Below are positions 1 through 64,000 of a stretch of 64,000 nucleotides of DNA, piece after piece. Origin of the DNA: Hoeflea prorocentri (GTDB lineage Bacteria; Pseudomonadota; Alphaproteobacteria; Rhizobiales; Rhizobiaceae); assembly GCF_027944115.1 (NCBI RefSeq), contig NZ_JAPJZI010000002.1, positions 1 to 64,000 on the forward strand, given 5' to 3'. The notes under the pieces are model-generated. The model saw nothing but the letters and a program-made list of their open reading frames with translations, made no database searches and was not told the origin of the DNA. Every line of letters begins with the position of its first letter. Position 1 is the first letter of the stretch. The position numbers were made by a program, and so were the translations under genes.

Positions 1-257
<257 letters not shown>

Positions 258-277
258 CTTTCGCCGCCGTTTCTAAA

Positions 278-1549
278 TCAGGCCGCCGCGCGGGCGTCGT
301 GGCCGCAAAGCCGTTGCCCGTCATGGCCGGTTATCTGCAATGGCACGATTGTGCCAGGCTGGCCGCCGCTCGTCTCGACCAGGGTGAAATTTTCTGACCG
401 TCCGAGCCCCTCGCGCTCGATCAGGACGTTTTGAGCGCTGCCGACCATGCTCTCGAGATGACGCCGATGAGCCTCTTCGCCCTTTTCGCGAAGCCGGGCG
501 GCGCGGGTCTTGATCAAGCCCCTGTCGAGCTGTGGCATGCGGGCCGCCGGCGTTCCCTCACGCGGCGAGAACGGGAAGACATGCAGGAATGACAGGCCGC
601 ATTCATCGACCAGGGACAGGGCGTTTTCGAACATCGTTTCTGTTTCGGTCGGAAAGCCGGCGATCAGATCGGCGCCGAGCGCCATGCCGGGCCGCAGGCT
701 TTTGACTTCGTTGCAGAAGGCAATGGACTGATCGCGCAGGTGCCGGCGCTTCATGCGCTTCAAAATCATATCGTCGCCGTGCTGGAGCGAGAGATGCAGA
801 TAGGGCATGAAACGCGGCTCGTTGGCGATCAGATCCATCAGATGATCGTCCGCCTCGATCGAGTCGATCGAAGACAGCCGCAGGCGGGCAAGGTCGGGCA
901 CCTGCTCTAGGATTGTTCGGGCAAGAAGGCCGAGTGACGGTGTGCCGGGCAGATCGGCGCCATAGCTTGTGGCGTCGACACCGGTGATAACCACTTCCAG
1001 ATAGCCATTGCCGACCAAACGCCTCACCTGCTCGACCACGGCGCCCATTGGCACCGAGCGGGAATTGCCCCGGCCATAGGGTATGATGCAGAAAGTGCAG
1101 CGATGGTCGCAGCCGTTCTGCACCTGAACGAAGGCGCGTGCGCGTCCCTCGATGGCGTCAACCATTTGCGGGGCCGTCGCCTTGACGCTCATGATGTCGT
1201 TGACGCGGATTTTTTCCTGCGCAGACACCCCGAAATCCGGCAGTTTCCGGTAGCTGCTGCTTTTCAGCTTTTCCTCATTGCCGAGAACCGCATCGACCTC
1301 GTCCATCTCGGCAAAGGCAGCAGCCTCTGTCTGTGCGGCGCAGCCGGTGACGATGATGCGGGCATGGGGATTGTCGCGGCGGGCGCGGCGGATTGCCTGT
1401 TTTGCCTGGCGCACGGCCTCGCCGGTTACGGCGCATGTGTTGACCACGATGGCGTTGTTGAGGCCGGCCTTTTCCGCCTCGCCGCGCATGACCTGCGATT
1501 CATAGGTGTTGAGGCGGCAGCCGAAAGTGATGATGTCGACACCGCTCAC
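278..1549 (-). CDS. mtaB: MtaB-type tRNA methylthiotransferase
   Basis: Radical-SAM methylthiotransferase of the MiaB/MtaB family, expected to convert t6A37 to ms2t6A37 in tRNAs decoding ANN codons. It is 423 aa from the chosen start. The N-terminal UPF0004 domain has cysteines at about 11, 39 and 70 (second Fe-S cluster); the radical-SAM CxxxCxxC motif (CDHRCTFC) is at 147-154. The open frame extends upstream to 1756, but that stretch lies inside dapF and has no family similarity. I chose the GTG at 1549, which overlaps the dapF TGA stop as GTGA, a usual coupling overlap, and leads into the conserved [11 protein letters not shown] start of the family. Confidence 0.9.
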
Positions 1550-2439
1550 GCCCGGTTCTCCCCTTGCGGTGCATCGGGTTGCCAATGGCCGGTCGAGGGA
1601 TCGAGCTGGCCGGAAAACTCCCATTCGGCGGGGCCGGTCATCGTCACCTTGTTGTTGTCCTCGTTCCAGTCGATGAGAAGCGGACCGCCCGGCACATTGA
1701 CCGTGACGCGCCGTTCGGTTCTGCCGATGCGTGCGGCGGAAACAGCTGCCGCACAAGCCGCCGATCCACAGGCCCGGGTGAGGCCTGCCCCGCGTTCCCA
1801 GGTGCGCAGATCAAGCTCGTCCCTGGAGCGGATCCGGGCAATGGATATGTTTGCCCGCTCGGGAAAGACCGGATGGCTTTCAAGCAGCGGTCCGAAGCGG
1901 TCGAGATCATAGGAATTGACATCGTCGTCGACCCAGAACACCGCATGCGGATTGCCCATGGAGACAGCCGATGGCGAGTGCAGTACCGGCGCGTCGATCG
2001 GGCCGACCTGCAACTCGATCATGCGGGTGTCGCGAAATTCCTCGCCAAGCGGAATCTTTTCCCAGTTGAATTCCGGCGTGCCCATGTCGACGGATATCAT
2101 GCCGTCTTCATGTTCGCGTGCATTCAGGATCCCGGCGACGGTCTGAAAGGTGAAAATCTGCTTGCCGGTTTCAGCGCCCAGGGCCTGAACGACGCATCGT
2201 GTACCGTTGCCGCAGGACTGTGCCTTGGAGCCGTCCGAATTGAGGATGTCGATATAGGCGTCCGTTCCCTTGATGCGCGGGTCGTGGATCGCCATGATCT
2301 GGTCGAAGGCGGTGGCCTTGTCGCCTGCGAGCGCAATGGCGGCCTCAGGCAACACGAAATCGGCGCGGCCACGCATATCGACCACGAGAATCTCGTTTCC
2401 CAGTCCGTTCATTTTTGCGAATTGAACCATTCCGGCCAT
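1546..2439 (-). CDS. dapF: Diaminopimelate epimerase
   Basis: Interconverts LL- and meso-2,6-diaminopimelate in the cytoplasm, supplying lysine and the peptidoglycan cross-linking residue. The 297 aa protein has both catalytic cysteine motifs of this cofactor-independent racemase family: Cys76 in SCGNGTRC and Cys224 in TRACGSAAC. The conserved start [15 protein letters not shown] is present. It overlaps mtaB by four bases, and dapF-mtaB-ftsY reads as one transcription unit leading out of the window, an arrangement common in Hyphomicrobiales. Confidence 0.95.
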
Positions 2440-2473
2440 CGGCCTGTCCTTTCAGGACGCTATATGGCCGAAC

Positions 2474-3583
2474 TCATTGCAAATTACCAGATGCTGCCTT
2501 GCCGTCCGTCTGGCCGGTCCGCGACGTCGACGGCGGAATGTCCCAGCTTTCGCCGGGCCGCAGGGTTCTGAAGCGTGCCGGATCGACACTTTTCTGCGCC
2601 AGCGCGGCGGCCAACGCCTCAAGTGGCGCTTCGATCGCCTCATTGGTCAGCTGAAACGTTCCCCAATGGTGCCCGACTGCATGATCGGCGGCGCACAGTT
2701 CCAGTCCTTCTACGGCCTCCAACGGGTTTTGATGGTGATCCTTCATGAACCAGCGGGGCTCATAGGCGCCGATCGGCAGGATTGCCAGGCGGAAACCGCC
2801 ATATTTTTCAAAGGCCATCTTGTAGTTGGTGCCGTCATGGAAGCCGGTGTCGCCGATATGGTAGATGCGCCCGGCTGGCGTCTCCAGAACAAAGGCGGCC
2901 CAAAGAGCCATGCGACGGTCGCGGCTGCCGCGGGCGGACCAATGGTGGCATGGTTCGAAATGGATACGCACGCCGCCCGCCAGATCGAGGGCATCGCCCC
3001 AATCGCCGGTCTCGATCTGCATATCCGGCACCGACGCATGAACGATGCGATCGTTTCCAAGCGGCGTGATCACCAGGGGACGGTGGTGTTTGTGAAGGCG
3101 CGCAAGGGTCCCGATGTCTAGATGATCGTAGTGGTTATGCGTCAGGAGCACGAGATCGATATCCGGCAGGCGGTCGAAAGCGATACCGGGCGCATTGATG
3201 CGTTTGGGGCCGATGAAGGAGAAAGGGGAAACACGCCGCGACCAGACCGGATCGGTCAGGATATTGAGGCCCGCGACCTGGATCAGCATGCTGGCATGCC
3301 CGATCATGGTGATCCTCAACCCGTCGCCATCTACCGTGGCATCGGGCATGGCATCGCCGACCGGGCTTTCGTAGCTTGGCGGCCACGGGTTGCGCTTTTC
3401 GCCGAACTGCCATTTTAGCAGATCACGCAGGCCGTTTGGCGGCCTGCCACCCGGATTGAAGAACCGGATGCCGTCGAAATGGTCGGAGGCCGGACCCTGA
3501 TAGTATTTGTTGACAGGCTTCTTCTTGCCGCCGCGTCCAGAAACGGGTGGATCGGGGTGATTGTTCCTTTGATCCATGATCAT
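2474..3583 (-). CDS. Metallo-beta-lactamase fold hydrolase (NAPE-PLD-like)
   Basis: A 369 aa metallo-beta-lactamase superfamily hydrolase. The metal-binding HxHxDH motif (HNHYDH) is at 149-154, followed by later metal ligands in ILPIGAYEP and the DHAVGHHWGTF segment. The segment WSRRVSPFSFIGPKR before the motif is characteristic of the branch that includes N-acylphosphatidylethanolamine phospholipase D and UlaG-like proteins. No signal peptide is evident. The first ~75 residues are basic and Pro-rich and precede the fold. The bacterial substrate is unknown; a phospholipid-related or cyclic ester substrate is possible, but that is inference. It ends 34 bp before dapF on the same strand. Confidence 0.8.
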   Translation of the reverse strand: MIMDQRNNHPDPPVSGRGGKKKPVNKYYQGPASDHFDGIRFFNPGGRPPNGLRDLLKWQFGEKRNPWPPSYESPVGDAMPDATVDGDGLRITMIGHASMLIQVAGLNILTDPVWSRRVSPFSFIGPKRINAPGIAFDRLPDIDLVLLTHNHYDHLDIGTLARLHKHHRPLVITPLGNDRIVHASVPDMQIETGDWGDALDLAGGVRIHFEPCHHWSARGSRDRRMALWAAFVLETPAGRIYHIGDTGFHDGTNYKMAFEKYGGFRLAILPIGAYEPRWFMKDHHQNPLEAVEGLELCAADHAVGHHWGTFQLTNEAIEAPLEALAAALAQKSVDPARFRTLRPGESWDIPPSTSRTGQTDGKAASGNLQ

Positions 3584-3623
3584 GAGATAATCGGTGCAAA
3601 CCGAGATTCAAGTCAATCATGCA

Positions 3624-4088
3624 CTAGACCGGGTCCAGCGGCAGGTAGGGCCTGTCCTTCACCTTGCCGATGACCACTGATGTCTCGATGCCGGAAACGC
3701 CCGGCAGTTCAGCCAGCACCTCACGCAGATAGCGGTTGTAATCCGTCATTCCCGCCAGGCGCAGCATGAGGATATAATCGTGCGGGCCGGTTATGAGGTC
3801 GCAGCGTTGGACCTCCGGCAGCGCCATGATCCGGGATTCAAAGTCGGATATCGTCTTGCGGTCGCGGTTCAGAAGTTTGATGAACACGTAGATCGCCAGT
3901 TCCAATCCGCATTTTTCAGCATCGATGTCGGCGCGTACGCCGCGTATCACACCGGTTTCTTCCAGCCGGCGGATACGCCGGCGTGTCGGTGTGGGCGACA
4001 GGCCGACCGCCTGTGCAACGGTTTCAACGCTTGCCCGGCCGTCGCGGGTCAGCCTTGCAATTATCTTCCGGTCAATATTGTCGATCAT
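3624..4088 (-). CDS. Lrp/AsnC family transcriptional regulator
   Basis: A 154 aa Lrp/AsnC regulator with an N-terminal winged HTH (about residues 1-60, containing SPTPTRRRIRRLEETGVI) and a C-terminal RAM ligand-binding domain (about 65-145). The family binds amino acids and usually controls a neighbouring, often divergent, amino-acid metabolism gene and its own promoter. Here it is divergent from the PLP gamma-family enzyme at 4187, with a 98 bp shared region. That suggests it senses a sulfur or branched-chain amino acid and controls that enzyme; the pairing is seen, the ligand is inferred. Confidence 0.88.
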   Translation of the reverse strand: MIDNIDRKIIARLTRDGRASVETVAQAVGLSPTPTRRRIRRLEETGVIRGVRADIDAEKCGLELAIYVFIKLLNRDRKTISDFESRIMALPEVQRCDLITGPHDYILMLRLAGMTDYNRYLREVLAELPGVSGIETSVVIGKVKDRPYLPLDPV

Positions 4089-4186
4089 TTTAGCGGAAAA
4101 CCTCTATATCGATCCCGTATAATAGCAAAATAAGCGGGAAACGGCCAATCTACTCAGCATAAACTCCTCATTGGAGGAGGCGTTCC
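4089..4186 (+). promoter_or_regulatory. Divergent lrp / PLP-enzyme promoter region
   Basis: A 98 bp region between divergent genes. It contains a perfect TATAAT (4118-4123) facing the PLP enzyme gene without an obvious -35 partner, and a near-repeat, GCGGAAAAC near 4092 and GCGGGAAAC near 4133, that could be two turns of a regulator site. A strong GGAGGAGG ribosome site lies just before the 4187 ATG. No riboswitch fold such as SAM-II was recognised. Confidence 0.4.
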
Positions 4187-5503
4187 ATGTCTTCAAAAAA
4201 AACCTTCCGCCGAACCGAAATCGGCGGTCATGAACTTCATCCGTCAACCCAGATGATGTCCTACGGCTATGAACCGTCCATGTCGGAAGGGGCTGTGAAG
4301 CCGCCGGTTTTCCTGACATCGACCTTTGCATTTCAGTCGGCGGAAGAAGGTGCGGCGTTCTTCGATGTCGTGGCGGGCCGCAAACCCGCGCCGGAGGAAG
4401 GCGGGGCCGGCGGGCTTGTCTACAGCCGTTTCAATCATCCGAATACGGAAATTGTCGAAGACAGGCTCGCATTGTTCGATGGCGCCGAGACGGCTTTGCT
4501 GACCTCATCCGGCATGGCGGCGATCAGCGCCATATTCCTGACTTTTCTGCGGCCCGGCGACTCCATCGTTCACTACACCCCGCTTTATGGCGGAACCGAA
4601 TCGCTGATCGGCAAGGTGCTGCCGGGTTGGGGCATCAAGCCGATCCCCTTTGTGGACGGGCTGTCAGAAGGCGCGCTGATCTACACGCTGGAAAAGGCGG
4701 CGCGTCACGGGCCGGTGAAACTGCTTTATCTGGAGACGCCCGCCAATCCGACCAACGCAATGATCGATCTCGCAATGGCGCGCAGGGTTGTCGATACGTG
4801 GTCGAAAAGCTCCGGTCACCGGCCGCTGATTGTCTGCGACAACACCATGCTCGGGCCGGTGTTTCAAAAGCCTATTTCGCTCGGAACGGATATCTGCGTC
4901 TACTCGCTGACCAAATATGTCGGGGGGCACAGCGATCTGATCGCCGGCGGTATTACGGGTTCGAGGGATGTCTTGCATCCGGTGAGGATGACCCGCAGCG
5001 CCTTTGGGTTTCAGCTGGACCCGCATTCGTCGTGGATGCTTGCCCGCTCCATGGAGACCATGACGCTGCGCATGGAAAAGGCTGCCGACACAGGACGGCG
5101 CGTGGCTGACTGGCTTTCCATGAACACGATCATTCCATGCCGGGTTCTGCATCCCGAACACAATGCGGACGAACAGGCGCGCGCGGTCTATGACAGCCAG
5201 TGCAGCGGGCCTGGGTCGACCTTCTCATTCGTCGTCGAGGATGACCGTGCACTTGCCTTTCGCATTCTCAATGCGCTGCAGCTCTTCAAGCTGGCGGTCA
5301 GTCTCGGCGGAACGGAATCGCTTGTCTGTCATCCGGCCTCGACAACCCATTCGGGCGTGCCGCCGGTGGCGCGCGAGGCAGCCGGAGTGAGTGAAGGACT
5401 TGTCAGGCTGTCGGTTGGCCTGGAGCAGGCGGAGGATCTGATCGAGGATCTGAAGCAGGCCTTCACCAAGGCCTCAAACGGTGTTCTTTCTCTTGCTGGA
5501 TGA
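4187..5503 (+). CDS. Cystathionine gamma-synthase / methionine gamma-lyase family PLP enzyme
   Basis: A 438 aa Cys/Met-metabolism PLP-dependent enzyme. Visible motifs: the phosphate-binding YSR (79-81), Asp218 expected to contact the pyridine nitrogen, and the Schiff-base lysine Lys243 in SLTKYVGGHSD. The protein is about 40 residues longer than typical MetB/MetC, with an N-terminal extension and an insertion near 60-75 (GRKPAPEEGG), as in the subgroup annotated only as cystathionine gamma-synthase family. The divergent Lrp gene resembles the mdeR-mdeA arrangement for methionine gamma-lyase, so methionine or homocysteine breakdown is plausible. Sequence alone does not separate lyase from synthase. 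Confidence 0.85.
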   Translation: MSSKKTFRRTEIGGHELHPSTQMMSYGYEPSMSEGAVKPPVFLTSTFAFQSAEEGAAFFDVVAGRKPAPEEGGAGGLVYSRFNHPNTEIVEDRLALFDGAETALLTSSGMAAISAIFLTFLRPGDSIVHYTPLYGGTESLIGKVLPGWGIKPIPFVDGLSEGALIYTLEKAARHGPVKLLYLETPANPTNAMIDLAMARRVVDTWSKSSGHRPLIVCDNTMLGPVFQKPISLGTDICVYSLTKYVGGHSDLIAGGITGSRDVLHPVRMTRSAFGFQLDPHSSWMLARSMETMTLRMEKAADTGRRVADWLSMNTIIPCRVLHPEHNADEQARAVYDSQCSGPGSTFSFVVEDDRALAFRILNALQLFKLAVSLGGTESLVCHPASTTHSGVPPVAREAAGVSEGLVRLSVGLEQAEDLIEDLKQAFTKASNGVLSLAG

Positions 5504-5524
5504 ACAATCGGGGCGAGCCTTGCT

Positions 5525-5908
5525 CTAGCGATCGGTCCAGCGCAGTGCCATTTCAGCCTTGTTCTGATAGGTCGCCTCAAAAATCGGAGCGGCCTGCGTC
5601 ATTTCCATATGCAGCGTTTCCGAGCCGCAATTGCTGAAGCCGTGGCGGCATCCGGCGGGTATGATGACCGATTGCCCAGCCCTAAGGGTTTCGGTTTCGT
5701 CGTTCACCCAGACCTTGGCCATACCGTCGACCACGCGGATGACTTCTTCAACGGCATGGACATGAGTCGGCGCGCCGCATCCGGGGGCGGACCATTGGTC
5801 GAATATGCATAATTGACGGCAACCGGTCAGCAGTGAGGTGCGCATGCGCGTCGTGACGCCCGGCCACCATTCCTCCATTGGCTGGCTATCCTGGTCGATG
5901 ATCCTCAT
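5525..5908 (-). CDS. Cupin-domain protein
   Basis: A 127 aa single-domain cupin. Motif 1 is visible as PTHVHAVEEVIRVVDG (metal-ligand His, His, Glu) and motif 2 as IIPAGCRHGFSNCG (ligand His), so a mononuclear metal site is likely. An in-frame ATG exists seven codons upstream (5929), but the ATG at 5908 has GGGAGG five bases before it, so it is preferred. The gene is convergent with the PLP enzyme, 21 bp apart. Substrate unknown; such small cupins can be dioxygenases, isomerases or sensors. Confidence 0.8.
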   Translation of the reverse strand: MRIIDQDSQPMEEWWPGVTTRMRTSLLTGCRQLCIFDQWSAPGCGAPTHVHAVEEVIRVVDGMAKVWVNDETETLRAGQSVIIPAGCRHGFSNCGSETLHMEMTQAAPIFEATYQNKAEMALRWTDR

Positions 5909-6075
5909 CGGCGCCTCCCGCACCATCAAATTAACGGATTGATTATCAACCGGCGATCACGCCGGGTTCAAGTGAATTGATGCGCATGAGTGCAACGAAC
6001 TGGTATTCTTGAATCGCCTTCCCGGCTAATGTGGCATTTGCAACACAGCTGCCGCCTGCCATATGGAGACACGCG

Positions 6076-7515
6076 TTGTCTGCAATAGAACTTGTCACGA
6101 AACAGTTCCGCAATACAAAGCGGCTGGACCAATTGCCAAAGCGCGTCCAAGAGGCGCTTGAAACGCGGGAACGCGCCAATGAAATCATGGCGCGCCTCAT
6201 ACAGCTCACCATCGTTATCCTGTTTTCGGTGATTTACATCGTCAGCCCGAAAACCAGTCCGGACGAGGCCTTTTCACCGGTTCCCCTGGTGCTCGGCGCC
6301 TATCTGATCATCAGCGTGATCGGTCTTATCTGGTCGATGCGTTACAGGCTGCCGCACTGGTCGGTCTACGGCTCCATCCTTTTCGACTTCGGACTGCTGT
6401 ACAGTCTGATGATCAGTTTTCATCTTCAGTATATGCAGCCGGCATCCTTCATCCTGAAAGCGCCGACGCTGCTTTATGTGTTCATTTTCATCGCCATTCG
6501 TGCCCTGCGGTTCGAGGCGCGGTTCGTTATTGCCGCCGGTGCCATGGCAGCGGTGGGCTGGGGCGTGATGATCTTTTATGTGACGCGCATCGACCCCGGC
6601 GATAACATGCTGACGCGCTCCTATGTGGAATATCTTACTTCCAATTCCATTTTGATCGGAGCGGAGGTCGACAAGATCCTTTCTATCCTGTTGGTCACCG
6701 GTGTTTTGACGCTTGTCGTCAATGCGTCCAAGAACCTTCTGGTCAGCGCTGTGACAGAGGAGCAGGCGGCGAGCGATCTGTCGCGGTTTTTCGACACCAG
6801 CATTGCCAGCGGGATACGCCAGAGCGCCGACAGGCTGGAGGCCGGAGAGGGCGAAAACCGTGAGGCGGCGATCCTTTTTGTCGACATTCGCGGCTTCACC
6901 CGCACCGCCGCGACCATGGAAGCCTCCGACGTCATGCGTACACTGTCGCGTTATCACAGCCGTGTCGTTCCCATTATTCAGGAGTGCGGGGGTGTGATCG
7001 ACAAATTCATGGGCGATGGGATCATGGCGACGTTCAGCTTTGACGGTGACCGTGCCGAGGCGTCGTTACGGGCCGTGGTTGCGGCTGAACGCATCCTTCG
7101 GGACGCCGATCTCTGGGACACCCAGGAACCGGCGCTCAAGGCGATCGGTCAAAACGGTATCGGAATAGGTATAGCATCGGGCCCCGTGGCGTTTGGGGCG
7201 GTCGGGCAGGAGAACCGTCTGGAAATCACGGTTATCGGATCGGCGGTTAATCATTGCGCCAAGCTGGAAAAACACAACAAAGTCCTGGGTACGCGCTTGA
7301 TTGCAGCGGTTGATACCTGGCGGGATGCGCTTTCCAAGGGTTATCACGGCGGTCTGACAGCCGAGATAAGAGCCGACAGTCTGGAGGGCATTGTGCAGCC
7401 GCAGGAGATTGCGGTTCTGTCGCTAAAGGACGAAACGTCTCCGGTGTCGGAAGACGAGGGCGAAAGGATTGCCACCGTTCCTGCTGGCGTCAAACCTCAA
7501 ACGGCTCCCAACTGA
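6076..7515 (+). CDS. Membrane-bound class III adenylate/guanylate cyclase
   Basis: About 479 aa. An N-terminal region with around six hydrophobic segments (residues ~40-220) is followed by a short linker and a C-terminal class III nucleotide cyclase domain with the metal-binding AILFVDIRGFTR segment and the VIDKFMGDGIMATF motif. It should make cAMP or cGMP at the inner membrane in response to a signal sensed by the membrane domain. There is no HAMP domain. Start choice: a TTG at 6076 has GGAG five to eight bases upstream; the alternative in-frame GTG at 6031 has no ribosome site. It is convergent with the chemoreceptor at 7540. Confidence 0.85.
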   Translation: MSAIELVTKQFRNTKRLDQLPKRVQEALETRERANEIMARLIQLTIVILFSVIYIVSPKTSPDEAFSPVPLVLGAYLIISVIGLIWSMRYRLPHWSVYGSILFDFGLLYSLMISFHLQYMQPASFILKAPTLLYVFIFIAIRALRFEARFVIAAGAMAAVGWGVMIFYVTRIDPGDNMLTRSYVEYLTSNSILIGAEVDKILSILLVTGVLTLVVNASKNLLVSAVTEEQAASDLSRFFDTSIASGIRQSADRLEAGEGENREAAILFVDIRGFTRTAATMEASDVMRTLSRYHSRVVPIIQECGGVIDKFMGDGIMATFSFDGDRAEASLRAVVAAERILRDADLWDTQEPALKAIGQNGIGIGIASGPVAFGAVGQENRLEITVIGSAVNHCAKLEKHNKVLGTRLIAAVDTWRDALSKGYHGGLTAEIRADSLEGIVQPQEIAVLSLKDETSPVSEDEGERIATVPAGVKPQTAPN

Positions 7516-7517
7516 AC

Positions 7518-7532
7518 CCGCGCAAAGCGCGG
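7518..7532. terminator. Short hairpin between convergent genes
   Basis: CCGCGC (7518-7523) and GCGCGG (7527-7532) pair around AAA, directly after the cyclase stop and before the end of the chemoreceptor gene. The following bases are CTTTGC, so there is no real U-tract. Weak candidate for a two-way terminator. Confidence 0.3.
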
Positions 7533-7539
7533 CTTTGCA

Positions 7540-9936
7540 TCAGAATTCGTCCCAGTTGTCCTGATCGGCTGCCGGTGCCTTTGCGGTATTGCCTGCCGGC
7601 TTGAAGGCGCTGGTCAGTGCCCTGACCATCTTGTGAGCGGGCGACGGCGTGCCAGGCGTATCGGCATCCGCTTCCCGCAGGCGCGGGGGTTGCTGTGCGG
7701 CGGCTGTGCCCGAAAGGCGAAACTGGCCGATCTGTTGCGACAGGCCGGATACGTCCTCGGCAAGCTGGTGGGTGACCGCTGTTGTCTGTTCGACCATTGC
7801 GGCATTTTGCTGTGTCATCTGATCCATCTGGTTGACCGAAGCATTGACCTCCTCAATGCCTGTCAGCTGCTCATTGGCTGCTGTCGCGATGGCATTGATC
7901 GTGTCGTTTATGCTCGTGACGTGCTCAGAAATCTGGGACAGGGCCTCGCCGGTGGCGCGCACCATTTTGACGCCATTGTTGACCTCGCCGCCGGATTTTG
8001 TGATCAGCTCCTTGATTTCCTGCGCGGCAACGGCAGCACGCTGAGCAAGTTCACGCACCTCCTGAGCGACCACGGCAAAACCCTTGCCCGCTTCACCGGC
8101 GCGTGCGGCTTCGACGCCGGCATTGAGCGCCAGCAGGCTGGTCTGGAAAGCAATTTCATCAATGACATTGATGATGTTGGAAATCTCGGCGGACGCCGTC
8201 TCGATGCCTTCCATCGCGGTGATGGCTTCCGATACCACGGCCCTCGACTTTTCCGCATCGACCTGGGCGGCGCTTGCCATGTTGGCGGCCTCGCCGGCGC
8301 GTTCGGTGGTTCCCTTGACGACGGAGGTTATCTGCTCAAGGGCGGCGGAGGATTCCTCGAGCGAGGCTGCCTGTTGTTCGGTCCGGCGCGACAGGTCGTC
8401 GGCCGATGTGCGCATCTCGCGGGAATTGTTATCGATGGATGCGGTGCTGGTGCTGATATTGCCCAGCGTCATATTCAGCTTTTCGACTGAGGCGTTGAAA
8501 TCGGTTCTCAGCCGTTCAAGACCCGCGAGGAATGGCTTGTCGAGGTGGACAGTCAGGTCGCCCTCGGAAAGGCGGGCAAGGCCATCGGCAAGCGCGTCGA
8601 CGGCTTCCTGCATGCGGCGCGTTTCTTCAGCTTTGGCCGCTTCCCGCTCGGCGCGTTCGCGGTCGCTGAGTGAGCGGTTTTCTTCTGCTTCGCGCTCAAG
8701 CCGCTCCTTCTCAATGGCCGCGTCACGGAAGACGGCGACCGATCGCACCATCTCGCCGATTTCGTCCTTGCGGCCCTCGCCCTGCAGATCCAGATCGGTG
8801 TTGCCCTCAGCCAGCTCGGACATGCTTCCGACCAGCCTCGATATGGGTCTGGTGATTGTTCGCGAGAACAGCACGGCGGCCAGGAGAGCGGCGGCCAGCA
8901 AACCGAGTGCAATCAGGAGCACGATATTGCGCAGGGATGCGATGCCGGCGAGCGCTTCGGACCGGTCTATGATGGCAGCGACCAGCCAGTCGGAGCCGCC
9001 GAAATCGACCCGGGCAAAGGCGACCTTCGCGACCATGTTTCGGTATCCGTGAAGGTCGCCGGTCGTCATCTGATCGCGGGTTGTCTGTGCAATCAGCGGG
9101 GTTTCCAGGCGTGTCTTCAGGGCATTGTCCTCAGGTGATTTGACCGAGTCCGAGATCAGGACACCGTCTTTGCGGACAAGAAGCGTCTCACCGGTTTCAC
9201 CGAGGCCGGTGGTGTTGTTCATGATCTGGGCAATCATTCCGTTGGGCATCTGCAGCGCGACGACACCATGAATATCCGTGCCGACCACGATGGGTGCGGC
9301 GACAAAAGCTGCCGGTGCATCATTGGACGGGGCATAGGGCTGATAGTCCGTCAGAATGAAGGGCTTGTCCGTGCCGGTCGCCATGACATCGCGGAAAATC
9401 CTGCCGAGATCGGAATCTTTCCACTGTCCGTCAAGAACATTGGTCGCAAAGTCGCTTTCCTTTTCGACCGTATAAACAACGTTACCGGCGGCATCGATAA
9501 TGAAGAGATCGTAGTAGCCGTCGTCCTGGATGAAGTTGCGAAATCCGGAGTGATATTTTGCGTGGGTGGAATCGTATCCATCCTTGTCGGCGGTTTCGAG
9601 CAGGTTCTTCTGGCCGGCAGGATGCGGATTGTTTTCGATGTAGCGGCCCTGCAGTTCTGTCATGGGATGGTCGCCCAGAAAGCGCCAGCCAAAACTGAAT
9701 GCGCTTAGAGCGCTCCTGATGTCCTCATCGGTTGCAAGGGCCTGAACGTCTTCCGAGACATCGTCAAGATAGGTTTCGATCTGATTTCTGCGACCGTCCA
9801 CCAGAGCCTCAAGTTTCTCGAAGGATTTCTCCTCAAGTGCCTGAGAACTGATGACGAGGGAGGCAACGCTGGATGCGCCGATGGCAACCACTGTCAGTAT
9901 GGCCGCAGCGAGCGGAAGTTTTCGGGAAATCAGCAT
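7540..9936 (-). CDS. Methyl-accepting chemotaxis protein with periplasmic Cache-type sensor
   Basis: A 798 aa transducer. The first TM helix is at about 8-30, then a large periplasmic region (~31-330) with double-Cache-like features ([33 protein letters not shown]), a second TM at about 333-357, HAMP segments around 358-470 and a cytoplasmic signalling domain with the conserved tip [22 protein letters not shown]. It ends in NWDEF, which resembles the C-terminal pentapeptide that tethers CheR/CheB. Double-Cache receptors commonly bind small ligands such as amino acids. No che genes are nearby, so it probably feeds a chemotaxis array encoded elsewhere. Confidence 0.93.
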
Positions 9937-10239
9937 GGATTAGCGCTTTGCCTCTGATCGGGAAGCGGGCATGCCCGACAGGGCCGCCGAAATCGCGCAT
10001 CATGCAAATGGACAAAATCCATGGGTCCGGCGGGTTAAATCTATGAGTGTCAGTGTTAATCGGCAGTTAATATTCCCGCATTTCGATATAAATTGCGCCA
10101 ATACACGCAATTGTATATCAGCCTCTGTTCAAAGCGTGTGGCCAATGTGGCCAGAGAGGATCAGGCAGCTCTGCAGATGCAGAGCTTCAAGCTTTGTGTT
10201 CGGGGTTTCCATGGCGTGTGGGGCCGACCGCTGGACGGG
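9937..10239. other. Gene-free region upstream of the chemoreceptor
   Basis: 303 bp with no convincing open frame. It is AT-richer around 10040-10125 (CGATATAAATTG, CAATTGTATATC), which probably holds the chemoreceptor promoter on the minus strand. The 3' part contains the hairpin listed separately. Confidence 0.5.
10167..10186 (-). terminator. Hairpin downstream of the XRE gene
   Basis: Perfect 8 bp inverted repeat, AGCTCTGC (10167-10174) and GCAGAGCT (10179-10186), with an AGAT loop, about 55 bases after the stop of the minus-strand XRE gene. No T-run follows on the minus strand, so it could be a Rho-assisted terminator, an RNA-stabilising hairpin or a protein site. Confidence 0.35.
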
Positions 10240-10698
10240 TCAGTCCTGTATCAGTTCATCGACCGTGGTGTTGAGCACTTTGGCAATTTTGCAGATTGCC
10301 GAAAGCGTTGGCCGTCTCGAGCCGTCTTCGATGCCTGCTACATAGTGTTCATCGAGCCCGGTTCGGGCAGCAAGCTGACGCAGGCTCATACCGCTCAATT
10401 CACGGCTATAGGTGACGGCGCTGCCACTATGGCGTGCAGCCTGTGCAATCTCCTGGGTCGCCGGTTCAATAGCCGGCTCAATGGCGGCCTCGACAAGAGA
10501 CTGGGCTGCCATGGATTCGGCAAGTTCCAGCGAATCGTGCATGGCGTGGAATTCATGCTCCTTCAAAATGACGAACCGCTCCCCGTTGCCGGGAGCCGTG
10601 AACGTGCTGATTTCGGAGATAGAGTTGTGGAGCTTGAGTGTCGCCGACTCCCCCCGGTTGCCGTTGGCATGGAAGCTTCGCGCAGCGTTGTTTTTCAT
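10240..10698 (-). CDS. XRE-family regulator, antitoxin-like
   Basis: A 152 aa protein with a C-terminal XRE/Cro helix-turn-helix (about 98-152: MSLRQLAARTGL, then YVAGIEDGSRRPTLSAICKIAKVL). The middle (about 40-75, RFVILKEHEFHAMHDSLELAES) resembles the Phd/YefM-like segment at the start of XRE-type antitoxins. No toxin-like gene lies on either side: upstream is about 800 bp without a gene and downstream is the chemoreceptor. It may be an orphan antitoxin or a stand-alone regulator. The HTH is clear; the antitoxin reading is inference. Confidence 0.75.
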   Translation of the reverse strand: MKNNAARSFHANGNRGESATLKLHNSISEISTFTAPGNGERFVILKEHEFHAMHDSLELAESMAAQSLVEAAIEPAIEPATQEIAQAARHSGSAVTYSRELSGMSLRQLAARTGLDEHYVAGIEDGSRRPTLSAICKIAKVLNTTVDELIQD

Positions 10699-11496
10699 CA
10701 GGCCTCTCGATGACGCAGTGTGTGTTTAATCGCTCGCCCAGGATGGGGAGATTATATCTTCGTTTGAAAAAGTACAACTTTCTCAGCGGTTTTTAATAGA
10801 ATCACTATGTAACAGAATTGATGGCCTGTCGCATTTTAGACACAAAATCGCTTGGGGAAAAACACGATTGATTCCCGATTAGGTTGCTTTCCGGGCTAAT
10901 GAACGCTCCGCCAGTCAAAGCGGAATTCGGATTGCGATCAGTCCGGTGCGCTTCAATACCCAATGGATGCGGTGCCGATACCCTTTCCAGATCGCCTCTT
11001 TCTGTCAGGCTCCTGCAGGAAAACGGACTCCCCATCGCCGAGGAGCCTCTCCGATCACAAGGTATGCTGTTCGGGGTCGAGCGTCACCGACCACAACTCC
11101 CGGTCGGCCCGGTCCATTGGACGGACGGTCAATTCGGTTTTGGGAAGTGTGTCACTCGGGTCTCCCTGCTTTCGGTTGAGCTGTCCGACACGTCAATGTT
11201 TCAGTGCGGTGTTACGCCGCCATGGCCGCCCTTTGAATGCTACTTGAAGGCATTTCCGACAGGGCGGTTCAAATTCCCATGCCTTTCCGGCGTTACACGT
11301 GCCGCGAGTCTGTCAGGGATGGATGCAACGTGTATCACGTCCGATTTGCAACGGATTCGGAAAGTGACCGCTACCGGATGTGCCGCGCCACAATTTGGCA
11401 CGCAGTTGGATTCTTAGCTGTGCGTCCATGGTGGTGGCTCGTACCACGCACAAGGCGAACCGTCACACTGGCAACAAGTGACTGGAGTAAGAGTTT
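10699..11496. other. Gene-free region of about 800 bp
   Basis: No open frame here looks real. The longest (10884-11417, plus strand) has unlikely composition, no ribosome site and no family resemblance. The first 160 bp (10700-10860) are AT-rich and probably contain the promoter of the minus-strand XRE gene. The part before 11497 should carry the promoter of the SH3b gene, but I could not pick out clear hexamers. The stretch could be decayed coding DNA. Confidence 0.5.
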
Positions 11497-12717
11497 ATGG
11501 GTAGACAAGCTAGAACAATGGGCGGGTTTGCAGCCGGTCTTGCCAGGCGGCAGGTGCCTGCACGTGGTCCGGGGCGTCTGGTTGCAATCGGCGTCGTCAC
11601 GGTCTTTGGCATTCTGGCAGGTTCCGCTGTTGGAGCGGCGCTTTACCGGACCGTTCTGCAGGAACCTGCCGCGACGGCCATGTCGATGCTTGAGGTGGCG
11701 CCTGCCGCGATTGCCGCCGAAAACGAAAAGCCGGCGGCAAGGATTGCGGCCAAGCCGGATGCTGAACCGAACGATTTGGCAACAGCCAGCGTTGTTGGGG
11801 ACGCGGCCTCGTCAACGCAAAACGGGGGCAAGCCGCAGGGCGGGATAGCAAATTCCGCTTCAGCCGCCGTTACGGCGAGTTCTGTCGAGCGGGCAGCGGA
11901 TGCACGCTTCGTGCGCCGTGAAACCGATACGCGTGCGCCCAGTGTCCATGTGTCGCCCGCACGCTTCAAAACTGCCTTTGCACAGCCCATTTTGGCGGGA
12001 ACCCTTACTGACAGCGGCGAGACCGTGGACGCCGCGCGTACGGGATCGATCATACCGCCGTCCGCAATAGTCGAGTTCGCGGAAACAGAATCCGAAATTA
12101 TCGAGATGGAAAGCAAGCTGACGGCGCTTGGCGCGGAGCATTTCAAAGTGCCGCAACAATCATCCGTCGTGCCTGTGCCTGCGCCACCCGTTGCCGCGAC
12201 TGCATTGCCTGAGCCGGGTCTCGTCAACGCGAAGACCCGCAAATGGGTCAATATGCGTTCGGCTCCCAACAATAAGGCGCGGGTGCTGGCGGTGGTGCCG
12301 GCACAGGCCGATATATTCGCCGATGAAAACTGCACGCGCTGGTGCGGTGTTGTTTATGAGGGCCGCAAAGGCTTCATCTACAGAACCTTCATCACCCGGG
12401 CGGAACGCAGCAGCAAGCCTGTTAAAGTTGCGTCGGTCGCAACCGATGATGACGGTGCATTCAAGGCTTCGTCCGTCTCGGCCTATGCGGTGGCGAATGC
12501 AGAAGCTGAGAATATGGGCTTCAAGAAAGGCTGCGCCCGCAAATGGGTGAACCTGCGCGCCGGACCCAGCAGCAAGTCCGAGGTGCTGACCATCGTGCCG
12601 GCGGATGCGGAGATCATGGTCGAGACCGACTGTAAATGGTGCGGTGTCGTCTACAAGGGTCAGAAGGGCTACATCTACAAATCCTTTGTCATGTACGAAG
12701 ACGAGAACAACGGTTGA
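11497..12717 (+). CDS. Membrane-anchored protein with two SH3b domains
   Basis: A 406 aa protein. A basic N-terminus is followed by one hydrophobic segment (about 27-52, IGVVTVFGILAGSAVGAALY), so it is either anchored with the rest outside the inner membrane or exported. An Ala-rich low-complexity linker (about 60-240) leads to two bacterial SH3 repeats, about 245-305 and 345-400. Both have the pattern RKWVN-R-AP/GP, a cysteine, then WCGVVY and KGYIY/KGFIY. The paired cysteines in each repeat suggest disulfides in the periplasm. Bacterial SH3 domains usually bind cell-wall peptides, so a wall-associated role is likely. No catalytic domain is present. Confidence 0.85.
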   Translation: MGRQARTMGGFAAGLARRQVPARGPGRLVAIGVVTVFGILAGSAVGAALYRTVLQEPAATAMSMLEVAPAAIAAENEKPAARIAAKPDAEPNDLATASVVGDAASSTQNGGKPQGGIANSASAAVTASSVERAADARFVRRETDTRAPSVHVSPARFKTAFAQPILAGTLTDSGETVDAARTGSIIPPSAIVEFAETESEIIEMESKLTALGAEHFKVPQQSSVVPVPAPPVAATALPEPGLVNAKTRKWVNMRSAPNNKARVLAVVPAQADIFADENCTRWCGVVYEGRKGFIYRTFITRAERSSKPVKVASVATDDDGAFKASSVSAYAVANAEAENMGFKKGCARKWVNLRAGPSSKSEVLTIVPADAEIMVETDCKWCGVVYKGQKGYIYKSFVMYEDENNG

Positions 12718-12732
12718 GCGGCGGCAGCCGTT

Positions 12733-12765
12733 ACCGCCCGGCAGTGTATGAGTAAGCCGGGCGGT
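12733..12765 (+). terminator. Terminator-like hairpin after the SH3b gene
   Basis: A perfect 10 bp inverted repeat, ACCGCCCGGC (12733-12742) and GCCGGGCGGT (12756-12765), with a 13-base loop, 15 bases after the stop codon. It is followed by TCTCGTCC, only weakly T-rich. Confidence 0.6.
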
Positions 12766-12821
12766 TCTCGTCCGTTCGTCGAGACGGTGGAATTCCTACC
12801 GGTCACCATCCGAAAAGCGAG

Positions 12822-12845
12822 CCTCTAGACCAATCGGTCTAGAGG
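12822..12845. promoter_or_regulatory. Perfect TetR-type palindrome
   Basis: CCTCTAGACC (12822-12831) and GGTCTAGAGG (12836-12845) form a perfect 10 bp inverted repeat around AATC. The core TAGACC-n4-GGTCTA has the form of operators bound by TetR-family repressors. It also could fold as a hairpin, but no T-run follows on either strand. No tetR-like gene is within 40 kb. Confidence 0.5.
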
Positions 12846-13121
12846 TATATTTGCGCACAATGTGCGCCCCTCGGGTCGTGAGATAGATGACGATTGGTCC
12901 TGCGCGCCGGCGAGATTTCTGTTCGACATCGTGCGCCGAATTTCGAATTTTCGGGTAAATCCGGCGGCGCGGGAGCGGTTTTTGACTTCTGTGGATCAGG
13001 TCTGAAGATCGTCGGCTCAGCGGTTTCGCGCTTGGAATCTGGCTGATTGCTCAACAGGGGCACGAATATCAGAGGATTTTCAACTATCTGAGTTCATTGA
13101 ACTAAATCCGCCAGCCGCCTG

Positions 13122-13142
13122 CTAGACGACTGGTCGGTTTAG
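13122..13142. promoter_or_regulatory. Imperfect TetR-type palindrome
   Basis: CTAGACGAC at 13122-13130 and GTCGGTTTAG at 13133-13142 form an imperfect dyad similar to the palindrome at 12822 and to AAACCGAC-type TetR operators. It lies about 205 bp upstream of the Lin0512 gene pair. Confidence 0.35.
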
Positions 13143-13346
13143 CTGCGCATCTCCTTAGGCCGTGAGGTAAGATAGACCATTTATGGCGCGATAGGGAGCG
13201 CTGAGATTCCGACTTTTCCACATTAGGGGCCATATGTGGGTTCTCTGTCACATCATTCCTGACCGCCAGGGTCTAGAGATGGGCCGGCCGATTGATTACC
13301 CAGTATTTGCAAATTGGGTACGAGCCCGAAGCGTCGGAGTGATTAA

Positions 13347-13703
13347 ATGGCATTGAAGAGCATGGTGATGGAGTTCGGTAGCGGCGTCGATATACGCGGC
13401 GGCGATTGTACCAAGGCAGCGGTGCGCGCTGTGGAGGCAGCCCTGCGGCACAACTCCATCACATTCGCGCAGGCCTTCGATCAACCGAGGGAAGCGATGG
13501 TCATCAGGGTTGCGATCGGCGTGCCGCGACCCGATGAGGTCGATACCGGCAAAGTGGCAGGCGTGCTTCCCTATGGCTCTGCTGAGGTTCGTGTCGAAGA
13601 GGGCGGGATGGAGATCGCGCGCGATGATGGCGGCGTCGGCACGACTCTCGCCAATGCGGCCCTGACTGTTTACCTCGATGTGCCGGAAGGAGGCATGGCA
13701 TGA
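13347..13703 (+). CDS. Lin0512 family protein (first of a tandem pair)
   Basis: A 118 aa protein of the conserved Lin0512 family, recognised from the start MVMEFGSGVDIRGGDCTKAA, the AVRAVEAALRHNSI helix and the GVLPYGSAEVRVEEGGMEI segment. The biochemical function of the family is unknown. It has no signal peptide or membrane segment and should be cytoplasmic. GGAG lies about seven bases before the ATG. It overlaps the next gene, a diverged paralogue, by four bases (ATGA), so the two are probably made in equal amounts and may form a hetero-oligomer (inference). Confidence 0.8.
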   Translation: MALKSMVMEFGSGVDIRGGDCTKAAVRAVEAALRHNSITFAQAFDQPREAMVIRVAIGVPRPDEVDTGKVAGVLPYGSAEVRVEEGGMEIARDDGGVGTTLANAALTVYLDVPEGGMA

Positions 13704-14071
13704 GCGACCAGAAGACCCTCAAACGCATCATGCTTGAGATGGGCACGGGCAATGCGTTGCATTCGATGGATTACACCAGGGCGGCGATCCGCGCGGTCGA
13801 GGACGCCACCCGTCATTCCTCGCTGACCATGTTCCGCAGTCTCGGCATCGACCCGGACACGATGCAGATCGAGCTGACACTCGCTGCCCGGGAACCGGAG
13901 AAGATCAATCTGGACGCGGTGTCCAAAGCCCTGCCCTACGGCACCGTTATTCCAAAGGCCGTCAAGGGCGGGCTCAATGTGATGGATGAGACCAGCGGCC
14001 ATCCGGTCGTTATCGTCAATGCCGGCCTTGTTGTTCGGGTACCGCTCTGCTCCGCATGTGCTGCGGTCTAA
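13700..14071 (+). CDS. Lin0512 family protein (second of a tandem pair)
   Basis: 123 aa, paralogous to the preceding gene: both share the MEFGSG/LEMGTG start, the RAVEDATRHSSL helix and a KALPYGTVIPKAVKGG segment, but differ at most other positions. Translation starts inside the upstream gene's stop (ATGA). Function unknown. Its stop codon overlaps the end of the convergent MFS gene by four bases (14068-14071), so there is no room for a terminator between them. Confidence 0.8.
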   Translation: MSDQKTLKRIMLEMGTGNALHSMDYTRAAIRAVEDATRHSSLTMFRSLGIDPDTMQIELTLAAREPEKINLDAVSKALPYGTVIPKAVKGGLNVMDETSGHPVVIVNAGLVVRVPLCSACAAV

Positions 14072-15618
14072 TTGTCAATGGCATGCAATTTGGATTCATC
14101 AATTAGGGCAACCAGAAAGAGGCCAAGAACTGTCGAGAGCAACACCGGCCAGTAGGCGAGGCTCATACCCGCAGCAAAGGACTGGCTGATGATCGACCTG
14201 ATCCTGTCGGCTTCCCCGGCACTGTAGCGGGCGAGCACCTCTCCGGCTGCTGCCGCCTTTGCGGATCCCGCATTGAGAATTGAGATATCGGCCGAGGAAA
14301 TGGAAATTCCGGCCTCCCGGAGCGCGCCCTGAATGCGCATAAGGCCGGAGCCGTACATGATGGCTGTGGCCACCGCCACGCCGATCGCGCCATAGGCCAG
14401 ATGCAGCATGAAGGACAAGCCGCCGGCAAGACCGGCCCGGGAGGCGGCCACCGCGCTGACGGTGGCGGTGCCGGAAGTGCCCACGGCCAGCGGGGCGCCG
14501 AAGCTGATCAGCAGCATGGCCGGCAAAATGGCGTAGTACCCCCATGATGAGGGCAGGAGGATCACGCTGGCGCAGCCCAGCGCGATGAGGACATAACCGG
14601 CAAAAAGAAGCCGCTTTGTGCTGTAGGGCTTGTAGAAATTTCCCGCGACAATCGAACCGACCGCCAGGGGCAGCATCAGCGGGATCATGCCGAAGGAGGC
14701 GGTCAGAACCGACCAGCCGAGCACCCTTTGCATGAACTGCGGAACATAAAGGAAAGCGACAAAGAAGGACGGCACCATGAGCGCGTTGAGCCAAAGTATC
14801 AGCATGAACGCGCGATTGCGCAGCAATTGCGGCGGCAAAAGCGGATCGGCGACCCGGCTTTCCACGAATGGAAACACCAGAAAGAGCAACAGGCTCAGGC
14901 ACAGAATGCCGATGACGGATAGCGAGCCCCAGCCCCAATCGGTGCCGACATCGAGAACAAACAGCAGCGCCAATATGGCTGAAGACAGGATCAGGATGCC
15001 GGAATAGTCGATCTGTTCGTTTTCCGCCTGGGGCGGCTGCCGGGAGATCAGACGGAAGACAAGCAGGGCCGCAATGCTGCCCAGTACTGCATTGACCAGA
15101 AAAAACAGCCGCCAGTCGCCAAGATCGGATGCAACGCCGCCGATGAGCGGTCCGATCACATTGCCGCTTGTGACGCCAGCCAGGATGAGCCCCATGACAA
15201 GGCCGCGCTGGTCCTCGGTGGCATTGGTTGCGCCAAGCGCAATAGTGCTTAGCCAGATAAGTGCCGCACCCAATCCCTGAACCGCGCGCGCGGCGATCAG
15301 AAAACCGATATCCGGGGCAAGGAGACAGCCGACCGACGCGATGATGAAAAGCCCGAGACCGATGAGCAGCACGCGCCGCCGGTCATGGGTATCGCCGAGG
15401 CGTCCTCCGGTTACCATGAACATGGCAAATGACAGGGCGTAGATGTTGAGAACCCACTGCGTGGTTGTGATGTCGGCGGCCAGTTCGGATTCGATGGATG
15501 GCACAAGCAGAAGCGCGCCGGTAAAATCCGTGCCGATCGTAAAGGCCGTGATCATCAGCGTCGCGATGCCCAGGACCGTATGGCCGCCAACGGGACCCGC
15601 TTGCTTTTCTGCCGACAT
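14068..15618 (-). CDS. MFS transporter, DHA2-type 14-TM drug exporter
   Basis: A 516 aa inner-membrane transporter of the major facilitator superfamily. Length and hydrophobicity fit 14 TM helices (DHA2, EmrB/QacA-like), a family of proton-coupled drug exporters. MFS motif A is visible as GGRLGDTHDRRR at 71-82 after TM2, and the antiporter motif C region as LILAGVTSGNVIGPLIGG (about 150-167). There is no adjacent EmrA-type membrane fusion protein, so it probably works alone. Substrate unknown. Confidence 0.9.
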   Translation of the reverse strand: MSAEKQAGPVGGHTVLGIATLMITAFTIGTDFTGALLLVPSIESELAADITTTQWVLNIYALSFAMFMVTGGRLGDTHDRRRVLLIGLGLFIIASVGCLLAPDIGFLIAARAVQGLGAALIWLSTIALGATNATEDQRGLVMGLILAGVTSGNVIGPLIGGVASDLGDWRLFFLVNAVLGSIAALLVFRLISRQPPQAENEQIDYSGILILSSAILALLFVLDVGTDWGWGSLSVIGILCLSLLLFLVFPFVESRVADPLLPPQLLRNRAFMLILWLNALMVPSFFVAFLYVPQFMQRVLGWSVLTASFGMIPLMLPLAVGSIVAGNFYKPYSTKRLLFAGYVLIALGCASVILLPSSWGYYAILPAMLLISFGAPLAVGTSGTATVSAVAASRAGLAGGLSFMLHLAYGAIGVAVATAIMYGSGLMRIQGALREAGISISSADISILNAGSAKAAAAGEVLARYSAGEADRIRSIISQSFAAGMSLAYWPVLLSTVLGLFLVALIDESKLHAIDN

Positions 15619-15958
15619 TGGACCTCACCTTTTTTAAGATCAGGACTGCTGCCCGTTCGACATCCGCACCCGATTGATGTCTCTCTTACAGAAACGGTAC
15701 CCGCAGGCCGGCGGCACTGTCCACGCCACATCTTCCTTGACAATTGCCGGGCATTGCTGTTTATCCGCCGCATTCCGCGACGAGTTGATAACTCCGAGCA
15801 GCTGACCGGGACCCGTGCAGGTATAAAGAGATCCCGGAAGCCAACACCCGGCAGCGCGATGCGCCCCCGGGTGCCTTAGTGCTTTGCATGCAGGTCTTGT
15901 CAAAGGCGCGGGAGATAACGATCTTTCAGGAACAGCCCTGAAAGCAAAGGAACAACGG
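15619..15958. other. Divergent MFS / ffh intergenic region
   Basis: 340 bp without a gene, carrying the promoters of the MFS exporter (minus) and the ffh-rplS operon (plus). The ffh frame is open back to 15884 but no start there is better than 15959. The ffh leader contains the small hairpin listed separately. No regulator gene is adjacent. Confidence 0.5.
15924..15943 (+). promoter_or_regulatory. Leader hairpin before ffh
   Basis: TTTCAGG (15924-15930) and CCTGAAA (15937-15943) form a perfect 7 bp stem with an AACAGC loop, ending just before the AAAGGA ribosome site of ffh. It may affect ribosome access or may be incidental. Confidence 0.3.
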
Positions 15959-17491
15959 ATGTTTGAGAGCCTTCAAGACCGCCTTGGATCGATCCTCAAT
16001 GGACTGACCGGCCGTGGTGCGCTTTCCGAAAAGGATGTGTCGGCGGCGCTGCGCGAGGTTCGGCGGGCGCTGCTGGAAGCCGATGTGGCGCTTGAAGTCG
16101 TTCGCGGTTTTACCGACAAGGTCCGTGAACAGGCCGTTGGCGCCGAGGTGCTCAAATCCATCAAGCCCGGGCAGATGGTCGTCAAGATCGTCCATGACGA
16201 GCTTGTCGAGATGCTTGGCGCGGAGGGCGTGCCCATCGATCTCAATGCCCCGGCTCCCGTTGTCGTCATGATGGTCGGCCTTCAGGGTTCGGGCAAAACC
16301 ACGACGAGCGGCAAGATCGCGGCAAGGCTTTCCTTGCGCGACAAGAAAAAGACACTGATGGCCTCGCTCGACACACGCAGGCCCGCCGCGCAGGAACAGT
16401 TGCGTCAGCTTGGCGAACAGACCGGCATCGACACGCTGCCGATTGTTGCCGGCCAGTCGCCGACCGAGATCGCGGCACGTGCGGTGCAGGCGGCCAAGCT
16501 TGGCGGCCATGATGTCGTCATCCTCGATACGGCAGGACGAACCCATATCGATGAGCCTTTGATGGTCGAGATGGCCGATATCAAGGCAAAGGCGAACCCT
16601 CATGAAATCCTGCTTGTCGCCGATGCGCTGACCGGTCAGGACGCCGTTAACCTGGCACGCAATTTCGACGAACGGGTCGGCATTACCGGTCTTGTCCTGA
16701 CACGCATGGACGGCGATGGCCGCGGCGGCGCGGCTCTTTCGATGCGAGCGGTGACCGGCAAGCCGATCAAGCTGATCGGTACCGGCGAAAAGATGGACGC
16801 GCTGGAGGAATTCCATCCGCGCCGTATTGCCGACCGTATTCTCGGCATGGGCGATATCGTCTCGCTGGTCGAAAAGGCCGCCGAAACGATCGACGCCGAG
16901 AAGGCGCAGGTCATGGCCGAGCGCATGAAGGCCGGCAAGTTCGACCTCAACGACCTCGCGGAACAGCTCAAACAGATGCAGAAGATGGGCGGCATGTCCG
17001 GCTTCATGGGCCTGATGCCCGGCATGGGCAAGATGAAGGACCAGATCGCCGCTGCCGGGCTGGACGATACGGTGTTTCGCCAGCAGCTTGCCATCATTTC
17101 CTCGATGACGAGGAAGGAGCGGGCCAATCCGGACATTCTCAAACATTCGCGCAAGAAACGCATTGCGGCGGGTTCGGGCACCAGTTCGGCGGATATCAAC
17201 AAGCTTTTGAAGATGCACCGGCAGATGGCCGACATGATGAAGGCCATGGGCGGCAAGGGCAAGAAGGCCGGCATGCTCGGCAAGATGATGGGCGGGCTGA
17301 CCGGCGGTATGGGTGGCATGGGCGGCATGCCCGACCCCAAGCAGCTTGAAGCTCTGCAGAAACAGGCGGAAGCCGCCGGCCTTGGACAGGGCGGCGGATT
17401 GCCGGGGCTTGGCGGCGCCAAGCTTCCCGGTCTCGGCGGACCCAAGCTTCCGGGTGTCGGCGGGCTTCCCGGCCTGCCCAAGAAAAAGTGA
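15959..17491 (+). CDS. ffh: Signal recognition particle protein Ffh
   Basis: The 510 aa GTPase of the signal recognition particle, which binds 4.5S RNA and nascent signal sequences and hands them to FtsY. NG domain motifs: G1 GLQGSGKTTTSGKIA (about 105-119), DTRRPAAQEQL, G3 DTAGRTHID and TRMDGDGRGGAA. The C-terminal M domain is Met/Gly-rich with runs such as MGGMSGFMGLMPGMGKMK. The last ~60 residues are Gly/Leu/Pro repeats (GLGGAKLPGLGGPKLPG), a tail common in this order. AAGGA precedes the ATG at 15959, so the longer frame from 15884 is not used. It leads the chorismate mutase-rpsP-rimM-trmD-rplS run. Confidence 0.96.
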   Translation: MFESLQDRLGSILNGLTGRGALSEKDVSAALREVRRALLEADVALEVVRGFTDKVREQAVGAEVLKSIKPGQMVVKIVHDELVEMLGAEGVPIDLNAPAPVVVMMVGLQGSGKTTTSGKIAARLSLRDKKKTLMASLDTRRPAAQEQLRQLGEQTGIDTLPIVAGQSPTEIAARAVQAAKLGGHDVVILDTAGRTHIDEPLMVEMADIKAKANPHEILLVADALTGQDAVNLARNFDERVGITGLVLTRMDGDGRGGAALSMRAVTGKPIKLIGTGEKMDALEEFHPRRIADRILGMGDIVSLVEKAAETIDAEKAQVMAERMKAGKFDLNDLAEQLKQMQKMGGMSGFMGLMPGMGKMKDQIAAAGLDDTVFRQQLAIISSMTRKERANPDILKHSRKKRIAAGSGTSSADINKLLKMHRQMADMMKAMGGKGKKAGMLGKMMGGLTGGMGGMGGMPDPKQLEALQKQAEAAGLGQGGGLPGLGGAKLPGLGGPKLPGVGGLPGLPKKK

Positions 17492-17495
17492 GCCA

Positions 17496-17798
17496 ATGAC
17501 GATCGATCCGCAAGAGCGACTGAACGAACTGAGACGATCCATCGATAATTTCGATGCGGCGCTCATCCATATTCTGGCCGAACGCTTTCGCTGCACGCAG
17601 GCGGTGGGGCAGCTTAAGGCCGAATTCGATATGCCGCCCGCCGATCCGGCAAGGGAAAAGCGGCAGGTCGAACGCCTGCGAAAACTCGCTGAGGAGGCCG
17701 ATCTCGATTCCGATTTCGCCGAAGCCTTCCTCAATTTCATCATCAAGGAGGTCATCCGTCACCACGAAGCCTTTCGGCACGGTGCGAACGGGAAGTGA
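17496..17798 (+). CDS. Chorismate mutase (AroQ type)
   Basis: A 100 aa all-helical AroQ-class chorismate mutase that converts chorismate to prephenate for Phe/Tyr synthesis. The typical pattern LNELRRSIDNFDAALIHILAERF (residues ~8-30) holds the conserved Arg; REKRQVERLRKLAEE and a C-terminal helix ending EVIRHHEAF follow. It is a stand-alone domain, not fused to prephenate dehydratase. The ATG is four bases after the ffh stop, so it is co-transcribed with the SRP/ribosomal genes, as often seen in this order. The open frame extends upstream inside ffh but without family similarity. Confidence 0.88.
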   Translation: MTIDPQERLNELRRSIDNFDAALIHILAERFRCTQAVGQLKAEFDMPPADPAREKRQVERLRKLAEEADLDSDFAEAFLNFIIKEVIRHHEAFRHGANGK

Positions 17799-17841
17799 CC
17801 CTCTGCAAGCAAATCCGAACACGTTCTTAAAGGAAAATTGA

Positions 17842-18267
17842 ATGTCTTTGAAAATTCGTCTGGCCCGCGGTGGGTCGAAAAAACGCCCCTACTACCACGT
17901 TGTGATCGCCGATGTGCGTGCACCGCGCGATGGCCGCTTTATCGAGCGTGTTGGCCGCTGGAACCCCATGCTGCCGAAGGATGCCGCGCGCGTTGAACTG
18001 AACGAAGAGCGCATCAAGTACTGGATGGAGCAGGGCGCCAAGCCGACCGACCGCGTTCTGCGCTTCCTTGATGAAGCAGGCATTGCCAAGCGCCCGGCGC
18101 GCAACAATCCGAAAAAGGCGCTGCCAGGCAAGAAGGCGCAGGAGCGTCTTGAAGAACTGAAGGCGAAGGAAGAAGAAGCCGCAGCCGCTGCCTCCGAGGC
18201 TGAAGCCGCACCGGCCGAGGAAGCACCGGCCGAAGAAGCAGCCGTTGAAGAAACCGCTGCGGAATAA
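17842..18267 (+). CDS. rpsP: Ribosomal protein bS16
   Basis: Small-subunit ribosomal protein needed for 30S assembly. The core (residues 1-~85) has the family start [20 protein letters not shown] and the VGRWNPM segment. The protein is 141 aa against about 80-90 in enteric bacteria; the extra C-terminal tail (from about 95) is Lys/Glu then Ala/Glu-rich (repeats of EAAPAEEAP). Such tails are usual in Hyphomicrobiales. AAAGGA precedes the ATG. Confidence 0.97.
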
Positions 18268-18288
18268 GGCGGAACGCCATTGATTGCG

Positions 18289-18315
18289 AACGGGCGGCTG
18301 ATAAGGCCGCCCGTT
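18289..18315 (+). terminator. Intra-operon hairpin between rpsP and rimM
   Basis: AACGGGCGGC (18289-18298) and GCCGCCCGTT (18306-18315) pair perfectly over 10 bp with a seven-base loop, followed by TGTTG. It lies between co-directional genes 66 bp apart, so it is more likely an attenuator or processing/stability element than a full stop. It could lower rimM-trmD expression relative to rpsP. Confidence 0.6.
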
Positions 18316-18333
18316 TGTTGTATGGAGCGTGTC

Positions 18334-18936
18334 ATGGCAAAAGATGACGACCGCGTCCTGATGGCTGAGATCGGCGCCCCGCACGGGTTGCGCGGCGAGG
18401 TGCGCGCCAAGTTCTATACGGAAGATCCGCAGACGCTGGGCAGCTACGGACCGCTCTTTGACGAGAAGGGGCGGGCCTTCAAGGTGCTTTCGGTGCGCCC
18501 GGCCAAAAATGTCGTTGTGCTGCGCCTTGAGGGTGTTTCCGGCCGGGAAGCGGCAGAGGCAATGAAGGGCACCGCTCTTTATATATCACGGGACAGTCTG
18601 CCGGATGACGGGCTGGAGGACGACGAGTTCTTCCAGACAGACCTTGTCGGGCTTGCGGTCCTCGATGACGCGGGAAAGGCCTACGGAACCGTTACGAGCG
18701 TGCACAATTTCGGCGCCGGCGATATCCTCGAACTTGCAGATCCCGGCAAGCGGGCGGTGATGATCCCGTTTTCGGAAACCGCGGTTTGCGACATCAACTG
18801 GGATGACGGGCAACTCATCGTCGATCCGGTCGCGGCCGGCCTTGACGATCAGGGTGAGGATGAGGGACCTGGAAGCAGGCGGCGGCGTCCGCCGAAGCAC
18901 CGGCCGGCAACATCCCGCAAGGACAGTCGTTCATGA
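18334..18936 (+). CDS. rimM: Ribosome maturation factor RimM
   Basis: A 200 aa 16S rRNA processing factor that helps 30S head assembly. The N-terminal RimM domain has [20 protein letters not shown] (about 12-31) and the C-terminal PRC-barrel covers about 100-165 ([28 protein letters not shown]). The start at 18334 has GGAG six bases upstream; longer in-frame starts fall in the hairpin region. It overlaps trmD by four bases (ATGA). The tail after 170 is Arg/Gly-rich. Confidence 0.94.
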
Positions 18937-19637
18937 GTTTCCGCGCCAGCGTGCTGACCCTTTATCCGCAGATGTTCCCTGGCCATCTGGAGCATTCCCT
19001 GGCCGGCCGGGCGCTTGAACGCGGCGACTGGACCTTGGAAACGGTGCAGATCAGGGATTTTGCCGGCGACAGGCACCGTACCGTTGACGATACGCCTGCG
19101 GGTGGCGGCGCCGGCATGGTGCTGAAACCCGATGTTCTGGCCGCCGCGATCGATCATGCCAGCCCGAGAGACGATGCCCGGCCGCGCCTGCTGATGAGCC
19201 CGCGCGGGACGCCGCTGACCCAGGAGCGTGTGCGGACGTTGGCAAAGGGTGCCGGGGCAGTCATTGTCTGCGGACGGTTCGAGGGCGTCGATCAGCGGGT
19301 TATCGAGGCGCGCGGGCTGGAGGAGGTTTCGGTCGGCGACTACATCCTGTCCGGCGGTGAGCCGGCCGCCCTGGTTTTGCTCGACGCTGTGGTGCGGCTG
19401 CTACCGGGTGTCATGGGCAACGACGCATCCGGTCAGTCGGAGAGCTTTGAGGACGGCCTGCTTGAATATCCGCACTATACGCGCCCTGCGATATTTGAGG
19501 ATCGGCCCATCCCCGATGTCCTTTTGTCCGGCGACCATGGACGGGTCGATGTCTGGCGCCGCGAACAGGCTGAAAAGCTGACGCGTGAGAGGCGGCCGGA
19601 TCTTCTGGAAGTCAAAAAAAAGACACCAAAGGGATGA
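18933..19637 (+). CDS. trmD: tRNA (guanine-N1)-methyltransferase TrmD
   Basis: A 234 aa SPOUT-fold enzyme that methylates G37 of tRNAs reading CNN codons, preventing +1 frameshifting. Visible: [18 protein letters not shown] near the start, the [13 protein letters not shown] loop, the knot region [26 protein letters not shown] (about 134-159) and the C-terminal YPHYTRP motif. It is coupled to rimM through an ATGA overlap, in the conserved rpsP-rimM-trmD-rplS order. Confidence 0.96.
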
Positions 19638-19797
19638 CAATCGGGCCCTGTTGGTGTATTTGCCCCGCAAATCGGTTTAATCCGAGACCATCAAGCAAAG
19701 AATGGTGAACCCGCTGCGCCGAAAGGCGACCCCCGAGGCAAGGACCGAAGGGCAGTCAAGCGCTCTGGCCGTTTTAGAACAAGAAAGGTTCTGGACC

Positions 19798-20367
19798 ATG
19801 GATATTATCCGTGAACTTGAGGCCGAGCAGGCCGCAAAGATCGAAGCCAAACGCAAACTGCCGGAATTCTCGCCCGGCGATACGCTTCGCGTTTCCGTTC
19901 GCGTGACGGAAGGCAGCCGTACCCGCGTACAGGCCTATGAGGGTGTGTGTATCGCCCGGTCCGGTGGCGGCATCAATGAGAACTTCACCGTTCGCAAGAT
20001 TTCCTACGGCGAAGGCGTCGAGCGTGTCTTCCCGATCTATTCGCCGATGGTCGAGGGTGTTGAGGTGGTGCGCCGCGGTAAGGTGCGCCGCGCGAAACTC
20101 TACTATCTGCGCGAGCGCCGCGGTAAATCCGCCCGCATCACCGAGAACACAAATATCCGTGCCCGTAAGCTGAACGATGCCGAGCGCCAGGCGCTTGCCG
20201 AGGAAAAGGCGCGGATCGAAGCCGAGAAGATTGCAGCCGCTGAGGCTCTGGCCGCCGAAAAGGCAGCCGCCGAGGCTGAAGAAAAGGCAGCGGCGGAAGC
20301 TGCGGCCAAGGCTGCCGAGGAGCCGGTGGAAAGCAATTCCGCGCCTGAGGATCAGGCGTCGAGCTAG
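19798..20367 (+). CDS. rplS: Ribosomal protein bL19
   Basis: A 189 aa large-subunit protein at the 30S-50S interface. The core (1-~120) contains the family segments [27 protein letters not shown] and [26 protein letters not shown]-terminal extension of about 60 residues is almost only Ala, Glu and Lys ([18 protein letters not shown]) and is likely helical; it parallels the tail on S16 in the same operon. The ATG at 19798 follows AAGAAAGG; the frame upstream to 19702 shows no similarity. Confidence 0.96.
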
Positions 20368-20394
20368 TTTCAGCCGACAATCGGATGAGTTTGA

Positions 20395-20423
20395 AACGCG
20401 CGCCGGTCCGGCGTGCGTTTTTT
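20395..20423 (+). terminator. Rho-independent terminator after rplS
   Basis: AACGCGCGC (20395-20403) pairs with GCGTGCGTT (20411-20419), one G-U pair, around a CGGTCCG loop, and is followed by a run of six T (20418-20423). It sits 28 bases after the rplS stop and closes the ffh-rplS operon. Confidence 0.8.
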
Positions 20424-20540
20424 GTTTGCGCAGATGGCATTTGCGAAAACCTGCGACGACTTGTCTTGCCGGACGGATTCGTGACATTGTTCGCATTCGC
20501 CGGCGCTGGATCAAAAGCCCGGCAATCCAGGGAGTTGTTC

Positions 20541-21338
20541 ATGTCTATAGTCAAAACCGTTTTGGCAGCGGCGCTCGCTGCAATGATCGCGCCGGCTGGC
20601 GCCATTTCAGCCGATCTGCCGGACCTTGGCGGAAAGACCGTCACCGTCGTGACCGAAAACGCCTATCCGCCGCTTCAGTTCATCGATCCGAAAACCGGAA
20701 ACCAGATCGGTTGGGAATATGATGCGATGGATGAGATCGCCAAGCGCCTCAACATGAAGGTCGAGTACCAGAACACCAGTTGGGATGCGATGATCCAGGC
20801 CGTGTCCGATGCGCAGTACGATGTCGGCATGACGGGGATCACCATCAAGGAAGAACGCAAGGAAAAGGTGGATTTCTCGGCGCCCTATATGCGCTCCGAG
20901 ATGTTCATGCTTGTGCGCGGCGACGAGGAACGCTTTGCCGACCATACAAGTTTTGCAGCCCTTGAAGACGGGTTGGTCGGTGCGCAGTCAGGCACGACGC
21001 CCTTTTATGTCGCGGTTTACGATGTGCTTGACGGCAATGAACAAAATCCGCGTATCAAGCTGTTTGAGACGTTTGGGGCACAGGTCCAGGCGCTCAGGGC
21101 AGGAGATGTCGATCTGGTGTTGACGGACGGCACGGCCGGGCAGGGTTATGTCAAGGCCTCGGATGGAGCGCTGAAACTTATCGGCGAACCGCTCGGAACC
21201 GAGGATTTCGGCTTCATCTTTCCCAAGGGATCAGATCTCGTGGCTCCGATTGACGCCGCGATTGCGGATATGAAAGCCGACGGCACGATCGACGCGCTCA
21301 ACACCAAGTGGTTCCTGGAATACGAGCTCGGCAAATAA
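20541..21338 (+). CDS. Amino-acid ABC transporter, periplasmic binding protein
   Basis: A 265 aa family 3 solute-binding protein (polar amino acids). A signal peptide at 1-24 ends AGAISA. The mature part starts with [14 protein letters not shown] and has the family signature [45 protein letters not shown] (about 57-102). It should deliver an amino acid to the permease encoded 68 bp downstream. GGGAG six bases before the ATG at 20541 fixes the start. The ligand cannot be read from sequence; this group often binds basic or polar amino acids. Confidence 0.9.
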
Positions 21339-21406
21339 CAACACTGCCAAACCCGTGAACCAAAGCCTGCGGGCAGGACGCCCTGCCCGCATACCGACCG
21401 GACGCT

Positions 21407-22231
21407 ATGGCCGCTAGCAGACCTTCAAGCGACAAGGATTTTCCATACTGGCTCGTCGCCGCGGGGATTATCGCCGCCGTGATTGCCATCATCATTGCGA
21501 CAAATGACCTTTATACCCAGGTCCTTTCGATCGTGTCTAAGGGCGTATGGGTGACCATCTTCGTGACGCTGGTGGGGTTTACGCTGGCTTCGATCCTCGG
21601 CCTGATCATCGCGGTCATGGGCCTGTCGCGCTCGCTGATCCTTCGGCAGATCGCCCGGTTCTATGTCGAGATCATTCGCGGCGTGCCTATCCTGGTGCTT
21701 TTGTTTTACATCGCCTTTGTCGGTGCGCCGGGCTTTGTCGTTGCCTGGAATTTTCTGACCACGCCGCTACAGGAAGCCGGGCTGATCGAACCGCTGAAGG
21801 TTCGCGATATCTCACTGATGTGGCGGGCGATCATATCCCTGACAATCGGCTATTCGGCCTTCATCTCGGAGGTTTTCAGGGCCGGGATCCTGGCTGTCGA
21901 TGAGGGGCAGATCGAGGCGGCGCAGGCGCTCGGTCTGTCGCGCTGGCAACGTTTTCGTCTGATCATCATGCCCCAGGCGCTGCGAACCATCCTTCCGCCG
22001 CTCGGCAATGACTTCGTCGCGATGGTCAAGGATTCCTCGCTGGTTTCCGTGCTCGGCGTCGCGGACCTGACGCAGATGGGCAAGGTCTACGCATCCGGAT
22101 CGTTCCGCTTCTTTGAAACCTACTCCATCGTCGCCTATATATATCTCCTGCTTACGGTCGGCCTGTCGCTCATGCTCCGAGCGCTTGAACGGCGGCTTCG
22201 CCGGGCCGGCTTTGATGCGGATGCCGGCTGA
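21407..22231 (+). CDS. Amino-acid ABC transporter permease
   Basis: A 274 aa HisM/GlnP-type inner-membrane permease with about five TM helices. The His/Glu/Gln/Arg/opine signature is visible (VEIIRGVPILVLLFYIAF at about 83-100) and the ATPase-contacting EAA loop follows (EAAQALGLSRWQRFRLIIMPQALRTILPP at about 168-196). It forms a unit with the upstream binding protein. No ATP-binding subunit is encoded next to it: leuC follows. It must therefore share an ATPase encoded elsewhere, or a second permease/ATPase locus completes the system. Confidence 0.92.
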   Translation: MAASRPSSDKDFPYWLVAAGIIAAVIAIIIATNDLYTQVLSIVSKGVWVTIFVTLVGFTLASILGLIIAVMGLSRSLILRQIARFYVEIIRGVPILVLLFYIAFVGAPGFVVAWNFLTTPLQEAGLIEPLKVRDISLMWRAIISLTIGYSAFISEVFRAGILAVDEGQIEAAQALGLSRWQRFRLIIMPQALRTILPPLGNDFVAMVKDSSLVSVLGVADLTQMGKVYASGSFRFFETYSIVAYIYLLLTVGLSLMLRALERRLRRAGFDADAG

Positions 22232-22466
22232 TTGCCGCATCGCTAAAAGCTTGATAAGAACGGTTCCAATGACCCAGAACATGATCATTGCAGGCATGAA
22301 ATATACCGGCCGTGTCCGTTGCGGGACGTCGATTGCCTACCTGCCAGTGCATGATCACAAGCGGTTGCCGGGGCGGTTTTTCGCCCGCCTGCGGCACTCT
22401 GACGGCCTTCTCTAGCAAGAGCCTCAACCGTACCTAGCCATTGACCGTCTAATCGGACCTTTACCT

Positions 22467-23873
22467 ATGACTGAAGCAAAAACTCTTTATGACAAAATCT
22501 GGGACGAGCATGTCGTCAACGAGCAGGAGGACGGAACCTGCCTGCTCTATATCGATCGCCATCTGGTCCATGAAGTGACCAGTCCGCAAGCCTTCGAGGG
22601 CCTGCGCATGAGCGGACGCGGCGTACGCCATCCGCACCGCACGCTGGCGGTCGTCGATCACAACGTGCCGACCACGCCCGACCGCAAGGAAGGCATCAAG
22701 AACGAGGAAAGCCGCATCCAGGTGGAAGCGCTTGCCAAGAACGCGGCCGAGTTCGGTGTCGATTATTTCCATGAAGCCGATATCCGCCAGGGTATCGTGC
22801 ATATCGTCGGACCGGAGCAAGGCTTCACGCTTCCCGGCACCACCATCGTGTGCGGTGACAGCCACACATCCACACATGGCGCGTTCGGAGCGCTCGCCCA
22901 CGGAATCGGAACGTCCGAGGTCGAGCATGTGCTTGCCACGCAGACGCTGATCCAGAAGAAAGCCAAGAATATGCTGGTGCGGGTGGACAATACCGTCCCC
23001 GAAGGCGTTACCGCCAAGGATATCATCCTGGCGATCATTGGCGAGATCGGCACGGCTGGCGGTACGGGCCATGTGATCGAGTTTGCGGGGCGGGCCATCA
23101 CGGATCTGTCGATGGAAGGCCGCATGACGGTTTGCAACATGACGATCGAAGGCGGTGCGCGCGCCGGCCTTATTGCGCCGGACGAAAAGGCATTCGAATA
23201 TCTCAAGGGGCGCCCGCGGGCGCCGCAGGGCGAACACTGGGATATGGCGGTCGAGCACTGGAAGACCTTGCGTACCGACGAGGGTGCGGAGTTTGACCGC
23301 ACGGTTGTTCTCGATGCGCAGCACCTGCCGCCCATCGTTTCCTGGGGGTCTTCTCCGGAAGATGTGGTTTCCGTCACCGGCGTGGTGCCGAACCCGGACG
23401 ATATCCAGGATGAAAACAAACGGGCATCCAAACAGCGTGCGCTCGACTATATGGGGCTGACAGCCGGAACCAGGATCACCGATATTCCGATCGACCGGGT
23501 CTTTATCGGTTCCTGCACAAATGGGCGTATCGAGGACCTGCGCGCCGCGGCAGCGGTCTTGAGCGGGCACCAGGTCAATGAAGGTGTCAATGCCATGGTT
23601 GTTCCGGGCTCGGGCCTTGTCAAATCGCAGGCCGAGCAGGAAGGACTCGACCGTATCTTCATCGATGCCGGCTTCGAGTGGCGGGAGCCGGGATGCTCCA
23701 TGTGCCTGGCCATGAATGACGACAGGCTAAAGCCTGAGGAACGTTGCGCGTCGACATCGAACAGGAATTTCGAAGGTCGTCAGGGGTACCGTGGCCGCAC
23801 CCACCTGGTCTCGCCTGCGATGGCTGCGGCGGCTGCCGTTGCCGGACGGTTCGTCGATATTCGCGACTGGTAA
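22467..23873 (+). CDS. leuC: 3-isopropylmalate dehydratase large subunit
   Basis: A 468 aa aconitase-family enzyme, the large subunit of isopropylmalate isomerase in leucine biosynthesis. The [4Fe-4S] ligands are Cys350 (GSCTNGR) and Cys410/Cys413 (CSMC). Other family segments: [28 protein letters not shown] and [10 protein letters not shown] near the C-terminus. The small subunit gene leuD is not next to it in this window, a separation typical of Hyphomicrobiales where leuC sits after rplS. A 235 bp leader precedes it; I found no leucine-rich leader peptide or clear attenuator there. Confidence 0.97.
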
Positions 23874-23903
23874 CCTTCCGTAAACCAAGACTTCTTTCCC
23901 TTT

Positions 23904-23930
23904 GGGGGCGGGTTTGTAATCCGCCCCTTT
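23904..23930 (+). terminator. Terminator after leuC
   Basis: GGGGCGG (23905-23911) pairs with CCGCCCC (23921-23927) around a nine-base loop and is followed by TTTATTGTGTTTT. It lies 31 bases after the leuC stop. Confidence 0.75.
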
Positions 23931-24025
23931 ATTGTGTTTTGTGCCCGCAATTGCGTGGCCGGGCATCTATTCGTTTACTTCAAATTAGGCCCTTTCGTGT
24001 ACTCGCTATGTCTAAGGGGGACGAT

Positions 24026-25207
24026 GTGGGTTTGTCATACATCCATGCGGTCAATATGGGGCTTGCAGCCGCGGTCATATGCGGATTGTCGGCGATATTC
24101 CTGTTTGACCGAAGCCGTAAATCGGCCCTTTGGTGGATGCTCAGCTTTGCCGCCGTCCTGCTTTCGGCCCTGTCATCGGCCGCGCTTCCGTTTGTAACGG
24201 CGCAACCGATAGCCGGCTATGTTTCCTTCGCGTTCACCATCATGGCGATCACCTGTCTGAATGTCGGGATAGCCTGGCACTACCGGGTCGCCACGCCGTG
24301 GCGGATCATTGACACGGTTGTCGCGGTTACACTCGTCGTGACCTTCATATCAACAATGGTGTTGCCGATCGGTCCGGTTTCCTGGACTGTCGAAGCGGTA
24401 TCGCTTGCCGGTGCGCAAGCGGTCGGATTGTTCATCCTGATGCGATCCGAAAAGGGCAAACGGGACCGGGTGTTTATCGCGTTTCTGGCCCTTTCCATGC
24501 TGAACTTCCTGTCACATCCGGTGCTGGAAATGATGGCCCGGATTGAAAATGTGCAAAATGGCCTGGCCGATGCTGCCGTCGCCATGCACATCAACAATGC
24601 GCTGATCATGATCGGCCTTGCCACCTTCCTCATGCTGAGGCTTGCCAATCAACTGCTTGCTGATCTGAAAGGCCAATCGGAAACCGATGCGCTCTCTGGC
24701 CTTCTCAACAGAAACGGTTTCAACGCGGCGGTGCATTCAGCCCGCGACCGGCGGTCTAGCAAGGGGACCGCGTCCCTCGTCATCTGCGACCTGGATCATT
24801 TCAAGTCGATCAACGATCAGCACGGCCACCATGTCGGCGATCGCGTCATAGCCGCATTTGGCCGGCTCGTGCGCGCTGGCGCGCGTGATGGCGACGTGTG
24901 CGGCCGTGTCGGCGGTGAGGAGTTCTGCATATACCTGCTGAATTCGGATGCGCGCGCTGCGCGCCTGTTCGCCGAATGGCTCAGGGTCGCGTTTGCATCA
25001 ACAAGCTATTCGGAACTGAGTTCCAATACGCGCTTTACCGCAAGCTTCGGCGTCACACAGGTTCAGGCGGACGAGACAATAGAAGAAGCCTATGTGCGTG
25101 CCGACAAGGCGCTCTATCAGGCCAAGCGTGATGGACGCAATTGCGTCCGCTCGGTCGGAGAAGCGTCGGAGCTATCCGGAATTAAATTCTCATCCGCCGC
25201 TGGCTAA
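24026..25207 (+). CDS. Diguanylate cyclase with membrane sensor region (GGDEF)
   Basis: About 393 aa. An N-terminal region of roughly six hydrophobic segments (1-~210) is followed by a C-terminal GGDEF domain (about 225-385). The catalytic motif is GGEEF in GRVGGEEFCIYL, and an inhibitory I-site RDGD lies exactly five residues before it, so an active, product-inhibited c-di-GMP synthase is expected. There is no EAL domain. Start choice: GTG at 24026 is five bases after AAGGGGG; an in-frame ATG at 24008 has no ribosome site but would add only six residues. It ends convergent with the small exported protein at 25223. Confidence 0.9.
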   Translation: MGLSYIHAVNMGLAAAVICGLSAIFLFDRSRKSALWWMLSFAAVLLSALSSAALPFVTAQPIAGYVSFAFTIMAITCLNVGIAWHYRVATPWRIIDTVVAVTLVVTFISTMVLPIGPVSWTVEAVSLAGAQAVGLFILMRSEKGKRDRVFIAFLALSMLNFLSHPVLEMMARIENVQNGLADAAVAMHINNALIMIGLATFLMLRLANQLLADLKGQSETDALSGLLNRNGFNAAVHSARDRRSSKGTASLVICDLDHFKSINDQHGHHVGDRVIAAFGRLVRAGARDGDVCGRVGGEEFCIYLLNSDARAARLFAEWLRVAFASTSYSELSSNTRFTASFGVTQVQADETIEEAYVRADKALYQAKRDGRNCVRSVGEASELSGIKFSSAAG

Positions 25208-25209
25208 AG

Positions 25210-25231
25210 CGGCCTTTCATCGTCAAGGCCG
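25210..25231. terminator. Hairpin between convergent genes
   Basis: CGGCCTT (25210-25216) and AAGGCCG (25225-25231) form a perfect 7 bp stem with an eight-base loop, overlapping the stop of the minus-strand gene. The pattern of T on one arm and A on the other fits a two-way terminator, though the T-runs are short. Confidence 0.4.
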
Positions 25232-25540
25232 AATGATGCAGATCTTTGTCTGATCGTCGCAGTCCATCGCCGGCTGGGCATCACCCACATCGATGATTTT
25301 CGGTCCGGGTCTCGGCAGCATTTTCTTCGGCGGATTGATCGGCGCATAGTTGCCCCGGTCGCGATCGACATAGAAATAGATGCCGTTGCCCTTGAACTGG
25401 CGGGCGGATATGGCGCCGGAATAGGTGCCGACACCCTTGATCTTGGTCGGTAAACCACCATCGGCATTGGCCGGGGCCACGGCGAGCATCGGTGCAATCA
25501 TTGCAGCGACGGCGAGGGATACGAGTGAACGCTTGGACAT
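25223..25540 (-). CDS. Small exported protein of unknown function
   Basis: A 105 aa protein with a clear signal peptide (MSKRSLVSLAVAAMIAP..., cleavage after about residue 26 at ANA/DGG), so it is periplasmic or secreted. The mature part (about 80 aa) has segments KGVGTYSGAISARQFKGNGIYFYVDRD (about 33-59) and a Pro/Lys-rich stretch, ending with a Cys pair (DCDDQTKICI) that could form a disulfide. I do not recognise a family. The in-frame start at 25591 would put 17 non-signal residues first, so 25540 is preferred. Confidence 0.65.
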   Translation of the reverse strand: MSKRSLVSLAVAAMIAPMLAVAPANADGGLPTKIKGVGTYSGAISARQFKGNGIYFYVDRDRGNYAPINPPKKMLPRPGPKIIDVGDAQPAMDCDDQTKICIIRP

Positions 25541-25787
25541 GGCAAAGCTCGTTTCGTTAACCAATGCGGACAACCCCGCATGTTGACTCATTCAACCGCA
25601 CACGGATATCCGTCTGTTAAATCTAGGGTTTTCACTGCTTGTTTGCCAAGGGCGGGGATGTAAACCTTTTGTTAAGGTTAACAGCCGCACATCTCACTTA
25701 ATGGCGGGTGACCTTTTGTTTCAATCTAAGCCAGACTTGCTCTATGAGTAAGGCAAATGTCCATGAAAGCGGAGTATTGCGGGCACC

Positions 25788-26246
25788 ATGACTGCCGAAC
25801 CGAAAATCGATATCAAACTGATGCGGCTGAAAGATGCGCACGAACTTGCCCCTCTGATTGCTGCCTATGCGCAGTCGCTCAAGCGCGGCGCGCCCCGCAG
25901 GCCGGACGAGTTCTATGCCGAAACGCTGCTTCAGGACCGGGTGGCGCAGCTCCTGGGTGCGCGGATCGATGGTGAACTGGTCGGGTTTCTGATCTTCTAC
26001 GATTTGCCGGATGCTGTCACCGGCATGCGCTTCGGTCAGGTCGATCACCTTTATGTCCATCACGCGCAGCGCCGAAAGGGCATCGCCAAGGCCATGCTGG
26101 ATGTGCTTTGCGAGGATGGTGAATCACGTGGGTGGAGCAAGCTGGTGCTCAATGCGCCGCGGCAGCCGGACGAAGGCAGAAAGCTCTACGAGAGTCTCGC
26201 CGCCACCGCCGATTGGGCGGGATTCGTCATCAGTTTCGAGCGATAG
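25788..26246 (+). CDS. GNAT-family N-acetyltransferase
   Basis: A 152 aa GCN5-related acetyltransferase. The acetyl-CoA binding motif A is visible as VDHLYVHHAQRRKGIAKAMLDVL (about 85-107; the RRKGIA loop is the Q/RxxGxG/A pattern) and motif B follows in WSKLVLNAPRQPDEGRKLYESL. Substrate unknown; the family acetylates amines on small molecules, antibiotics or proteins. It stands alone, 273 bp upstream of sdhC. Confidence 0.85.
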   Translation: MTAEPKIDIKLMRLKDAHELAPLIAAYAQSLKRGAPRRPDEFYAETLLQDRVAQLLGARIDGELVGFLIFYDLPDAVTGMRFGQVDHLYVHHAQRRKGIAKAMLDVLCEDGESRGWSKLVLNAPRQPDEGRKLYESLAATADWAGFVISFER

Positions 26247-26519
26247 GGGCAGTATGGCCGCGTGTTTTGCAGCAATATTGCGCGGTGCAAGATTTTTTTC
26301 TGCCGGGTTTATATCGCGAATTTAGACTTTTGACGCCTTTCAATCGATTTGGAAGCGTTCTAAGAGTCGTAAAGCCGTGGAGACGACCGGTTTTGTCATA
26401 AACCACGGTGTATTCAGCGCTTTGACGCACCGCGGCAAAGACACTATTAACATCCGGCGAGAGCCGCAGCCGCAGCGCTGAGAGCCCGGACGCGATATGG
26501 AACTGAATTCGGAGGCCCC

Positions 26520-26912
26520 ATGGCCAACGCCAGACAGAACAGACCCCTTTCCCCGCATCTGAGTATCTACAAACCGCTCCCGACTATGGTTATGTCGATC
26601 GTCCACCGCATCACCGGCGGGGCGCTTTATTTCGGAACCGTACTGCTTGCATGGTGGCTGATTTCGGCGGCGGCCGGTCCGTCCTATTTCGAACTGACCA
26701 ACGCGATCTTCGGATCGCTTATCGGTCGCCTGATCCTGTTTCTTTATACCTGGGCGCTGCTGCATCACATGTTCGGGGGCATTCGCCACCTCATCTGGGA
26801 TACGGGACGGGCATTCGACAAACATGTCAGTACAAAAATGGCCTGGGCCACGCTGATCTGTTCCGTCTCCTTGACCATCATCCTTTGGGCAATCGCCCTG
26901 ATTTCATCTTAA
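26520..26912 (+). CDS. sdhC: Succinate dehydrogenase cytochrome b556 subunit
   Basis: A 130 aa membrane anchor of respiratory complex II with three TM helices. The family start RPLSPHLSIYKPLPTMVMSIVHRITG (about 8-33, with the quinone-site Ser and Arg) and the heme-ligand region LLHHMFGGIRHLIWD (about 80-94) are present. First gene of sdhCDAB, with a 273 bp upstream region that should hold the promoter. Confidence 0.96.
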   Translation: MANARQNRPLSPHLSIYKPLPTMVMSIVHRITGGALYFGTVLLAWWLISAAAGPSYFELTNAIFGSLIGRLILFLYTWALLHHMFGGIRHLIWDTGRAFDKHVSTKMAWATLICSVSLTIILWAIALISS

Positions 26913-26924
26913 GGGAGCGTAGTG

Positions 26925-27305
26925 ATGGATATGCGCACGCCGCTTGGCCGGGTTCGCGGCCTGGGTTCAGCCAAGGAAGGCACGGACCATTTCTGGCGCC
27001 AGAGACTGACTGCCGTCGCCAATGTTCCCCTAACGATCTTTTTCGTGATTTTTGTGCTCGTCTATCATGGCGAGTCCTTTGAGACGGTTGCTGCGGCGCT
27101 GGGCAATCCGATTATCGCGGTTCTCATGGCGCTGACCATTCTATCGCTGGTCATTCATATGCGGCTGGGTATGCAAACGGTCATCGAGGACTATATCCAC
27201 GGGGAAGGCCTGAAAGTCGTTCTTTTGATGGCCAACAGTTTCTTTGCCGTCGCCATTGGCGCGCTTTCGCTTTTTGCGATTTTGAAACTCGGATTTGGAG
27301 GCTGA
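26925..27305 (+). CDS. sdhD: Succinate dehydrogenase membrane anchor subunit
   Basis: A 126 aa, three-TM anchor subunit of complex II. It begins [24 protein letters not shown], typical of alphaproteobacterial SdhD, and has the heme/quinone region [20 protein letters not shown] (about 77-96). AAGGGAG lies seven bases before the ATG at 26925; the GTG directly before it is less well spaced. It is 12 bp after sdhC. Confidence 0.94.
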
Positions 27306-27312
27306 CAGCGCG

Positions 27313-29136
27313 ATGGCAAATACCAACGGACAGGGCTACGAGCTGACGGAACACATGTTCGATGTGGTTGTGGTCGGCGCCGGCGGCGCCGGGCTGCGCG
27401 CCACGCTGGGCATGGCGGAGCAGGGCCTGCGCACGGCGTGCATCACAAAGGTCTTTCCGACCCGCTCGCACACGGTCGCGGCTCAGGGCGGGATTGCCGC
27501 CAGCCTGCAGAACATGACGCCGGACAGCTGGCACTGGCACATGTACGACACCGTCAAGGGATCGGACTGGCTGGGCGATAACGACGCCATGGAATATCTG
27601 GCGCGCGAGGCGCCGGCGGCGGTCTATGAGCTTGAGCATTACGGCGTGCCGTTCTCGCGCACCGAGAATGGCAAGATCTATCAGCGGCCCTTTGGCGGGC
27701 ACATGCAGAATTTCGGCGAGGGGCCGCCGGTGCAGCGAACATGCGCGGCGGCCGACCGCACCGGTCATGCAATCCTTCATACGCTCTACGGCCAGTCACT
27801 GCGTCATAACGCCCAGTTCTTCATCGAGTACTTCGCCATCGACCTGCTGATGGATGATGATGGCGTGTGTACCGGGGTTGTGGCCTGGAACCTGGACGAC
27901 GGAACGATCCATGTGTTCCGTGCCAAGATGGTGGTGCTCGCGACCGGCGGCTATGGCCGGGCCTATTTCTCGGCGACATCGGCGCACACATGCACCGGCG
28001 ACGGGCATGGCATGATCGCACGGGCCGGACTGCCGTTGCAGGACATGGAATTCGTCCAGTTTCACCCGACCGGCATCTACGGCGCGGGCACGCTGATCAC
28101 CGAAGGCGCGCGCGGAGAAGGCGGCTATCTCGTCAACTCCGAAGGCGAGCGATTCATGGAGCGTTATGCGCCGTCAGCCAAGGATCTCGCCTCGCGCGAT
28201 GTGGTGTCGCGCTGCATGACGATGGAAATCCGCGAGGGGCGCGGGGTCGGCAAGGAAAAGGATCATATTTTCCTGCATCTCGATCATCTCGATCCCGCAG
28301 TTCTTGCCGAAAGGCTGCCTGGCATATCGGAATCGGCAAAGATTTTCGCCGGCGTCGACGTGACCCGCGACCCGATCCCGGTATTGCCGACCGTTCATTA
28401 TAATATGGGCGGCATTCCGACGAATTATCACGGTGAAGTGCTCAACCCGACCAAGGACGATCCCGATCGCATTCAGCCCGGCCTGATGGCCGTTGGCGAA
28501 GCGGGCTGCGCATCGGTTCACGGTGCCAACCGGCTGGGTTCCAACTCGCTGATCGACCTGGTCGTGTTCGGCCGGGCCGCGGCCATCAAGGCCGGCGAGG
28601 TGGTTGACCGCAACAGCGATGTTCCGCCGGTGCCACAGGCCTGTTTCGACCGCATTATGGACCGCTTTGACAGGCGTCGTCATGCCGACGGCTCCATTCC
28701 GACGGCAACGCTGCGCGACAAGATGCAGCGGGCGATGCAGCGGGACGCGGCGGTCTTCAGGACACAGGAGACGCTCGAGGCCGGGTGCCGCAGCATGGAT
28801 GAGATCTACAAGGAGCTCGCCGATGTGCGCACGACAGACCGGTCGATGATCTGGAACTCCGATCTTGTCGAAACGCTCGAGCTCGACAATCTGGCAGACT
28901 GCGCCATGTTGACCGTCTATGGCGGCGAGGCACGAAAGGAAAGCCGGGGCGCCCATGCGCGCGAGGACTTCCCCGACCGCGATGACAAAAAATGGCGGAT
29001 CCATACGCTCGCCTGGATCGGCAAGGACGGCAAGGTGACGCTGGACTATCGTCCCGTGCGTACGGAGACGCTGACCACCGAGGAAGAAGGCGGCATCGAA
29101 CTTGCCAAGATCGCGCCCAAGAAGCGTGTTTACTGA
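27313..29136 (+). CDS. sdhA: Succinate dehydrogenase flavoprotein subunit
   Basis: The 607 aa catalytic subunit of complex II, oxidising succinate to fumarate. The FAD dinucleotide motif is [15 protein letters not shown] (about 17-31), the covalent-FAD histidine lies in [10 protein letters not shown] (about 50-60), and substrate-site segments [11 protein letters not shown] and [17 protein letters not shown] are present. GGAGG overlaps the sdhD end; the ATG at 27313 is preferred over an in-frame TTG at 27295. Confidence 0.97.
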
Positions 29137-29150
29137 CAGGAACCCGGCAC

Positions 29151-29930
29151 ATGGTTGAATTGACGCTCCCGAAGAACTCGCAGATGACCGAGGGAAAGAC
29201 GTGGCCAAAGCCCGAGGGCGCCACCAATGTCCGCGAGTTCAAAATCTATCGCTGGTCGCCGGATGACGGGAAAAACCCGTCCGTGGACACGTTCTATGTT
29301 GATCTGGACGATTGCGGACCGATGGTTCTCGACGGCCTGTTGTGGATCAAGAACAAGGTCGATTCCACGCTGACGCTCCGCCGGTCCTGCCGGGAAGGCA
29401 TTTGCGGTTCATGCGCGATGAATATCGACGGCACCAACACGCTCGCCTGCACCAAGGGCATGCAGGAGATCGAGGGGGCCGTGAAGATCTATCCCCTGCC
29501 CCACCTTCCCGTGATCAAGGACCTGGTACCCGACCTCAACAATTTCTATGCGCAGCACCAGTCGATCGAGCCGTGGCTGAAGACAACGACACCGGAGCCG
29601 CAGACGGAGTGGCTGCAGTCGCATGAAGATCGGGTCAAGCTCGACGGTCTTTATGAATGTATCCTGTGCGCCTGCTGCTCGACCTCCTGTCCGAGCTACT
29701 GGTGGAATGGCGACCGGTATCTCGGTCCGGCCGTGCTGCTCCAGGCCTATCGCTGGCTCATCGACAGCCGTGACGAAGCGACGGGCGAGCGGCTCGACGA
29801 ACTGGAGGATCCGTTCCGCCTCTATCGTTGTCATACGATCATGAACTGTGCGCAGACCTGCCCGAAGGGCCTTAACCCCGCAAAGGCGATTGCGGAAATC
29901 AAGAAGATGCTGGTGGAACGGCGCGTTTAG
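29151..29930 (+). CDS. sdhB: Succinate dehydrogenase iron-sulfur subunit
   Basis: The 259 aa subunit carrying the three Fe-S clusters that pass electrons from SdhA to quinone. [2Fe-2S] cysteines are in [16 protein letters not shown] and TLAC; [4Fe-4S] in [16 protein letters not shown]; [3Fe-4S] in [22 protein letters not shown] precedes the ATG at 29151; the open frame upstream is inside sdhA and unrelated. It is the last gene of sdhCDAB and converges on the permease at 29943 with only 12 bp between. Confidence 0.97.
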
Positions 29931-29942
29931 GGCCTCTGCCGT

Positions 29943-31553
29943 TTACACCTCAAGATCGCGGATGATGGCCTCGTCGTAACCGATGCGGTCAAGAATATCG
30001 TCCGTCTGTTCGTCAAACTCGGCCTGGGTGAGGGCGCAGCGGACCGCCATATAGAATATGACGGCGCTGAAGGCTGCGCATGCGGCGATATCATAACCCT
30101 GCGATATGACACCCAGACCGCCAAAACTGCCGAGCCAGGACAACACGCCCAGACCGGCAATGTATGGCAGCAGCCAGGCGGCCTGGCGCAGATTGAGCTC
30201 CTCGCGGTTCATCGAACGCAGCCGCACAAAAAACAGCACCGCCCCAACCAGCATGGCCAATCCGAGCACCTTGACCGTGTGCCAGCCGCTCCAATAGACG
30301 ATGAGCGTTGCCAGGATGAACGTCGTATAACCAAAGACGCTGACGGCAGGCAGGCGGAAGGGACGATTGTAGCCTGAAGCCAGCGTCCGTAGTGCAACAA
30401 CGGCGATCGGGCCGACGATAAAGGACAGCACCACAAGCGAGCTGTGCGTGGCGACGAGCTGGGAAAAATTGAGGAACAGCACCGCGACCCAGCCGATGAC
30501 AAGGTTCATGAGCAGCGCGTTAAGCGGAACGCCGAAGCTTGAAAGACTGGCAAATATCTGCGGCATGAAGCGCGTGTGGGTCAGGGCCAGAACCAGCCGC
30601 GCATTTGCGCCCACTGCGACAAGGGCCGAGCCGAAGGGTGAAATGATGGCGGTCGTGTTCATCAGGCTGACAAGCCACAGGAGTCCAAGCGCCGTGGCAA
30701 TCGACGCCAATGGTCCGCCCTTGTGCGTAAAATGGAGGCTGGCCCAGCCGCCTGAGAGATCTGCCGGTGAAAGGGCTCCGATAAAGGCGATCTGAAGCCC
30801 CATATAGATCAGCAGGCAGATCAGCATCGCGGCAATCATGGCCAGCGGCACATTACGGCCCGGGTTCCGGACCTCACCGGCCATGTCGATCGCATGGCGA
30901 AATCCGATCATCGACAAGATGACACCACCCGATGAGACGGCGGACAAAATGCCAACCGTCCCATAGGGCGCGAAGCCTCCTGTTGACGTAAAATTGGACG
31001 GCTCGAATGATGAGGCGATGAACATTCCGGTAATGACGACCGGTACGATCACCTTCACCCAGGTGACGGAGGTATTGATGAGCGTGAAAAGGCGCACGCC
31101 AAGTGCGTTGAGAACCACAAAGAGCGCCATGAACCCGAGGGCAGCCAGTGAGCCCGGATAGGTCAGGGTTTCATAGGCCGGGCCCTTGAATATCCACGGC
31201 GCATAGGGTGCCAGATAGCGCAGTGTCGCCTCGACCTCGACGGGAGCAGTCAGAAGATAGCCGAGCCAGGCGGTCCAGCCCATTGCAATGGAGACGACAT
31301 TGCCATGGGTTACCTGTGGTATGCTGGCTATTCCGCCAGGAAGTGGAAACATGGCCGATATTTCGGCAAAGGTCAGCGCCAGTGCCAGCATTGCGAGCGA
31401 TCCGACCAGCCATGCGATGATTGCAGCCGGCCCGGCAAGCTGCGATGCCAGCAAAGGTGCAAAGAGCCAGCCCGATCCGATAATGCCGCTGACACCGAGG
31501 GCGATCAGCCCGACGAGACCGATCTCCCTTTTCAGCGTGTTCTGTTCGGCCAT
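29943..31553 (-). CDS. APC-superfamily amino-acid permease
   Basis: A 536 aa inner-membrane transporter of the amino acid-polyamine-organocation superfamily with about 12-14 TM helices. The TM1 motif GLIALGVSGIIGSGWLFAPLLAS (about 14-36) carries the substrate-binding GSGWLF break, and segments such as MIGFRHAIDMAGEVRNPGRNVPLAM match family TM6 and its following loop. The C-terminal ~30 residues are acidic and cytosolic. Start: ATG at 31553 has GAGGG nine bases upstream; the one at 31595 adds 14 residues without a good site. Substrate not readable from sequence. Confidence 0.88.
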   Translation of the reverse strand: MAEQNTLKREIGLVGLIALGVSGIIGSGWLFAPLLASQLAGPAAIIAWLVGSLAMLALALTFAEISAMFPLPGGIASIPQVTHGNVVSIAMGWTAWLGYLLTAPVEVEATLRYLAPYAPWIFKGPAYETLTYPGSLAALGFMALFVVLNALGVRLFTLINTSVTWVKVIVPVVITGMFIASSFEPSNFTSTGGFAPYGTVGILSAVSSGGVILSMIGFRHAIDMAGEVRNPGRNVPLAMIAAMLICLLIYMGLQIAFIGALSPADLSGGWASLHFTHKGGPLASIATALGLLWLVSLMNTTAIISPFGSALVAVGANARLVLALTHTRFMPQIFASLSSFGVPLNALLMNLVIGWVAVLFLNFSQLVATHSSLVVLSFIVGPIAVVALRTLASGYNRPFRLPAVSVFGYTTFILATLIVYWSGWHTVKVLGLAMLVGAVLFFVRLRSMNREELNLRQAAWLLPYIAGLGVLSWLGSFGGLGVISQGYDIAACAAFSAVIFYMAVRCALTQAEFDEQTDDILDRIGYDEAIIRDLEV

Positions 31554-31750
31554 GCGGTATGCGCCCTCAATCGTCCGCCAGATGTGACTATGCATCTATT
31601 CGGATCAATTGGACAGGGATCACTTGGCTGCCATGTGACCTCGCCCTTTCCGTTGTCACGGTCTCGTGACCGGGTTTGACTTGTTAATGCGGTTGGTTTC
31701 TGCACCAATGGCCCGAGTATCGACGTCACAAAATTCCGGAGAAGGCGCCT

Positions 31751-32410
31751 ATGCGGAACTTCCTGATCGCCGGCACCGTTGCTGCCGCAATCCTTGCAGG
31801 GTTGGCGGCCTATATGCCGATGGCATCGGTTTCGGCGCAGGCGGAAACGCCGGAAGATGCCGAGGTAGCGATTTTCGCGGGCGGGTGTTTCTGGTGTGTC
31901 GAATCGGATTTCGATCACGTTCCCGGCGTCGTTGAAACATTGTCGGGATATACGGGCGGTCATCTGGACAATCCGACCTACAAGGATGTGGTTACCGAAA
32001 CCACGGGACATCGCGAAGCCGTCAAGATTACCTATGACCCTTCGAAGGTTAGCTATGCCGAACTGCTGGACATCTTTTTCCGCAGTGTTGATCCGACCGA
32101 TCCGGACGGGCAGTTCTGCGATCGCGGCGAGAGCTATTCAACGGCCATATACACGCTGGATGACGAGCAGAAGAAGCTGGCCGAAGCGTCGAGCGCCGAT
32201 GCAATGAAGGTTTTGAACAAGCCGATTGCCACGCGGATCATACCTGCGAGCACGTTCTATCCGGCCGAGGATTACCATCAGGACTATTATTTGAAGAATC
32301 CGATACGCTACCAGTACTACCGGCTCGGCTGCCGGCGTGATGCCCGGGTGGAAAGTCTTTGGGGCGACGAAGCGCATCGCGGCATCGATAAATCCTACAG
32401 GACGCAATAA
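31751..32410 (+). CDS. msrA: Exported peptide methionine sulfoxide reductase A
   Basis: A 219 aa MsrA that reduces methionine-S-sulfoxide. The catalytic motif is GGCFWCVESDF with Cys46 as attacking cysteine. Unlike the common cytosolic form, it has a signal peptide (1-~30, hydrophobic core LIAGTVAAAILAGLAAY, cleavage near SAQA), so it should act in the periplasm. A resolving cysteine may be the one in DGQFCDRG or RLGCRRD. No msrB or periplasmic electron-donor gene is adjacent. Confidence 0.93.
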   Translation: MRNFLIAGTVAAAILAGLAAYMPMASVSAQAETPEDAEVAIFAGGCFWCVESDFDHVPGVVETLSGYTGGHLDNPTYKDVVTETTGHREAVKITYDPSKVSYAELLDIFFRSVDPTDPDGQFCDRGESYSTAIYTLDDEQKKLAEASSADAMKVLNKPIATRIIPASTFYPAEDYHQDYYLKNPIRYQYYRLGCRRDARVESLWGDEAHRGIDKSYRTQ

Positions 32411-32662
32411 GCCGGTTTCTGCGGCTAAAGCCTGGCCGGAAGAGAGCAGCGGGCTGGCAGATTCCATCCGGACTGACACCGCATCATCGTTCGCCGGGCT
32501 CTCTTATTTGGACTGGGCGGCGGTCACGGATCAATTCACTGGACTTCAATTGTGCAAATTTAATACAAATTTTGCCATCTTTGTGTATTGAATGCCAACG
32601 ACCCGATATAGGTGTTGACAAGGGGTGCCGGTGATTCCCGGTCTGGATATGGGGAAAAATTG

Positions 32663-33172
32663 ATGCGGAATGGACTGACTTTGATCGCGCTTTGCGCCGT
32701 AGTCGCTCTGGCTGGCTGCCAGAGAACGGGCTTTGGGCCGGGGCCCGGACAGCCCGCGCCGCTGTCGCCGGCGCCGGTCGGTGATATTCAGAGCGGGCAG
32801 CTTCCACCGCCCGGAGGTACTGATTTCCCGGACGCGCCGACGACGCAGGGACCGAGCGAGCAGGAGCTGCAGGCTGTTGCGGCCAATGCGCCCGAGGTCA
32901 CGCGGGATGCCATGGTCGGGCGCTGGACCATATCGACAGGCGGCAATAGCTGTGACGTATTCCTTGCGCTGACCAAGTGGACCGGCGGATACCGCGCCGC
33001 CTCGCGCGGATGCACCGATCAGGCGGCCCTCATCTCCGCCTGGGATGTCGCCGGCAAGCAGGTTCTGCTCAGCGATTCTTCCGGAAACCAGTTCGCTGCG
33101 CTCTACAAGTCCGGCGAGCAGCGTTTTGACGGCACGACGTCTGCGGGACAGCCGATCAGCCTGAACCGCTAG
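32663..33172 (+). CDS. Omp19-like protease-inhibitor outer-membrane lipoprotein
   Basis: A 169 aa lipoprotein with a short signal peptide and lipobox LAGC (lipidated Cys19). A Pro-rich linker (about 25-70) leads to a C-terminal AprI/Inh-type beta-barrel domain: VGRWTISTGGNSCDVFLALTKW, GYRAASRGC and the ending RFDGTTSAGQPISLNR. The last segment and overall layout closely match Brucella Omp19 (from memory: RFDGQTTGGQAVTLSR), a surface lipoprotein that inhibits proteases. The Cys pair (GNSC... RGC) matches the disulfide of that family. It is likely envelope-located and protective; the specific target is unknown. Confidence 0.85.
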   Translation: MRNGLTLIALCAVVALAGCQRTGFGPGPGQPAPLSPAPVGDIQSGQLPPPGGTDFPDAPTTQGPSEQELQAVAANAPEVTRDAMVGRWTISTGGNSCDVFLALTKWTGGYRAASRGCTDQAALISAWDVAGKQVLLSDSSGNQFAALYKSGEQRFDGTTSAGQPISLNR

Positions 33173-33211
33173 CAAAAGGTGACGGACACCGGCCGCGGGT
33201 AGAATTATCCA

Positions 33212-34378
33212 ATGAGTGTCGCAGACCGGATCACTGTCGCGGAGCGGTATAACGGGCTAGCCGAGGCCGGCGACATTGAAAGCGACGACGCCCAGTTGGA
33301 GCTGGCAGAGGCGCTTGACCGGATCCTGCTGGAAATACGCGAGCGCCGGCTGACGGCCAAATCCAGCAATCTTGGCTGGCTGTTTGCGCGCAAGCGAAAA
33401 TCCGCCCCGGCCATCAGGGGGCTTTACATCCATGGCGCGGTCGGCCGTGGCAAAACCATGCTGATGGACCTTTTCTTCGAGCAGATCGCTGCCGAGCGCA
33501 AGCGCCGGGTGCATTTCCATGATTTCATGGCGGATGTGCATGGGCGCATTTATGCGCATCGCCAGGCGCTCAAGCGCGGCGAGACGAAACAGGAAGACCC
33601 CATCGAGCCGGTGGCCAGCCAACTCATCGCCGAAGCCTGGGTATTGTGTTTCGACGAGTTTTCGGTGACCGACATCGCGGACGCGATGATCCTGTCACGG
33701 CTGTTCGAACAGTTGTTCAAGCGCGGCTGTGTCTTGATCGCCACCTCGAATGTCGAGCCGGATGATCTCTATCACAACGGGCTGAACCGACAGCTTTTTC
33801 TTCCCTTTATCGATCTTCTCAAATCGCGTGTCGATGTCTTCAGCCTGGATGCGCGAACCGATTACCGGTTGGAAAAACTGCAGCAGTTGCCGGTCTATCT
33901 TTCGCCGCTCAACGATGAGACCCGCATTGCAATGGCCAAAGTCTGGCACGAGATGACGTTCGGCCAGATCGCGCATCCCAACACGATCAGCGTGAAGGGC
34001 CGCAAGATTGAGGTGCCGCTCGAGGCCGGCGGTATCGCACGGTTCAGCTTCGACGAATTATGCGCTAGGCCGCTTGCGGCCAGCGACTATCACCTCATCG
34101 CCCATCGCTACCACACCGTCTTTCTGGAAAACGTGCCGGTCATGGATGAGGACAGGCGCAATGAGGCAAAGCGCTTCATCAACCTTGTGGACATGCTCTA
34201 CGACGCCGGCACACGCCTTATCGTTTCGGCGGCAGCCGTGCCCGAGGAGCTTTACATCAGCCGCAAGGGACCGGAGGGTTTCGAGTTTGCAAGAACCGCG
34301 TCGCGCCTGTTTGAAATGCAGAGTGTTGACTATCTGTCGGCCAGCCGTGCCGCGGAAACCGAAGAACACGACATCTGA
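33212..34378 (+). CDS. zapE: Cell division protein ZapE (AFG1-like ATPase)
   Basis: A 388 aa P-loop ATPase of the AFG1/ZapE family, associated with the division ring or with membrane protein turnover. Walker A is GAVGRGKT at 75-82, Walker B is LCFDEFSVTD near 145-154, and family segments RRVHFHDFMADVH and TSNVEPDDLYHNGLNRQLFLPFI are present. Its place directly before mdh is conserved in this order. It ends 191 bp before mdh. Confidence 0.93.
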   Translation: MSVADRITVAERYNGLAEAGDIESDDAQLELAEALDRILLEIRERRLTAKSSNLGWLFARKRKSAPAIRGLYIHGAVGRGKTMLMDLFFEQIAAERKRRVHFHDFMADVHGRIYAHRQALKRGETKQEDPIEPVASQLIAEAWVLCFDEFSVTDIADAMILSRLFEQLFKRGCVLIATSNVEPDDLYHNGLNRQLFLPFIDLLKSRVDVFSLDARTDYRLEKLQQLPVYLSPLNDETRIAMAKVWHEMTFGQIAHPNTISVKGRKIEVPLEAGGIARFSFDELCARPLAASDYHLIAHRYHTVFLENVPVMDEDRRNEAKRFINLVDMLYDAGTRLIVSAAAVPEELYISRKGPEGFEFARTASRLFEMQSVDYLSASRAAETEEHDI

Positions 34379-34412
34379 ATTTGTCACAGTTTGCGAAGAG
34401 GTTCGTAAAATT

Positions 34413-34428
34413 CTTACGTTTACGTAAG
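34413..34428. promoter_or_regulatory. Perfect palindrome in mdh upstream region
   Basis: CTTACGT (34413-34419) and ACGTAAG (34422-34428) are perfect inverted repeats separated by TT, about 140 bp upstream of mdh and 35 bp after zapE. A related TTCGTAA lies just before it (34402-34408). The short symmetric form suggests a transcription-factor site rather than a terminator; no T-run follows. Confidence 0.45.
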
Positions 34429-34515
34429 TGTTTGTTTATCTAACCGTTTGAAATTCTTACTATCAAAAGTATGAGTTGCCAAAAACGGTCTGGGAGTCTA
34501 TCAACTTTCCGATTT

Positions 34516-34539
34516 GCGGCAACCTGACGCAGTTGCCGC
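34516..34539 (+). promoter_or_regulatory. Hairpin in mdh leader
   Basis: GCGGCAAC (34516-34523) and GTTGCCGC (34532-34539) pair over 8 bp around an eight-base loop, about 30 bases before the mdh ATG and just upstream of its ribosome site (GGAGG at 34557-34561). It may modulate mRNA stability or translation. Confidence 0.45.
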
Positions 34540-34551
34540 CGGGAGAAATGA

Positions 34552-35532
<981 letters not shown>

Positions 35533-35554
35533 CCGGAACACGGGATTTCCATCC

Positions 35555-36751
35555 ATGAACATCCATGAATACCAGGCCAAGGCTCTGCTCAAGAGCTTTG
35601 GCGCACCGGTCGCTGAGGGCGTGCCGATCTTTTCCGCCGACGAGGCCGCCGAGGCCGCGTCCAAGCTTCCCGGACCGCTCTACGTGGTCAAAAGCCAGAT
35701 CCATGCAGGTGGCCGCGGCAAGGGCAAGTTCAAGGAGCTTCCCGCCGATGCAGCCGGCGGCGTGCGGCTTGCCCGTTCGATCGACGAAGTCGTGCAGAAC
35801 GCCGGCGATATGCTGGGCAATACGCTGGTCACCAAACAGACCGGCGAGCATGGCAAGCAGGTCAACCGGCTCTACATCGAAGACGGCGCCGACATTGATC
35901 GCGAGCTTTATCTGTCCATTCTGGTTGACCGCACCGTTGGCCGCCCTGCCTTTGTCGTGTCGACGGAAGGCGGAATGGATATCGAGGCTGTCGCCGAGGA
36001 AACGCCGGAAAAGATCCTCACCCTTCCGATCGATCCGGATGCCGGTGTGACGGACGCCGATGCGGCAAAACTGTGCGATGCCCTGGCGCTGTCGGGTGAT
36101 GCCCGCAGCGATGGGATGACGCTGTTTCCTATCCTCTACAAGGCCTTCATGGACAAGGATATGAGCCTTCTCGAGGTCAACCCGCTGATCGTCATGACAA
36201 ATGGCCGGCTGCGGGTGCTTGACGCAAAGGTGTCCTTCGACGGAAACGCGCTCTTCAGGCATGACGATATCGTCGCCCTGCGCGATACGACCGAAGAGGA
36301 CGAAAAGGAGATCGAGGCATCGAAATTCGATCTCGCCTATGTGGCGCTCGACGGCAATATCGGCTGCATGGTCAACGGCGCCGGGCTTGCCATGGCAACC
36401 ATGGACATCATCAAGCTTTACGGCGCTGAACCGGCGAACTTCCTTGATGTTGGCGGCGGCGCGTCCAAAGAGAAGGTCACGGCGGCGTTCAAGATCATCA
36501 CGGCCGATCCGGCTGTTGAGGGCATTCTCGTCAATATTTTCGGCGGCATCATGCGTTGCGACACGATTGCCGAAGGCGTTGTGGCAGCGGTGAAGGAGGT
36601 TGGTCTCCAGGTGCCGCTGGTGGTGCGCCTTGAAGGAACCAATGTCGAGAAGGGCAAAAAGATCATCAATGAAAGCGGTCTGAATGTCATCGCAGCGGAC
36701 GATCTGGACGATGCCGCACAGAAAATCGTCAAAGCGGTGAAGGGAGCCTGA
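35555..36751 (+). CDS. sucC: Succinyl-CoA synthetase beta subunit
   Basis: The 398 aa ADP-forming beta subunit, ATP-grasp fold, which with SucD interconverts succinyl-CoA and succinate plus ATP. It starts [19 protein letters not shown]; nucleotide-binding [14 protein letters not shown] (about 46-59) and the dimer segment [16 protein letters not shown] are visible. The open frame upstream to 35456 lies within mdh and is not used. SucD starts four bases after its stop. Confidence 0.97.
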
Positions 36752-36754
36752 TCG

Positions 36755-37666
36755 ATGTCCATCATCGTCAACAAAGACACGAAAGTTCTGGTGCAGGGCC
36801 TGACCGGGAAAACCGGAACGTTCCATACCGAGCAGGCACTTGCCTACTACGGGACCAAGATGGTCGGCGGCATTCACCCCAAGAAGGGCGGTCAGACCTG
36901 GACGGGCAATGTCGGGGACGGCACCGTCGATTTGCCGATCTTTGCGTCTGTCGCCGAAGGCAAGGAAAGGACGGGAGCCGATGCCTCCGTCGTGTACGTG
37001 CCGCCGGCAGGCGCGGCTGCGGCCATTATCGAGGCAATCGATGCCGAGATCCCGCTGATCGTCTGTATCACGGAGGGCATTCCGGTTTCCGACATGGTCA
37101 AGGTCAAGGCGCGGCTTGAAAAATCCTCGTCCAGGCTGCTCGGGCCCAACTGTCCCGGCGTGCTGACGCCCGAGGAATGCAAGATCGGCATTATGCCCGG
37201 CAATATCTTCAAGAAAGGCTCCGTGGGCGTCGTATCGCGCTCGGGCACCTTGACCTATGAAGCGGTGTTCCAGACGACCAATGCAGGTCTCGGCCAGACA
37301 ACGGCGGTCGGGATTGGCGGCGATCCGGTCAAGGGCACAGAGTTCATCGACGTGCTGGAAATGTATCTTGCCGACGATGCGACCAAGTCGATCATCATGA
37401 TCGGCGAAATCGGCGGCTCGGCCGAAGAGGAAGCGGCGCAGTTTCTTGCCGATGAGGCAAAGAAAGGCCGTTCCAAGCCGACGGTCGGCTTTATCGCCGG
37501 ACGTACGGCACCTCCCGGACGCACAATGGGTCATGCCGGCGCGGTTATCTCCGGCGGCAAGGGCGGGGCCGAAGACAAGATTGCGGCGATGGAAGCTGCG
37601 GGAATTCGCGTCTCGCCGTCGCCGGCCCAGCTCGGCAGTACGCTTGTCGCGCTGCTGAACGAATAA
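36755..37666 (+). CDS. sucD: Succinyl-CoA synthetase alpha subunit
   Basis: The 303 aa CoA-binding alpha subunit. CoA-binding segment [17 protein letters not shown] (about 13-29), [15 protein letters not shown], and the phospho-histidine His260 in [13 protein letters not shown] are present. It ends just before a strong terminator, so mdh-sucCD is a closed unit separate from sucAB. Confidence 0.97.
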
Positions 37667-37674
37667 GATGAGAG

Positions 37675-37704
37675 GGCGCGGCGCGCTGGCCGCCGCGCCT
37701 TTTT
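37675..37704 (+). terminator. Rho-independent terminator after sucD
   Basis: GGCGCGGCG (37675-37683) and CGCCGCGCC (37691-37699) form a perfect 9 bp GC stem with a seven-base loop, followed by five T (37700-37704), eight bases after the sucD stop. Confidence 0.88.
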
Positions 37705-37738
37705 GCAGCGGACACGCAATTGTGTCCGGATAACAAAA

Positions 37739-37931
37739 GCGCCGAAAACGGTGCTGGAAAAGAACCTTGAAGCCGCATGAGCGGCAAGAGGCATCAAATG
37801 TGCCGTGAAGGACTCCACAAGGACGGGTTCGGACTGCATATTTGATTCGGGTGGAAATGCGCGGCACCGGAAAACGGTGCAGGACACTGAGCGGCGAGGC
37901 CGCAACGTATCAAGGAGGCGGGGGAACCCGC
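37739..37931 (+). promoter_or_regulatory. Structured sucA leader with repeated hairpin modules
   Basis: Between the sucD terminator and sucA there are five short stem-loops in order: GCGCCG/CGGTGC with AAAA loop (37739-37754), GCCGC/GCGGC with ATGA (37772-37785), GCACCG/CGGTGC with GAAAA (37864-37880), GCGGC/GCCGC with GAG (37891-37903), and GCGGG/CCCGC with GGAA (37918-37931). The first and third, and the second and fourth, form a duplicated two-hairpin module about 120 bp apart. The fifth sits between AAGGAGG (37912-37918) and the ATG at 37941, so folding would bring that ribosome site close to the start. I do not recognise it as a known riboswitch class. Confidence 0.45.
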
Positions 37932-37940
37932 AAAGGGCTG

Positions 37941-40925
37941 ATGGCAAGACAGGACGCCAACGAAACCTTCCAGGCGACATCGTTTCTCTACGGCAGCAAC
38001 GCATCCTATATTGAAGACCTCTATGCGCGCTACGAGGACGACCCGTCCTCGGTGCCGCCCGAGTGGCAGAGCTTCTTTGCCGCCCTGAAGGACGATGCGG
38101 ACGCGGTGCGCAAGGCTGCGCAGGGCGCCTCGTGGAAACGGGACAACTGGCCGATTGCCGAAAATGGCGAACTGGTCTCGGCACTCGACGGCGATTGGAG
38201 CGCTGTCGAAAAACATATTGAGTCGCGGTTGAAGGACAAGTCGGCCAACGGTGCGGCAGTCCTTTCCGATGACGAGGTGCAGCAGGCGACACGCGATTCC
38301 GTTCGCGCCATCATGATGATCCGCGCCTATCGCATGCGCGGACATCTGCACGCCAATCTCGATCCGCTGGGCCTTGCCGAAGAGAAAGAGGACTACAACG
38401 AGCTGTCGCCGGAGAATTACGGTTTCAGCCCGGCCGATTTCGACAGGCGCATCTTCCTCGACAATGTGCTCGGCCTTGAATATGCGACCATCAACGAGAT
38501 GCTCGACATTTTGCGGCGCACCTACTGCTCGACCATCGGCGTCGAGTTCATGCACATCTCGAACCCGGAAGAAAAGTCCTGGATCCAGCAGCGTATCGAA
38601 GGCCCGGACAAGGGTGTCGAATTCACCCAGCGCGGCAAGATCGCCATCCTGCAGAAACTTGTCGAGGCCGAAGGCTTCGAACAGTTTATCGACGTCAAAT
38701 ACAAGGGCACCAAGCGCTTCGGCCTGGATGGCGGTGAATCGCTTATTCCGGCGCTGGAACAGATTATCAAGCGCGGCGGCCAGATGGGGCTGAAAGAGAT
38801 CGTGCTCGGCATGCCGCACCGCGGCCGTCTGAACGTGCTATCGCAGGTCATGGGCAAATCGCACCGGGCAATCTTCAACGAATTCAAGGGCGGTTCGTTC
38901 ACGCCCGACGAAGTCGAAGGGTCCGGTGACGTGAAATATCACCTGGGAACCTCGTCGGATCGGGAGTTCGACGGAAACAGCGTTCACCTGTCGCTGACCG
39001 CCAACCCGTCCCACCTGGAAATCGTCAATCCCGTCGTGATGGGCAAGGCGCGGGCAAAGCAGGATCTGCTGGCAGGCCATGCGCGGGGCGAGATTGTGCC
39101 GCTGAAGGACCGGGTCAGGGTTCTGCCGCTGCTTCTGCATGGTGACGCGGCGTTTGCCGGCCAGGGTGTTGTCGCCGAATGTCTTGGTCTTTCGGGCCTG
39201 CGCGGTCACCGCGTTGCCGGAACAATCCATGTCATCGTCAATAATCAGATCGGCTTCACCACCAATCCGCGTTTCTCGCGTTCGTCGCCCTATCCGTCCG
39301 ATGTTGCCAAAATGATCGAAGCGCCGATCTTCCACGTCAACGGCGACGATCCGGAAGCCGTTGTCTATGCGGCCAAGGTCGCGACCGAGTTCCGCATGAT
39401 GTTTCACAAGCCGGTGGTGCTCGACATGTTCTGCTACCGCCGCTTCGGCCACAACGAGGGCGATGAGCCGGCGTTTACCCAGCCGATCATGTACAAGAAG
39501 ATCCGCGCGCATGAGACGACGTTGCAGATCTACGCCAGGAAGCTCGTTGAAGAAGGGCTGATCGGCGTCGGCGAGGTCGAGAAGATGAAGGCCGACTGGC
39601 GGGCGTTCCTGGAACAGGAATTTGAGGCCGGCAATTCCTACAAGCCCAACAAGGCCGACTGGCTCGACGGCGTCTGGTCCGGCATGCGGGTTGCCGACAA
39701 TCAGGACGAACAGCGCCGCGGCAAGACCGCGCTGACGGTCAAGAACCTGAAAGAGATGGGCCGCAAACTGTCGACGGTTCCCGACGGGTTCGAGGCGCAT
39801 CGCACGGTGCGGCGGTTCATGGACCATCGCTCAAAAATGATCGAGACCGGCGACGGGATCGACTGGGCGACGGCCGAGGCGCTGGCTTTCGGCTCGCTGC
39901 TTCTGGAAGGCAATGTGGTGCGGCTCTCCGGTCAGGATTGTGAGCGCGGCACATTCTCGCAACGCCACTCCGTGCTTTACAGCCAGAGCGATGAAGAGCG
40001 CTATATTCCGCTCAACAATCTCGGCAAGGGGCAGGCGCTCTACGAGGTTATCAACTCGATGCTCTCGGAAGAGGCGGTGCTTGGCTTCGAATACGGCTAT
40101 TCGCTGTCAGAACCCAATGCGCTGGTCCTTTGGGAGGCCCAGTTCGGTGACTTTGCCAATGGTGCGCAGGTGGTCTTCGACCAATTCATCTCGTCCGGCG
40201 AGCGCAAATGGCTGCGCATGTCGGGGCTGGTGTGCCTTTTGCCGCATGGTTACGAAGGCCAGGGGCCGGAACACTCCTCGGCGCGGCTGGAGCGGTTCCT
40301 GCAGCTTTGCGCCGAAGACAATATGCAGGTGGCGAACTGTACAACGCCGGCTAACTATTTTCATGTTCTGCGCCGCCAGATGAAGCGGAATTTCCGCAAG
40401 CCTCTAATTTTGATGACGCCGAAATCGTTGTTGCGTCACAAACGGGCGACGTCACAGCTCTCGGAAATGGCCGGTGACAGCTCCTTCCACCGGCTGCTTT
40501 GGGACGATGCGGAGGTGCTTAAGGACCAGCCGATCAAGCTGCAGAAGGACAACAAGATCCGCCGGGTCGTCATGTGCAGCGGCAAGGTCTATTACGACCT
40601 TTACGAGGAGCGTGAGAAACGCGGCATCGACGATATCTATCTGCTGCGGCTTGAGCAGCTTTATCCGTTCCCGGCCAAGGCGCTGATCAACGAGTTGTCG
40701 CGGTTCCGAGACGCCGAAATGGTCTGGTGTCAGGAAGAGCCGAAGAATATGGGTGCATGGGCCTTCATCGATCCCTATCTGGAATGGGTGCTGGCGCATA
40801 TCGATGCCAAATATCAGCGGGTGCGTTACACCGGGCGTCCGGCGGCCGCCTCGCCGGCGACCGGCCTGATGTCCAAGCACAAGGCGCAACTGGAAGCATT
40901 CCTCGAGGATGCCCTTGGCAGTTAG
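37941..40925 (+). CDS. sucA: 2-oxoglutarate dehydrogenase E1 component
   Basis: The 994 aa thiamine-diphosphate E1 subunit of the 2-oxoglutarate dehydrogenase complex. Family segments: N-terminal TSFLYGSNASYIEDLYARY, GMPHRGRLNVLSQVMGK, HLSLTANPSHLEIVNPVV, the ThDP region GDAAFAGQGVVAE and VIVNNQIGFTT, and C-terminal QEEPKNMGAW. The open frame starts at 37842 but that part is the structured leader with no protein similarity; ATG at 37941 follows AAAGGG. It is followed by sucB 44 bp later. Confidence 0.97.
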   Translation: MARQDANETFQATSFLYGSNASYIEDLYARYEDDPSSVPPEWQSFFAALKDDADAVRKAAQGASWKRDNWPIAENGELVSALDGDWSAVEKHIESRLKDKSANGAAVLSDDEVQQATRDSVRAIMMIRAYRMRGHLHANLDPLGLAEEKEDYNELSPENYGFSPADFDRRIFLDNVLGLEYATINEMLDILRRTYCSTIGVEFMHISNPEEKSWIQQRIEGPDKGVEFTQRGKIAILQKLVEAEGFEQFIDVKYKGTKRFGLDGGESLIPALEQIIKRGGQMGLKEIVLGMPHRGRLNVLSQVMGKSHRAIFNEFKGGSFTPDEVEGSGDVKYHLGTSSDREFDGNSVHLSLTANPSHLEIVNPVVMGKARAKQDLLAGHARGEIVPLKDRVRVLPLLLHGDAAFAGQGVVAECLGLSGLRGHRVAGTIHVIVNNQIGFTTNPRFSRSSPYPSDVAKMIEAPIFHVNGDDPEAVVYAAKVATEFRMMFHKPVVLDMFCYRRFGHNEGDEPAFTQPIMYKKIRAHETTLQIYARKLVEEGLIGVGEVEKMKADWRAFLEQEFEAGNSYKPNKADWLDGVWSGMRVADNQDEQRRGKTALTVKNLKEMGRKLSTVPDGFEAHRTVRRFMDHRSKMIETGDGIDWATAEALAFGSLLLEGNVVRLSGQDCERGTFSQRHSVLYSQSDEERYIPLNNLGKGQALYEVINSMLSEEAVLGFEYGYSLSEPNALVLWEAQFGDFANGAQVVFDQFISSGERKWLRMSGLVCLLPHGYEGQGPEHSSARLERFLQLCAEDNMQVANCTTPANYFHVLRRQMKRNFRKPLILMTPKSLLRHKRATSQLSEMAGDSSFHRLLWDDAEVLKDQPIKLQKDNKIRRVVMCSGKVYYDLYEEREKRGIDDIYLLRLEQLYPFPAKALINELSRFRDAEMVWCQEEPKNMGAWAFIDPYLEWVLAHIDAKYQRVRYTGRPAAASPATGLMSKHKAQLEAFLEDALGS

Positions 40926-40969
40926 AGACCTGAACGACAGCCATTTTTGAAAAACGGAAACTGAATATC

Positions 40970-42205
40970 ATGGCCACAGAAATCCGCGTTCCCACCCTCG
41001 GCGAGTCCGTGACCGAGGCCACCATCGGGACCTGGTTCAAGAAGGTCGGCGATGCGATCGCCACCGATGAGCCGCTGGTCGAGCTTGAAACCGACAAGGT
41101 GACAATCGAAGTGCCGGCACCGACGGCTGGCACGCTGTCCGAGATCACCGCCAACGAGGGCGATACGGTGGAGGTGGACGCCCTGCTTGGCCAGATTGCC
41201 GAGGGCGCGGGCGCTCCTGCGCCGGCCGCCAAGGCCGAGGCACCGGCAGCATCCGAAGAACCGGCGAATGCCACGCCTGCCAATGCTGCGCCGGCGGTAC
41301 CATCAGGCGCGGGAACGGATATGCCGCCGGCACCGTCGGCTGCCAAAATGATGGCGGAAAACAAGATTGATGCCGATCAGGTTGCCGGCAGCGGCAAGCG
41401 CGGGCAGGTGCTCAAGGGCGATGTCATCGATGCCCTGGCAAAGGGTATCAGCGAACCTGCACCGGCGCCCGCCGTGGCCCGTGCACCCTCCAGCGGTGAA
41501 GACGAAGCGCGCGAGGAGCGGGTGAAAATGACCCGGCTTCGCCAGACCATCGCACGGCGGCTGAAGGACGCCCAGAATACGGCGGCGATGCTGACCACCT
41601 ATAATGAGGTGGACATGACGGCGGTGATGGAGCTGCGCAAGAAATACAAGGAACTGTTCGAGAAGAAACACGGTGTGAAACTCGGTTTCATGGGTTTCTT
41701 CACCAAGGCCGTGTGCCATGCGCTGAAAGAAATTCCGGCCGTGAATGCGGAAATTGACGGAACGGACATCATCTACAAGAATTACTGCCATGTCGGCGTT
41801 GCCGTCGGCACCGACAAGGGCCTTGTCGTGCCTGTCGTGCGTGATGCCGATCAGATGTCGATTGCCGGGATAGAACAGGAAATCGGCAGGCTTGGCCTTG
41901 CTGCCCGTGATGGTGAGCTGAGCATGGCCGACATGCAGGGCGGCACCTTCACGCTCTCGAATGGCGGTGTGTACGGTTCTTTGATGTCATCGCCGATCCT
42001 GAACGCGCCGCAATCGGGCATTCTTGGCATGCACAAGATCCAGGAGCGGCCCGTGGCGCTGGGCGGACAGGTTGTCATCCGTCCGATGATGTATCTGGCG
42101 CTGTCCTACGATCACCGGATTGTCGACGGCAAAGAAGCGGTGACATTCCTGGTGCGGGTCAAGGAAAGCCTTGAGGATCCCGAAAGGCTCGTGCTTGATC
42201 TGTAG
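40970..42205 (+). CDS. sucB: 2-oxoglutarate dehydrogenase E2 (dihydrolipoyl succinyltransferase)
   Basis: A 411 aa E2 subunit. The lipoyl domain (1-~77) has the lipoylated Lys43 in ETDKVTIEV; an Ala/Pro-rich linker follows, then the peripheral-subunit binding domain (about 122-158, [27 protein letters not shown]) and the catalytic acyltransferase domain with His382 and Asp386 in [15 protein letters not shown] single lipoyl domain is present. It is co-transcribed with sucA; also known as odhB. Confidence 0.97.
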
Positions 42206-42223
42206 CTGTTGAGGAAACAGCCG

Positions 42224-42724
42224 ATGAGAAATGCCAGCCCTTGCCTGCTTGCTTTGGCCGCCGTGCTGATGCTGCCCGTACCGGGCCAGACCGAAGACAC
42301 GGTCGCAAGGCGCTGCCCGCAGGTTCTTGCCGGCTATGCTGCAAATGATGATGCTGTGCGTCTGGAATTCAACGGATCCGACAATATGAGCTTCCGGTTT
42401 CTGGTCGCCGGTGAGGAACCCTATGACGGATTTGTCTTCGAGGCCGAAAACGAACCCGGCATTGCCGGCGTTATCCTCGACAACTGCCCGGATGGGGATG
42501 TGACCGGTGTGGAGCTGGACGCCTGCACGGTCTGGCGCGGTCATATGTATGGGATCGACGACAATGGCGGTACCGTCGAGCTCGGCGCCGCCGATGCGCC
42601 GGCGGTCGGACAACTTCACCTTAAAGGACTGGCGGAGGCGCTGACAAAGCGCCTGCCAGACTTGGCGGAGCGAATTCCGCAAGATCAGATCGAACGACTT
42701 AACCTTGTCGCTTGCCAGGAATAG
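42224..42724 (+). CDS. Exported protein of unknown function between sucB and lpdA
   Basis: A 166 aa protein with a signal peptide (MRNASPCLLALAAVLMLPVPGQTE). The mature part is acidic and contains four cysteines (RRCPQV, DNCPDG, DACTVW, VACQE), probably disulfide-bonded in the periplasm. I do not recognise a family. GAGGAA lies six to seven bases before the ATG at 42224. It sits 18 bp after sucB and 31 bp before lpdA in the same direction, so it is transcribed with the dehydrogenase complex genes although its location (periplasm) does not fit that complex. Confidence 0.7.
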   Translation: MRNASPCLLALAAVLMLPVPGQTEDTVARRCPQVLAGYAANDDAVRLEFNGSDNMSFRFLVAGEEPYDGFVFEAENEPGIAGVILDNCPDGDVTGVELDACTVWRGHMYGIDDNGGTVELGAADAPAVGQLHLKGLAEALTKRLPDLAERIPQDQIERLNLVACQE

Positions 42725-42755
42725 GCAGCAGGAGAGGAATAGAAGGGACAGATAG

Positions 42756-44168
42756 ATGGCTGAACGTTACGATCTTGTTGTGATCGGTACCGGCCCCGGC
42801 GGCTATGTGTGTGCAATCAAAGCCGCGCAACTCGGCCTGAAGACGGCGGTGGTCGAAAAACGCGCCACATTGGGCGGCACCTGTCTCAACATCGGGTGCA
42901 TACCTTCCAAGGCGCTGCTGCACGCCTCGGAGATGTTTTCAGAAGCCAGTCACGCCCTGCCGGAACTTGGTGTCGAGACAGGCAAGCCGAAGCTTAACCT
43001 TGATAAGATGATGGCCCACAAGGATGCGACGGTGAAATCCAATGTGGACGGCATCGCCTTCCTGATGAAGAAAAACAAGATCGATGTCTTTACCGGCACG
43101 GGGACGATCCTTGGCGAGGGCAAGGTATCCGTTGTCCCAGAAAAGGGCGACAGTGTCGAACTGGAGACGAAAAACATCGTCATCGCCACCGGCTCTGATG
43201 TGGCCGGTATCCCGGGCGTCGATGTCAAATTCGACGAGAAGATCGTTGTCTCGTCGACCGGTGCACTGGAGCTGCCCAAGGTTCCCAAGGAAATGATTGT
43301 CGTCGGCGGCGGTGTCATCGGTCTGGAGCTGGGTTCCGTCTGGGCAAGGCTGGGGGCAAAGGTCACGGTTGTCGAGTTTCTGGACAAGGTCCTCGGCCAG
43401 ATGGACGGGGATGTCTCCAAGCAGTTTCAGCGCATGCTCGGCAAGCAGGGGCTGACCTTCAAGCTGGGTGCAAAGGTGACCGGCGTTTCGGCGACCTCGC
43501 GTTCGGCCAAGGTGACGTTCGAGCCGGTCAAGGGCGGCGATGCGGAAACGATCAGCGCCGATGTTGTTCTGGTTGCGACCGGACGCAAACCCTATACGGA
43601 AGGACTTGGGCTTGAGAAAGCCGGGGTCGTGCTCGACAAGGCGGGCCGGGTTGAGATCAACGAGCATTTCCAGACCAATGTTTCCGGCATCTATGCCATT
43701 GGCGACGTTGTCGCCGGGCCGATGCTCGCCCACAAGGCTGAAGACGAGGGTGTGGCGGTTGCCGAAATTATTGCCGGGCAGGCCGGACACGTGAATTACA
43801 GTGTCATTCCAGGCGTCGTCTATACCCAGCCGGAGGTTGCCTCTGTCGGAAAGACCGAGGAGGAATTGAAAGCCGAAGGCATAGACTACAAGGTCGGCAA
43901 GTTCCCGTTTTCAGCAAACGGCCGGGCGCGCGCCATGCTGCAGTCCGACGGCTTTGCTAAGGTGCTGTCCGACAAGAGAACGGACCGGGTGCTTGGGGTT
44001 CACATTGTCGGCTTTGGCGCCGGGGATATGATTCACGAGGCCGCCGTGCTTATGGAATTCGGTGGAAGCGCCGAAGATCTCGGCCGCACCTGTCATGCAC
44101 ACCCGACCATGTCCGAGGCCGTCAAGGAAGCTGCGCTCGCAGCCTATGACAAGCCGATTCATATGTAG
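42756..44168 (+). CDS. lpdA: Dihydrolipoyl dehydrogenase (E3)
   Basis: A 470 aa FAD flavoprotein that reoxidises dihydrolipoamide in 2-oxoacid dehydrogenase complexes. FAD motif [17 protein letters not shown] (11-27), redox-active Cys43/Cys48 in [20 protein letters not shown]-binding [19 protein letters not shown] and the catalytic His449 - Glu454 in HAHPTMSEA are present. It is located with sucAB, so it is probably the E3 of that complex. Confidence 0.97.
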
Positions 44169-44182
44169 GCTGTGCTTGTACC

Positions 44183-45271
44183 CTAGTTGACCGCGGTGAC
44201 CGTATAGCCGTCGCTGCGCAACAGTTCGACCAGACCGTCCTTGCCCGGGATATGGAGTGCGCCGACGGCGACAAATGCACCACCGTCCTTGAGGATCGGA
44301 TCAAGGCGCTCTGCCATGGTCTTGTTGCGCGTTTCGATCAGTTCTTTCTCGAACTTTGCATAGGCGCCACTGTCCAGCTCGCCGGTCTCCATTGTCGCGG
44401 CTTCGACAAAGGGCATGATCATGTCAATGCGACCGTCGAGATACAAATCCGTCATCGTGGCGGTGACATCATCGAGCACCGGGCTCAGCGCGGCCGTGTC
44501 GGCAAGAAGCCGCGCCTGAACGTCGAGCGGAAGACCCGATACGATCGACAGCTGTTCCTTCAGCGTTTCCAGCCCTTCCAGTGTCTTGCCGCTGTCCAGC
44601 GCGCCGGTCGCCAGATCCTTGTCGAGAAAAGCAATGCCTTTGGCTCTTCGCTCGATTTCACAATCGGGCACGGCAATCATGCTGAAAATCAACCAGGGCT
44701 TCATACGGGAGACAAAAGCCATCGGAATGCCGCGCTCTTCAAGCACCGTCTCCACCAGATCGAAGTCCTCTTCGCTCAAAAGCCCTTCAAGCGTGACGCC
44801 TGCATCGAGCATTGTCAGATCGGGATCGGTCATAAGCGATGCCATGGCCCGCTCCAGTTCAACGATCTGCGAGGATTCAACCACCACCACCGCTGCGTCG
44901 TCATAGGCGCCCCGGGCCGTTGCGCCGAGTTCAAGGACGCGCGGATCCGTGGTGTGCATTGTTCCGTAAAGCCAGGAGACCGCCGCTCCGTCCTTTTCGA
45001 TGCGCCAAAGCAGGCTGGATCCGTTGACGATTGCCGCCGCTTCAGCCTTGATCCGTTTCATGGTTTCCGGGTCGTCCTGCGCCATGGTTGCGAGCAGATT
45101 TTCACCCCGGCAGGCAATTTCCTCGGCCCGAGCCTGCGACGTGGCCAAGGCCAGAATTACGAAAAACGTTGCGACAAACAGCAGATGCAGCGCCATGGCT
45201 GCTGCAAGGGCCCAGTCGATGCGTAGGCGAACCGGTCGAAGCAAAGGGGGTGAAAGGAACGTCATGATCAT
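44183..45271 (-). CDS. TraB/GumN family protein, membrane-anchored
   Basis: About 362 aa. One hydrophobic segment near the N-terminus (about 18-45, WALAAAMALHLLFVATFFVILALA) acts as signal or anchor, placing the rest in the periplasm. The TraB/GumN (TIKI-like) domain shows SSLLWRIEKDGAAVSWLYGTMHTTDPRVL with the conserved GT-H, then VVESSQ, and the C-terminal FVAVGALHIPGKDGLVELLRSDGY. Family members are predicted metalloproteases; the GxxH motifs are here. The start is uncertain: ATGs at 45271 and 45265 are both possible. It is convergent with lpdA. Confidence 0.85.
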   Translation of the reverse strand: MIMTFLSPPLLRPVRLRIDWALAAAMALHLLFVATFFVILALATSQARAEEIACRGENLLATMAQDDPETMKRIKAEAAAIVNGSSLLWRIEKDGAAVSWLYGTMHTTDPRVLELGATARGAYDDAAVVVVESSQIVELERAMASLMTDPDLTMLDAGVTLEGLLSEEDFDLVETVLEERGIPMAFVSRMKPWLIFSMIAVPDCEIERRAKGIAFLDKDLATGALDSGKTLEGLETLKEQLSIVSGLPLDVQARLLADTAALSPVLDDVTATMTDLYLDGRIDMIMPFVEAATMETGELDSGAYAKFEKELIETRNKTMAERLDPILKDGGAFVAVGALHIPGKDGLVELLRSDGYTVTAVN

Positions 45272-45385
45272 TCCGTCAGGTTGAACGAGTGGAAGTATTT
45301 TAAACGATTGCGGCATGCAAAGCGTTAATTTACAGGCGTTTGGAGAAGCTTGCCTCGCTTGCGGTTAACAAAACCTTACGCGTGT

Positions 45386-46327
45386 TCAGGCGCGCGGATG
45401 TGCCTTTCCGTAGGCCTCCAGCAGGCGTGTGGTGTCGACAGCCGTATAGATCTGGGTCGTTGTCAGACTGGCGTGGCCAAGAAGTTCCTGGATTGACCGC
45501 AGGTCGCCGCCGCCGGCCAAAAGGTGGGTGGCAAAGGAATGTCTGAGCGCGTGGGGCGTTGCCGTATCCGGCAATCCCAACGCCGAACGCAGCCTGCGCA
45601 TTTCCTTCTGGATGATCGCCGGCTGAAGGGCGCCGCCGCGCACACCGCGAAAAAGTGGCCCTTCCGCTTCAAGATGCCAGGGACAAAGATCGCGGTAATG
45701 TCCGACAGTTTCCGTGGCTGCGGGTATGAGCGGCACGATGCGTGTCTTTCCGCCTTTGCCGTCAATCTTCAGCGATGTCGGGTTGCCGGCAAAATCGGCC
45801 GGCTGCAGCCCCAGGGCTTCGGATATACGCAAGCCGCATCCGTAGAGCAAAGTCAGCACCGCCGCATTACGTGCTGCAACCCAGGGTTCTTCGGCCAGTT
45901 GTTCACTGTTGCGGGTGATCGCAACGGCCTGCGTGTCGGTCAGCGCCTTTGGAAGAGATTTCGGCTGCCGCGGCGCGCGCATGGCATTGATGCCGGCGGC
46001 ATTGGCAAGGCCCCGCTTCTCCAGGAAACGCAGAAAGGAGCGTATGCCCGCAAGACTTCGGCCGAGGGTTCTGGCGCCGACGCCGTTTTTGCGCCTGAAA
46101 GCCATGAAGGCGCGCATATCGGCGGGGCGCAGCTCCGAAATGTCCGAAATCCCCGGCGGGCCGCCCAGATGGCCGGTCAAAAAGGTCAAAAACTGCCTTA
46201 GATCGCGCAAATAGCCGTCGAGTGTGTGTTTCGAGAGGCGTCTTTGGCGTTCAAGATTGTCCGCCCAATCGTGCATCTGGCGCTGGAGTTCCGGTTTTGC
46301 CGCAACGAGAAACGGTTCCTTGGTCAT
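45386..46327 (-). CDS. xerC: Tyrosine recombinase XerC
   Basis: A 313 aa site-specific recombinase that with XerD resolves chromosome dimers at dif. The N-terminal SAM-like core-binding domain covers about 10-110; catalytic residues are the Arg in YGCGLRISEAL, His and Arg in PHALRHSFATHLL, His in LLGHASLTTTQIY, and Tyr294 in the same motif. The C-terminus YGKAHPRA fits XerC. Location near lpdA is usual in this order and nothing around it suggests an integrative element, so it is the housekeeping enzyme rather than an integrase. Confidence 0.93.
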   Translation of the reverse strand: MTKEPFLVAAKPELQRQMHDWADNLERQRRLSKHTLDGYLRDLRQFLTFLTGHLGGPPGISDISELRPADMRAFMAFRRKNGVGARTLGRSLAGIRSFLRFLEKRGLANAAGINAMRAPRQPKSLPKALTDTQAVAITRNSEQLAEEPWVAARNAAVLTLLYGCGLRISEALGLQPADFAGNPTSLKIDGKGGKTRIVPLIPAATETVGHYRDLCPWHLEAEGPLFRGVRGGALQPAIIQKEMRRLRSALGLPDTATPHALRHSFATHLLAGGGDLRSIQELLGHASLTTTQIYTAVDTTRLLEAYGKAHPRA

Positions 46328-46560
46328 GAGTTCAGAGCGGTCCTATGGGCAAATACCGGGTTGTTTATCCTGCATAAAGTCCGTTTGCCGGTTGAAGACC
46401 CGGCCTTAAGGCATTACGTCACCTGCAGTCGATAATTATGGCATTCTTGCCCAGTGCGGTTATGTTACGGTTAACTCGGCGTTTGAGCGGGGCCGGGCTC
46501 TGTCATTGTGAGTACACAATTGGCTGCAATAGAACCTGTATACCTTTGCGGGGATGACGA

Positions 46561-47481
46561 ATGGTCCAGAAGCGCTTTCATCTGACTAATTTGGATGACC
46601 TGGCCGATAGGCTTGCGCTCGTTTCCTATGGTCAGCCGGGCCATGTCGTCGATCAGCTCATTGCCGAACGCGGCCAGAAGATCGTGAAGAATCCGCTATG
46701 GCCGGTGATGCGGCCGTTCCTCTATTCCATTTTGCATTACCGTCAGGCGATCGATTTTGCCGATGCCATAGCCAATATGCCCGGCTACGATGCGATGGAG
46801 TATGCGAGTGGCCTGCTGAACCTTGAGTTGCAGGTGAACAACGAAGAACGCATCCCGGCGAGCGGCGGCTTCATTCTGGTCTGCAACCATCCTACGGGCA
46901 TTGCCGACGGCGTTGCGGTCTTCGATCTTTTGAAGCATCGCAGACCCGACATGATGATCTTTGCGAACCGGGACGCATTGCGGGTCAATCCACGCTATGC
47001 GGAGATCATCATCCCGGTCGAATGGCGAGAAGAATACAAAAGCAATGTGAAAGCGCGAGAGACGCTGAAGCTGACCAACCGGGCCGTCAAGGAAGGCAAG
47101 GCGACGATCCTGTTCCCTTCCGGGCGTATTGCCTACTGGGCCAATGGCCGGCTGAACGAGCGGCCATGGAAACAGTCGGCAGTCGGTCTGGCGCGGCGCT
47201 ATGGCCTGCCGGTGCTGCCCGTGAATATGACCGCACGGAACTCCGGCCTCTTTTACTGGCTGTCGAAACACTCGACGGAATTGCGCGACATGACCGTCTT
47301 CCACGAGGTGCTGAACAAGAAGCGCAAGACATTCCAGTTCAATATCGGTCACCTGATTGCGCCGGATGACCTGGAAGGCGATGTGGCCGAGATTACCCGT
47401 TCACTCGAACATCACTGTGTTTTCGAACTTGCGGATAATCCGGACTGCAGGTTCCATCATCGTACGCCCGCAGCGGCCTGA
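46561..47481 (+). CDS. PlsC-like glycerophospholipid acyltransferase
   Basis: A 306 aa acyltransferase of the lysophospholipid acyltransferase superfamily. The catalytic block is VCNHPTGIADG with His110 and Asp116, an H-x5-D spacing seen in hemolysin-related and ornithine-lipid-type members rather than the H-x4-D of PlsC. Block 2/3 follow as FANRDALRVNP and ILFPSGRIAYWANGR, then LPVLPVNMTARNS. No TM anchor is obvious, so it is probably peripheral at the inner membrane. Acceptor unknown; lipid remodelling is likely. Confidence 0.82.
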   Translation: MVQKRFHLTNLDDLADRLALVSYGQPGHVVDQLIAERGQKIVKNPLWPVMRPFLYSILHYRQAIDFADAIANMPGYDAMEYASGLLNLELQVNNEERIPASGGFILVCNHPTGIADGVAVFDLLKHRRPDMMIFANRDALRVNPRYAEIIIPVEWREEYKSNVKARETLKLTNRAVKEGKATILFPSGRIAYWANGRLNERPWKQSAVGLARRYGLPVLPVNMTARNSGLFYWLSKHSTELRDMTVFHEVLNKKRKTFQFNIGHLIAPDDLEGDVAEITRSLEHHCVFELADNPDCRFHHRTPAAA

Positions 47482-47752
47482 CAGGGCACTTTTCGGGCCT
47501 TCCTGCTGGTTGTTGTTGTCTTCCGTTTACCAGGCTGAAAGAATTGTACCCTAGGTTGAACCAAGGTGCATGCAGTGCAACGTCATGTCCTTGGTCTCAG
47601 GCGGTTGACAGCCATTTCAGGTGACCGTGTTGCGCTTCGTGAGGCATGAAGCCGCCGCCACATGCTCGCCGGAGCAATTTTCCCGATTTGGTCTGATTTT
47701 TCGCAGGACACAATGCGACGGTGGTTTTTTGTCCATAACCCGTAAAGGCTGG

Positions 47753-48037
47753 ATGGTCATCGCGGCCAACGCGGCTCTGGCAGCCGGCGTGGTGCTTGCC
47801 GCCTATGTGCTGCCTAAAGGATCCTATGTGGTCGTGGTCACTGCGCCCTGGCAGGGCAGTCACGCGGTCAACGTCATTTCCAAGGCCGGAGGGAGCCTTG
47901 TTTCCAGCGGCCGTTATGACTGGATCGCGGTTGCCCATTCCGACGAGCAGGACTTTCCGGTCCGGCTCATGAAAAACGGTGCGGTCGCCGTGCTGGATCA
48001 CACCCTCGCCTATGGCTGTTTGAAGAGGAATTCCTAG
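47753..48037 (+). CDS. Small membrane-anchored protein upstream of chemoreceptor
   Basis: About 94 aa from the ATG at 47753, preceded by AAAGG; an in-frame TTG at 47729 would add eight basic residues (SITRKGW). One N-terminal hydrophobic segment (VIAANAALAAGVVLAAYVL) anchors it, leaving a ~70-residue periplasmic part with GSYVVVVTAPWQGSHAVNVISKAGG and two further conserved-looking stretches. I do not recognise a family. The stop codon (48035-48037) abuts the ATG of the chemoreceptor, so the two are translationally coupled and may work together, for instance as a sensor partner (inference). Confidence 0.6.
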   Translation: MVIAANAALAAGVVLAAYVLPKGSYVVVVTAPWQGSHAVNVISKAGGSLVSSGRYDWIAVAHSDEQDFPVRLMKNGAVAVLDHTLAYGCLKRNS

Positions 48038-49681
48038 ATGAACGCGCTGCAAGCCCTTCGCTCCAAGGTATCATGCGGAATCATTGCGCTTTTGTGGATC
48101 AATGTCGCTGTCCTCTTGGCGCGCGCGATCTACGGCACCGATGCTTCCATTCCGGTTTTCCTGGGCGGGGGCCTGATCGTCACGCTGGCGGCGACGGCAA
48201 CATGGTATTTCGACCGGACGGGACCGGTGACCCGGATCGTTACATCGATTACCCAGTTTGCCCTGGTGTCGCTGCTCGTTTACGCCTTTACCAATTCGCC
48301 GCTGCAGATCGACATGCACATGTATTTCTTTGCATCGTTGGCCGTTTGTGCGGCCTGGATCGACTGGCGGGCGATTATTGCCTTTACGATCGCGACAGCG
48401 TTGCACCATCTGGTTCTTTATTTCGCCCTTCCGGCAGCCGTCTTCCCGGGCGAATCGGAGTTTAGCCGCGTTGTGCTTCACGCGGTGGTCCTGCTTTTGC
48501 AAAGCGGCGTTCTCTTGATGATGTCCTGGTCGGTCGAACGCTCCCTGATCGCAGCCGAATCAGCGACAAGGGACGCGGAAGCGGCGCAGGAAGCCCTGTC
48601 GCAAGAATCGGCAAGGAGCAATGAACTGCACGCCCAATCGAATGAAGAACGTTCGCGGCGCGAAGCAGAAAAAGAAAGAGCGGCGGAAGATCTGAACGCG
48701 GCCATAGACCGGATCGGCGCTGGCCTCGGGCGCCTTGCCGAACGGGATTTTTCCGCCAGTATCGATGTCGCCTTCAGCGGCGATCTCGATCAGCTTCGCA
48801 TTGATTTCAACCGCGCCGTCGACCAGCTGCGGTCGGCGCTCAACGATATCAGCGTAAGTGCAGGGAACATCACGTCAGGCTCCGTCGAGATCCGCACGGC
48901 CACCGATGATCTCTCGCGCCGAACCGAGCAGCAGGCGGCGTCTCTGGAAGAAACCGCGGCGGCGCTCGGCGAGATCACGACGACGGTTCAACACGCGGTG
49001 GAACGGGCCGAGGAAGCACGCAAGATGGTCTCCGAGGCGAAGGTCGATGCGGATGAATCCGGCGAAATCGTCGAGAAGGTCATCAACGCGATGCAGGAGC
49101 TTGAGGAATCGTCCAAGACGATCGGCCAGATCATCGGTGTGATCGAGGACATCGCCTTCCAGACCAATCTCCTGGCTCTTAATGCAGGGGTTGAGGCGGC
49201 CCGGGCAGGTGAGGCCGGAAAGGGTTTTGCAGTGGTTGCGCAGGAAGTGCGGGAACTGGCACAGCGCGCCTCCAATGCTGCCAAGGAAATCACCGGTCTC
49301 ATCGCCACCAGCGACGTGCATGTCACTTCCAGCGTGGAGCTGGTCAACAAGACCAGCTCGGTGCTTTCCAATATCGCGGGCAAGGTGGTGGATATCGATC
49401 AGCATATCGACGCCATTGCCAACTCGTCGCGCGAACAGTCCGCCGGGCTGCAGGAGATCAACGTGGCCGTCAGCCAGATGGACCAGTTCACCCAGCAGAA
49501 CGCAGCGATGGTCGAAGAAACGACGGCCTCTACCCATAGTCTCGCAAGGGAGCTTGAAGGCCTGACGAGCCAGATCGAGCAGTTCGATCTTGGCGGAGCG
49601 GCGTCATTCCAGTCCACACATGGCGGGTATGAAACCCAGATCGAGACCGGAGACGAGGAGCATCAGGTATCGGCGGCCTAG
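48038..49681 (+). CDS. Methyl-accepting chemotaxis protein with integral-membrane sensor
   Basis: A 547 aa transducer with about six TM helices in the first 170 residues and no large periplasmic domain; sensing must occur in or at the membrane. The membrane region contains [14 protein letters not shown] and [20 protein letters not shown]; the several His and Met could bind a metal or heme (inference). A coiled coil (about 180-230) and a HAMP-like part lead to the signalling domain with tip [22 protein letters not shown]. It lacks a C-terminal CheR-binding pentapeptide (ends EHQVSAA). Coupled to the small membrane gene before it. Confidence 0.9.
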
Positions 49682-49753
49682 GGACCTTCACGTCCCGGTC
49701 AGAATCTTAAAGGCTGCCTTGCCGATGCAACAAACTCGGCATAGCTTCTCGGC

Positions 49754-50887
49754 ATGTATTTACGCACCATGTCTGCCGCGAATTACCGGTCCCTGCGATC
49801 CATCCGCATGGATCTGGGATCGGTCAATCTCTTTGTCGGCGCGAACGGAGCCGGGAAATCCAACCTCTATAGGGCGCTGCAACTCGTCAAGGCGGCTGCC
49901 GAAGGGCGTCTGACGCATCTGGTTGCCGAAGAGGGCGGCATTTACTCGGCGTTCTGGAGCGGTGGCACGCGCAAGCAGGAAAAGGCCCGGATCCGGCTTT
50001 CGGCGGAGATCGTCGACGAGAACACCGGCATTGTCTACGGCTACAGTGTCGAAACGGGATACAAACAGGCAGAGCCGTCTGCGGGTTTTCTCCATGAGGC
50101 GCAGATCAAGACTGAAGAGCTGACGGTCGATACCGGCCGGCGCCCGGTGGTGACCATGCGGCGCAAAGGCGCGCACATCACGGCTCGTGGCGAATCGGGT
50201 CGAATGGAAGACTATCCGGAGCAGGCCCTGACTTCGGAAACGGCCCTTTTTTTGCTTGGCGATGCCGGTCGTTATCCGGAAATCAGCACACTGCGGCACA
50301 TTATCGGACAATGGCGCTTCTACCACGGCTTCCGCTCCGATGCAGGCTCGCCCCTGCGTCTGCCATGTCTGCCCATCACCGCGCCGATGCTTGACGAGGA
50401 CGGAGCCAACATTGCTGCGGTTTTTGCGACCATTGCCCATACGCGCCAGGATACAATCGATCTCGACCGAGCGGTCTACGATGCCTTTTCGGGTGCTGCG
50501 CTATCCATTCCCGTGCCGGAGGAATATGCAAGTTTCGGCCTTGTGCTCCCAGAGTTTCCCAAGCGTGTGTTCCAACCGCGCGAACTGTCCGACGGACAGA
50601 TCCGGTTCCTGGCGCTGGCGGCTGCGCTTTTGTCCTACCGCCGCCCGCCCTTCATTGCGCTCAACGAACCCGAGGCAAGCCTCCATCCCGATATGCTTCC
50701 GGCGCTAGCCGCCATGATCGCCAACGCCTCCGCCGACTGCCAGGTCTGGGTTGTGACCCATTCACAGGCGCTGGCGGACGCCATTTCCGAGCGGTGCGGT
50801 GTGCGTGCAAAAACCGTCATCCGCCGCGACGGCGCCACCTGGATCGAAGGCATGACGCTGACGGGGCGGATCGACGATGAAGAGTAA
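49754..50887 (+). CDS. AAA/SMC-like ATPase (RecF-type P-loop protein)
   Basis: A 377 aa ATPase of the AAA_21/RecF-like group. Walker A is GANGAGKS at 29-36; the ABC-type signature is ELSDGQIRFLALAAALL near 290-305; Walker B is FIALNEPEASLHPDML near 315-330, with Asn where Asp is usual before EPE; the switch His is in VVTHSQALAD. There is no coiled coil of SMC length and no TOPRIM nuclease domain, so it is the stand-alone form whose role is often unknown, sometimes DNA repair or defence. It follows the chemoreceptor by 72 bp. Confidence 0.82.
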   Translation: MYLRTMSAANYRSLRSIRMDLGSVNLFVGANGAGKSNLYRALQLVKAAAEGRLTHLVAEEGGIYSAFWSGGTRKQEKARIRLSAEIVDENTGIVYGYSVETGYKQAEPSAGFLHEAQIKTEELTVDTGRRPVVTMRRKGAHITARGESGRMEDYPEQALTSETALFLLGDAGRYPEISTLRHIIGQWRFYHGFRSDAGSPLRLPCLPITAPMLDEDGANIAAVFATIAHTRQDTIDLDRAVYDAFSGAALSIPVPEEYASFGLVLPEFPKRVFQPRELSDGQIRFLALAAALLSYRRPPFIALNEPEASLHPDMLPALAAMIANASADCQVWVVTHSQALADAISERCGVRAKTVIRRDGATWIEGMTLTGRIDDEE

Positions 50888-51019
50888 TGGTCTCAATCGT
50901 TGTAAATCAGGTTAAAACAAATGCGTCACATAAACGCAGTAGTTGTGCCGTACACATAGGATCAATCGCCCAATACTGGGTGATTACTTATCTACAACAG
51001 AATTGCGACGGAGGGTGTG

Positions 51020-51967
51020 ATGAGTTTTCTGCAGATAGCAAGTTGGAATATTGAGCACTTGTCTGGTTCCAGCCGAGAGGCTAAGCGCCAGAGTGCCTTT
51101 GCATTGGCCGATCATATTGAGATGGCCGGTGTGGACATCATTGCGCTTCAAGAAATCTATGTGACCGAAGCGGATGAAGAAATTCAACTCAACGACGGTG
51201 GACCGACTATCTCATCAAGTGCCACAGATGACCGCCGCAATGCCGAGTTGGATGTGGTCTGCTACCTGTTGCAGGAGCATCTGGGTGATCCGTGGTCCTA
51301 TCTCATTCTTCCGAATCGGAATGCCGGCGACAAGTCGCAGCTTTGCGCTGTGATGTGGAACGCCAACAGGGTCCAGAAAACAGCGCACATGAAAATCGAC
51401 GTGCCGCACAAGGATGGCGATGACAATCTGTGGGATCGCGCGCCTCACGCTGTGAAATTTTCGGCAAAGTTGAAAGTTTGGCGACTTGACCAGGATGACG
51501 AGTGGATTGAAACGGAGGTTACGAAGAGTATTGCGCTCGTTCCATTGCACATGAAGTCAAATTACGGTGGCGTGACCAAGAACCGTCGTGTTCGCGGCAA
51601 GGAAGCAAAGGTCCTGTGCGAGCAGCTCGACGAAGTACGCGACCAAATCGACAACAGCTTGATTCTGATCGGCGATACAAACATTCTGAACAATGAAGAA
51701 CCGGCGATTGAGCGCTTCGTGGACAGCGGACTGATCGACCTCAACAACAATGACGGGGCGACCTATTGGAGCAAGCAGTACGGCGAAGCTCCATTCGACC
51801 GTGTGTTCGTTGCGGAGGGCCGTGATGAGTTCAAGTATTCTCGCCAATACGTGCTGCGTTCATCCGATCTGGCGGCCCATGATCTCTATCTCTCCGATCA
51901 TTATATGATCAAATTGAGTGTCAAAGCCTATCTTGATGATGACGATCCGCGCGAAGGTATCCAGTAG
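51020..51967 (+). CDS. Endonuclease/exonuclease/phosphatase family protein
   Basis: A 315 aa EEP (DNase I-like) superfamily hydrolase. Catalytic elements: Asn10 in SWNIEH, Glu45 in ALQEIY, His in VPLHMKSN, Asp and Asn in IGDTNIL, and the C-terminal SDH in LSDHYMIKL. No signal peptide; cytoplasmic. GGAGG lies five bases before the ATG. Base composition is noticeably more AT-rich than its neighbours, as is the 132 bp region before it, suggesting later acquisition. The substrate may be DNA, RNA or a phosphoester; not decidable here. Confidence 0.82.
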   Translation: MSFLQIASWNIEHLSGSSREAKRQSAFALADHIEMAGVDIIALQEIYVTEADEEIQLNDGGPTISSSATDDRRNAELDVVCYLLQEHLGDPWSYLILPNRNAGDKSQLCAVMWNANRVQKTAHMKIDVPHKDGDDNLWDRAPHAVKFSAKLKVWRLDQDDEWIETEVTKSIALVPLHMKSNYGGVTKNRRVRGKEAKVLCEQLDEVRDQIDNSLILIGDTNILNNEEPAIERFVDSGLIDLNNNDGATYWSKQYGEAPFDRVFVAEGRDEFKYSRQYVLRSSDLAAHDLYLSDHYMIKLSVKAYLDDDDPREGIQ

Positions 51968-51976
51968 GTCTACGAC

Positions 51977-51999
51977 GGCCGCGCTGTTTGAGCGCGGCC
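51977..51999. terminator. Strong hairpin after the EEP gene
   Basis: GGCCGCGCT (51977-51985) and AGCGCGGCC (51991-51999) form a perfect 9 bp stem with a GTTTG loop, nine bases after the stop codon. No T-run on either side (TTGAAGG follows). It lies between convergent genes and could serve both. Confidence 0.55.
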
Positions 52000-52054
52000 T
52001 TGAAGGCACCTGCGGATAGAAAGCCCGTTTTGGCCGCGGCCATTGTTTATGCTG

Positions 52055-53281
52055 TTAGTTGGTCAGGTTCAACCGGGATTGAGTGCCAAATGGCATTGCC
52101 GTCGATACCCGGATGGGCCTTGCCTGCATATCGAGCCGTGTGCCGACCATGATCATGCGCATGGCGTCCTCGGCGGCGCGGCGCAAGAGCTTGTGCGCGC
52201 TGCCGATTGCGGCTTCGAGTGTGCAGGGGCGTTTGATGATGGAGGCGAAAGCATCGATGCCGGCATCGAAAGTGCGGTCAACGCCACTGCCGATCGTACC
52301 GGCAAGGGCAATGGCCGGGATGCCGAGCTCGCGTGCCCGCCTTGCGACTTCGCATGGCACCTTTCCGTAGGGGCTCTGGCTGTCGAGCGATCCTTCCGCC
52401 GTGATCAGCAGATCGGCATCGCCGAGCATGGCTTCAAAGTCGAGATACTGCATGACAATATCAAAACGCGGATGCAGGGTTGCGTTGGCGAAGGCGGCAA
52501 GGCCGGCGCCGAGGCCACCCGATGCGCCGGAACCATTGACGTAACCGATATCGAGGCCAAGATCGATCCGAAGACGTTCCGCATAGGTTTCCAAAGCTTG
52601 TTCCAGTTGTTCAACCTGCTTCGGGCTCGCACCCTTTTGCGGGCCAAAGACCCGGGCAACGCCCTTCGGGCCCAACAGGACGTTGTGCCAGTTCACGGCG
52701 ACATCGACTGTCACGCGGGAGAGCCTTGGATCAAGGCCTGAGGGATCGATATGGGCGAGCGATGCAAGACCGGCGCCGCCGAGGGCGATATCGTCGCCAC
52801 GCATATCGGTGAGCCGGGCGCCAAGGGCCTGCGCCATTCCGGCGCCGCCATCGTTGATGCCGCTGTCACCGCAACCGATCAATATGCGTTTTGCACCGGA
52901 ATCCAGGGCAGCGCGTATGAGTTCGCCGACGCCGAAACTCGTGGTGACTGTCGGATCGCGCAAGTCGCGTGGCACCAGGCGCAAACCGGCAGCGGCGGCC
53001 ATTTCAATGACGGCGGTGGGTACGTCCTGCCCGCCGAGAAAACCGAAGAAGCTGTCAACCGGCTGACCGACGGGTCCCGTCACGACGATTTCGTGGAGGC
53101 TGCCGCCGGTGGCCTCAATCAGGCCCTTGGTGAAACCTTCGCCGCCATCGACCATCGGCGCCTTCATCAGGTTTGCGTCCGGAACGGCGCGTTTCACACC
53201 TTCGGAAATTGCCTCCACGACATCATCGACATCAAGGGATTCCTTGAAGCCGGATGGGGCGATCAGAACGTTGATAGACAT
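52055..53281 (-). CDS. Glycerate kinase (GckA/GarK type)
   Basis: A 408 aa glycerate kinase of the type I (GlxK/GarK) family, phosphorylating D-glycerate to a phosphoglycerate. Family segments: INVLIAPSGFKESLDVDDVVEAI at the start, VDGGEGFTKGLIEATGG, LIGCGDSGINDGGAGMAQALG and SASGGLGAGLAAF-like (GSGASGGLGAGL). AGGA is seven bases before the ATG at 53281. About 20-30 residues longer than the enteric enzymes at the C-terminus. It follows the anion transporter gene on the same strand by 105 bp, so uptake and phosphorylation of glycerate or a related acid are probably linked. Confidence 0.9.
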   Translation of the reverse strand: MSINVLIAPSGFKESLDVDDVVEAISEGVKRAVPDANLMKAPMVDGGEGFTKGLIEATGGSLHEIVVTGPVGQPVDSFFGFLGGQDVPTAVIEMAAAAGLRLVPRDLRDPTVTTSFGVGELIRAALDSGAKRILIGCGDSGINDGGAGMAQALGARLTDMRGDDIALGGAGLASLAHIDPSGLDPRLSRVTVDVAVNWHNVLLGPKGVARVFGPQKGASPKQVEQLEQALETYAERLRIDLGLDIGYVNGSGASGGLGAGLAAFANATLHPRFDIVMQYLDFEAMLGDADLLITAEGSLDSQSPYGKVPCEVARRARELGIPAIALAGTIGSGVDRTFDAGIDAFASIIKRPCTLEAAIGSAHKLLRRAAEDAMRMIMVGTRLDMQARPIRVSTAMPFGTQSRLNLTN

Positions 53282-53386
53282 TGTTTCGTCCTTTCGTGTT
53301 GCTGTGAAAGGAGAACGCCGAAGCACGAAATCTATTCCCTCAAAAACGGAAAAATCGCCGTATCAGGCAATTTTTCCTCTTTTTAA

Positions 53387-55240
53387 TCAAGCGGCTACGG
53401 GCTTGGGCTTTGGAACCGGGATACGGCTTGGTGCGGACAGGAATTGCCGTGGAACGCGGCAGGCACTTTCGGCGATGCCGATGGTTGCAGGTGCCAGGTC
53501 CGACGCATAAAGGCGGGCCGAATGGGACCGCAGGCGCACCATGTCCTCGCTCTTGTAAAGTTCGCGAACCGCCTGGCGCTCGACCGGATATCCGTCCCGT
53601 TTCAACCGGTCCCAGACATGCCACCAACCGGCGGCCCACATTTTGCGATCGCGGATGGTTGTCAGCATGACGGCGCGCAGGTGCTCGGGTGTGCAGACCT
53701 GCTCATTGCCGGTCGCTGCAATTCGCTGACTTATCCCGGTGTTTGAAACAATTTCGGCCTGTGTCGCCAGCACCGGTGAGGTGTCCTGCGGCAATTGATG
53801 CGGCCAGATGAAGAGCGCAAAGACGATGATGATCGCGGTCTTGACCGGCAGGAGCGGGATCGCGAGGTGCAGAAGGTCAGACTGCGTGAATGTCTCGCGG
53901 TCCGCATTGCCAAAGAGCGCAACGGGCTTGGCACTTGCCATCATGGTCTGGCAGAAGCCGGTGCCAAGCACCGTCACGAGCGCCAAGGTGACGACGTCAT
54001 GTCCGAAACCCGCCAGCGGCAGGGTCAAGGCCGGCACAAGCACGGCGGCACGGGCGCTGCGCGAGTTGATCACCAGATGGGACAGAACGGCGATGATGGT
54101 CAGGAAGGTGACGATGAGTGCGGTTGAACCGGTGGAGCCATCGGGCAGCACAGAAAGGGCCGCGTTTGCCATCCATGTGCTGGTGCCTGACAGGATGATG
54201 CTGTCGGCAATCACCACGGTTGCGGTCAGGAAGATCAGGAGCTCGACTTCAACCTTGCGGAATATGACCTTCGGGGATTCGGTCGTGAAGGGGCCGGTCA
54301 AAAGCAGAACGGCGCCGCCAATCGCGATCAGCGCGATGTCGATGCCATGCCATGGCGCGGTGATCCAAAGCGTGACGATCCCGACAAGCACAGTTGCAAT
54401 GCGCCATTGCCGCGAATCATGTGTGGCTGACAGGGAGCCTTCTGCCTGGAGAATAGCGTGCCGTTCATCGCGTGGGATGAAGAGCGCGATGATCAGCGCG
54501 ACGGCGATGTGGCTTGAAAGCAGCGTCAAGGGAAATGCCAGCATCAGCCATTCCAGATAGCCGATCGATACACCGGCGGCCCGGTTGATGGTTTCCACCG
54601 CGACCATGTGAGCACCGGCGCCGATGATCGAGCCGCCGGCGGAAAGCAGGATGACGGTGGGAAACATAAGGGCGAGCGCACGGGCGGAGCCTTTGCCGGG
54701 CATGCGGTCGGCAAGAGCCATGAAGACCGGCAGAAGCAAGGCGGCGCGGCCGGAGGTCGAAGGAATGAGGAATGCCGTTGCCGCGATCACAAATGCCAGC
54801 GCGTGAAAGAAGCCGGTCAGGCTGCGAAAGGGCCTGACGGCGGCAAAGGCCAGCCGTTCCATCAGCCCGCTGGTCTTTACGACGGCCGCGATGACGAACG
54901 CGGCAACCAGAAGCCAGATGAGCTCGCGGCCGAGCGTTGCATAAAGCTGTTCTTCGGGCACCACACCCGACAGAACGAGGACCAGGGCGGCGCTGACGGC
55001 GACAACGGAATCGGGAACCGGGGTCAGCGTCCATCCGATGATGGCCATTGCCGTGACCGCCAGGGCGATCCTGCCGCCCGTTTCGAGACCGGCGGGAAGT
55101 GACCACGCCGCGAGCAGGACCAAAGCGCAAAGCACAGCGGTGAGGATTGGGCGCGCCGACTTTTGAACCAGTTTGGAAACGGACCCCGCCATGTTCCCAT
55201 GAGGGAAGGGGTCTGAAATGGAATAGGCCGACACGCTCAC
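53387..55240 (-). CDS. SLC13/DASS-family anion transporter with C-terminal extension
   Basis: About 617 aa. An N-terminal membrane part (about 25-490) with some 12 hydrophobic segments matches the divalent anion:sodium symporter (DASS/CitT) family: LLVAAFVIAAVVKTSGLMERLAF, FLIPSTSGRAALLLPVFMAL (with the substrate-site STSGR, compare SNT) and a second half with SRSARAAVLVPALTLPLAG. A soluble C-terminal region of about 115 residues (CTPEHLRAVMLTTIRDRKMWAAGWWHVWDRL...) is unusual for the family. Start: GTG at 55240 has AGGAG six bases upstream, while the frame extends to a GTG at 55261. Substrate is probably a carboxylate, considering the glycerate kinase downstream. Confidence 0.83.
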   Translation of the reverse strand: MSVSAYSISDPFPHGNMAGSVSKLVQKSARPILTAVLCALVLLAAWSLPAGLETGGRIALAVTAMAIIGWTLTPVPDSVVAVSAALVLVLSGVVPEEQLYATLGRELIWLLVAAFVIAAVVKTSGLMERLAFAAVRPFRSLTGFFHALAFVIAATAFLIPSTSGRAALLLPVFMALADRMPGKGSARALALMFPTVILLSAGGSIIGAGAHMVAVETINRAAGVSIGYLEWLMLAFPLTLLSSHIAVALIIALFIPRDERHAILQAEGSLSATHDSRQWRIATVLVGIVTLWITAPWHGIDIALIAIGGAVLLLTGPFTTESPKVIFRKVEVELLIFLTATVVIADSIILSGTSTWMANAALSVLPDGSTGSTALIVTFLTIIAVLSHLVINSRSARAAVLVPALTLPLAGFGHDVVTLALVTVLGTGFCQTMMASAKPVALFGNADRETFTQSDLLHLAIPLLPVKTAIIIVFALFIWPHQLPQDTSPVLATQAEIVSNTGISQRIAATGNEQVCTPEHLRAVMLTTIRDRKMWAAGWWHVWDRLKRDGYPVERQAVRELYKSEDMVRLRSHSARLYASDLAPATIGIAESACRVPRQFLSAPSRIPVPKPKPVAA

Positions 55241-55309
55241 GATACTCTCCTGCTTTGTCACAAAACTGACATGAGAGGAGAACGCGGCCGGTTCCGGTTT
55301 ATTCCCGTT

Positions 55310-55942
55310 TTAAGGTGTGGCAAACGTCCCGTCGGGCGACAAAAGCGTATTCAGGTACTCCAAGGCCAATTCTGATCGCCGCGCGATGTAGTCCGGATCG
55401 AGCTCCGGCTGCCGGCCTATGGCCCGCCTGATCTGCAGGTCTCCGATCAAAAGCCCGAGATAGAGTTCGGTTGCGTCCTGCGGATCTTCGAACGACAGAT
55501 TGCCGGTATCGCGCGCCTGTTCCAGAACCTGGCGGATCAGCGGCGCGATGGTCTCGCGCCCGGTTTCCGAGATCGCTGCACCGAGTTCTCCCGTGGGATC
55601 GGCTGCCGCCGCCTGGTTCAGCGCTACGGCGCGTGTTCCGGTCAGCATGGATAAAAGTTTAGGGCCGAGTTCGGCGAGTGTCTGCAAAGCCGATCTGCCC
55701 TGTTTCAAAGATGCTTCCAGGTCACCGCGCACCTCATCCGCATTGCGGGCAACAAGCGCGCAGAAAAGCCCGCGTTTATCGCCATACCAGTTGTACAGGG
55801 TTTCATTGGAAGCCCGGGCCCGTTTCGCGATCGCCAGCATCGAGGTTCCCGCATATCCCTTTTCCTTCAGAACCGCATAGGCCGCCTCTTCGATCTGCTG
55901 CTGGCGGCGCGCACGATTTTCCTGCCTCAAATCAGTCTCCAT
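55310..55942 (-). CDS. TetR-family transcriptional regulator
   Basis: A 210 aa TetR-type repressor. The N-terminal HTH (about 8-55: QQQIEEAAYAVLKEKGYAGTSMLAIAKRARASNETLYNWYGDKRGLF) is clear; the C-terminal ligand-binding domain (about 75-200) has the TetR_C-like LYLGLLIGDLQIRRAIG. The ATG at 55942 has no good ribosome site and the transcript may be leaderless. It is divergent from a membrane-gene pair, with a perfect palindrome in the shared region, and is followed on the same strand by the anion transporter and glycerate kinase. It may control either or both sides. Confidence 0.9.
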   Translation of the reverse strand: METDLRQENRARRQQQIEEAAYAVLKEKGYAGTSMLAIAKRARASNETLYNWYGDKRGLFCALVARNADEVRGDLEASLKQGRSALQTLAELGPKLLSMLTGTRAVALNQAAAADPTGELGAAISETGRETIAPLIRQVLEQARDTGNLSFEDPQDATELYLGLLIGDLQIRRAIGRQPELDPDYIARRSELALEYLNTLLSPDGTFATP

Positions 55943-55956
55943 AAAACACTTGACAA

Positions 55957-55980
55957 TATCCGTAACGAAAATTACGGATA
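55957..55980. promoter_or_regulatory. TetR operator palindrome
   Basis: TATCCGTAA (55957-55965) and TTACGGATA (55972-55980) are perfect 9-base inverted repeats separated by CGAAAA. The site lies 15 bases upstream of the tetR start and its right arm covers the proposed -35 of the divergent promoter, so binding by the adjacent TetR protein would block both directions. Confidence 0.72.
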
Positions 55981-56000
55981 CTTGCAACCGTACATATAAT
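55972..56000 (+). promoter_or_regulatory. Promoter of the TetR-controlled membrane gene pair
   Basis: A perfect TATAAT (55995-56000) is preceded at 17 bases by TTACGG (55972-55977), which lies inside the right arm of the TetR palindrome. GGAGG (56010-56014) and the ATG at 56020 follow closely, giving a short leader. Confidence 0.5.
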
Positions 56001-56019
56001 TACGCTTTTGGAGGTTAAT

Positions 56020-56400
56020 ATGGAACTCACTAGCGACAAAGCCGCGCCGGCCGCCCTGACCGCGCTCATAATCCTGCAACTTGTGATGCTCGGAGCACTT
56101 TTTGCCGGGGTGCCACCGCACCCGCCGGAAACGACGCCGCTTTTCGGTATCGGGCCATTTCTGGGAATGTCGCTGTCCGTCACAGCAGCGGCGCTGATGA
56201 CCGGATCGGCTGCGACCCGCACGGGTTCTGTCCTGTGTGTTCTTGCGGTTTTGTGCGCTTTTGTTTCATTCGGACCGCAGAAATATTTCGACGAACAATT
56301 CGACCTCATCTGGCCCGCTGTCGTCTGCGGTCAGTTTGCCTCCGTTGTATTGCTTCTTCGGGTTTTTGCCGGGCCGTCGCACCGGGGGGTATCACATTGA
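56020..56400 (+). CDS. Small four-TM membrane protein, TetR-controlled
   Basis: A 126 aa inner-membrane protein with about four hydrophobic segments (for instance ALIILQLVMLGALFAGV near 15-31, VLCVLAVLCAFVSF, and VVCGQFASVVLLLRVFAG near the end). I do not recognise a family with certainty. GGAGG lies five bases before the ATG. Its stop overlaps the start of the next gene (TTGA), and both are divergent from TetR, so they form one regulated unit. Confidence 0.75.
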   Translation: MELTSDKAAPAALTALIILQLVMLGALFAGVPPHPPETTPLFGIGPFLGMSLSVTAAALMTGSAATRTGSVLCVLAVLCAFVSFGPQKYFDEQFDLIWPAVVCGQFASVVLLLRVFAGPSHRGVSH

Positions 56401-56882
56401 TAACCACGATTTCAGCACTCACATCGCTGCTTTTCACCGGCGCGATTTTCGGGTTCTTCTATGCCTGGGTCTGCTCGACCATGTGGGGCCTTGACGCTGC
56501 CGACTCGAGGACAGCGATCGAAGCAATGCAGGCCATGAACCAATCGGTGCGCAATGTCGTGTTTTTCCCCGCCTTCTTCCTGACGCCGGTTGTGCTGGTA
56601 TTCAGCGCCATCGTTTTTGCGATGTCCGGCCTGTACAGGAGCGCAATCTTTTTTGGGCTTGCGGCAGGTCTTTATACTACCGGCGCATTGGTGCCCACGG
56701 CGCTTGTCAATGTTCCAATGAACGAGGCGCTCGCATCGATCACCATCCCCGCAAACCCGGCGGAGGCTGCCAGAATCTGGGCCGAGTACTCCCCAAAATG
56801 GCAACTCTGGAACCAACTGCGTACCGTTGCATCGGGCGTTGCTCTGCTGCTGACCGGATATGCGCTGATAAGCGGGTCTTAA
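56397..56882 (+). CDS. DUF1772 (anthrone oxygenase-like) membrane protein
   Basis: About 161 aa with four hydrophobic segments. The pattern FTGAIFGFFYAWVCSTMWGLD at the start, AMQAMNQSVRN and the later NVPMNEAL ... W ... W-NQLRTVASGVALLL matches DUF1772, the family related to anthrone oxygenases. The TTG start at 56397 shares bases with the upstream TGA stop and follows GGGGGG eight bases before, so translation is coupled. The longer frame from 56235 is inside the upstream gene. Such genes are often TetR-controlled; physiological substrate unknown. Confidence 0.78.
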   Translation: MITTISALTSLLFTGAIFGFFYAWVCSTMWGLDAADSRTAIEAMQAMNQSVRNVVFFPAFFLTPVVLVFSAIVFAMSGLYRSAIFFGLAAGLYTTGALVPTALVNVPMNEALASITIPANPAEAARIWAEYSPKWQLWNQLRTVASGVALLLTGYALISGS

Positions 56883-56948
56883 GTGAGGCATAGGCCGTTT
56901 CGGCCGGAATGGGCACGATGGCTGGAAAGGCTGGCTTTGGAGGTCCGG

Positions 56949-58199
56949 TTATTCGATCCGTTCGTCCGTGTCATACAGGAAATGACGGCTGTGATTGATC
57001 GGGGATGCCAGCAGGACGCCGGCGCGAAACTTGCCGGTCCGTACGAGGCGGTAGGCCCGGGCCATAAAATGGCCCTCCTGCGACGTCTCAGGCTCATCGG
57101 TGAGGAACATTTCGCGGTTAAAATCTCTGGAGACATAGCTCGGCCAATTGTCGAAATGGACATTGCCGACGAGATAGGATGTGTGATTTTCTATCCCGCT
57201 GTTTTCGATGGTCGATGGGAAGGTTCCTTCCGGGAAATCCTTTTGTCTTTCCTCATTGGACAGATGGTACCACGCCCAGTTCAGATGGTGATCGCCGAAG
57301 AACTCGGTGAAACTGAGCATGAGATATCCCAGTTGCTCGCGCTCCAATATGGCCGAGGCGGTTTCGACGAGACCGGGAACATGGGAGCGAAACCCGTTCT
57401 TGCAAAGCGGCGCGTCGGAGGCATGCAGCAACATGTCGTCTTCGAACCAGAACATGCCCTTTGCCTGTTCCAGATTGTCGAAATGTCTGGCAGCGTTGCG
57501 GCGTCCGCCCATGATGCCGAGATTGCCCGAACGCAAGACGGAGAACCCGAAGGTTTTGCAAAGCGCGTCATATTCGGCCTGCGTTGTGGGGTTTGTTGAG
57601 TTGTCCTGCAGAACCAGTGTCCTACAGGACAGAAGGTCCGGGCACGCCTGCTTCACCGAGTTCAGCCATAGACCGAACTGTTTCGGCGTATTCATGCTCA
57701 TGACGTAAACTGCGGCATCATGGGCAGGGACAGGTCGCGGGTAGTCTGCATGCGCTTCCGTCAGCAGGCGGCTGTCAGGTGCGGCCGCAATGCGGATCGC
57801 GACCAGTTCCTTGGCTATCCATTCGACCCTGTATCCGTTCTGCTTCAGGTGCCGTGCGGCCGCCGCGACATCTGCGCCCGGCAAGTGTTTTTTGCGTATT
57901 CGTATGAACTTCGGGCTGAGGCGCTGAATGTCGAGTTTGCCAAGGGTTTTCAGCGCTGTTCCCGGGACATTGATCTGCAAGATGTCGACATGGCCCAGAC
58001 CTCGGCTTTTCAGCCGATCGAGGATCTTGTCTGTGGGTACACCGGCACCCAGTGTGAAGCGGAGCCAGCCGCTTTCGTCCTGGCGCTGGAGTTTAAACCA
58101 GTCTTTTGCCGTCCTTCCCAACCGCATGCTCACGATTGGTGCCGACTGGTTCAGGCTGTCCCGGATCGTTGCGCTGATCCAGCGTTCAACGGCATTCAT
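56949..58199 (-). CDS. FkbM-like segment fused to a glycosyltransferase-like domain
   Basis: 416 aa. Residues ~70-140 resemble the C-terminal part of FkbM methyltransferases (HVDILQINVPGTALKTLG, PKFIRIRKKH, LKQNGYRVEWIAKELVAIR), but acidic residues of the usual LKIDVEGAE motif are replaced (INVPGTA) and the N-terminal part of that domain is short, so methyltransferase activity is doubtful. Residues ~160-400 look like a GT-A glycosyltransferase: YVMSMNTPKQFGLWLNSV, VLQDNSTNP, then an acidic FWFEDDML motif (253-255) that could bind metal and sugar nucleotide. No signal peptide. It overlaps the upstream HtrL-like gene by four bases (ATGA), so the two act together. Confidence 0.65.
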   Translation of the reverse strand: MNAVERWISATIRDSLNQSAPIVSMRLGRTAKDWFKLQRQDESGWLRFTLGAGVPTDKILDRLKSRGLGHVDILQINVPGTALKTLGKLDIQRLSPKFIRIRKKHLPGADVAAAARHLKQNGYRVEWIAKELVAIRIAAAPDSRLLTEAHADYPRPVPAHDAAVYVMSMNTPKQFGLWLNSVKQACPDLLSCRTLVLQDNSTNPTTQAEYDALCKTFGFSVLRSGNLGIMGGRRNAARHFDNLEQAKGMFWFEDDMLLHASDAPLCKNGFRSHVPGLVETASAILEREQLGYLMLSFTEFFGDHHLNWAWYHLSNEERQKDFPEGTFPSTIENSGIENHTSYLVGNVHFDNWPSYVSRDFNREMFLTDEPETSQEGHFMARAYRLVRTGKFRAGVLLASPINHSRHFLYDTDERIE

Positions 58200-59008
58200 G
58201 AGCCGGACCGCGCTGCTATGTCGGCAAAGAAAGGCCAGATGAGGCCGTCGGCGCCGATGAAACGGGTTTCGAAGATGTCCGGGTGAAGATTGCCCAATAT
58301 GGTCAGTATGCTTTCTTCCGTTCCCATCAGCTTCTGGTGCAGGGTGAAACTCAACATGGCCTGGTAGAGGCGGTTCGCCTCGACAACAAACGCCTCAGGC
58401 CCGCCGAAAAAGCCGCCCCGTGCCACCCAGTTTATCGGCCTGCCGCCGGCATATCGTTCCATTGCGGCGCGCTCAAAACCATGTACTTCATGTACGGGCT
58501 GATAGGGAAAACAAAGCAGAAGAAATCTGCTTAACATGGGTGCGAGTTCGGCGCTCGTGATGGCCTTTGTCAACAGGTCCAGCGGCACTGTGTGCGTGAT
58601 CCCCGCATCGATCCAGGCGAAGCGGCTGGTGCCGAACCGGTTCCGGCGGGCTTCTTCGGCAAGCCAGCCCATCTTGGCCATGACCAGCGGATTGTAGTGC
58701 GGCAGGCGCGCCTGAGGACTGGAGGGCAGCCATGAGGCCTGTTCCAGCCAATGTTTGGAGTTTCGGATTTTCTGAATTTGCTGGAAGTCCGGCTGTTTCT
58801 CGAGCGTTTCGAGATCGAGTGGCACGTGTATCTGATTGTGACGATCGTCAAGCCCGAGATCGGCGGGACCATAGACCACCAGGGGCATGCCGATATCACA
58901 CAAGGCTTGCAGCTGTGTTGTGTAGAATGAAAACGGCCTTGCGAAATCCTTCGAAAGTTCCGCTCTTCCGATATCAATTGCCGCAGTTACGAAGGTTATG
59001 TCTTTCAT
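58196..59008 (-). CDS. HtrL/YibB (WlaTC-like) family glycosyltransferase
   Basis: 270 aa, recognised as the HtrL/YibB family from its start ITFVTAAIDIGR, the HYNPLVMAKMGWLAEEARRN segment (104-123), FAWIDAGITHT (130-140, with the acidic WIDAG motif) and the WVARGGFFGG / HQKLMGTEESILTIL region. Members such as WlaTC lie in surface-polysaccharide loci and are thought to be glycosyltransferases acting in the cytoplasm. It is first in a two-gene minus-strand unit and faces the small Ser/Pro-rich protein gene across an AT-rich region. Confidence 0.8.
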   Translation of the reverse strand: MKDITFVTAAIDIGRAELSKDFARPFSFYTTQLQALCDIGMPLVVYGPADLGLDDRHNQIHVPLDLETLEKQPDFQQIQKIRNSKHWLEQASWLPSSPQARLPHYNPLVMAKMGWLAEEARRNRFGTSRFAWIDAGITHTVPLDLLTKAITSAELAPMLSRFLLLCFPYQPVHEVHGFERAAMERYAGGRPINWVARGGFFGGPEAFVVEANRLYQAMLSFTLHQKLMGTEESILTILGNLHPDIFETRFIGADGLIWPFFADIAARSGS

Positions 59009-59349
59009 TTTTTGTGCAATTTATACTTGTATTTTTTGACAAAAACAAAACGAAAAACGCTACTTGATTGATAGCTCTGCGGGTCAATCTTTCCGATTTT
59101 TATAAGATTTGCAGATAAATTACACGTGGAATCATAATACTGAAAGCGGTTTTGATTATTGTTATTTGATAGTGAATGATTACTAGATTTATTATGTATT
59201 TCCTTCCTTTGCCCTTGACTTTTACTCAAGGCTTGGCGACATTGCCCGCTGCTTTTAGGGGGCTAACCTTAAGTCCGAAATCAGGATGCGATCTCGCTTG
59301 AGCGCGGTCGATGTCAGTCTGCAACACGAAACTTGACGAGCGTTACAAG
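59009..59349. other. AT-rich divergent promoter region
   Basis: 341 bp between the minus-strand transferase pair and the small Tat-protein gene. Positions 59009-59230 are strongly AT-rich compared with the rest of the window (for instance TTTTTATAAGATTTGC, TGATTATTGTTATTTGATAG). One minus-strand frame (59005-59229) is Asn/Ser/Lys-rich, without a ribosome site, and I consider it non-coding. The composition suggests a strong or silenced promoter, or recent acquisition. Confidence 0.55.
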
Positions 59350-59616
59350 ATGGTGTCACCGCTGAAGAAGAAGATATCCAGGCGCAAGCTATTGAAAGCC
59401 TTTGCTGCAAGTGTTGCGGTCGGCTCCATAACAGTGCTTCCGAAAAACTGGACAAAGCCGCTTGTTGAGACCATCGTCGTGCCGGCGCACGCCGCGGTGT
59501 CAGGACCTCCGGCGAGCCCGTCGGGAAGCCCATCCATGTCGCTTTCTCCATCTCCGGCACCCGCTTCTCCATCACCATCGCCATCGCCATCGCCTTCTCT
59601 TTCCCTTTCTGATTAG
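59350..59616 (+). CDS. Small Tat-signal protein with Ser/Pro repeat tail
   Basis: 88 aa from the ATG at 59350 (an in-frame ATG at 59311 would add 13 residues; neither has a strong ribosome site). A twin-arginine motif, SRRKLLKAF (10-18), is followed by a hydrophobic segment and LPKNWTKPLVETIVVPAHA with an AxA-type cleavage site near residue 48. The predicted mature part is 40 residues: 16 Ser, 12 Pro and only small or aliphatic residues otherwise, with no Lys, Arg, Cys or aromatic. It ends in an (SP)n run and SLSLSD. It has no enzymatic features and looks like an acceptor or structural peptide. It is followed by a GlcNAc-transferase-like gene, so I infer it may be the target of glycosylation. 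Confidence 0.7.
   Translation: MVSPLKKKISRRKLLKAFAASVAVGSITVLPKNWTKPLVETIVVPAHAAVSGPPASPSGSPSMSLSPSPAPASPSPSPSPSPSLSLSD
59562..59601 (+). repeat. In-frame (Ser-Pro) short repeat
   Basis: Repeated TCNCCA-type hexamers (CCATCA, CCATCG, CCATCG, CCATCG) encode the Ser-Pro run at the C-terminus of the small Tat protein. Six-base units keep the frame if copies are lost or gained. Confidence 0.7.
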
Positions 59617-59759
59617 CGATACGTGGTGAGTCATCGTCCTCTTCTCCGGGGATGACCAGGTTCCAGGGAGATGGCGCTTGGGCGGCATTGCGATTAATCT
59701 CCAGGCCGGAAGGGCTGTGTAGCAGGCACGGCCCTGATACGATTCAGTGCTGAGCGGAC

Positions 59760-61010
59760 ATGGCGACGATTTTCATACAGATTGCTTCCTATCGCGACAC
59801 GGAGCTGTTGCCGACGCTTCGGGATTGCGTCAGCAAGGCCCGGCACCCTGAAAACCTCAGATTTGGCATTTGCTGGCAACGGGACGAAACCGAGACGCTC
59901 GGCGAATTTGCCGATGACAGCCGGTTCCGGGTCCGCGAACATCACTACAGCGTTTCGAAAGGTCTTGGCTGGGCGAGGCAGCAGACTCAGAGCCTTTACG
60001 ATGGCGAAGACTATTCGATGCAGGTCGATGCCCATCAGCGCTTCGTCGAGGATTGGGATGTCATTCTCATAGACATGCTCAATTCAATCGACAGCGAAAA
60101 GCCGCTGCTTACCTGCTATGCGCCACCCTACGATCCGCTGAATGAGGATCAGCCGCTGTCCCATACGCCCTCGTCGCTTGGTTTCGACCAGTTTACGCCA
60201 GAAGGTGCATTGCTGATCCGGCCGACGCATATGAAGGACTGGCAGGCGCGTCAATCACCGGTTCCGGGCCGTTATTTTTCCGGACACTTCTCATTCACGA
60301 TCGGCCAATGGTGCCGGGACGTGCTTTACGATCCTGAATACTATTTCCATGGTGAAGAGATCAGCATGGCGGTGCGGTCCTATACGCATGGCTACGATAT
60401 CTTCTATCCGCACCGTGTTGTGGTCTGGCACGAATACACCCGCAAATACCGCACGACCCATTGGAATGATCACGTGCCGGAAAAGGGCGCGACCGTTTCC
60501 TGGTACAAACGCAACGAGGACAGCCAGCGTCGGATGCGGATCCTCTTCAAGCAGGAAGAGGCTGATATCGACTTCAGGCACCTGGGTTTCGGGCCTGCTC
60601 GCTCTTTGGAGCACTATGAGCGGTATGCCGGCGTGAATTTCCGACTCAAGGCGGTGCAACGTTACACATTCGAAAACCACGAGCCGCCAAATCCCGAGAT
60701 CTACGGATCGGATGAGGAGTGGGTCTCCAACAATGTCGACGATTTCTGGTGCCGCGTCCTGCTGCCCGAGGGTACCTACGATCCGAAAACGGACTACGAA
60801 ACCCTGTACGTTTCGATCAACAATGCCCTCGGAGAGTCCATCTATCGCAAGGATATGCACGGGGACGAGGTCCGTGCGATTTTCGATCAAAGGCGCCCTG
60901 CATTCATTCAGCCCTATAAATCATTCGAGGAAGCAGCCGGCTGGACGGTGAGGCTCAAGGACAGTGCGGGCGAGGAACTGGCGGAGATCACGCGGCCGAT
61001 TGTCCGTTAG
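59760..61010 (+). CDS. GlcNAc-transferase family protein (Skp1-GnT-like)
   Basis: 416 aa, matching the GlcNAc family whose eukaryotic members add GlcNAc to hydroxyproline of Skp1. Family features: start TIFIQIASYRDTELLPTLRDCVSKA, FGICWQRDE, a DAH motif at 90-92 (MQVDAHQRFVEDWD) in place of DxD for metal/sugar-nucleotide binding, then FSGHFSFTIGQWCRDVLYDPEYYFHGEEISMAVR and HRVVVWHEYTRKYRTTHW. The C-terminal ~70 residues form an extra segment. It has no TM or signal, so it acts in the cytoplasm. It follows the Ser/Pro-rich Tat protein by 143 bp on the same strand. Donor and acceptor are inferred, not shown. Confidence 0.82.
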   Translation: MATIFIQIASYRDTELLPTLRDCVSKARHPENLRFGICWQRDETETLGEFADDSRFRVREHHYSVSKGLGWARQQTQSLYDGEDYSMQVDAHQRFVEDWDVILIDMLNSIDSEKPLLTCYAPPYDPLNEDQPLSHTPSSLGFDQFTPEGALLIRPTHMKDWQARQSPVPGRYFSGHFSFTIGQWCRDVLYDPEYYFHGEEISMAVRSYTHGYDIFYPHRVVVWHEYTRKYRTTHWNDHVPEKGATVSWYKRNEDSQRRMRILFKQEEADIDFRHLGFGPARSLEHYERYAGVNFRLKAVQRYTFENHEPPNPEIYGSDEEWVSNNVDDFWCRVLLPEGTYDPKTDYETLYVSINNALGESIYRKDMHGDEVRAIFDQRRPAFIQPYKSFEEAAGWTVRLKDSAGEELAEITRPIVR

Positions 61011-61027
61011 GCTGACGCGACGCCTGA

Positions 61028-61873
61028 TCAGTGATCTGTCGTGAAGCCCAGATCATCGAGAAAATGGAGGATGTCGGGACCACAATATGCAAGATCGCCA
61101 TAGGTGATCTCATAGGCGTCGACGCCCTGAACAACCTCGCTCAACTCTGCAAAGCCGCGATCGTCAAAATTATCCGCGTTGGCCAGGCTGCCCAGAAGGC
61201 GGACCGATGCCTTGCTCCGGGGAACGGCGTTGATCACCGTTCGGCTGCCTTCCTTGTAGGTTACAAAGAAGACCGCGTCGAACCTCGGCATCTCAGCCGG
61301 AACCCCTGATTTCGATTTGAGCAGAATGGCTTCTTCGGACGCAATCAGGCGGTGTTCGTGTCGTGCCGCTCCGATCTCCTGTGCCAGAGCGCTCTGGACG
61401 TCTGTTTCAAGGCAGATCGGGCGTGGGAAGGTCGACATCGCCCGGTCCAGCGCGATACAGGCCAGTTCGTCGCTCAGACAGTGATAGCCTCTGAAATCTA
61501 GCCATGCCGAAAGGGTTGATTTTCCGGCCCCGGAAACCCCTGGCAGCAAGGCGCAGCGCCCGTTGGCCGATATGGCGGCCGCATGCATGATCAGTTCGCC
61601 ACGCCCGCGCGATGCCAGGCTGTGTATGACTTCGGCAAGCAACAGAACTGCTGCGTCGGCGGGCTGCTTGTCCCGGTAGACCTCGGATCCGTCCCGAAAA
61701 AGGATGAAGCCCGACTGGTCATCGCCATCAAGCTCCAACGACAGATTGCCGTTTGCAGTATCAACCTGGCGAAACTCGGAGAACAGGAAGTGGAGCAACT
61801 CTTGTGCAGCGGCGCTCCTGGCTGAAATGCAGACCGTCGCCCCCGCCAGGCCTACGGTCTTTTCAGTCGGCAT
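61028..61873 (-). CDS. HPr kinase-like P-loop protein
   Basis: 281 aa, related to the HPr kinase/phosphorylase fold. The sequence LIMHAAAISANGRCALLPGVSGAGKST (95-120) contains the P-loop GVSGAGKS at 112-119 and is followed by LSDELACI (133-140), the likely catalytic acidic segment. It lacks the N-terminal HPrK domain and belongs to the kinase branch often found beside PqqD-like proteins in peptide-modification loci, including lasso-peptide clusters where such kinases phosphorylate Ser. The ATG at 61873 lies inside the end of the PqqD-like gene (11 bases overlap), so the two are coupled. The longer frame to 61957 overlaps that gene and is not used. Confidence 0.8.
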   Translation of the reverse strand: MPTEKTVGLAGATVCISARSAAAQELLHFLFSEFRQVDTANGNLSLELDGDDQSGFILFRDGSEVYRDKQPADAAVLLLAEVIHSLASRGRGELIMHAAAISANGRCALLPGVSGAGKSTLSAWLDFRGYHCLSDELACIALDRAMSTFPRPICLETDVQSALAQEIGAARHEHRLIASEEAILLKSKSGVPAEMPRFDAVFFVTYKEGSRTVINAVPRSKASVRLLGSLANADNFDDRGFAELSEVVQGVDAYEITYGDLAYCGPDILHFLDDLGFTTDH

Positions 61874-62141
61874 TGAGCTGAATGCACTTCTTTCCCTGCA
61901 ACTGTTCCAGCGCCGCGTCGACATCCTGAGATATGTCCTTGGCGCCATCGAAGGCATCCGACAGTGTCTGCTGAATGTCTGCGACCGAGTTGGTTCCGTC
62001 GCACAGGCTCCACACCAGTGCCGCGGTCTCGTTCAGACACAGCGCATTGGAATGCGAGGCGTTGTAGAGGATGACTTCACCGTCAAAGTAAGACGCTTTG
62101 AAGCCGGGTGCCTGAGCAGGCTTGTCGGAGTCATTGTACAT
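61863..62141 (-). CDS. PqqD-like protein (RiPP recognition element)
   Basis: 92 aa, a single PqqD/RRE-type winged-helix domain: GEVILYNASHSNALCLNETAALVWSLCDGTNSVADIQQTLSDAF and a C-terminal DVDAALEQLQGKKCI helix. PqqD-like domains bind leader peptides and present them to modifying enzymes. No pqq genes are nearby, so it is not for PQQ. It overlaps the HPr-kinase-like gene. The AGGGGG ribosome-site-like sequence before its ATG lies in the arm of a perfect hairpin (62152-62174). Confidence 0.82.
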   Translation of the reverse strand: MYNDSDKPAQAPGFKASYFDGEVILYNASHSNALCLNETAALVWSLCDGTNSVADIQQTLSDAFDGAKDISQDVDAALEQLQGKKCIQLNAD

Positions 62142-62151
62142 GCGGCGAAAC

Positions 62152-62174
62152 CTACCCCCTGATGACGGGGGTAG
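62152..62174 (-). promoter_or_regulatory. Hairpin covering the pqqD-like ribosome site
   Basis: CTACCCCC (62152-62159) and GGGGGTAG (62167-62174) form a perfect 8 bp stem with a seven-base loop. On the minus strand, the 3' arm contains AGGGGG 11-12 bases before the PqqD-like ATG at 62141. In RNA this hairpin would hide the ribosome site; in DNA it could be an operator. Confidence 0.55.
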
Positions 62175-62276
62175 TCAATGACGGTGACGGCTTGGCCGCA
62201 TGCGGCTTACGACAGCTACCGGGTGCTTCCACACGGGTGTTCAATCAGAGGTTTTGACGACCAATCCCTGCCTGGC

Positions 62277-62930
62277 TCACCCGATCTTCTGGCCGGTTTT
62301 TGCCCAATCGGCCAGGAAGGCCTCAAGGCCCTTGTCCGTCAGCGGGTGTTTGACGAGTGCACGCAGGGTCGCCGGCGGTACGGTCGCCACATCCGCGCCG
62401 ATCAGAGCGGCTTCCTTGACGTGATTGACGGTGCGGATGGAGGCGGCGAGGATTTCCGTCGCAAAGCCGTAATTGTCATAGATCTTGCGGATTTCGGCGA
62501 TCAGTTCCATGCCGTCTGCAGCCATATCGTCAACGCGCCCGACGAAAGGCGAAATGAAGGTGGCGCCGGCCTTGGCTGCGAGCAGCGCCTGATTGGCCGA
62601 AAAGCACAAGGTGACATTCGTCTTGTGTCCGGCCGATGTCAGCGCCTTGCAGGCTTTCAGCCCGTCCATGGTCAGCGGCAGCTTGATGCAGATATTGTCC
62701 GCGATCTTTGCCAGAATGTCCGCCTCGGCCATCATGCCATCGAACTCGGTGGCCGTGACTTCGGCGGAAACCGGGCCGTCGACGATTGAACAGATCTCCT
62801 TTGTCACCTCCATGATGTCCCGTCCGGACTTCATGATCAGCGACGGATTGGTGGTCACACCATCCAACAGACCCAGCGCGTTCAATTCCTCGATCTCGGC
62901 AACATCTGCCGTGTCGACAAAAAATTTCAT
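62277..62930 (-). CDS. fsa: Fructose-6-phosphate aldolase / transaldolase-like protein
   Basis: 217 aa TalC/FSA-type short transaldolase. It begins [16 protein letters not shown], with the [10 protein letters not shown] segment (23-32) and the Schiff-base Lys83 in NICIKLPLT. Later segments [29 protein letters not shown] are typical. Function is either fructose-6-phosphate aldolase or transaldolase; the small-size group needs assay to separate them. It is divergent from priA with only a short gap, as in related genomes. Confidence 0.9.
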
Positions 62931-63002
62931 CGTATGTCTCGTTCCTTAATTGGCGGTCGCGGGTTTTCTTTAGATCAATCGCGGGGCAAGGTCACCCTCA
63001 AG

Positions 63003-64000
63003 ATGAAAGATTCGCCGCAACTGCCGCTTGGCTGCGAGACTGCCATTGTGCCGGTCATGGTCCCCCTGCCGACGCCGCAGGCCTATTCCTATGCCGTGCC
63101 GGAGGGCCTGGAGGCCGCTCCGGGTGCGATCGTGCAGGTGCCGCTGGGCCCGAGACAGGTCGCCGGTATTGTCTGGGATGGCGAGACCGACGCGGTTGAC
63201 CCGAAGAAACTGCGCCCCATCACCCATGTCTTCGATTGCCCGCCGATTGCCGCGGATATGCGCCGGTTTCTTGACTGGGTGGCGGCCTATACATTGTCGC
63301 CGCCGGGTCTTGTTGCCCGCATGGCGCTGCGCGCTCCGGCGGCATTCGAGCCGGCGGCTCCGACACAGGGGTTGAGATTGGGACGCGCGCGTCCGGAGCG
63401 CATGACGGCTGCCCGCGAACGGGTCATTGCCATGGCAGAAGACGGTTTGAGCTGGACCCGCACCGGGTTGGCGCGGGCCGCCGGTGTTTCCGTCAGCGTT
63501 GTCGACGGGCTCTTGAAGCAAGATGTTTTCGAGACGATCCTGATACCGCCGCAGCCGGTGGTGCCTCATCCCGATCCTGATTTCCGCTTGCCGGAACTGA
63601 GTGATGATCAACAGGCTGCTGTTCGCCGTTTGCTCGGTGAGGGTGGAAAGCCGCCGGCCGTATCGCTGATTGATGGGGTCACAGGATCGGGCAAGACGGA
63701 GGTTTACTTCGAAGCGGTGGCCGAGACGATCCGGCAGGGCCGGCAGGTGCTTATCCTGCTGCCGGAAATCGCGCTGACCTCGGTTTTTCTGGAGCGCTTT
63801 GAACGGCGCTTCGGCTGCAAGCCGGCCGAATGGCATTCGGAGCTTGCGCCGCGCATGCGCGAGAAAGTCTGGCGGCAGGCGGCGACCGGCGATGTTCGTG
63901 TCGTTGCAGGCGCGCGCTCGTCACTCTTTCTGCCCTTTGAAAATCTCGGCCTTGTTATCGTCGATGAAGAGCACGATGCCGCCTATAAACAGGAAGACCG
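63003..64000 (+). CDS. priA: Primosomal protein N' PriA (5' part, runs off window)
   Basis: 332 codons of the replication-restart helicase. The N-terminal 3'-DNA-binding domain has VPLPTPQAYSYAVPEG and GAIVQVPLGPRQVAGIVW (about 20-60), a winged-helix region follows (about 140-190), and the helicase part has Walker A GVTGSGKTEVYFEA (about 226-239), LLPEIALTSVFLERFERRFG and Walker B VIVDEEHDAAYKQED at the window end. No stop is met before 64000. The ATG at 63003 has no strong ribosome site; an in-frame ATG at 62934 would add 23 residues. Fe/Zn-binding Cys pairs lie beyond the window. Confidence 0.93.
   Translation, partial: MKDSPQLPLGCETAIVPVMVPLPTPQAYSYAVPEGLEAAPGAIVQVPLGPRQVAGIVWDGETDAVDPKKLRPITHVFDCPPIAADMRRFLDWVAAYTLSPPGLVARMALRAPAAFEPAAPTQGLRLGRARPERMTAARERVIAMAEDGLSWTRTGLARAAGVSVSVVDGLLKQDVFETILIPPQPVVPHPDPDFRLPELSDDQQAAVRRLLGEGGKPPAVSLIDGVTGSGKTEVYFEAVAETIRQGRQVLILLPEIALTSVFLERFERRFGCKPAEWHSELAPRMREKVWRQAATGDVRVVAGARSSLFLPFENLGLVIVDEEHDAAYKQED

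Follow-up and report, generated by a model that had tools for sequence, protein, structure and literature searches.

A run of six neighboring genes in the 64,000-nucleotide stretch of Hoeflea prorocentri DNA analyzed here (the window) raises the question of whether they act together on one product or only happen to adjoin. The genes, referred to as A to F, look like a self-contained kit for adding sugars to a tiny Ser/Pro-rich exported protein, made up of relatives of enzymes known chiefly from protists, plants, and animals. The locus is probably a cytoplasmic O-glycosylation cassette dedicated to a single small mucin-like protein, in which a PqqD-type protein would recruit the precursor, transferases would glycosylate it, a kinase would phosphorylate it, and the Tat pathway would export it. 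This reading draws on the observed anatomy of the genes, their predicted folds and conserved motifs, and the linkage and fusions that recur among relatives, and no published description of such a system was found in the open-access literature searched.

Gene anatomy of the locus

All six ORFs were found at positions 56949-62141 of the window, real and placed as originally predicted. C and D lie on the plus strand and A, B, E, and F on the minus strand, and these opposite directions, which give no sign of co-regulation, count against the cassette reading. Domains were scored with Pfam and NCBIfam profiles against their cut-offs, with ten window ORFs scanned with Pfam, and none of A, B, D, E, and F contained a strongly hydrophobic 19-residue stretch (maximum 1.42).

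Gene C (59311..59616, plus strand) encodes a small protein with a Tat-like signal, of 101 aa, or 88 aa if translation starts at M14 (59350) instead of 59311, as it may, and is the putative substrate. Its leader comprises RRKLLKAF, a hydrophobic run, and LPKNWTKPLVETIVVPAHA, such that the RR motif, hydrophobic run, and AxA elements of a Tat signal are present, with the Pfam TAT model scoring 15.7 against a cut-off of 22.7 and the NCBIfam Tat profile match also falling below its cut-off. The tail after the predicted AHA cleavage site (59494..59613, plus strand) counted 40 aa including 16 Ser, 12 Pro, and no Thr, in agreement with the predicted 40-residue Ser/Pro mature part. It is encoded by five different Ser codons and four different Pro codons, and a CCATCG tandem repeat of 4.3 copies (59569..59594, plus strand; Tandem Repeats Finder) covers only 26 bases, so the tail is not merely a young repeat. 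The leader alone as query returned only chance matches and no match on plasmids; the relatives of C were obtained solely via gene neighborhoods. Five GT60 loci (L186, L221, L225, L230, and L243) encode Tat proteins with the W-x-KP...AHA motif of C, the first two being near-identical and thus not independent, and part of the motif is found in L182.

The three transferase genes differed in how closely they matched known families. D (59760..61010, plus strand) is a member of the PF11397/GT60 family (229.3 bits, cut-off 21), a homologue of polypeptide GlcNAc-transferases as the proposed Skp1-GnT-like assignment had it. The smallest printed clade around D in a FastTree GT60 tree held 38 leaves, comprising the GT60s from every locus with an A relative and Burkholderia-type GT60s; this clade was without a support value, the two nodes following it had 0.80 and 0.93, and the tree was used no further. 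B (58196..59008, minus strand) exceeded the cut-off of HtrL_YibB PF09612 (27.5 versus 24.1 bits), consistent with the HtrL/YibB type claimed for it, and fell below that of the NCBIfam HtrL_YibB equivalog (36.5 versus 264.9 bits). Its structure model (pLDDT 91.8) gave the blood-group enzymes GTA/GTB as top Foldseek matches (E 8e-7, TMq 0.49), and B is predicted to be a GT-A-like glycosyltransferase. A (56949..58199, minus strand) had been described as an FkbM-like/glycosyltransferase fusion, of which the GT-A-like part stood (approximately residues 160-416, with an EDDM motif) and the FkbM part shrank to a C-terminal remnant (approximately residues 1-155). The PF05050 match was weak (17.1 bits, cut-off 22.7) and joined residues 63-125 to profile positions 106-173 only, and A as a full FkbM methyltransferase was rejected on these grounds. 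The C-terminal half matched no Pfam family, and the model of A matched POMGnT1, LH3, GalNAc-T2, GnT-I, and TarP in Foldseek. A-type and B-type domains were joined in a single ORF in seven relatives, and a full FkbM domain was fused in relative L190. A and B had no match on plasmids at E 1e-5, and no solved structures matched D, E, or F by sequence.

The remaining two genes encode the PqqD-like and HPr-kinase-like proteins that had been proposed. F (61863..62141, minus strand) is a PqqD/RRE-type peptide-binding protein scoring 50.5 bits on PF05402 (cut-off 23.4) and 14.5 bits on PqqD_rel_X, under the curated cut-off of 35. The E ORF, with a start at 61957, overlaps F by 95 bases; translated from M29 (61873) the protein has 281 aa, near the 280 positions of HprK_rel_A, and this start is probably the correct one (61028..61873, minus strand). 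E matched HprK_rel_A with 87.4 bits, below the cut-off of 200, and retains the His, GVSGAGKS, and SDE motifs.

A lasso peptide cluster was rejected for lack of AsnB and B2, as the original prediction had stated: profiles built from the L029 AsnB-type cyclase and B2 transglutaminase-like protease matched no ORF at window positions 50001-64000, and the ten scanned ORFs had no lasso AsnB/B2-type Pfam match. As for genomic setting, fsa-priA was conserved in seven of seven same-genus genomes, and none of 11 window proteins (A to F and five upstream) occurred within the 14-14.5 kb fetched around fsa in these seven. A clean empty site could not be defined at fsa, whose neighbors vary among the three stretches listed.

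Fusions and linkage in related loci

Related kits were present in several bacterial phyla. The proposed check for co-occurrence of all six genes returned the full set from the window alone, with no second locus of exactly these genes among the loci examined, and the parts recombined and fused in other genomes. Single-ORF fusions included GT60-PqqD, GT60-PqqD-HprK, hydroxyproline-arabinosyltransferase (HPAT)-PqqD, and, weakly, O-fucosyltransferase (O-FucT)-HprK, and several adjoined Tat proteins with Ser/Thr/Pro tails, some carrying the W-x-K-P…AHA motif. In L231, GT60, PqqD (20.6 bits, just below its cut-off), and HprK (HprK_rel_A 60 bits, also below) formed one ORF, and its neighbors included NTP_transf_5 and a gene for a Tat Thr/Pro protein; this union of glycosyltransferase, peptide-binding, and kinase parts beside a likely substrate is directly testable. 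In L186 a GT60-PqqD ORF shared the locus with an A/B fusion and a Tat protein resembling C, as it did in the near-twin L221, the GT60-PqqD call of which came from our own HMMs, and neither had HprK within the 21 kb examined. L071 and L073 (same genus) held HPAT-PqqD and O-FucT-HprK fusions, the O-FucT part scoring 25-29 bits against a cut-off of 31.5. Both loci also encoded GT60, Tat S/T/P proteins, and a 2OG oxygenase; L072 was assigned to the same type by our own HMMs. A second 2OG-like ORF at L073:8521-9180 had no Pfam match and is not counted. Further fusions were GT60-NTP_transf_5 adjoining HprK in L246 and HPAT-GT60-2OG in L225, and PqqD domains in relatives were fused to GT60, HPAT, or GT2. 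Our own HPAT, HtrL, and GA profile labels cross-react due to being built on common fusion sequences; the HPAT claims rest on Pfam and the distinction of A from B on BLAST.

These fusions bear on an alternative in which the transferases serve another acceptor, such as lipooligosaccharide or another surface glycan, with C, the PqqD protein, and the kinase forming an independent unit for peptide modification that simply lies next to them. HtrL_YibB proteins have been linked to the biosynthesis of LOS (PMC4172580), HPr-rel-A units with Tat proteins but without GT60 occurred in L084-L091 and L093, and the T6SS locus L181 contained GT60 plus an A-type gene but lacked PqqD. Against it, the GT60-PqqD, GT60-PqqD-HprK, and HPAT-PqqD fusions bind glycosyltransfer to a peptide-binding domain, and this alternative is unlikely. 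Counting against the cassette, most GT60 loci were without PqqD/HprK (68 of 80) and without A (71 of 80), some of them belonged to T6SS loci or cyanobacteria or lay close to RTX genes, and in L180 and L177, the latter at a contig edge, HprK, PqqD, GT60, and A (with B) occurred with no Tat protein found.

Counts of linkage gave mixed results. A relatives adjoined GT60 in 9 of 80 loci versus 0 of 387 other phylum genomes. Within the 80 GT60 loci, Tat S/T/P proteins identified by eye accompanied 8 of 12 loci with PqqD/HprK versus 7 of 68 without (P=8e-5), a value attributable to uneven scrutiny, as the 12 were inspected harder. A uniform tract rule with the Tat signal judged by eye gave 6/12 versus 7/68 (P=0.003), and two fully mechanical rules did not confirm enrichment (3/12 versus 6/68, P=0.13; 2/12 versus 4/68, P=0.22), a failure that favors the separate-acceptor alternative. 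The tie is thus not robust, and the argument for a cassette is carried by the fusions and not by enrichment. Among the GT60 loci, a rule combining Tat with an S/T/P tract selected 6/80, each of them convincing; applied to 60 HprK regions, 29 phylum GT60 regions, and 7 fsa regions, it selected none. Without a Tat filter, S/T/P-rich ORFs, a count dominated by GC-rich shadow ORFs, showed no enrichment around GT60, with 59 in 955 kb close by and 44 in 771 kb at a distance.

A small Tat protein adjoined PqqD/HprK in nine of ten HPr-rel-A loci above the cut-off, and this pairing, along with the His, P-loop, and SDE motifs kept by E, is compatible with a phosphopeptide system of HPr-rel-A type that mainly phosphorylates its peptide and, in this species, glycosylates it little or not at all. 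Such a system is hardly probable for the window, where three transferase genes are present and our own profile detected no NTP_transf_5 gene at positions 50001-64000. The second locus of this genome (L081) carries NTP_transf_5.

Proposed pathway and known systems

From this material we infer the substrate, step order, sugar identity, phosphate site, and export state of the cassette as follows. F would bind precursor C in the cytoplasm via the conserved leader region RR...W-x-K-P...AHA, and the soluble transferases D, B, and A would assemble short O-glycans on its Ser/Pro tail, with D probably adding the first sugar, an alpha-GlcNAc on Ser. E may phosphorylate serine or the glycan, and the finished glycopeptide would exit via Tat, with the leader cut after AHA. 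The earlier proposal that the small Ser/Pro protein is modified by this set ahead of Tat export received independent support from the linkage and fusions of GT60, PqqD, HprK, and Tat S/T/P proteins elsewhere, but not for the exact six-gene set elsewhere or for surface display of the glycopeptide, as C lacks an anchor whereas its relatives in L186/L221 have one.

GT60 enzymes initiate O-glycans in Dictyostelium and T. cruzi (PMC8724618, PMC3769586). The alpha-GlcNAc-transferases concerned (Skp1 Gnt1 and the mucin enzyme) belong, like D, to PF11397, and they act on hydroxyproline in Skp1 and on mucin Thr within S/T/P-rich tracts, whereas D is bacterial and, with its activity predicted from sequence, would have a Tat precursor as acceptor, a PqqD protein as partner, and no PF13640 hydroxylase. 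A Skp1-like pathway, with the prolines of the C tail hydroxylated and D placing GlcNAc on hydroxyproline, is very unlikely in this species: the genome had no match to PF13640, the one hydroxylase family searched, and no 2OG gene was among the ten scanned ORFs. The proposed Pro/hydroxyproline context therefore does not suit the window genome and fits sister loci, where 2OG-Fe(II) oxygenases (PF13640) and HPAT-type transferases stand alongside GT60 and proline hydroxylation is plausible from gene content.

Several established systems resemble parts of the cassette. Serine-rich repeat proteins of Gram-positives are giant adhesins glycosylated by dedicated cytoplasmic transferases encoded in one locus and exported afterward by accessory Sec. 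The window locus likewise has a Ser-rich protein, dedicated cytoplasmic transferases, and proposed export after glycosylation, and differs in relying on Tat where those proteins use accessory Sec, in having PqqD and HprK, in its transferase families, and in a tail of 40 residues. Glycocins are ribosomal peptides glycosylated by a dedicated transferase, as is putatively the case here with a different transferase, and glycocins are not known to have PqqD, a Tat signal, or a mucin-like tail. HPr-rel-A systems (TIGR04352/TIGR04353 with NTP_transf_5) share PqqD, HprK, and a small Tat protein with the window locus, which differs in an E scoring below the cut-off (87 versus 200), no nucleotidyltransferase found, and three added transferases. 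As in RRE-dependent RiPPs, a PqqD-like RRE domain (F) is encoded beside modifying enzymes, and RRE-enzyme fusions occur in relatives. C, the putative precursor, has leader-like and tail-like parts. RRE-Finder noted RRE-glycosyltransferase fusions as absent from known classes (PMC7470986); the joined domains are alike, and Tat S/T/P proteins are proposed as substrates here whereas the passage on those fusions names none.

More broadly, and somewhat short of an even chance, bacteria may possess a family of mini-mucins that are guided by RRE(PqqD) and exported by Tat, with interchangeable modules related to eukaryote-like O-glycosylation enzymes (GT60, HPAT, O-FucT, and prolyl-hydroxylase-type oxygenase) fused to RiPP-type recognition and HprK domains, and this bacterial pool may have a common origin with the Skp1/mucin and plant hydroxyproline-glycan enzymes. 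If so, RiPP-style leader recognition by PqqD and mucin-type O-glycosylation would unite in one pathway, RRE-glycosyltransferase fusions and HprK-related kinases would gain a substrate and a role, and simple bacterial models and tools would become available for GT60, HPAT, and O-FucT chemistry.

Families and predicted folds of the six genes

The window is the first part of a 455-kb contig (genome 5.04 Mb), and all six open reading frames (ORFs) claimed by the original prediction were present at their positions. Gene D (59760-61010, +) gave a strong match to PF11397 (GT60-type) and gene F (61863-62141, -) a strong match to PqqD, while gene B (58196-59008, -) was assigned to HtrL_YibB with a weak score yet over the cut-off. 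Gene E (61028-61873, -; ORF to 61957), with 61873 as its most likely start, resembled HprK_rel_A with a score under the family cut-off and retained the His, Walker A, and acidic motifs of other HprK-type proteins in the compared loci. Gene A (56949-58199, -), overlapping B by 4 bases, had been described as an FkbM-like/glycosyltransferase fusion; its FkbM part proved to be a remnant only and its other half had no Pfam family. The highest 19-residue hydropathy mean among A, B, D, E, and F was 1.42, such that these proteins fit soluble cytoplasmic enzymes. The structure model of B (pLDDT 91.8) was nearest to the blood-group GTA/GTB enzymes (TMq ~0.49). The model of A (mean pLDDT 66.5), confident only from approximately residue 160 and mostly of low confidence over residues 1-157, matched POMGnT1, LH3, GalNAc-T2, GnT-I, and TarP (TMq 0.2-0.4). 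Along with the family assignment of D, the models suggest that A, B, and D are likely three GT-A type transferases.

The protein of gene C (59311-59616, +) carries RRKLLKAF, then a hydrophobic stretch and LPKNWTKPLVETIVVPAHA; its tail of 40 residues has 16 Ser and 12 Pro but lacks Thr. As five different Ser codons and four different Pro codons were used, the amino acid composition of the tail appears to have been kept rather than one DNA repeat, and a CCATCG repeat spanned only 26 bases of its coding sequence. HprK matches occurred in 3/7 same-genus genomes, where the best E-value of only 2.4e-6 indicated that none of these matches is an orthologue of E. The fsa-priA pair (62277-63998) was kept in 7/7 of these genomes and none of 11 other window proteins tested adjoined it there.

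GT60 neighborhoods and domain fusions

GT60 was present in 4/384 other genomes of the class and 27/397 of the phylum. When the genome_contigs collection was scanned with a GT60 alignment, 122 relatives were recovered and 80 loci kept; among the latter, BLAST identified a relative of A adjoining GT60 in nine, from Alphaproteobacteria (L173), Saprospiraceae (L175, L190), Acidobacteria (L177), Jiulongibacter (L179), Gemmatimonadetes (L180), Neisseriaceae (L181), and Halieaceae (L186, L221). The background for this linkage, which was seen from the GT60 side since inspection covered GT60-bearing loci only, was 0/387 other genomes with the A transferase domain in a similar phylum draw; therefore, most GT60-bearing genomes lack A. 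The plasmid search gave no match to this domain. B-type and A-type domains formed one ORF in 7/9 loci (L173, L175, L179, L180, L186, L190, and L221), L177 held a copy of the fusion cut at a contig end, and L181 had A alone without a B-type domain. The 810-aa ORF of L190 (1282-3714) carried a complete FkbM methyltransferase domain (61.4 bits) in front of the HtrL/YibB and A-type domains, explaining the FkbM remnant in A. HprK, PqqD, GT60, and the A/B fusion were consecutive in L180.

PqqD and/or HprK occurred in 12/80 kept GT60 loci (L177, L180, L182, L186, L221, L231, L240, L242, L246, L248, L250, and L251). Single-ORF fusions included GT60-PqqD (L186), PqqD-GT2 (L182), GT60-NTP_transf_5 adjoining HprK (L246), HPAT (hydroxyproline arabinosyltransferase)-GT60-2OG (L225; L243 similar with HPAT just below cut-off), and O-FucT (O-fucosyltransferase)-HPAT (L230). 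A 714-aa GT60-PqqD-HprK ORF adjoined a Tat Thr/Pro protein in L231 (8319-10463; PqqD 20.6 bits, just below cut-off; HprK_rel_A 60 bits, below cut-off). In L182 (3941-13752), PqqD-GT2-FucT_N, GT60-radical SAM, and GT10-GT60 fusions surrounded a Tat protein with SSPTTPTPTPDT repeats. A sister locus in 3/7 same-genus genomes (L071, L072, and L073 in G002, G003, and G005) encoded an NTP_transf_5-type protein, HPAT-PqqD, GT60, a 2OG oxygenase, O-FucT-HprK, and another PqqD protein. It also encoded a Tat protein whose Ser/Thr/Pro tail varied behind a nearly constant leader. HPAT-PqqD and O-FucT-HprK were each one ORF in L071 and L073 (O-FucT 25-29 bits versus a cut-off of 31.5); L072 repeated L073, and L221 repeated L186, by purpose-built profiles only.

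Candidate Tat-exported substrates

Tat-signal proteins with Ser/Thr/Pro tracts were identified by eye in 15/80 GT60 loci (L175, L176, L179, L182, L186, L221, L225, L230, L231, L238, L242, L243, L248, L250, and L251), lying ~5 kb from GT60 at the opposite cluster end in L242, L248, and L250 and being lipoprotein-like and doubtful in L238. The C motif W-x-K-P-[LVI]-[VI]…AHA recurred in L186/L221 (near-identical), L225, L230, and L243, with a partial version in L182; the L186 and L221 proteins have a hydrophobic, basic C-terminal stretch that resembles an anchor and is missing from C. By eye, such proteins occurred in 8/12 loci with PqqD/HprK versus 7/68 without (P=8e-5), although scrutiny was uneven and harder on the 12. 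A uniform tract rule with Tat by eye gave 6/12 versus 7/68 (P=0.003), and two fully mechanical rules, which fail to pick up some convincing loci (L242 and L248, for example), gave 3/12 versus 6/68 (P=0.13) and 2/12 versus 4/68 (P=0.22), leaving the enrichment among the 80 loci unconfirmed. As a specificity check, each of the 6/80 loci matching the second mechanical rule was convincing. The same rule matched 0/60 HprK regions, 0/7 fsa regions, and 0/29 phylum GT60 regions, the last indicating that many GT60 genes lack such a partner. Without the Tat filter, Ser/Thr/Pro-rich ORFs showed no enrichment near GT60 (59 in 955 kb versus 44 in 771 kb far from it).

The HprK sample comprised 60 regions, mostly best-scoring with long reading frames and part of all places listed. 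A fixed rule (small Tat-like ORF at ≤1.7 kb) matched 17/35 loci without AsnB/B2 versus 2/25 lasso-type loci (P=7e-4), both of the latter appearing spurious, and gave 21 matches in 277 kb near versus 6 in 323 kb far. By eye, a convincing small Tat protein was present in 15/35 loci without AsnB/B2. Above the HprK_rel_A cut-off, 9/10 loci had one (exception L092), and in L084-L091 and L093 this protein (RR...APVI.sL...A.A) adjoined PqqD/HprK and is a likely substrate of the HPr-rel-A system. From the matches near HprK, the occurrence of PqqD/HprK together with a small Tat protein appears to be a general pattern, to which the glycosyltransferases appear to add a layer.

In L121, L125, L127, L143, and L075, HprK genes directly adjoined genes for small Tat-like proteins whose tails were of the Ser/Arg/Pro, Ser/Pro, Pro/Leu, or Gly/Ser type; no GT60 match lay within the stretch. 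The window genome had a second PqqD/HprK locus (L081; G000:C1:1196000-1209000) encoding NTP_transf_5 as well as GT1-type and GT8-like transferases; adjoining its PqqD gene was that of a 57-aa protein with a hydrophobic run but no RR. A third PqqD locus (L080; G000:C1:3769000-3782000) encoded PqqD, B2, HprK, and NTase by purpose-built profiles, with no AsnB match within 13 kb, i.e., a lasso-like set without a nearby cyclase gene.

Proposed mechanism and precedents

Most likely, the PqqD protein F would guide cytoplasmic O-glycosylation of the C tail serines with D as the first transferase, placed there because of GT60 biology (Dictyostelium Skp1 and T. cruzi mucin), after which the kinase E would act and C would be exported by Tat and cleaved at AHA. 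The Tat pathway can export proteins that are already folded and modified. Among working systems, the closest analogue is the accessory-Sec system of Gram-positive bacteria for serine-rich repeat proteins. The cassette would belong to a known type of pathway, in which dedicated cytoplasmic enzymes glycosylate a Ser-rich protein that is exported. GT60 acceptors described in the cited accounts include hydroxyproline of Dictyostelium Skp1 and Thr of T. cruzi mucin (PMC8724618; PMC3769586). Ser is favored in C since its tail has no Thr and the window genome has no PF13640 match, and in those sister loci that encode 2OG and HPAT enzymes, the glycosylated residue may be hydroxyproline.

No description of the cassette was found in one open-access library, subscription papers and preprints being outside the scope. 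RRE-glycosyltransferase fusions are listed as absent from known classes in the RRE-Finder account (PMC7470986), and another account mentions HtrL_YibB proteins in connection with LOS loci (PMC4172580). GT60 genes also occurred in type VI secretion loci (annotated in L032 and L033; from ORFs in L031 and L181), directly 3' of a gene for a fimbrial-like or other signal-bearing protein, possibly a glycosylated secretion-system part. On a Phyllobacterium plasmid (L034:2110-9927), GT60 adjoined a gene of 2174 codons that encodes a calcium-binding protein containing long PTP repeats, with a type I secretion system nearby.
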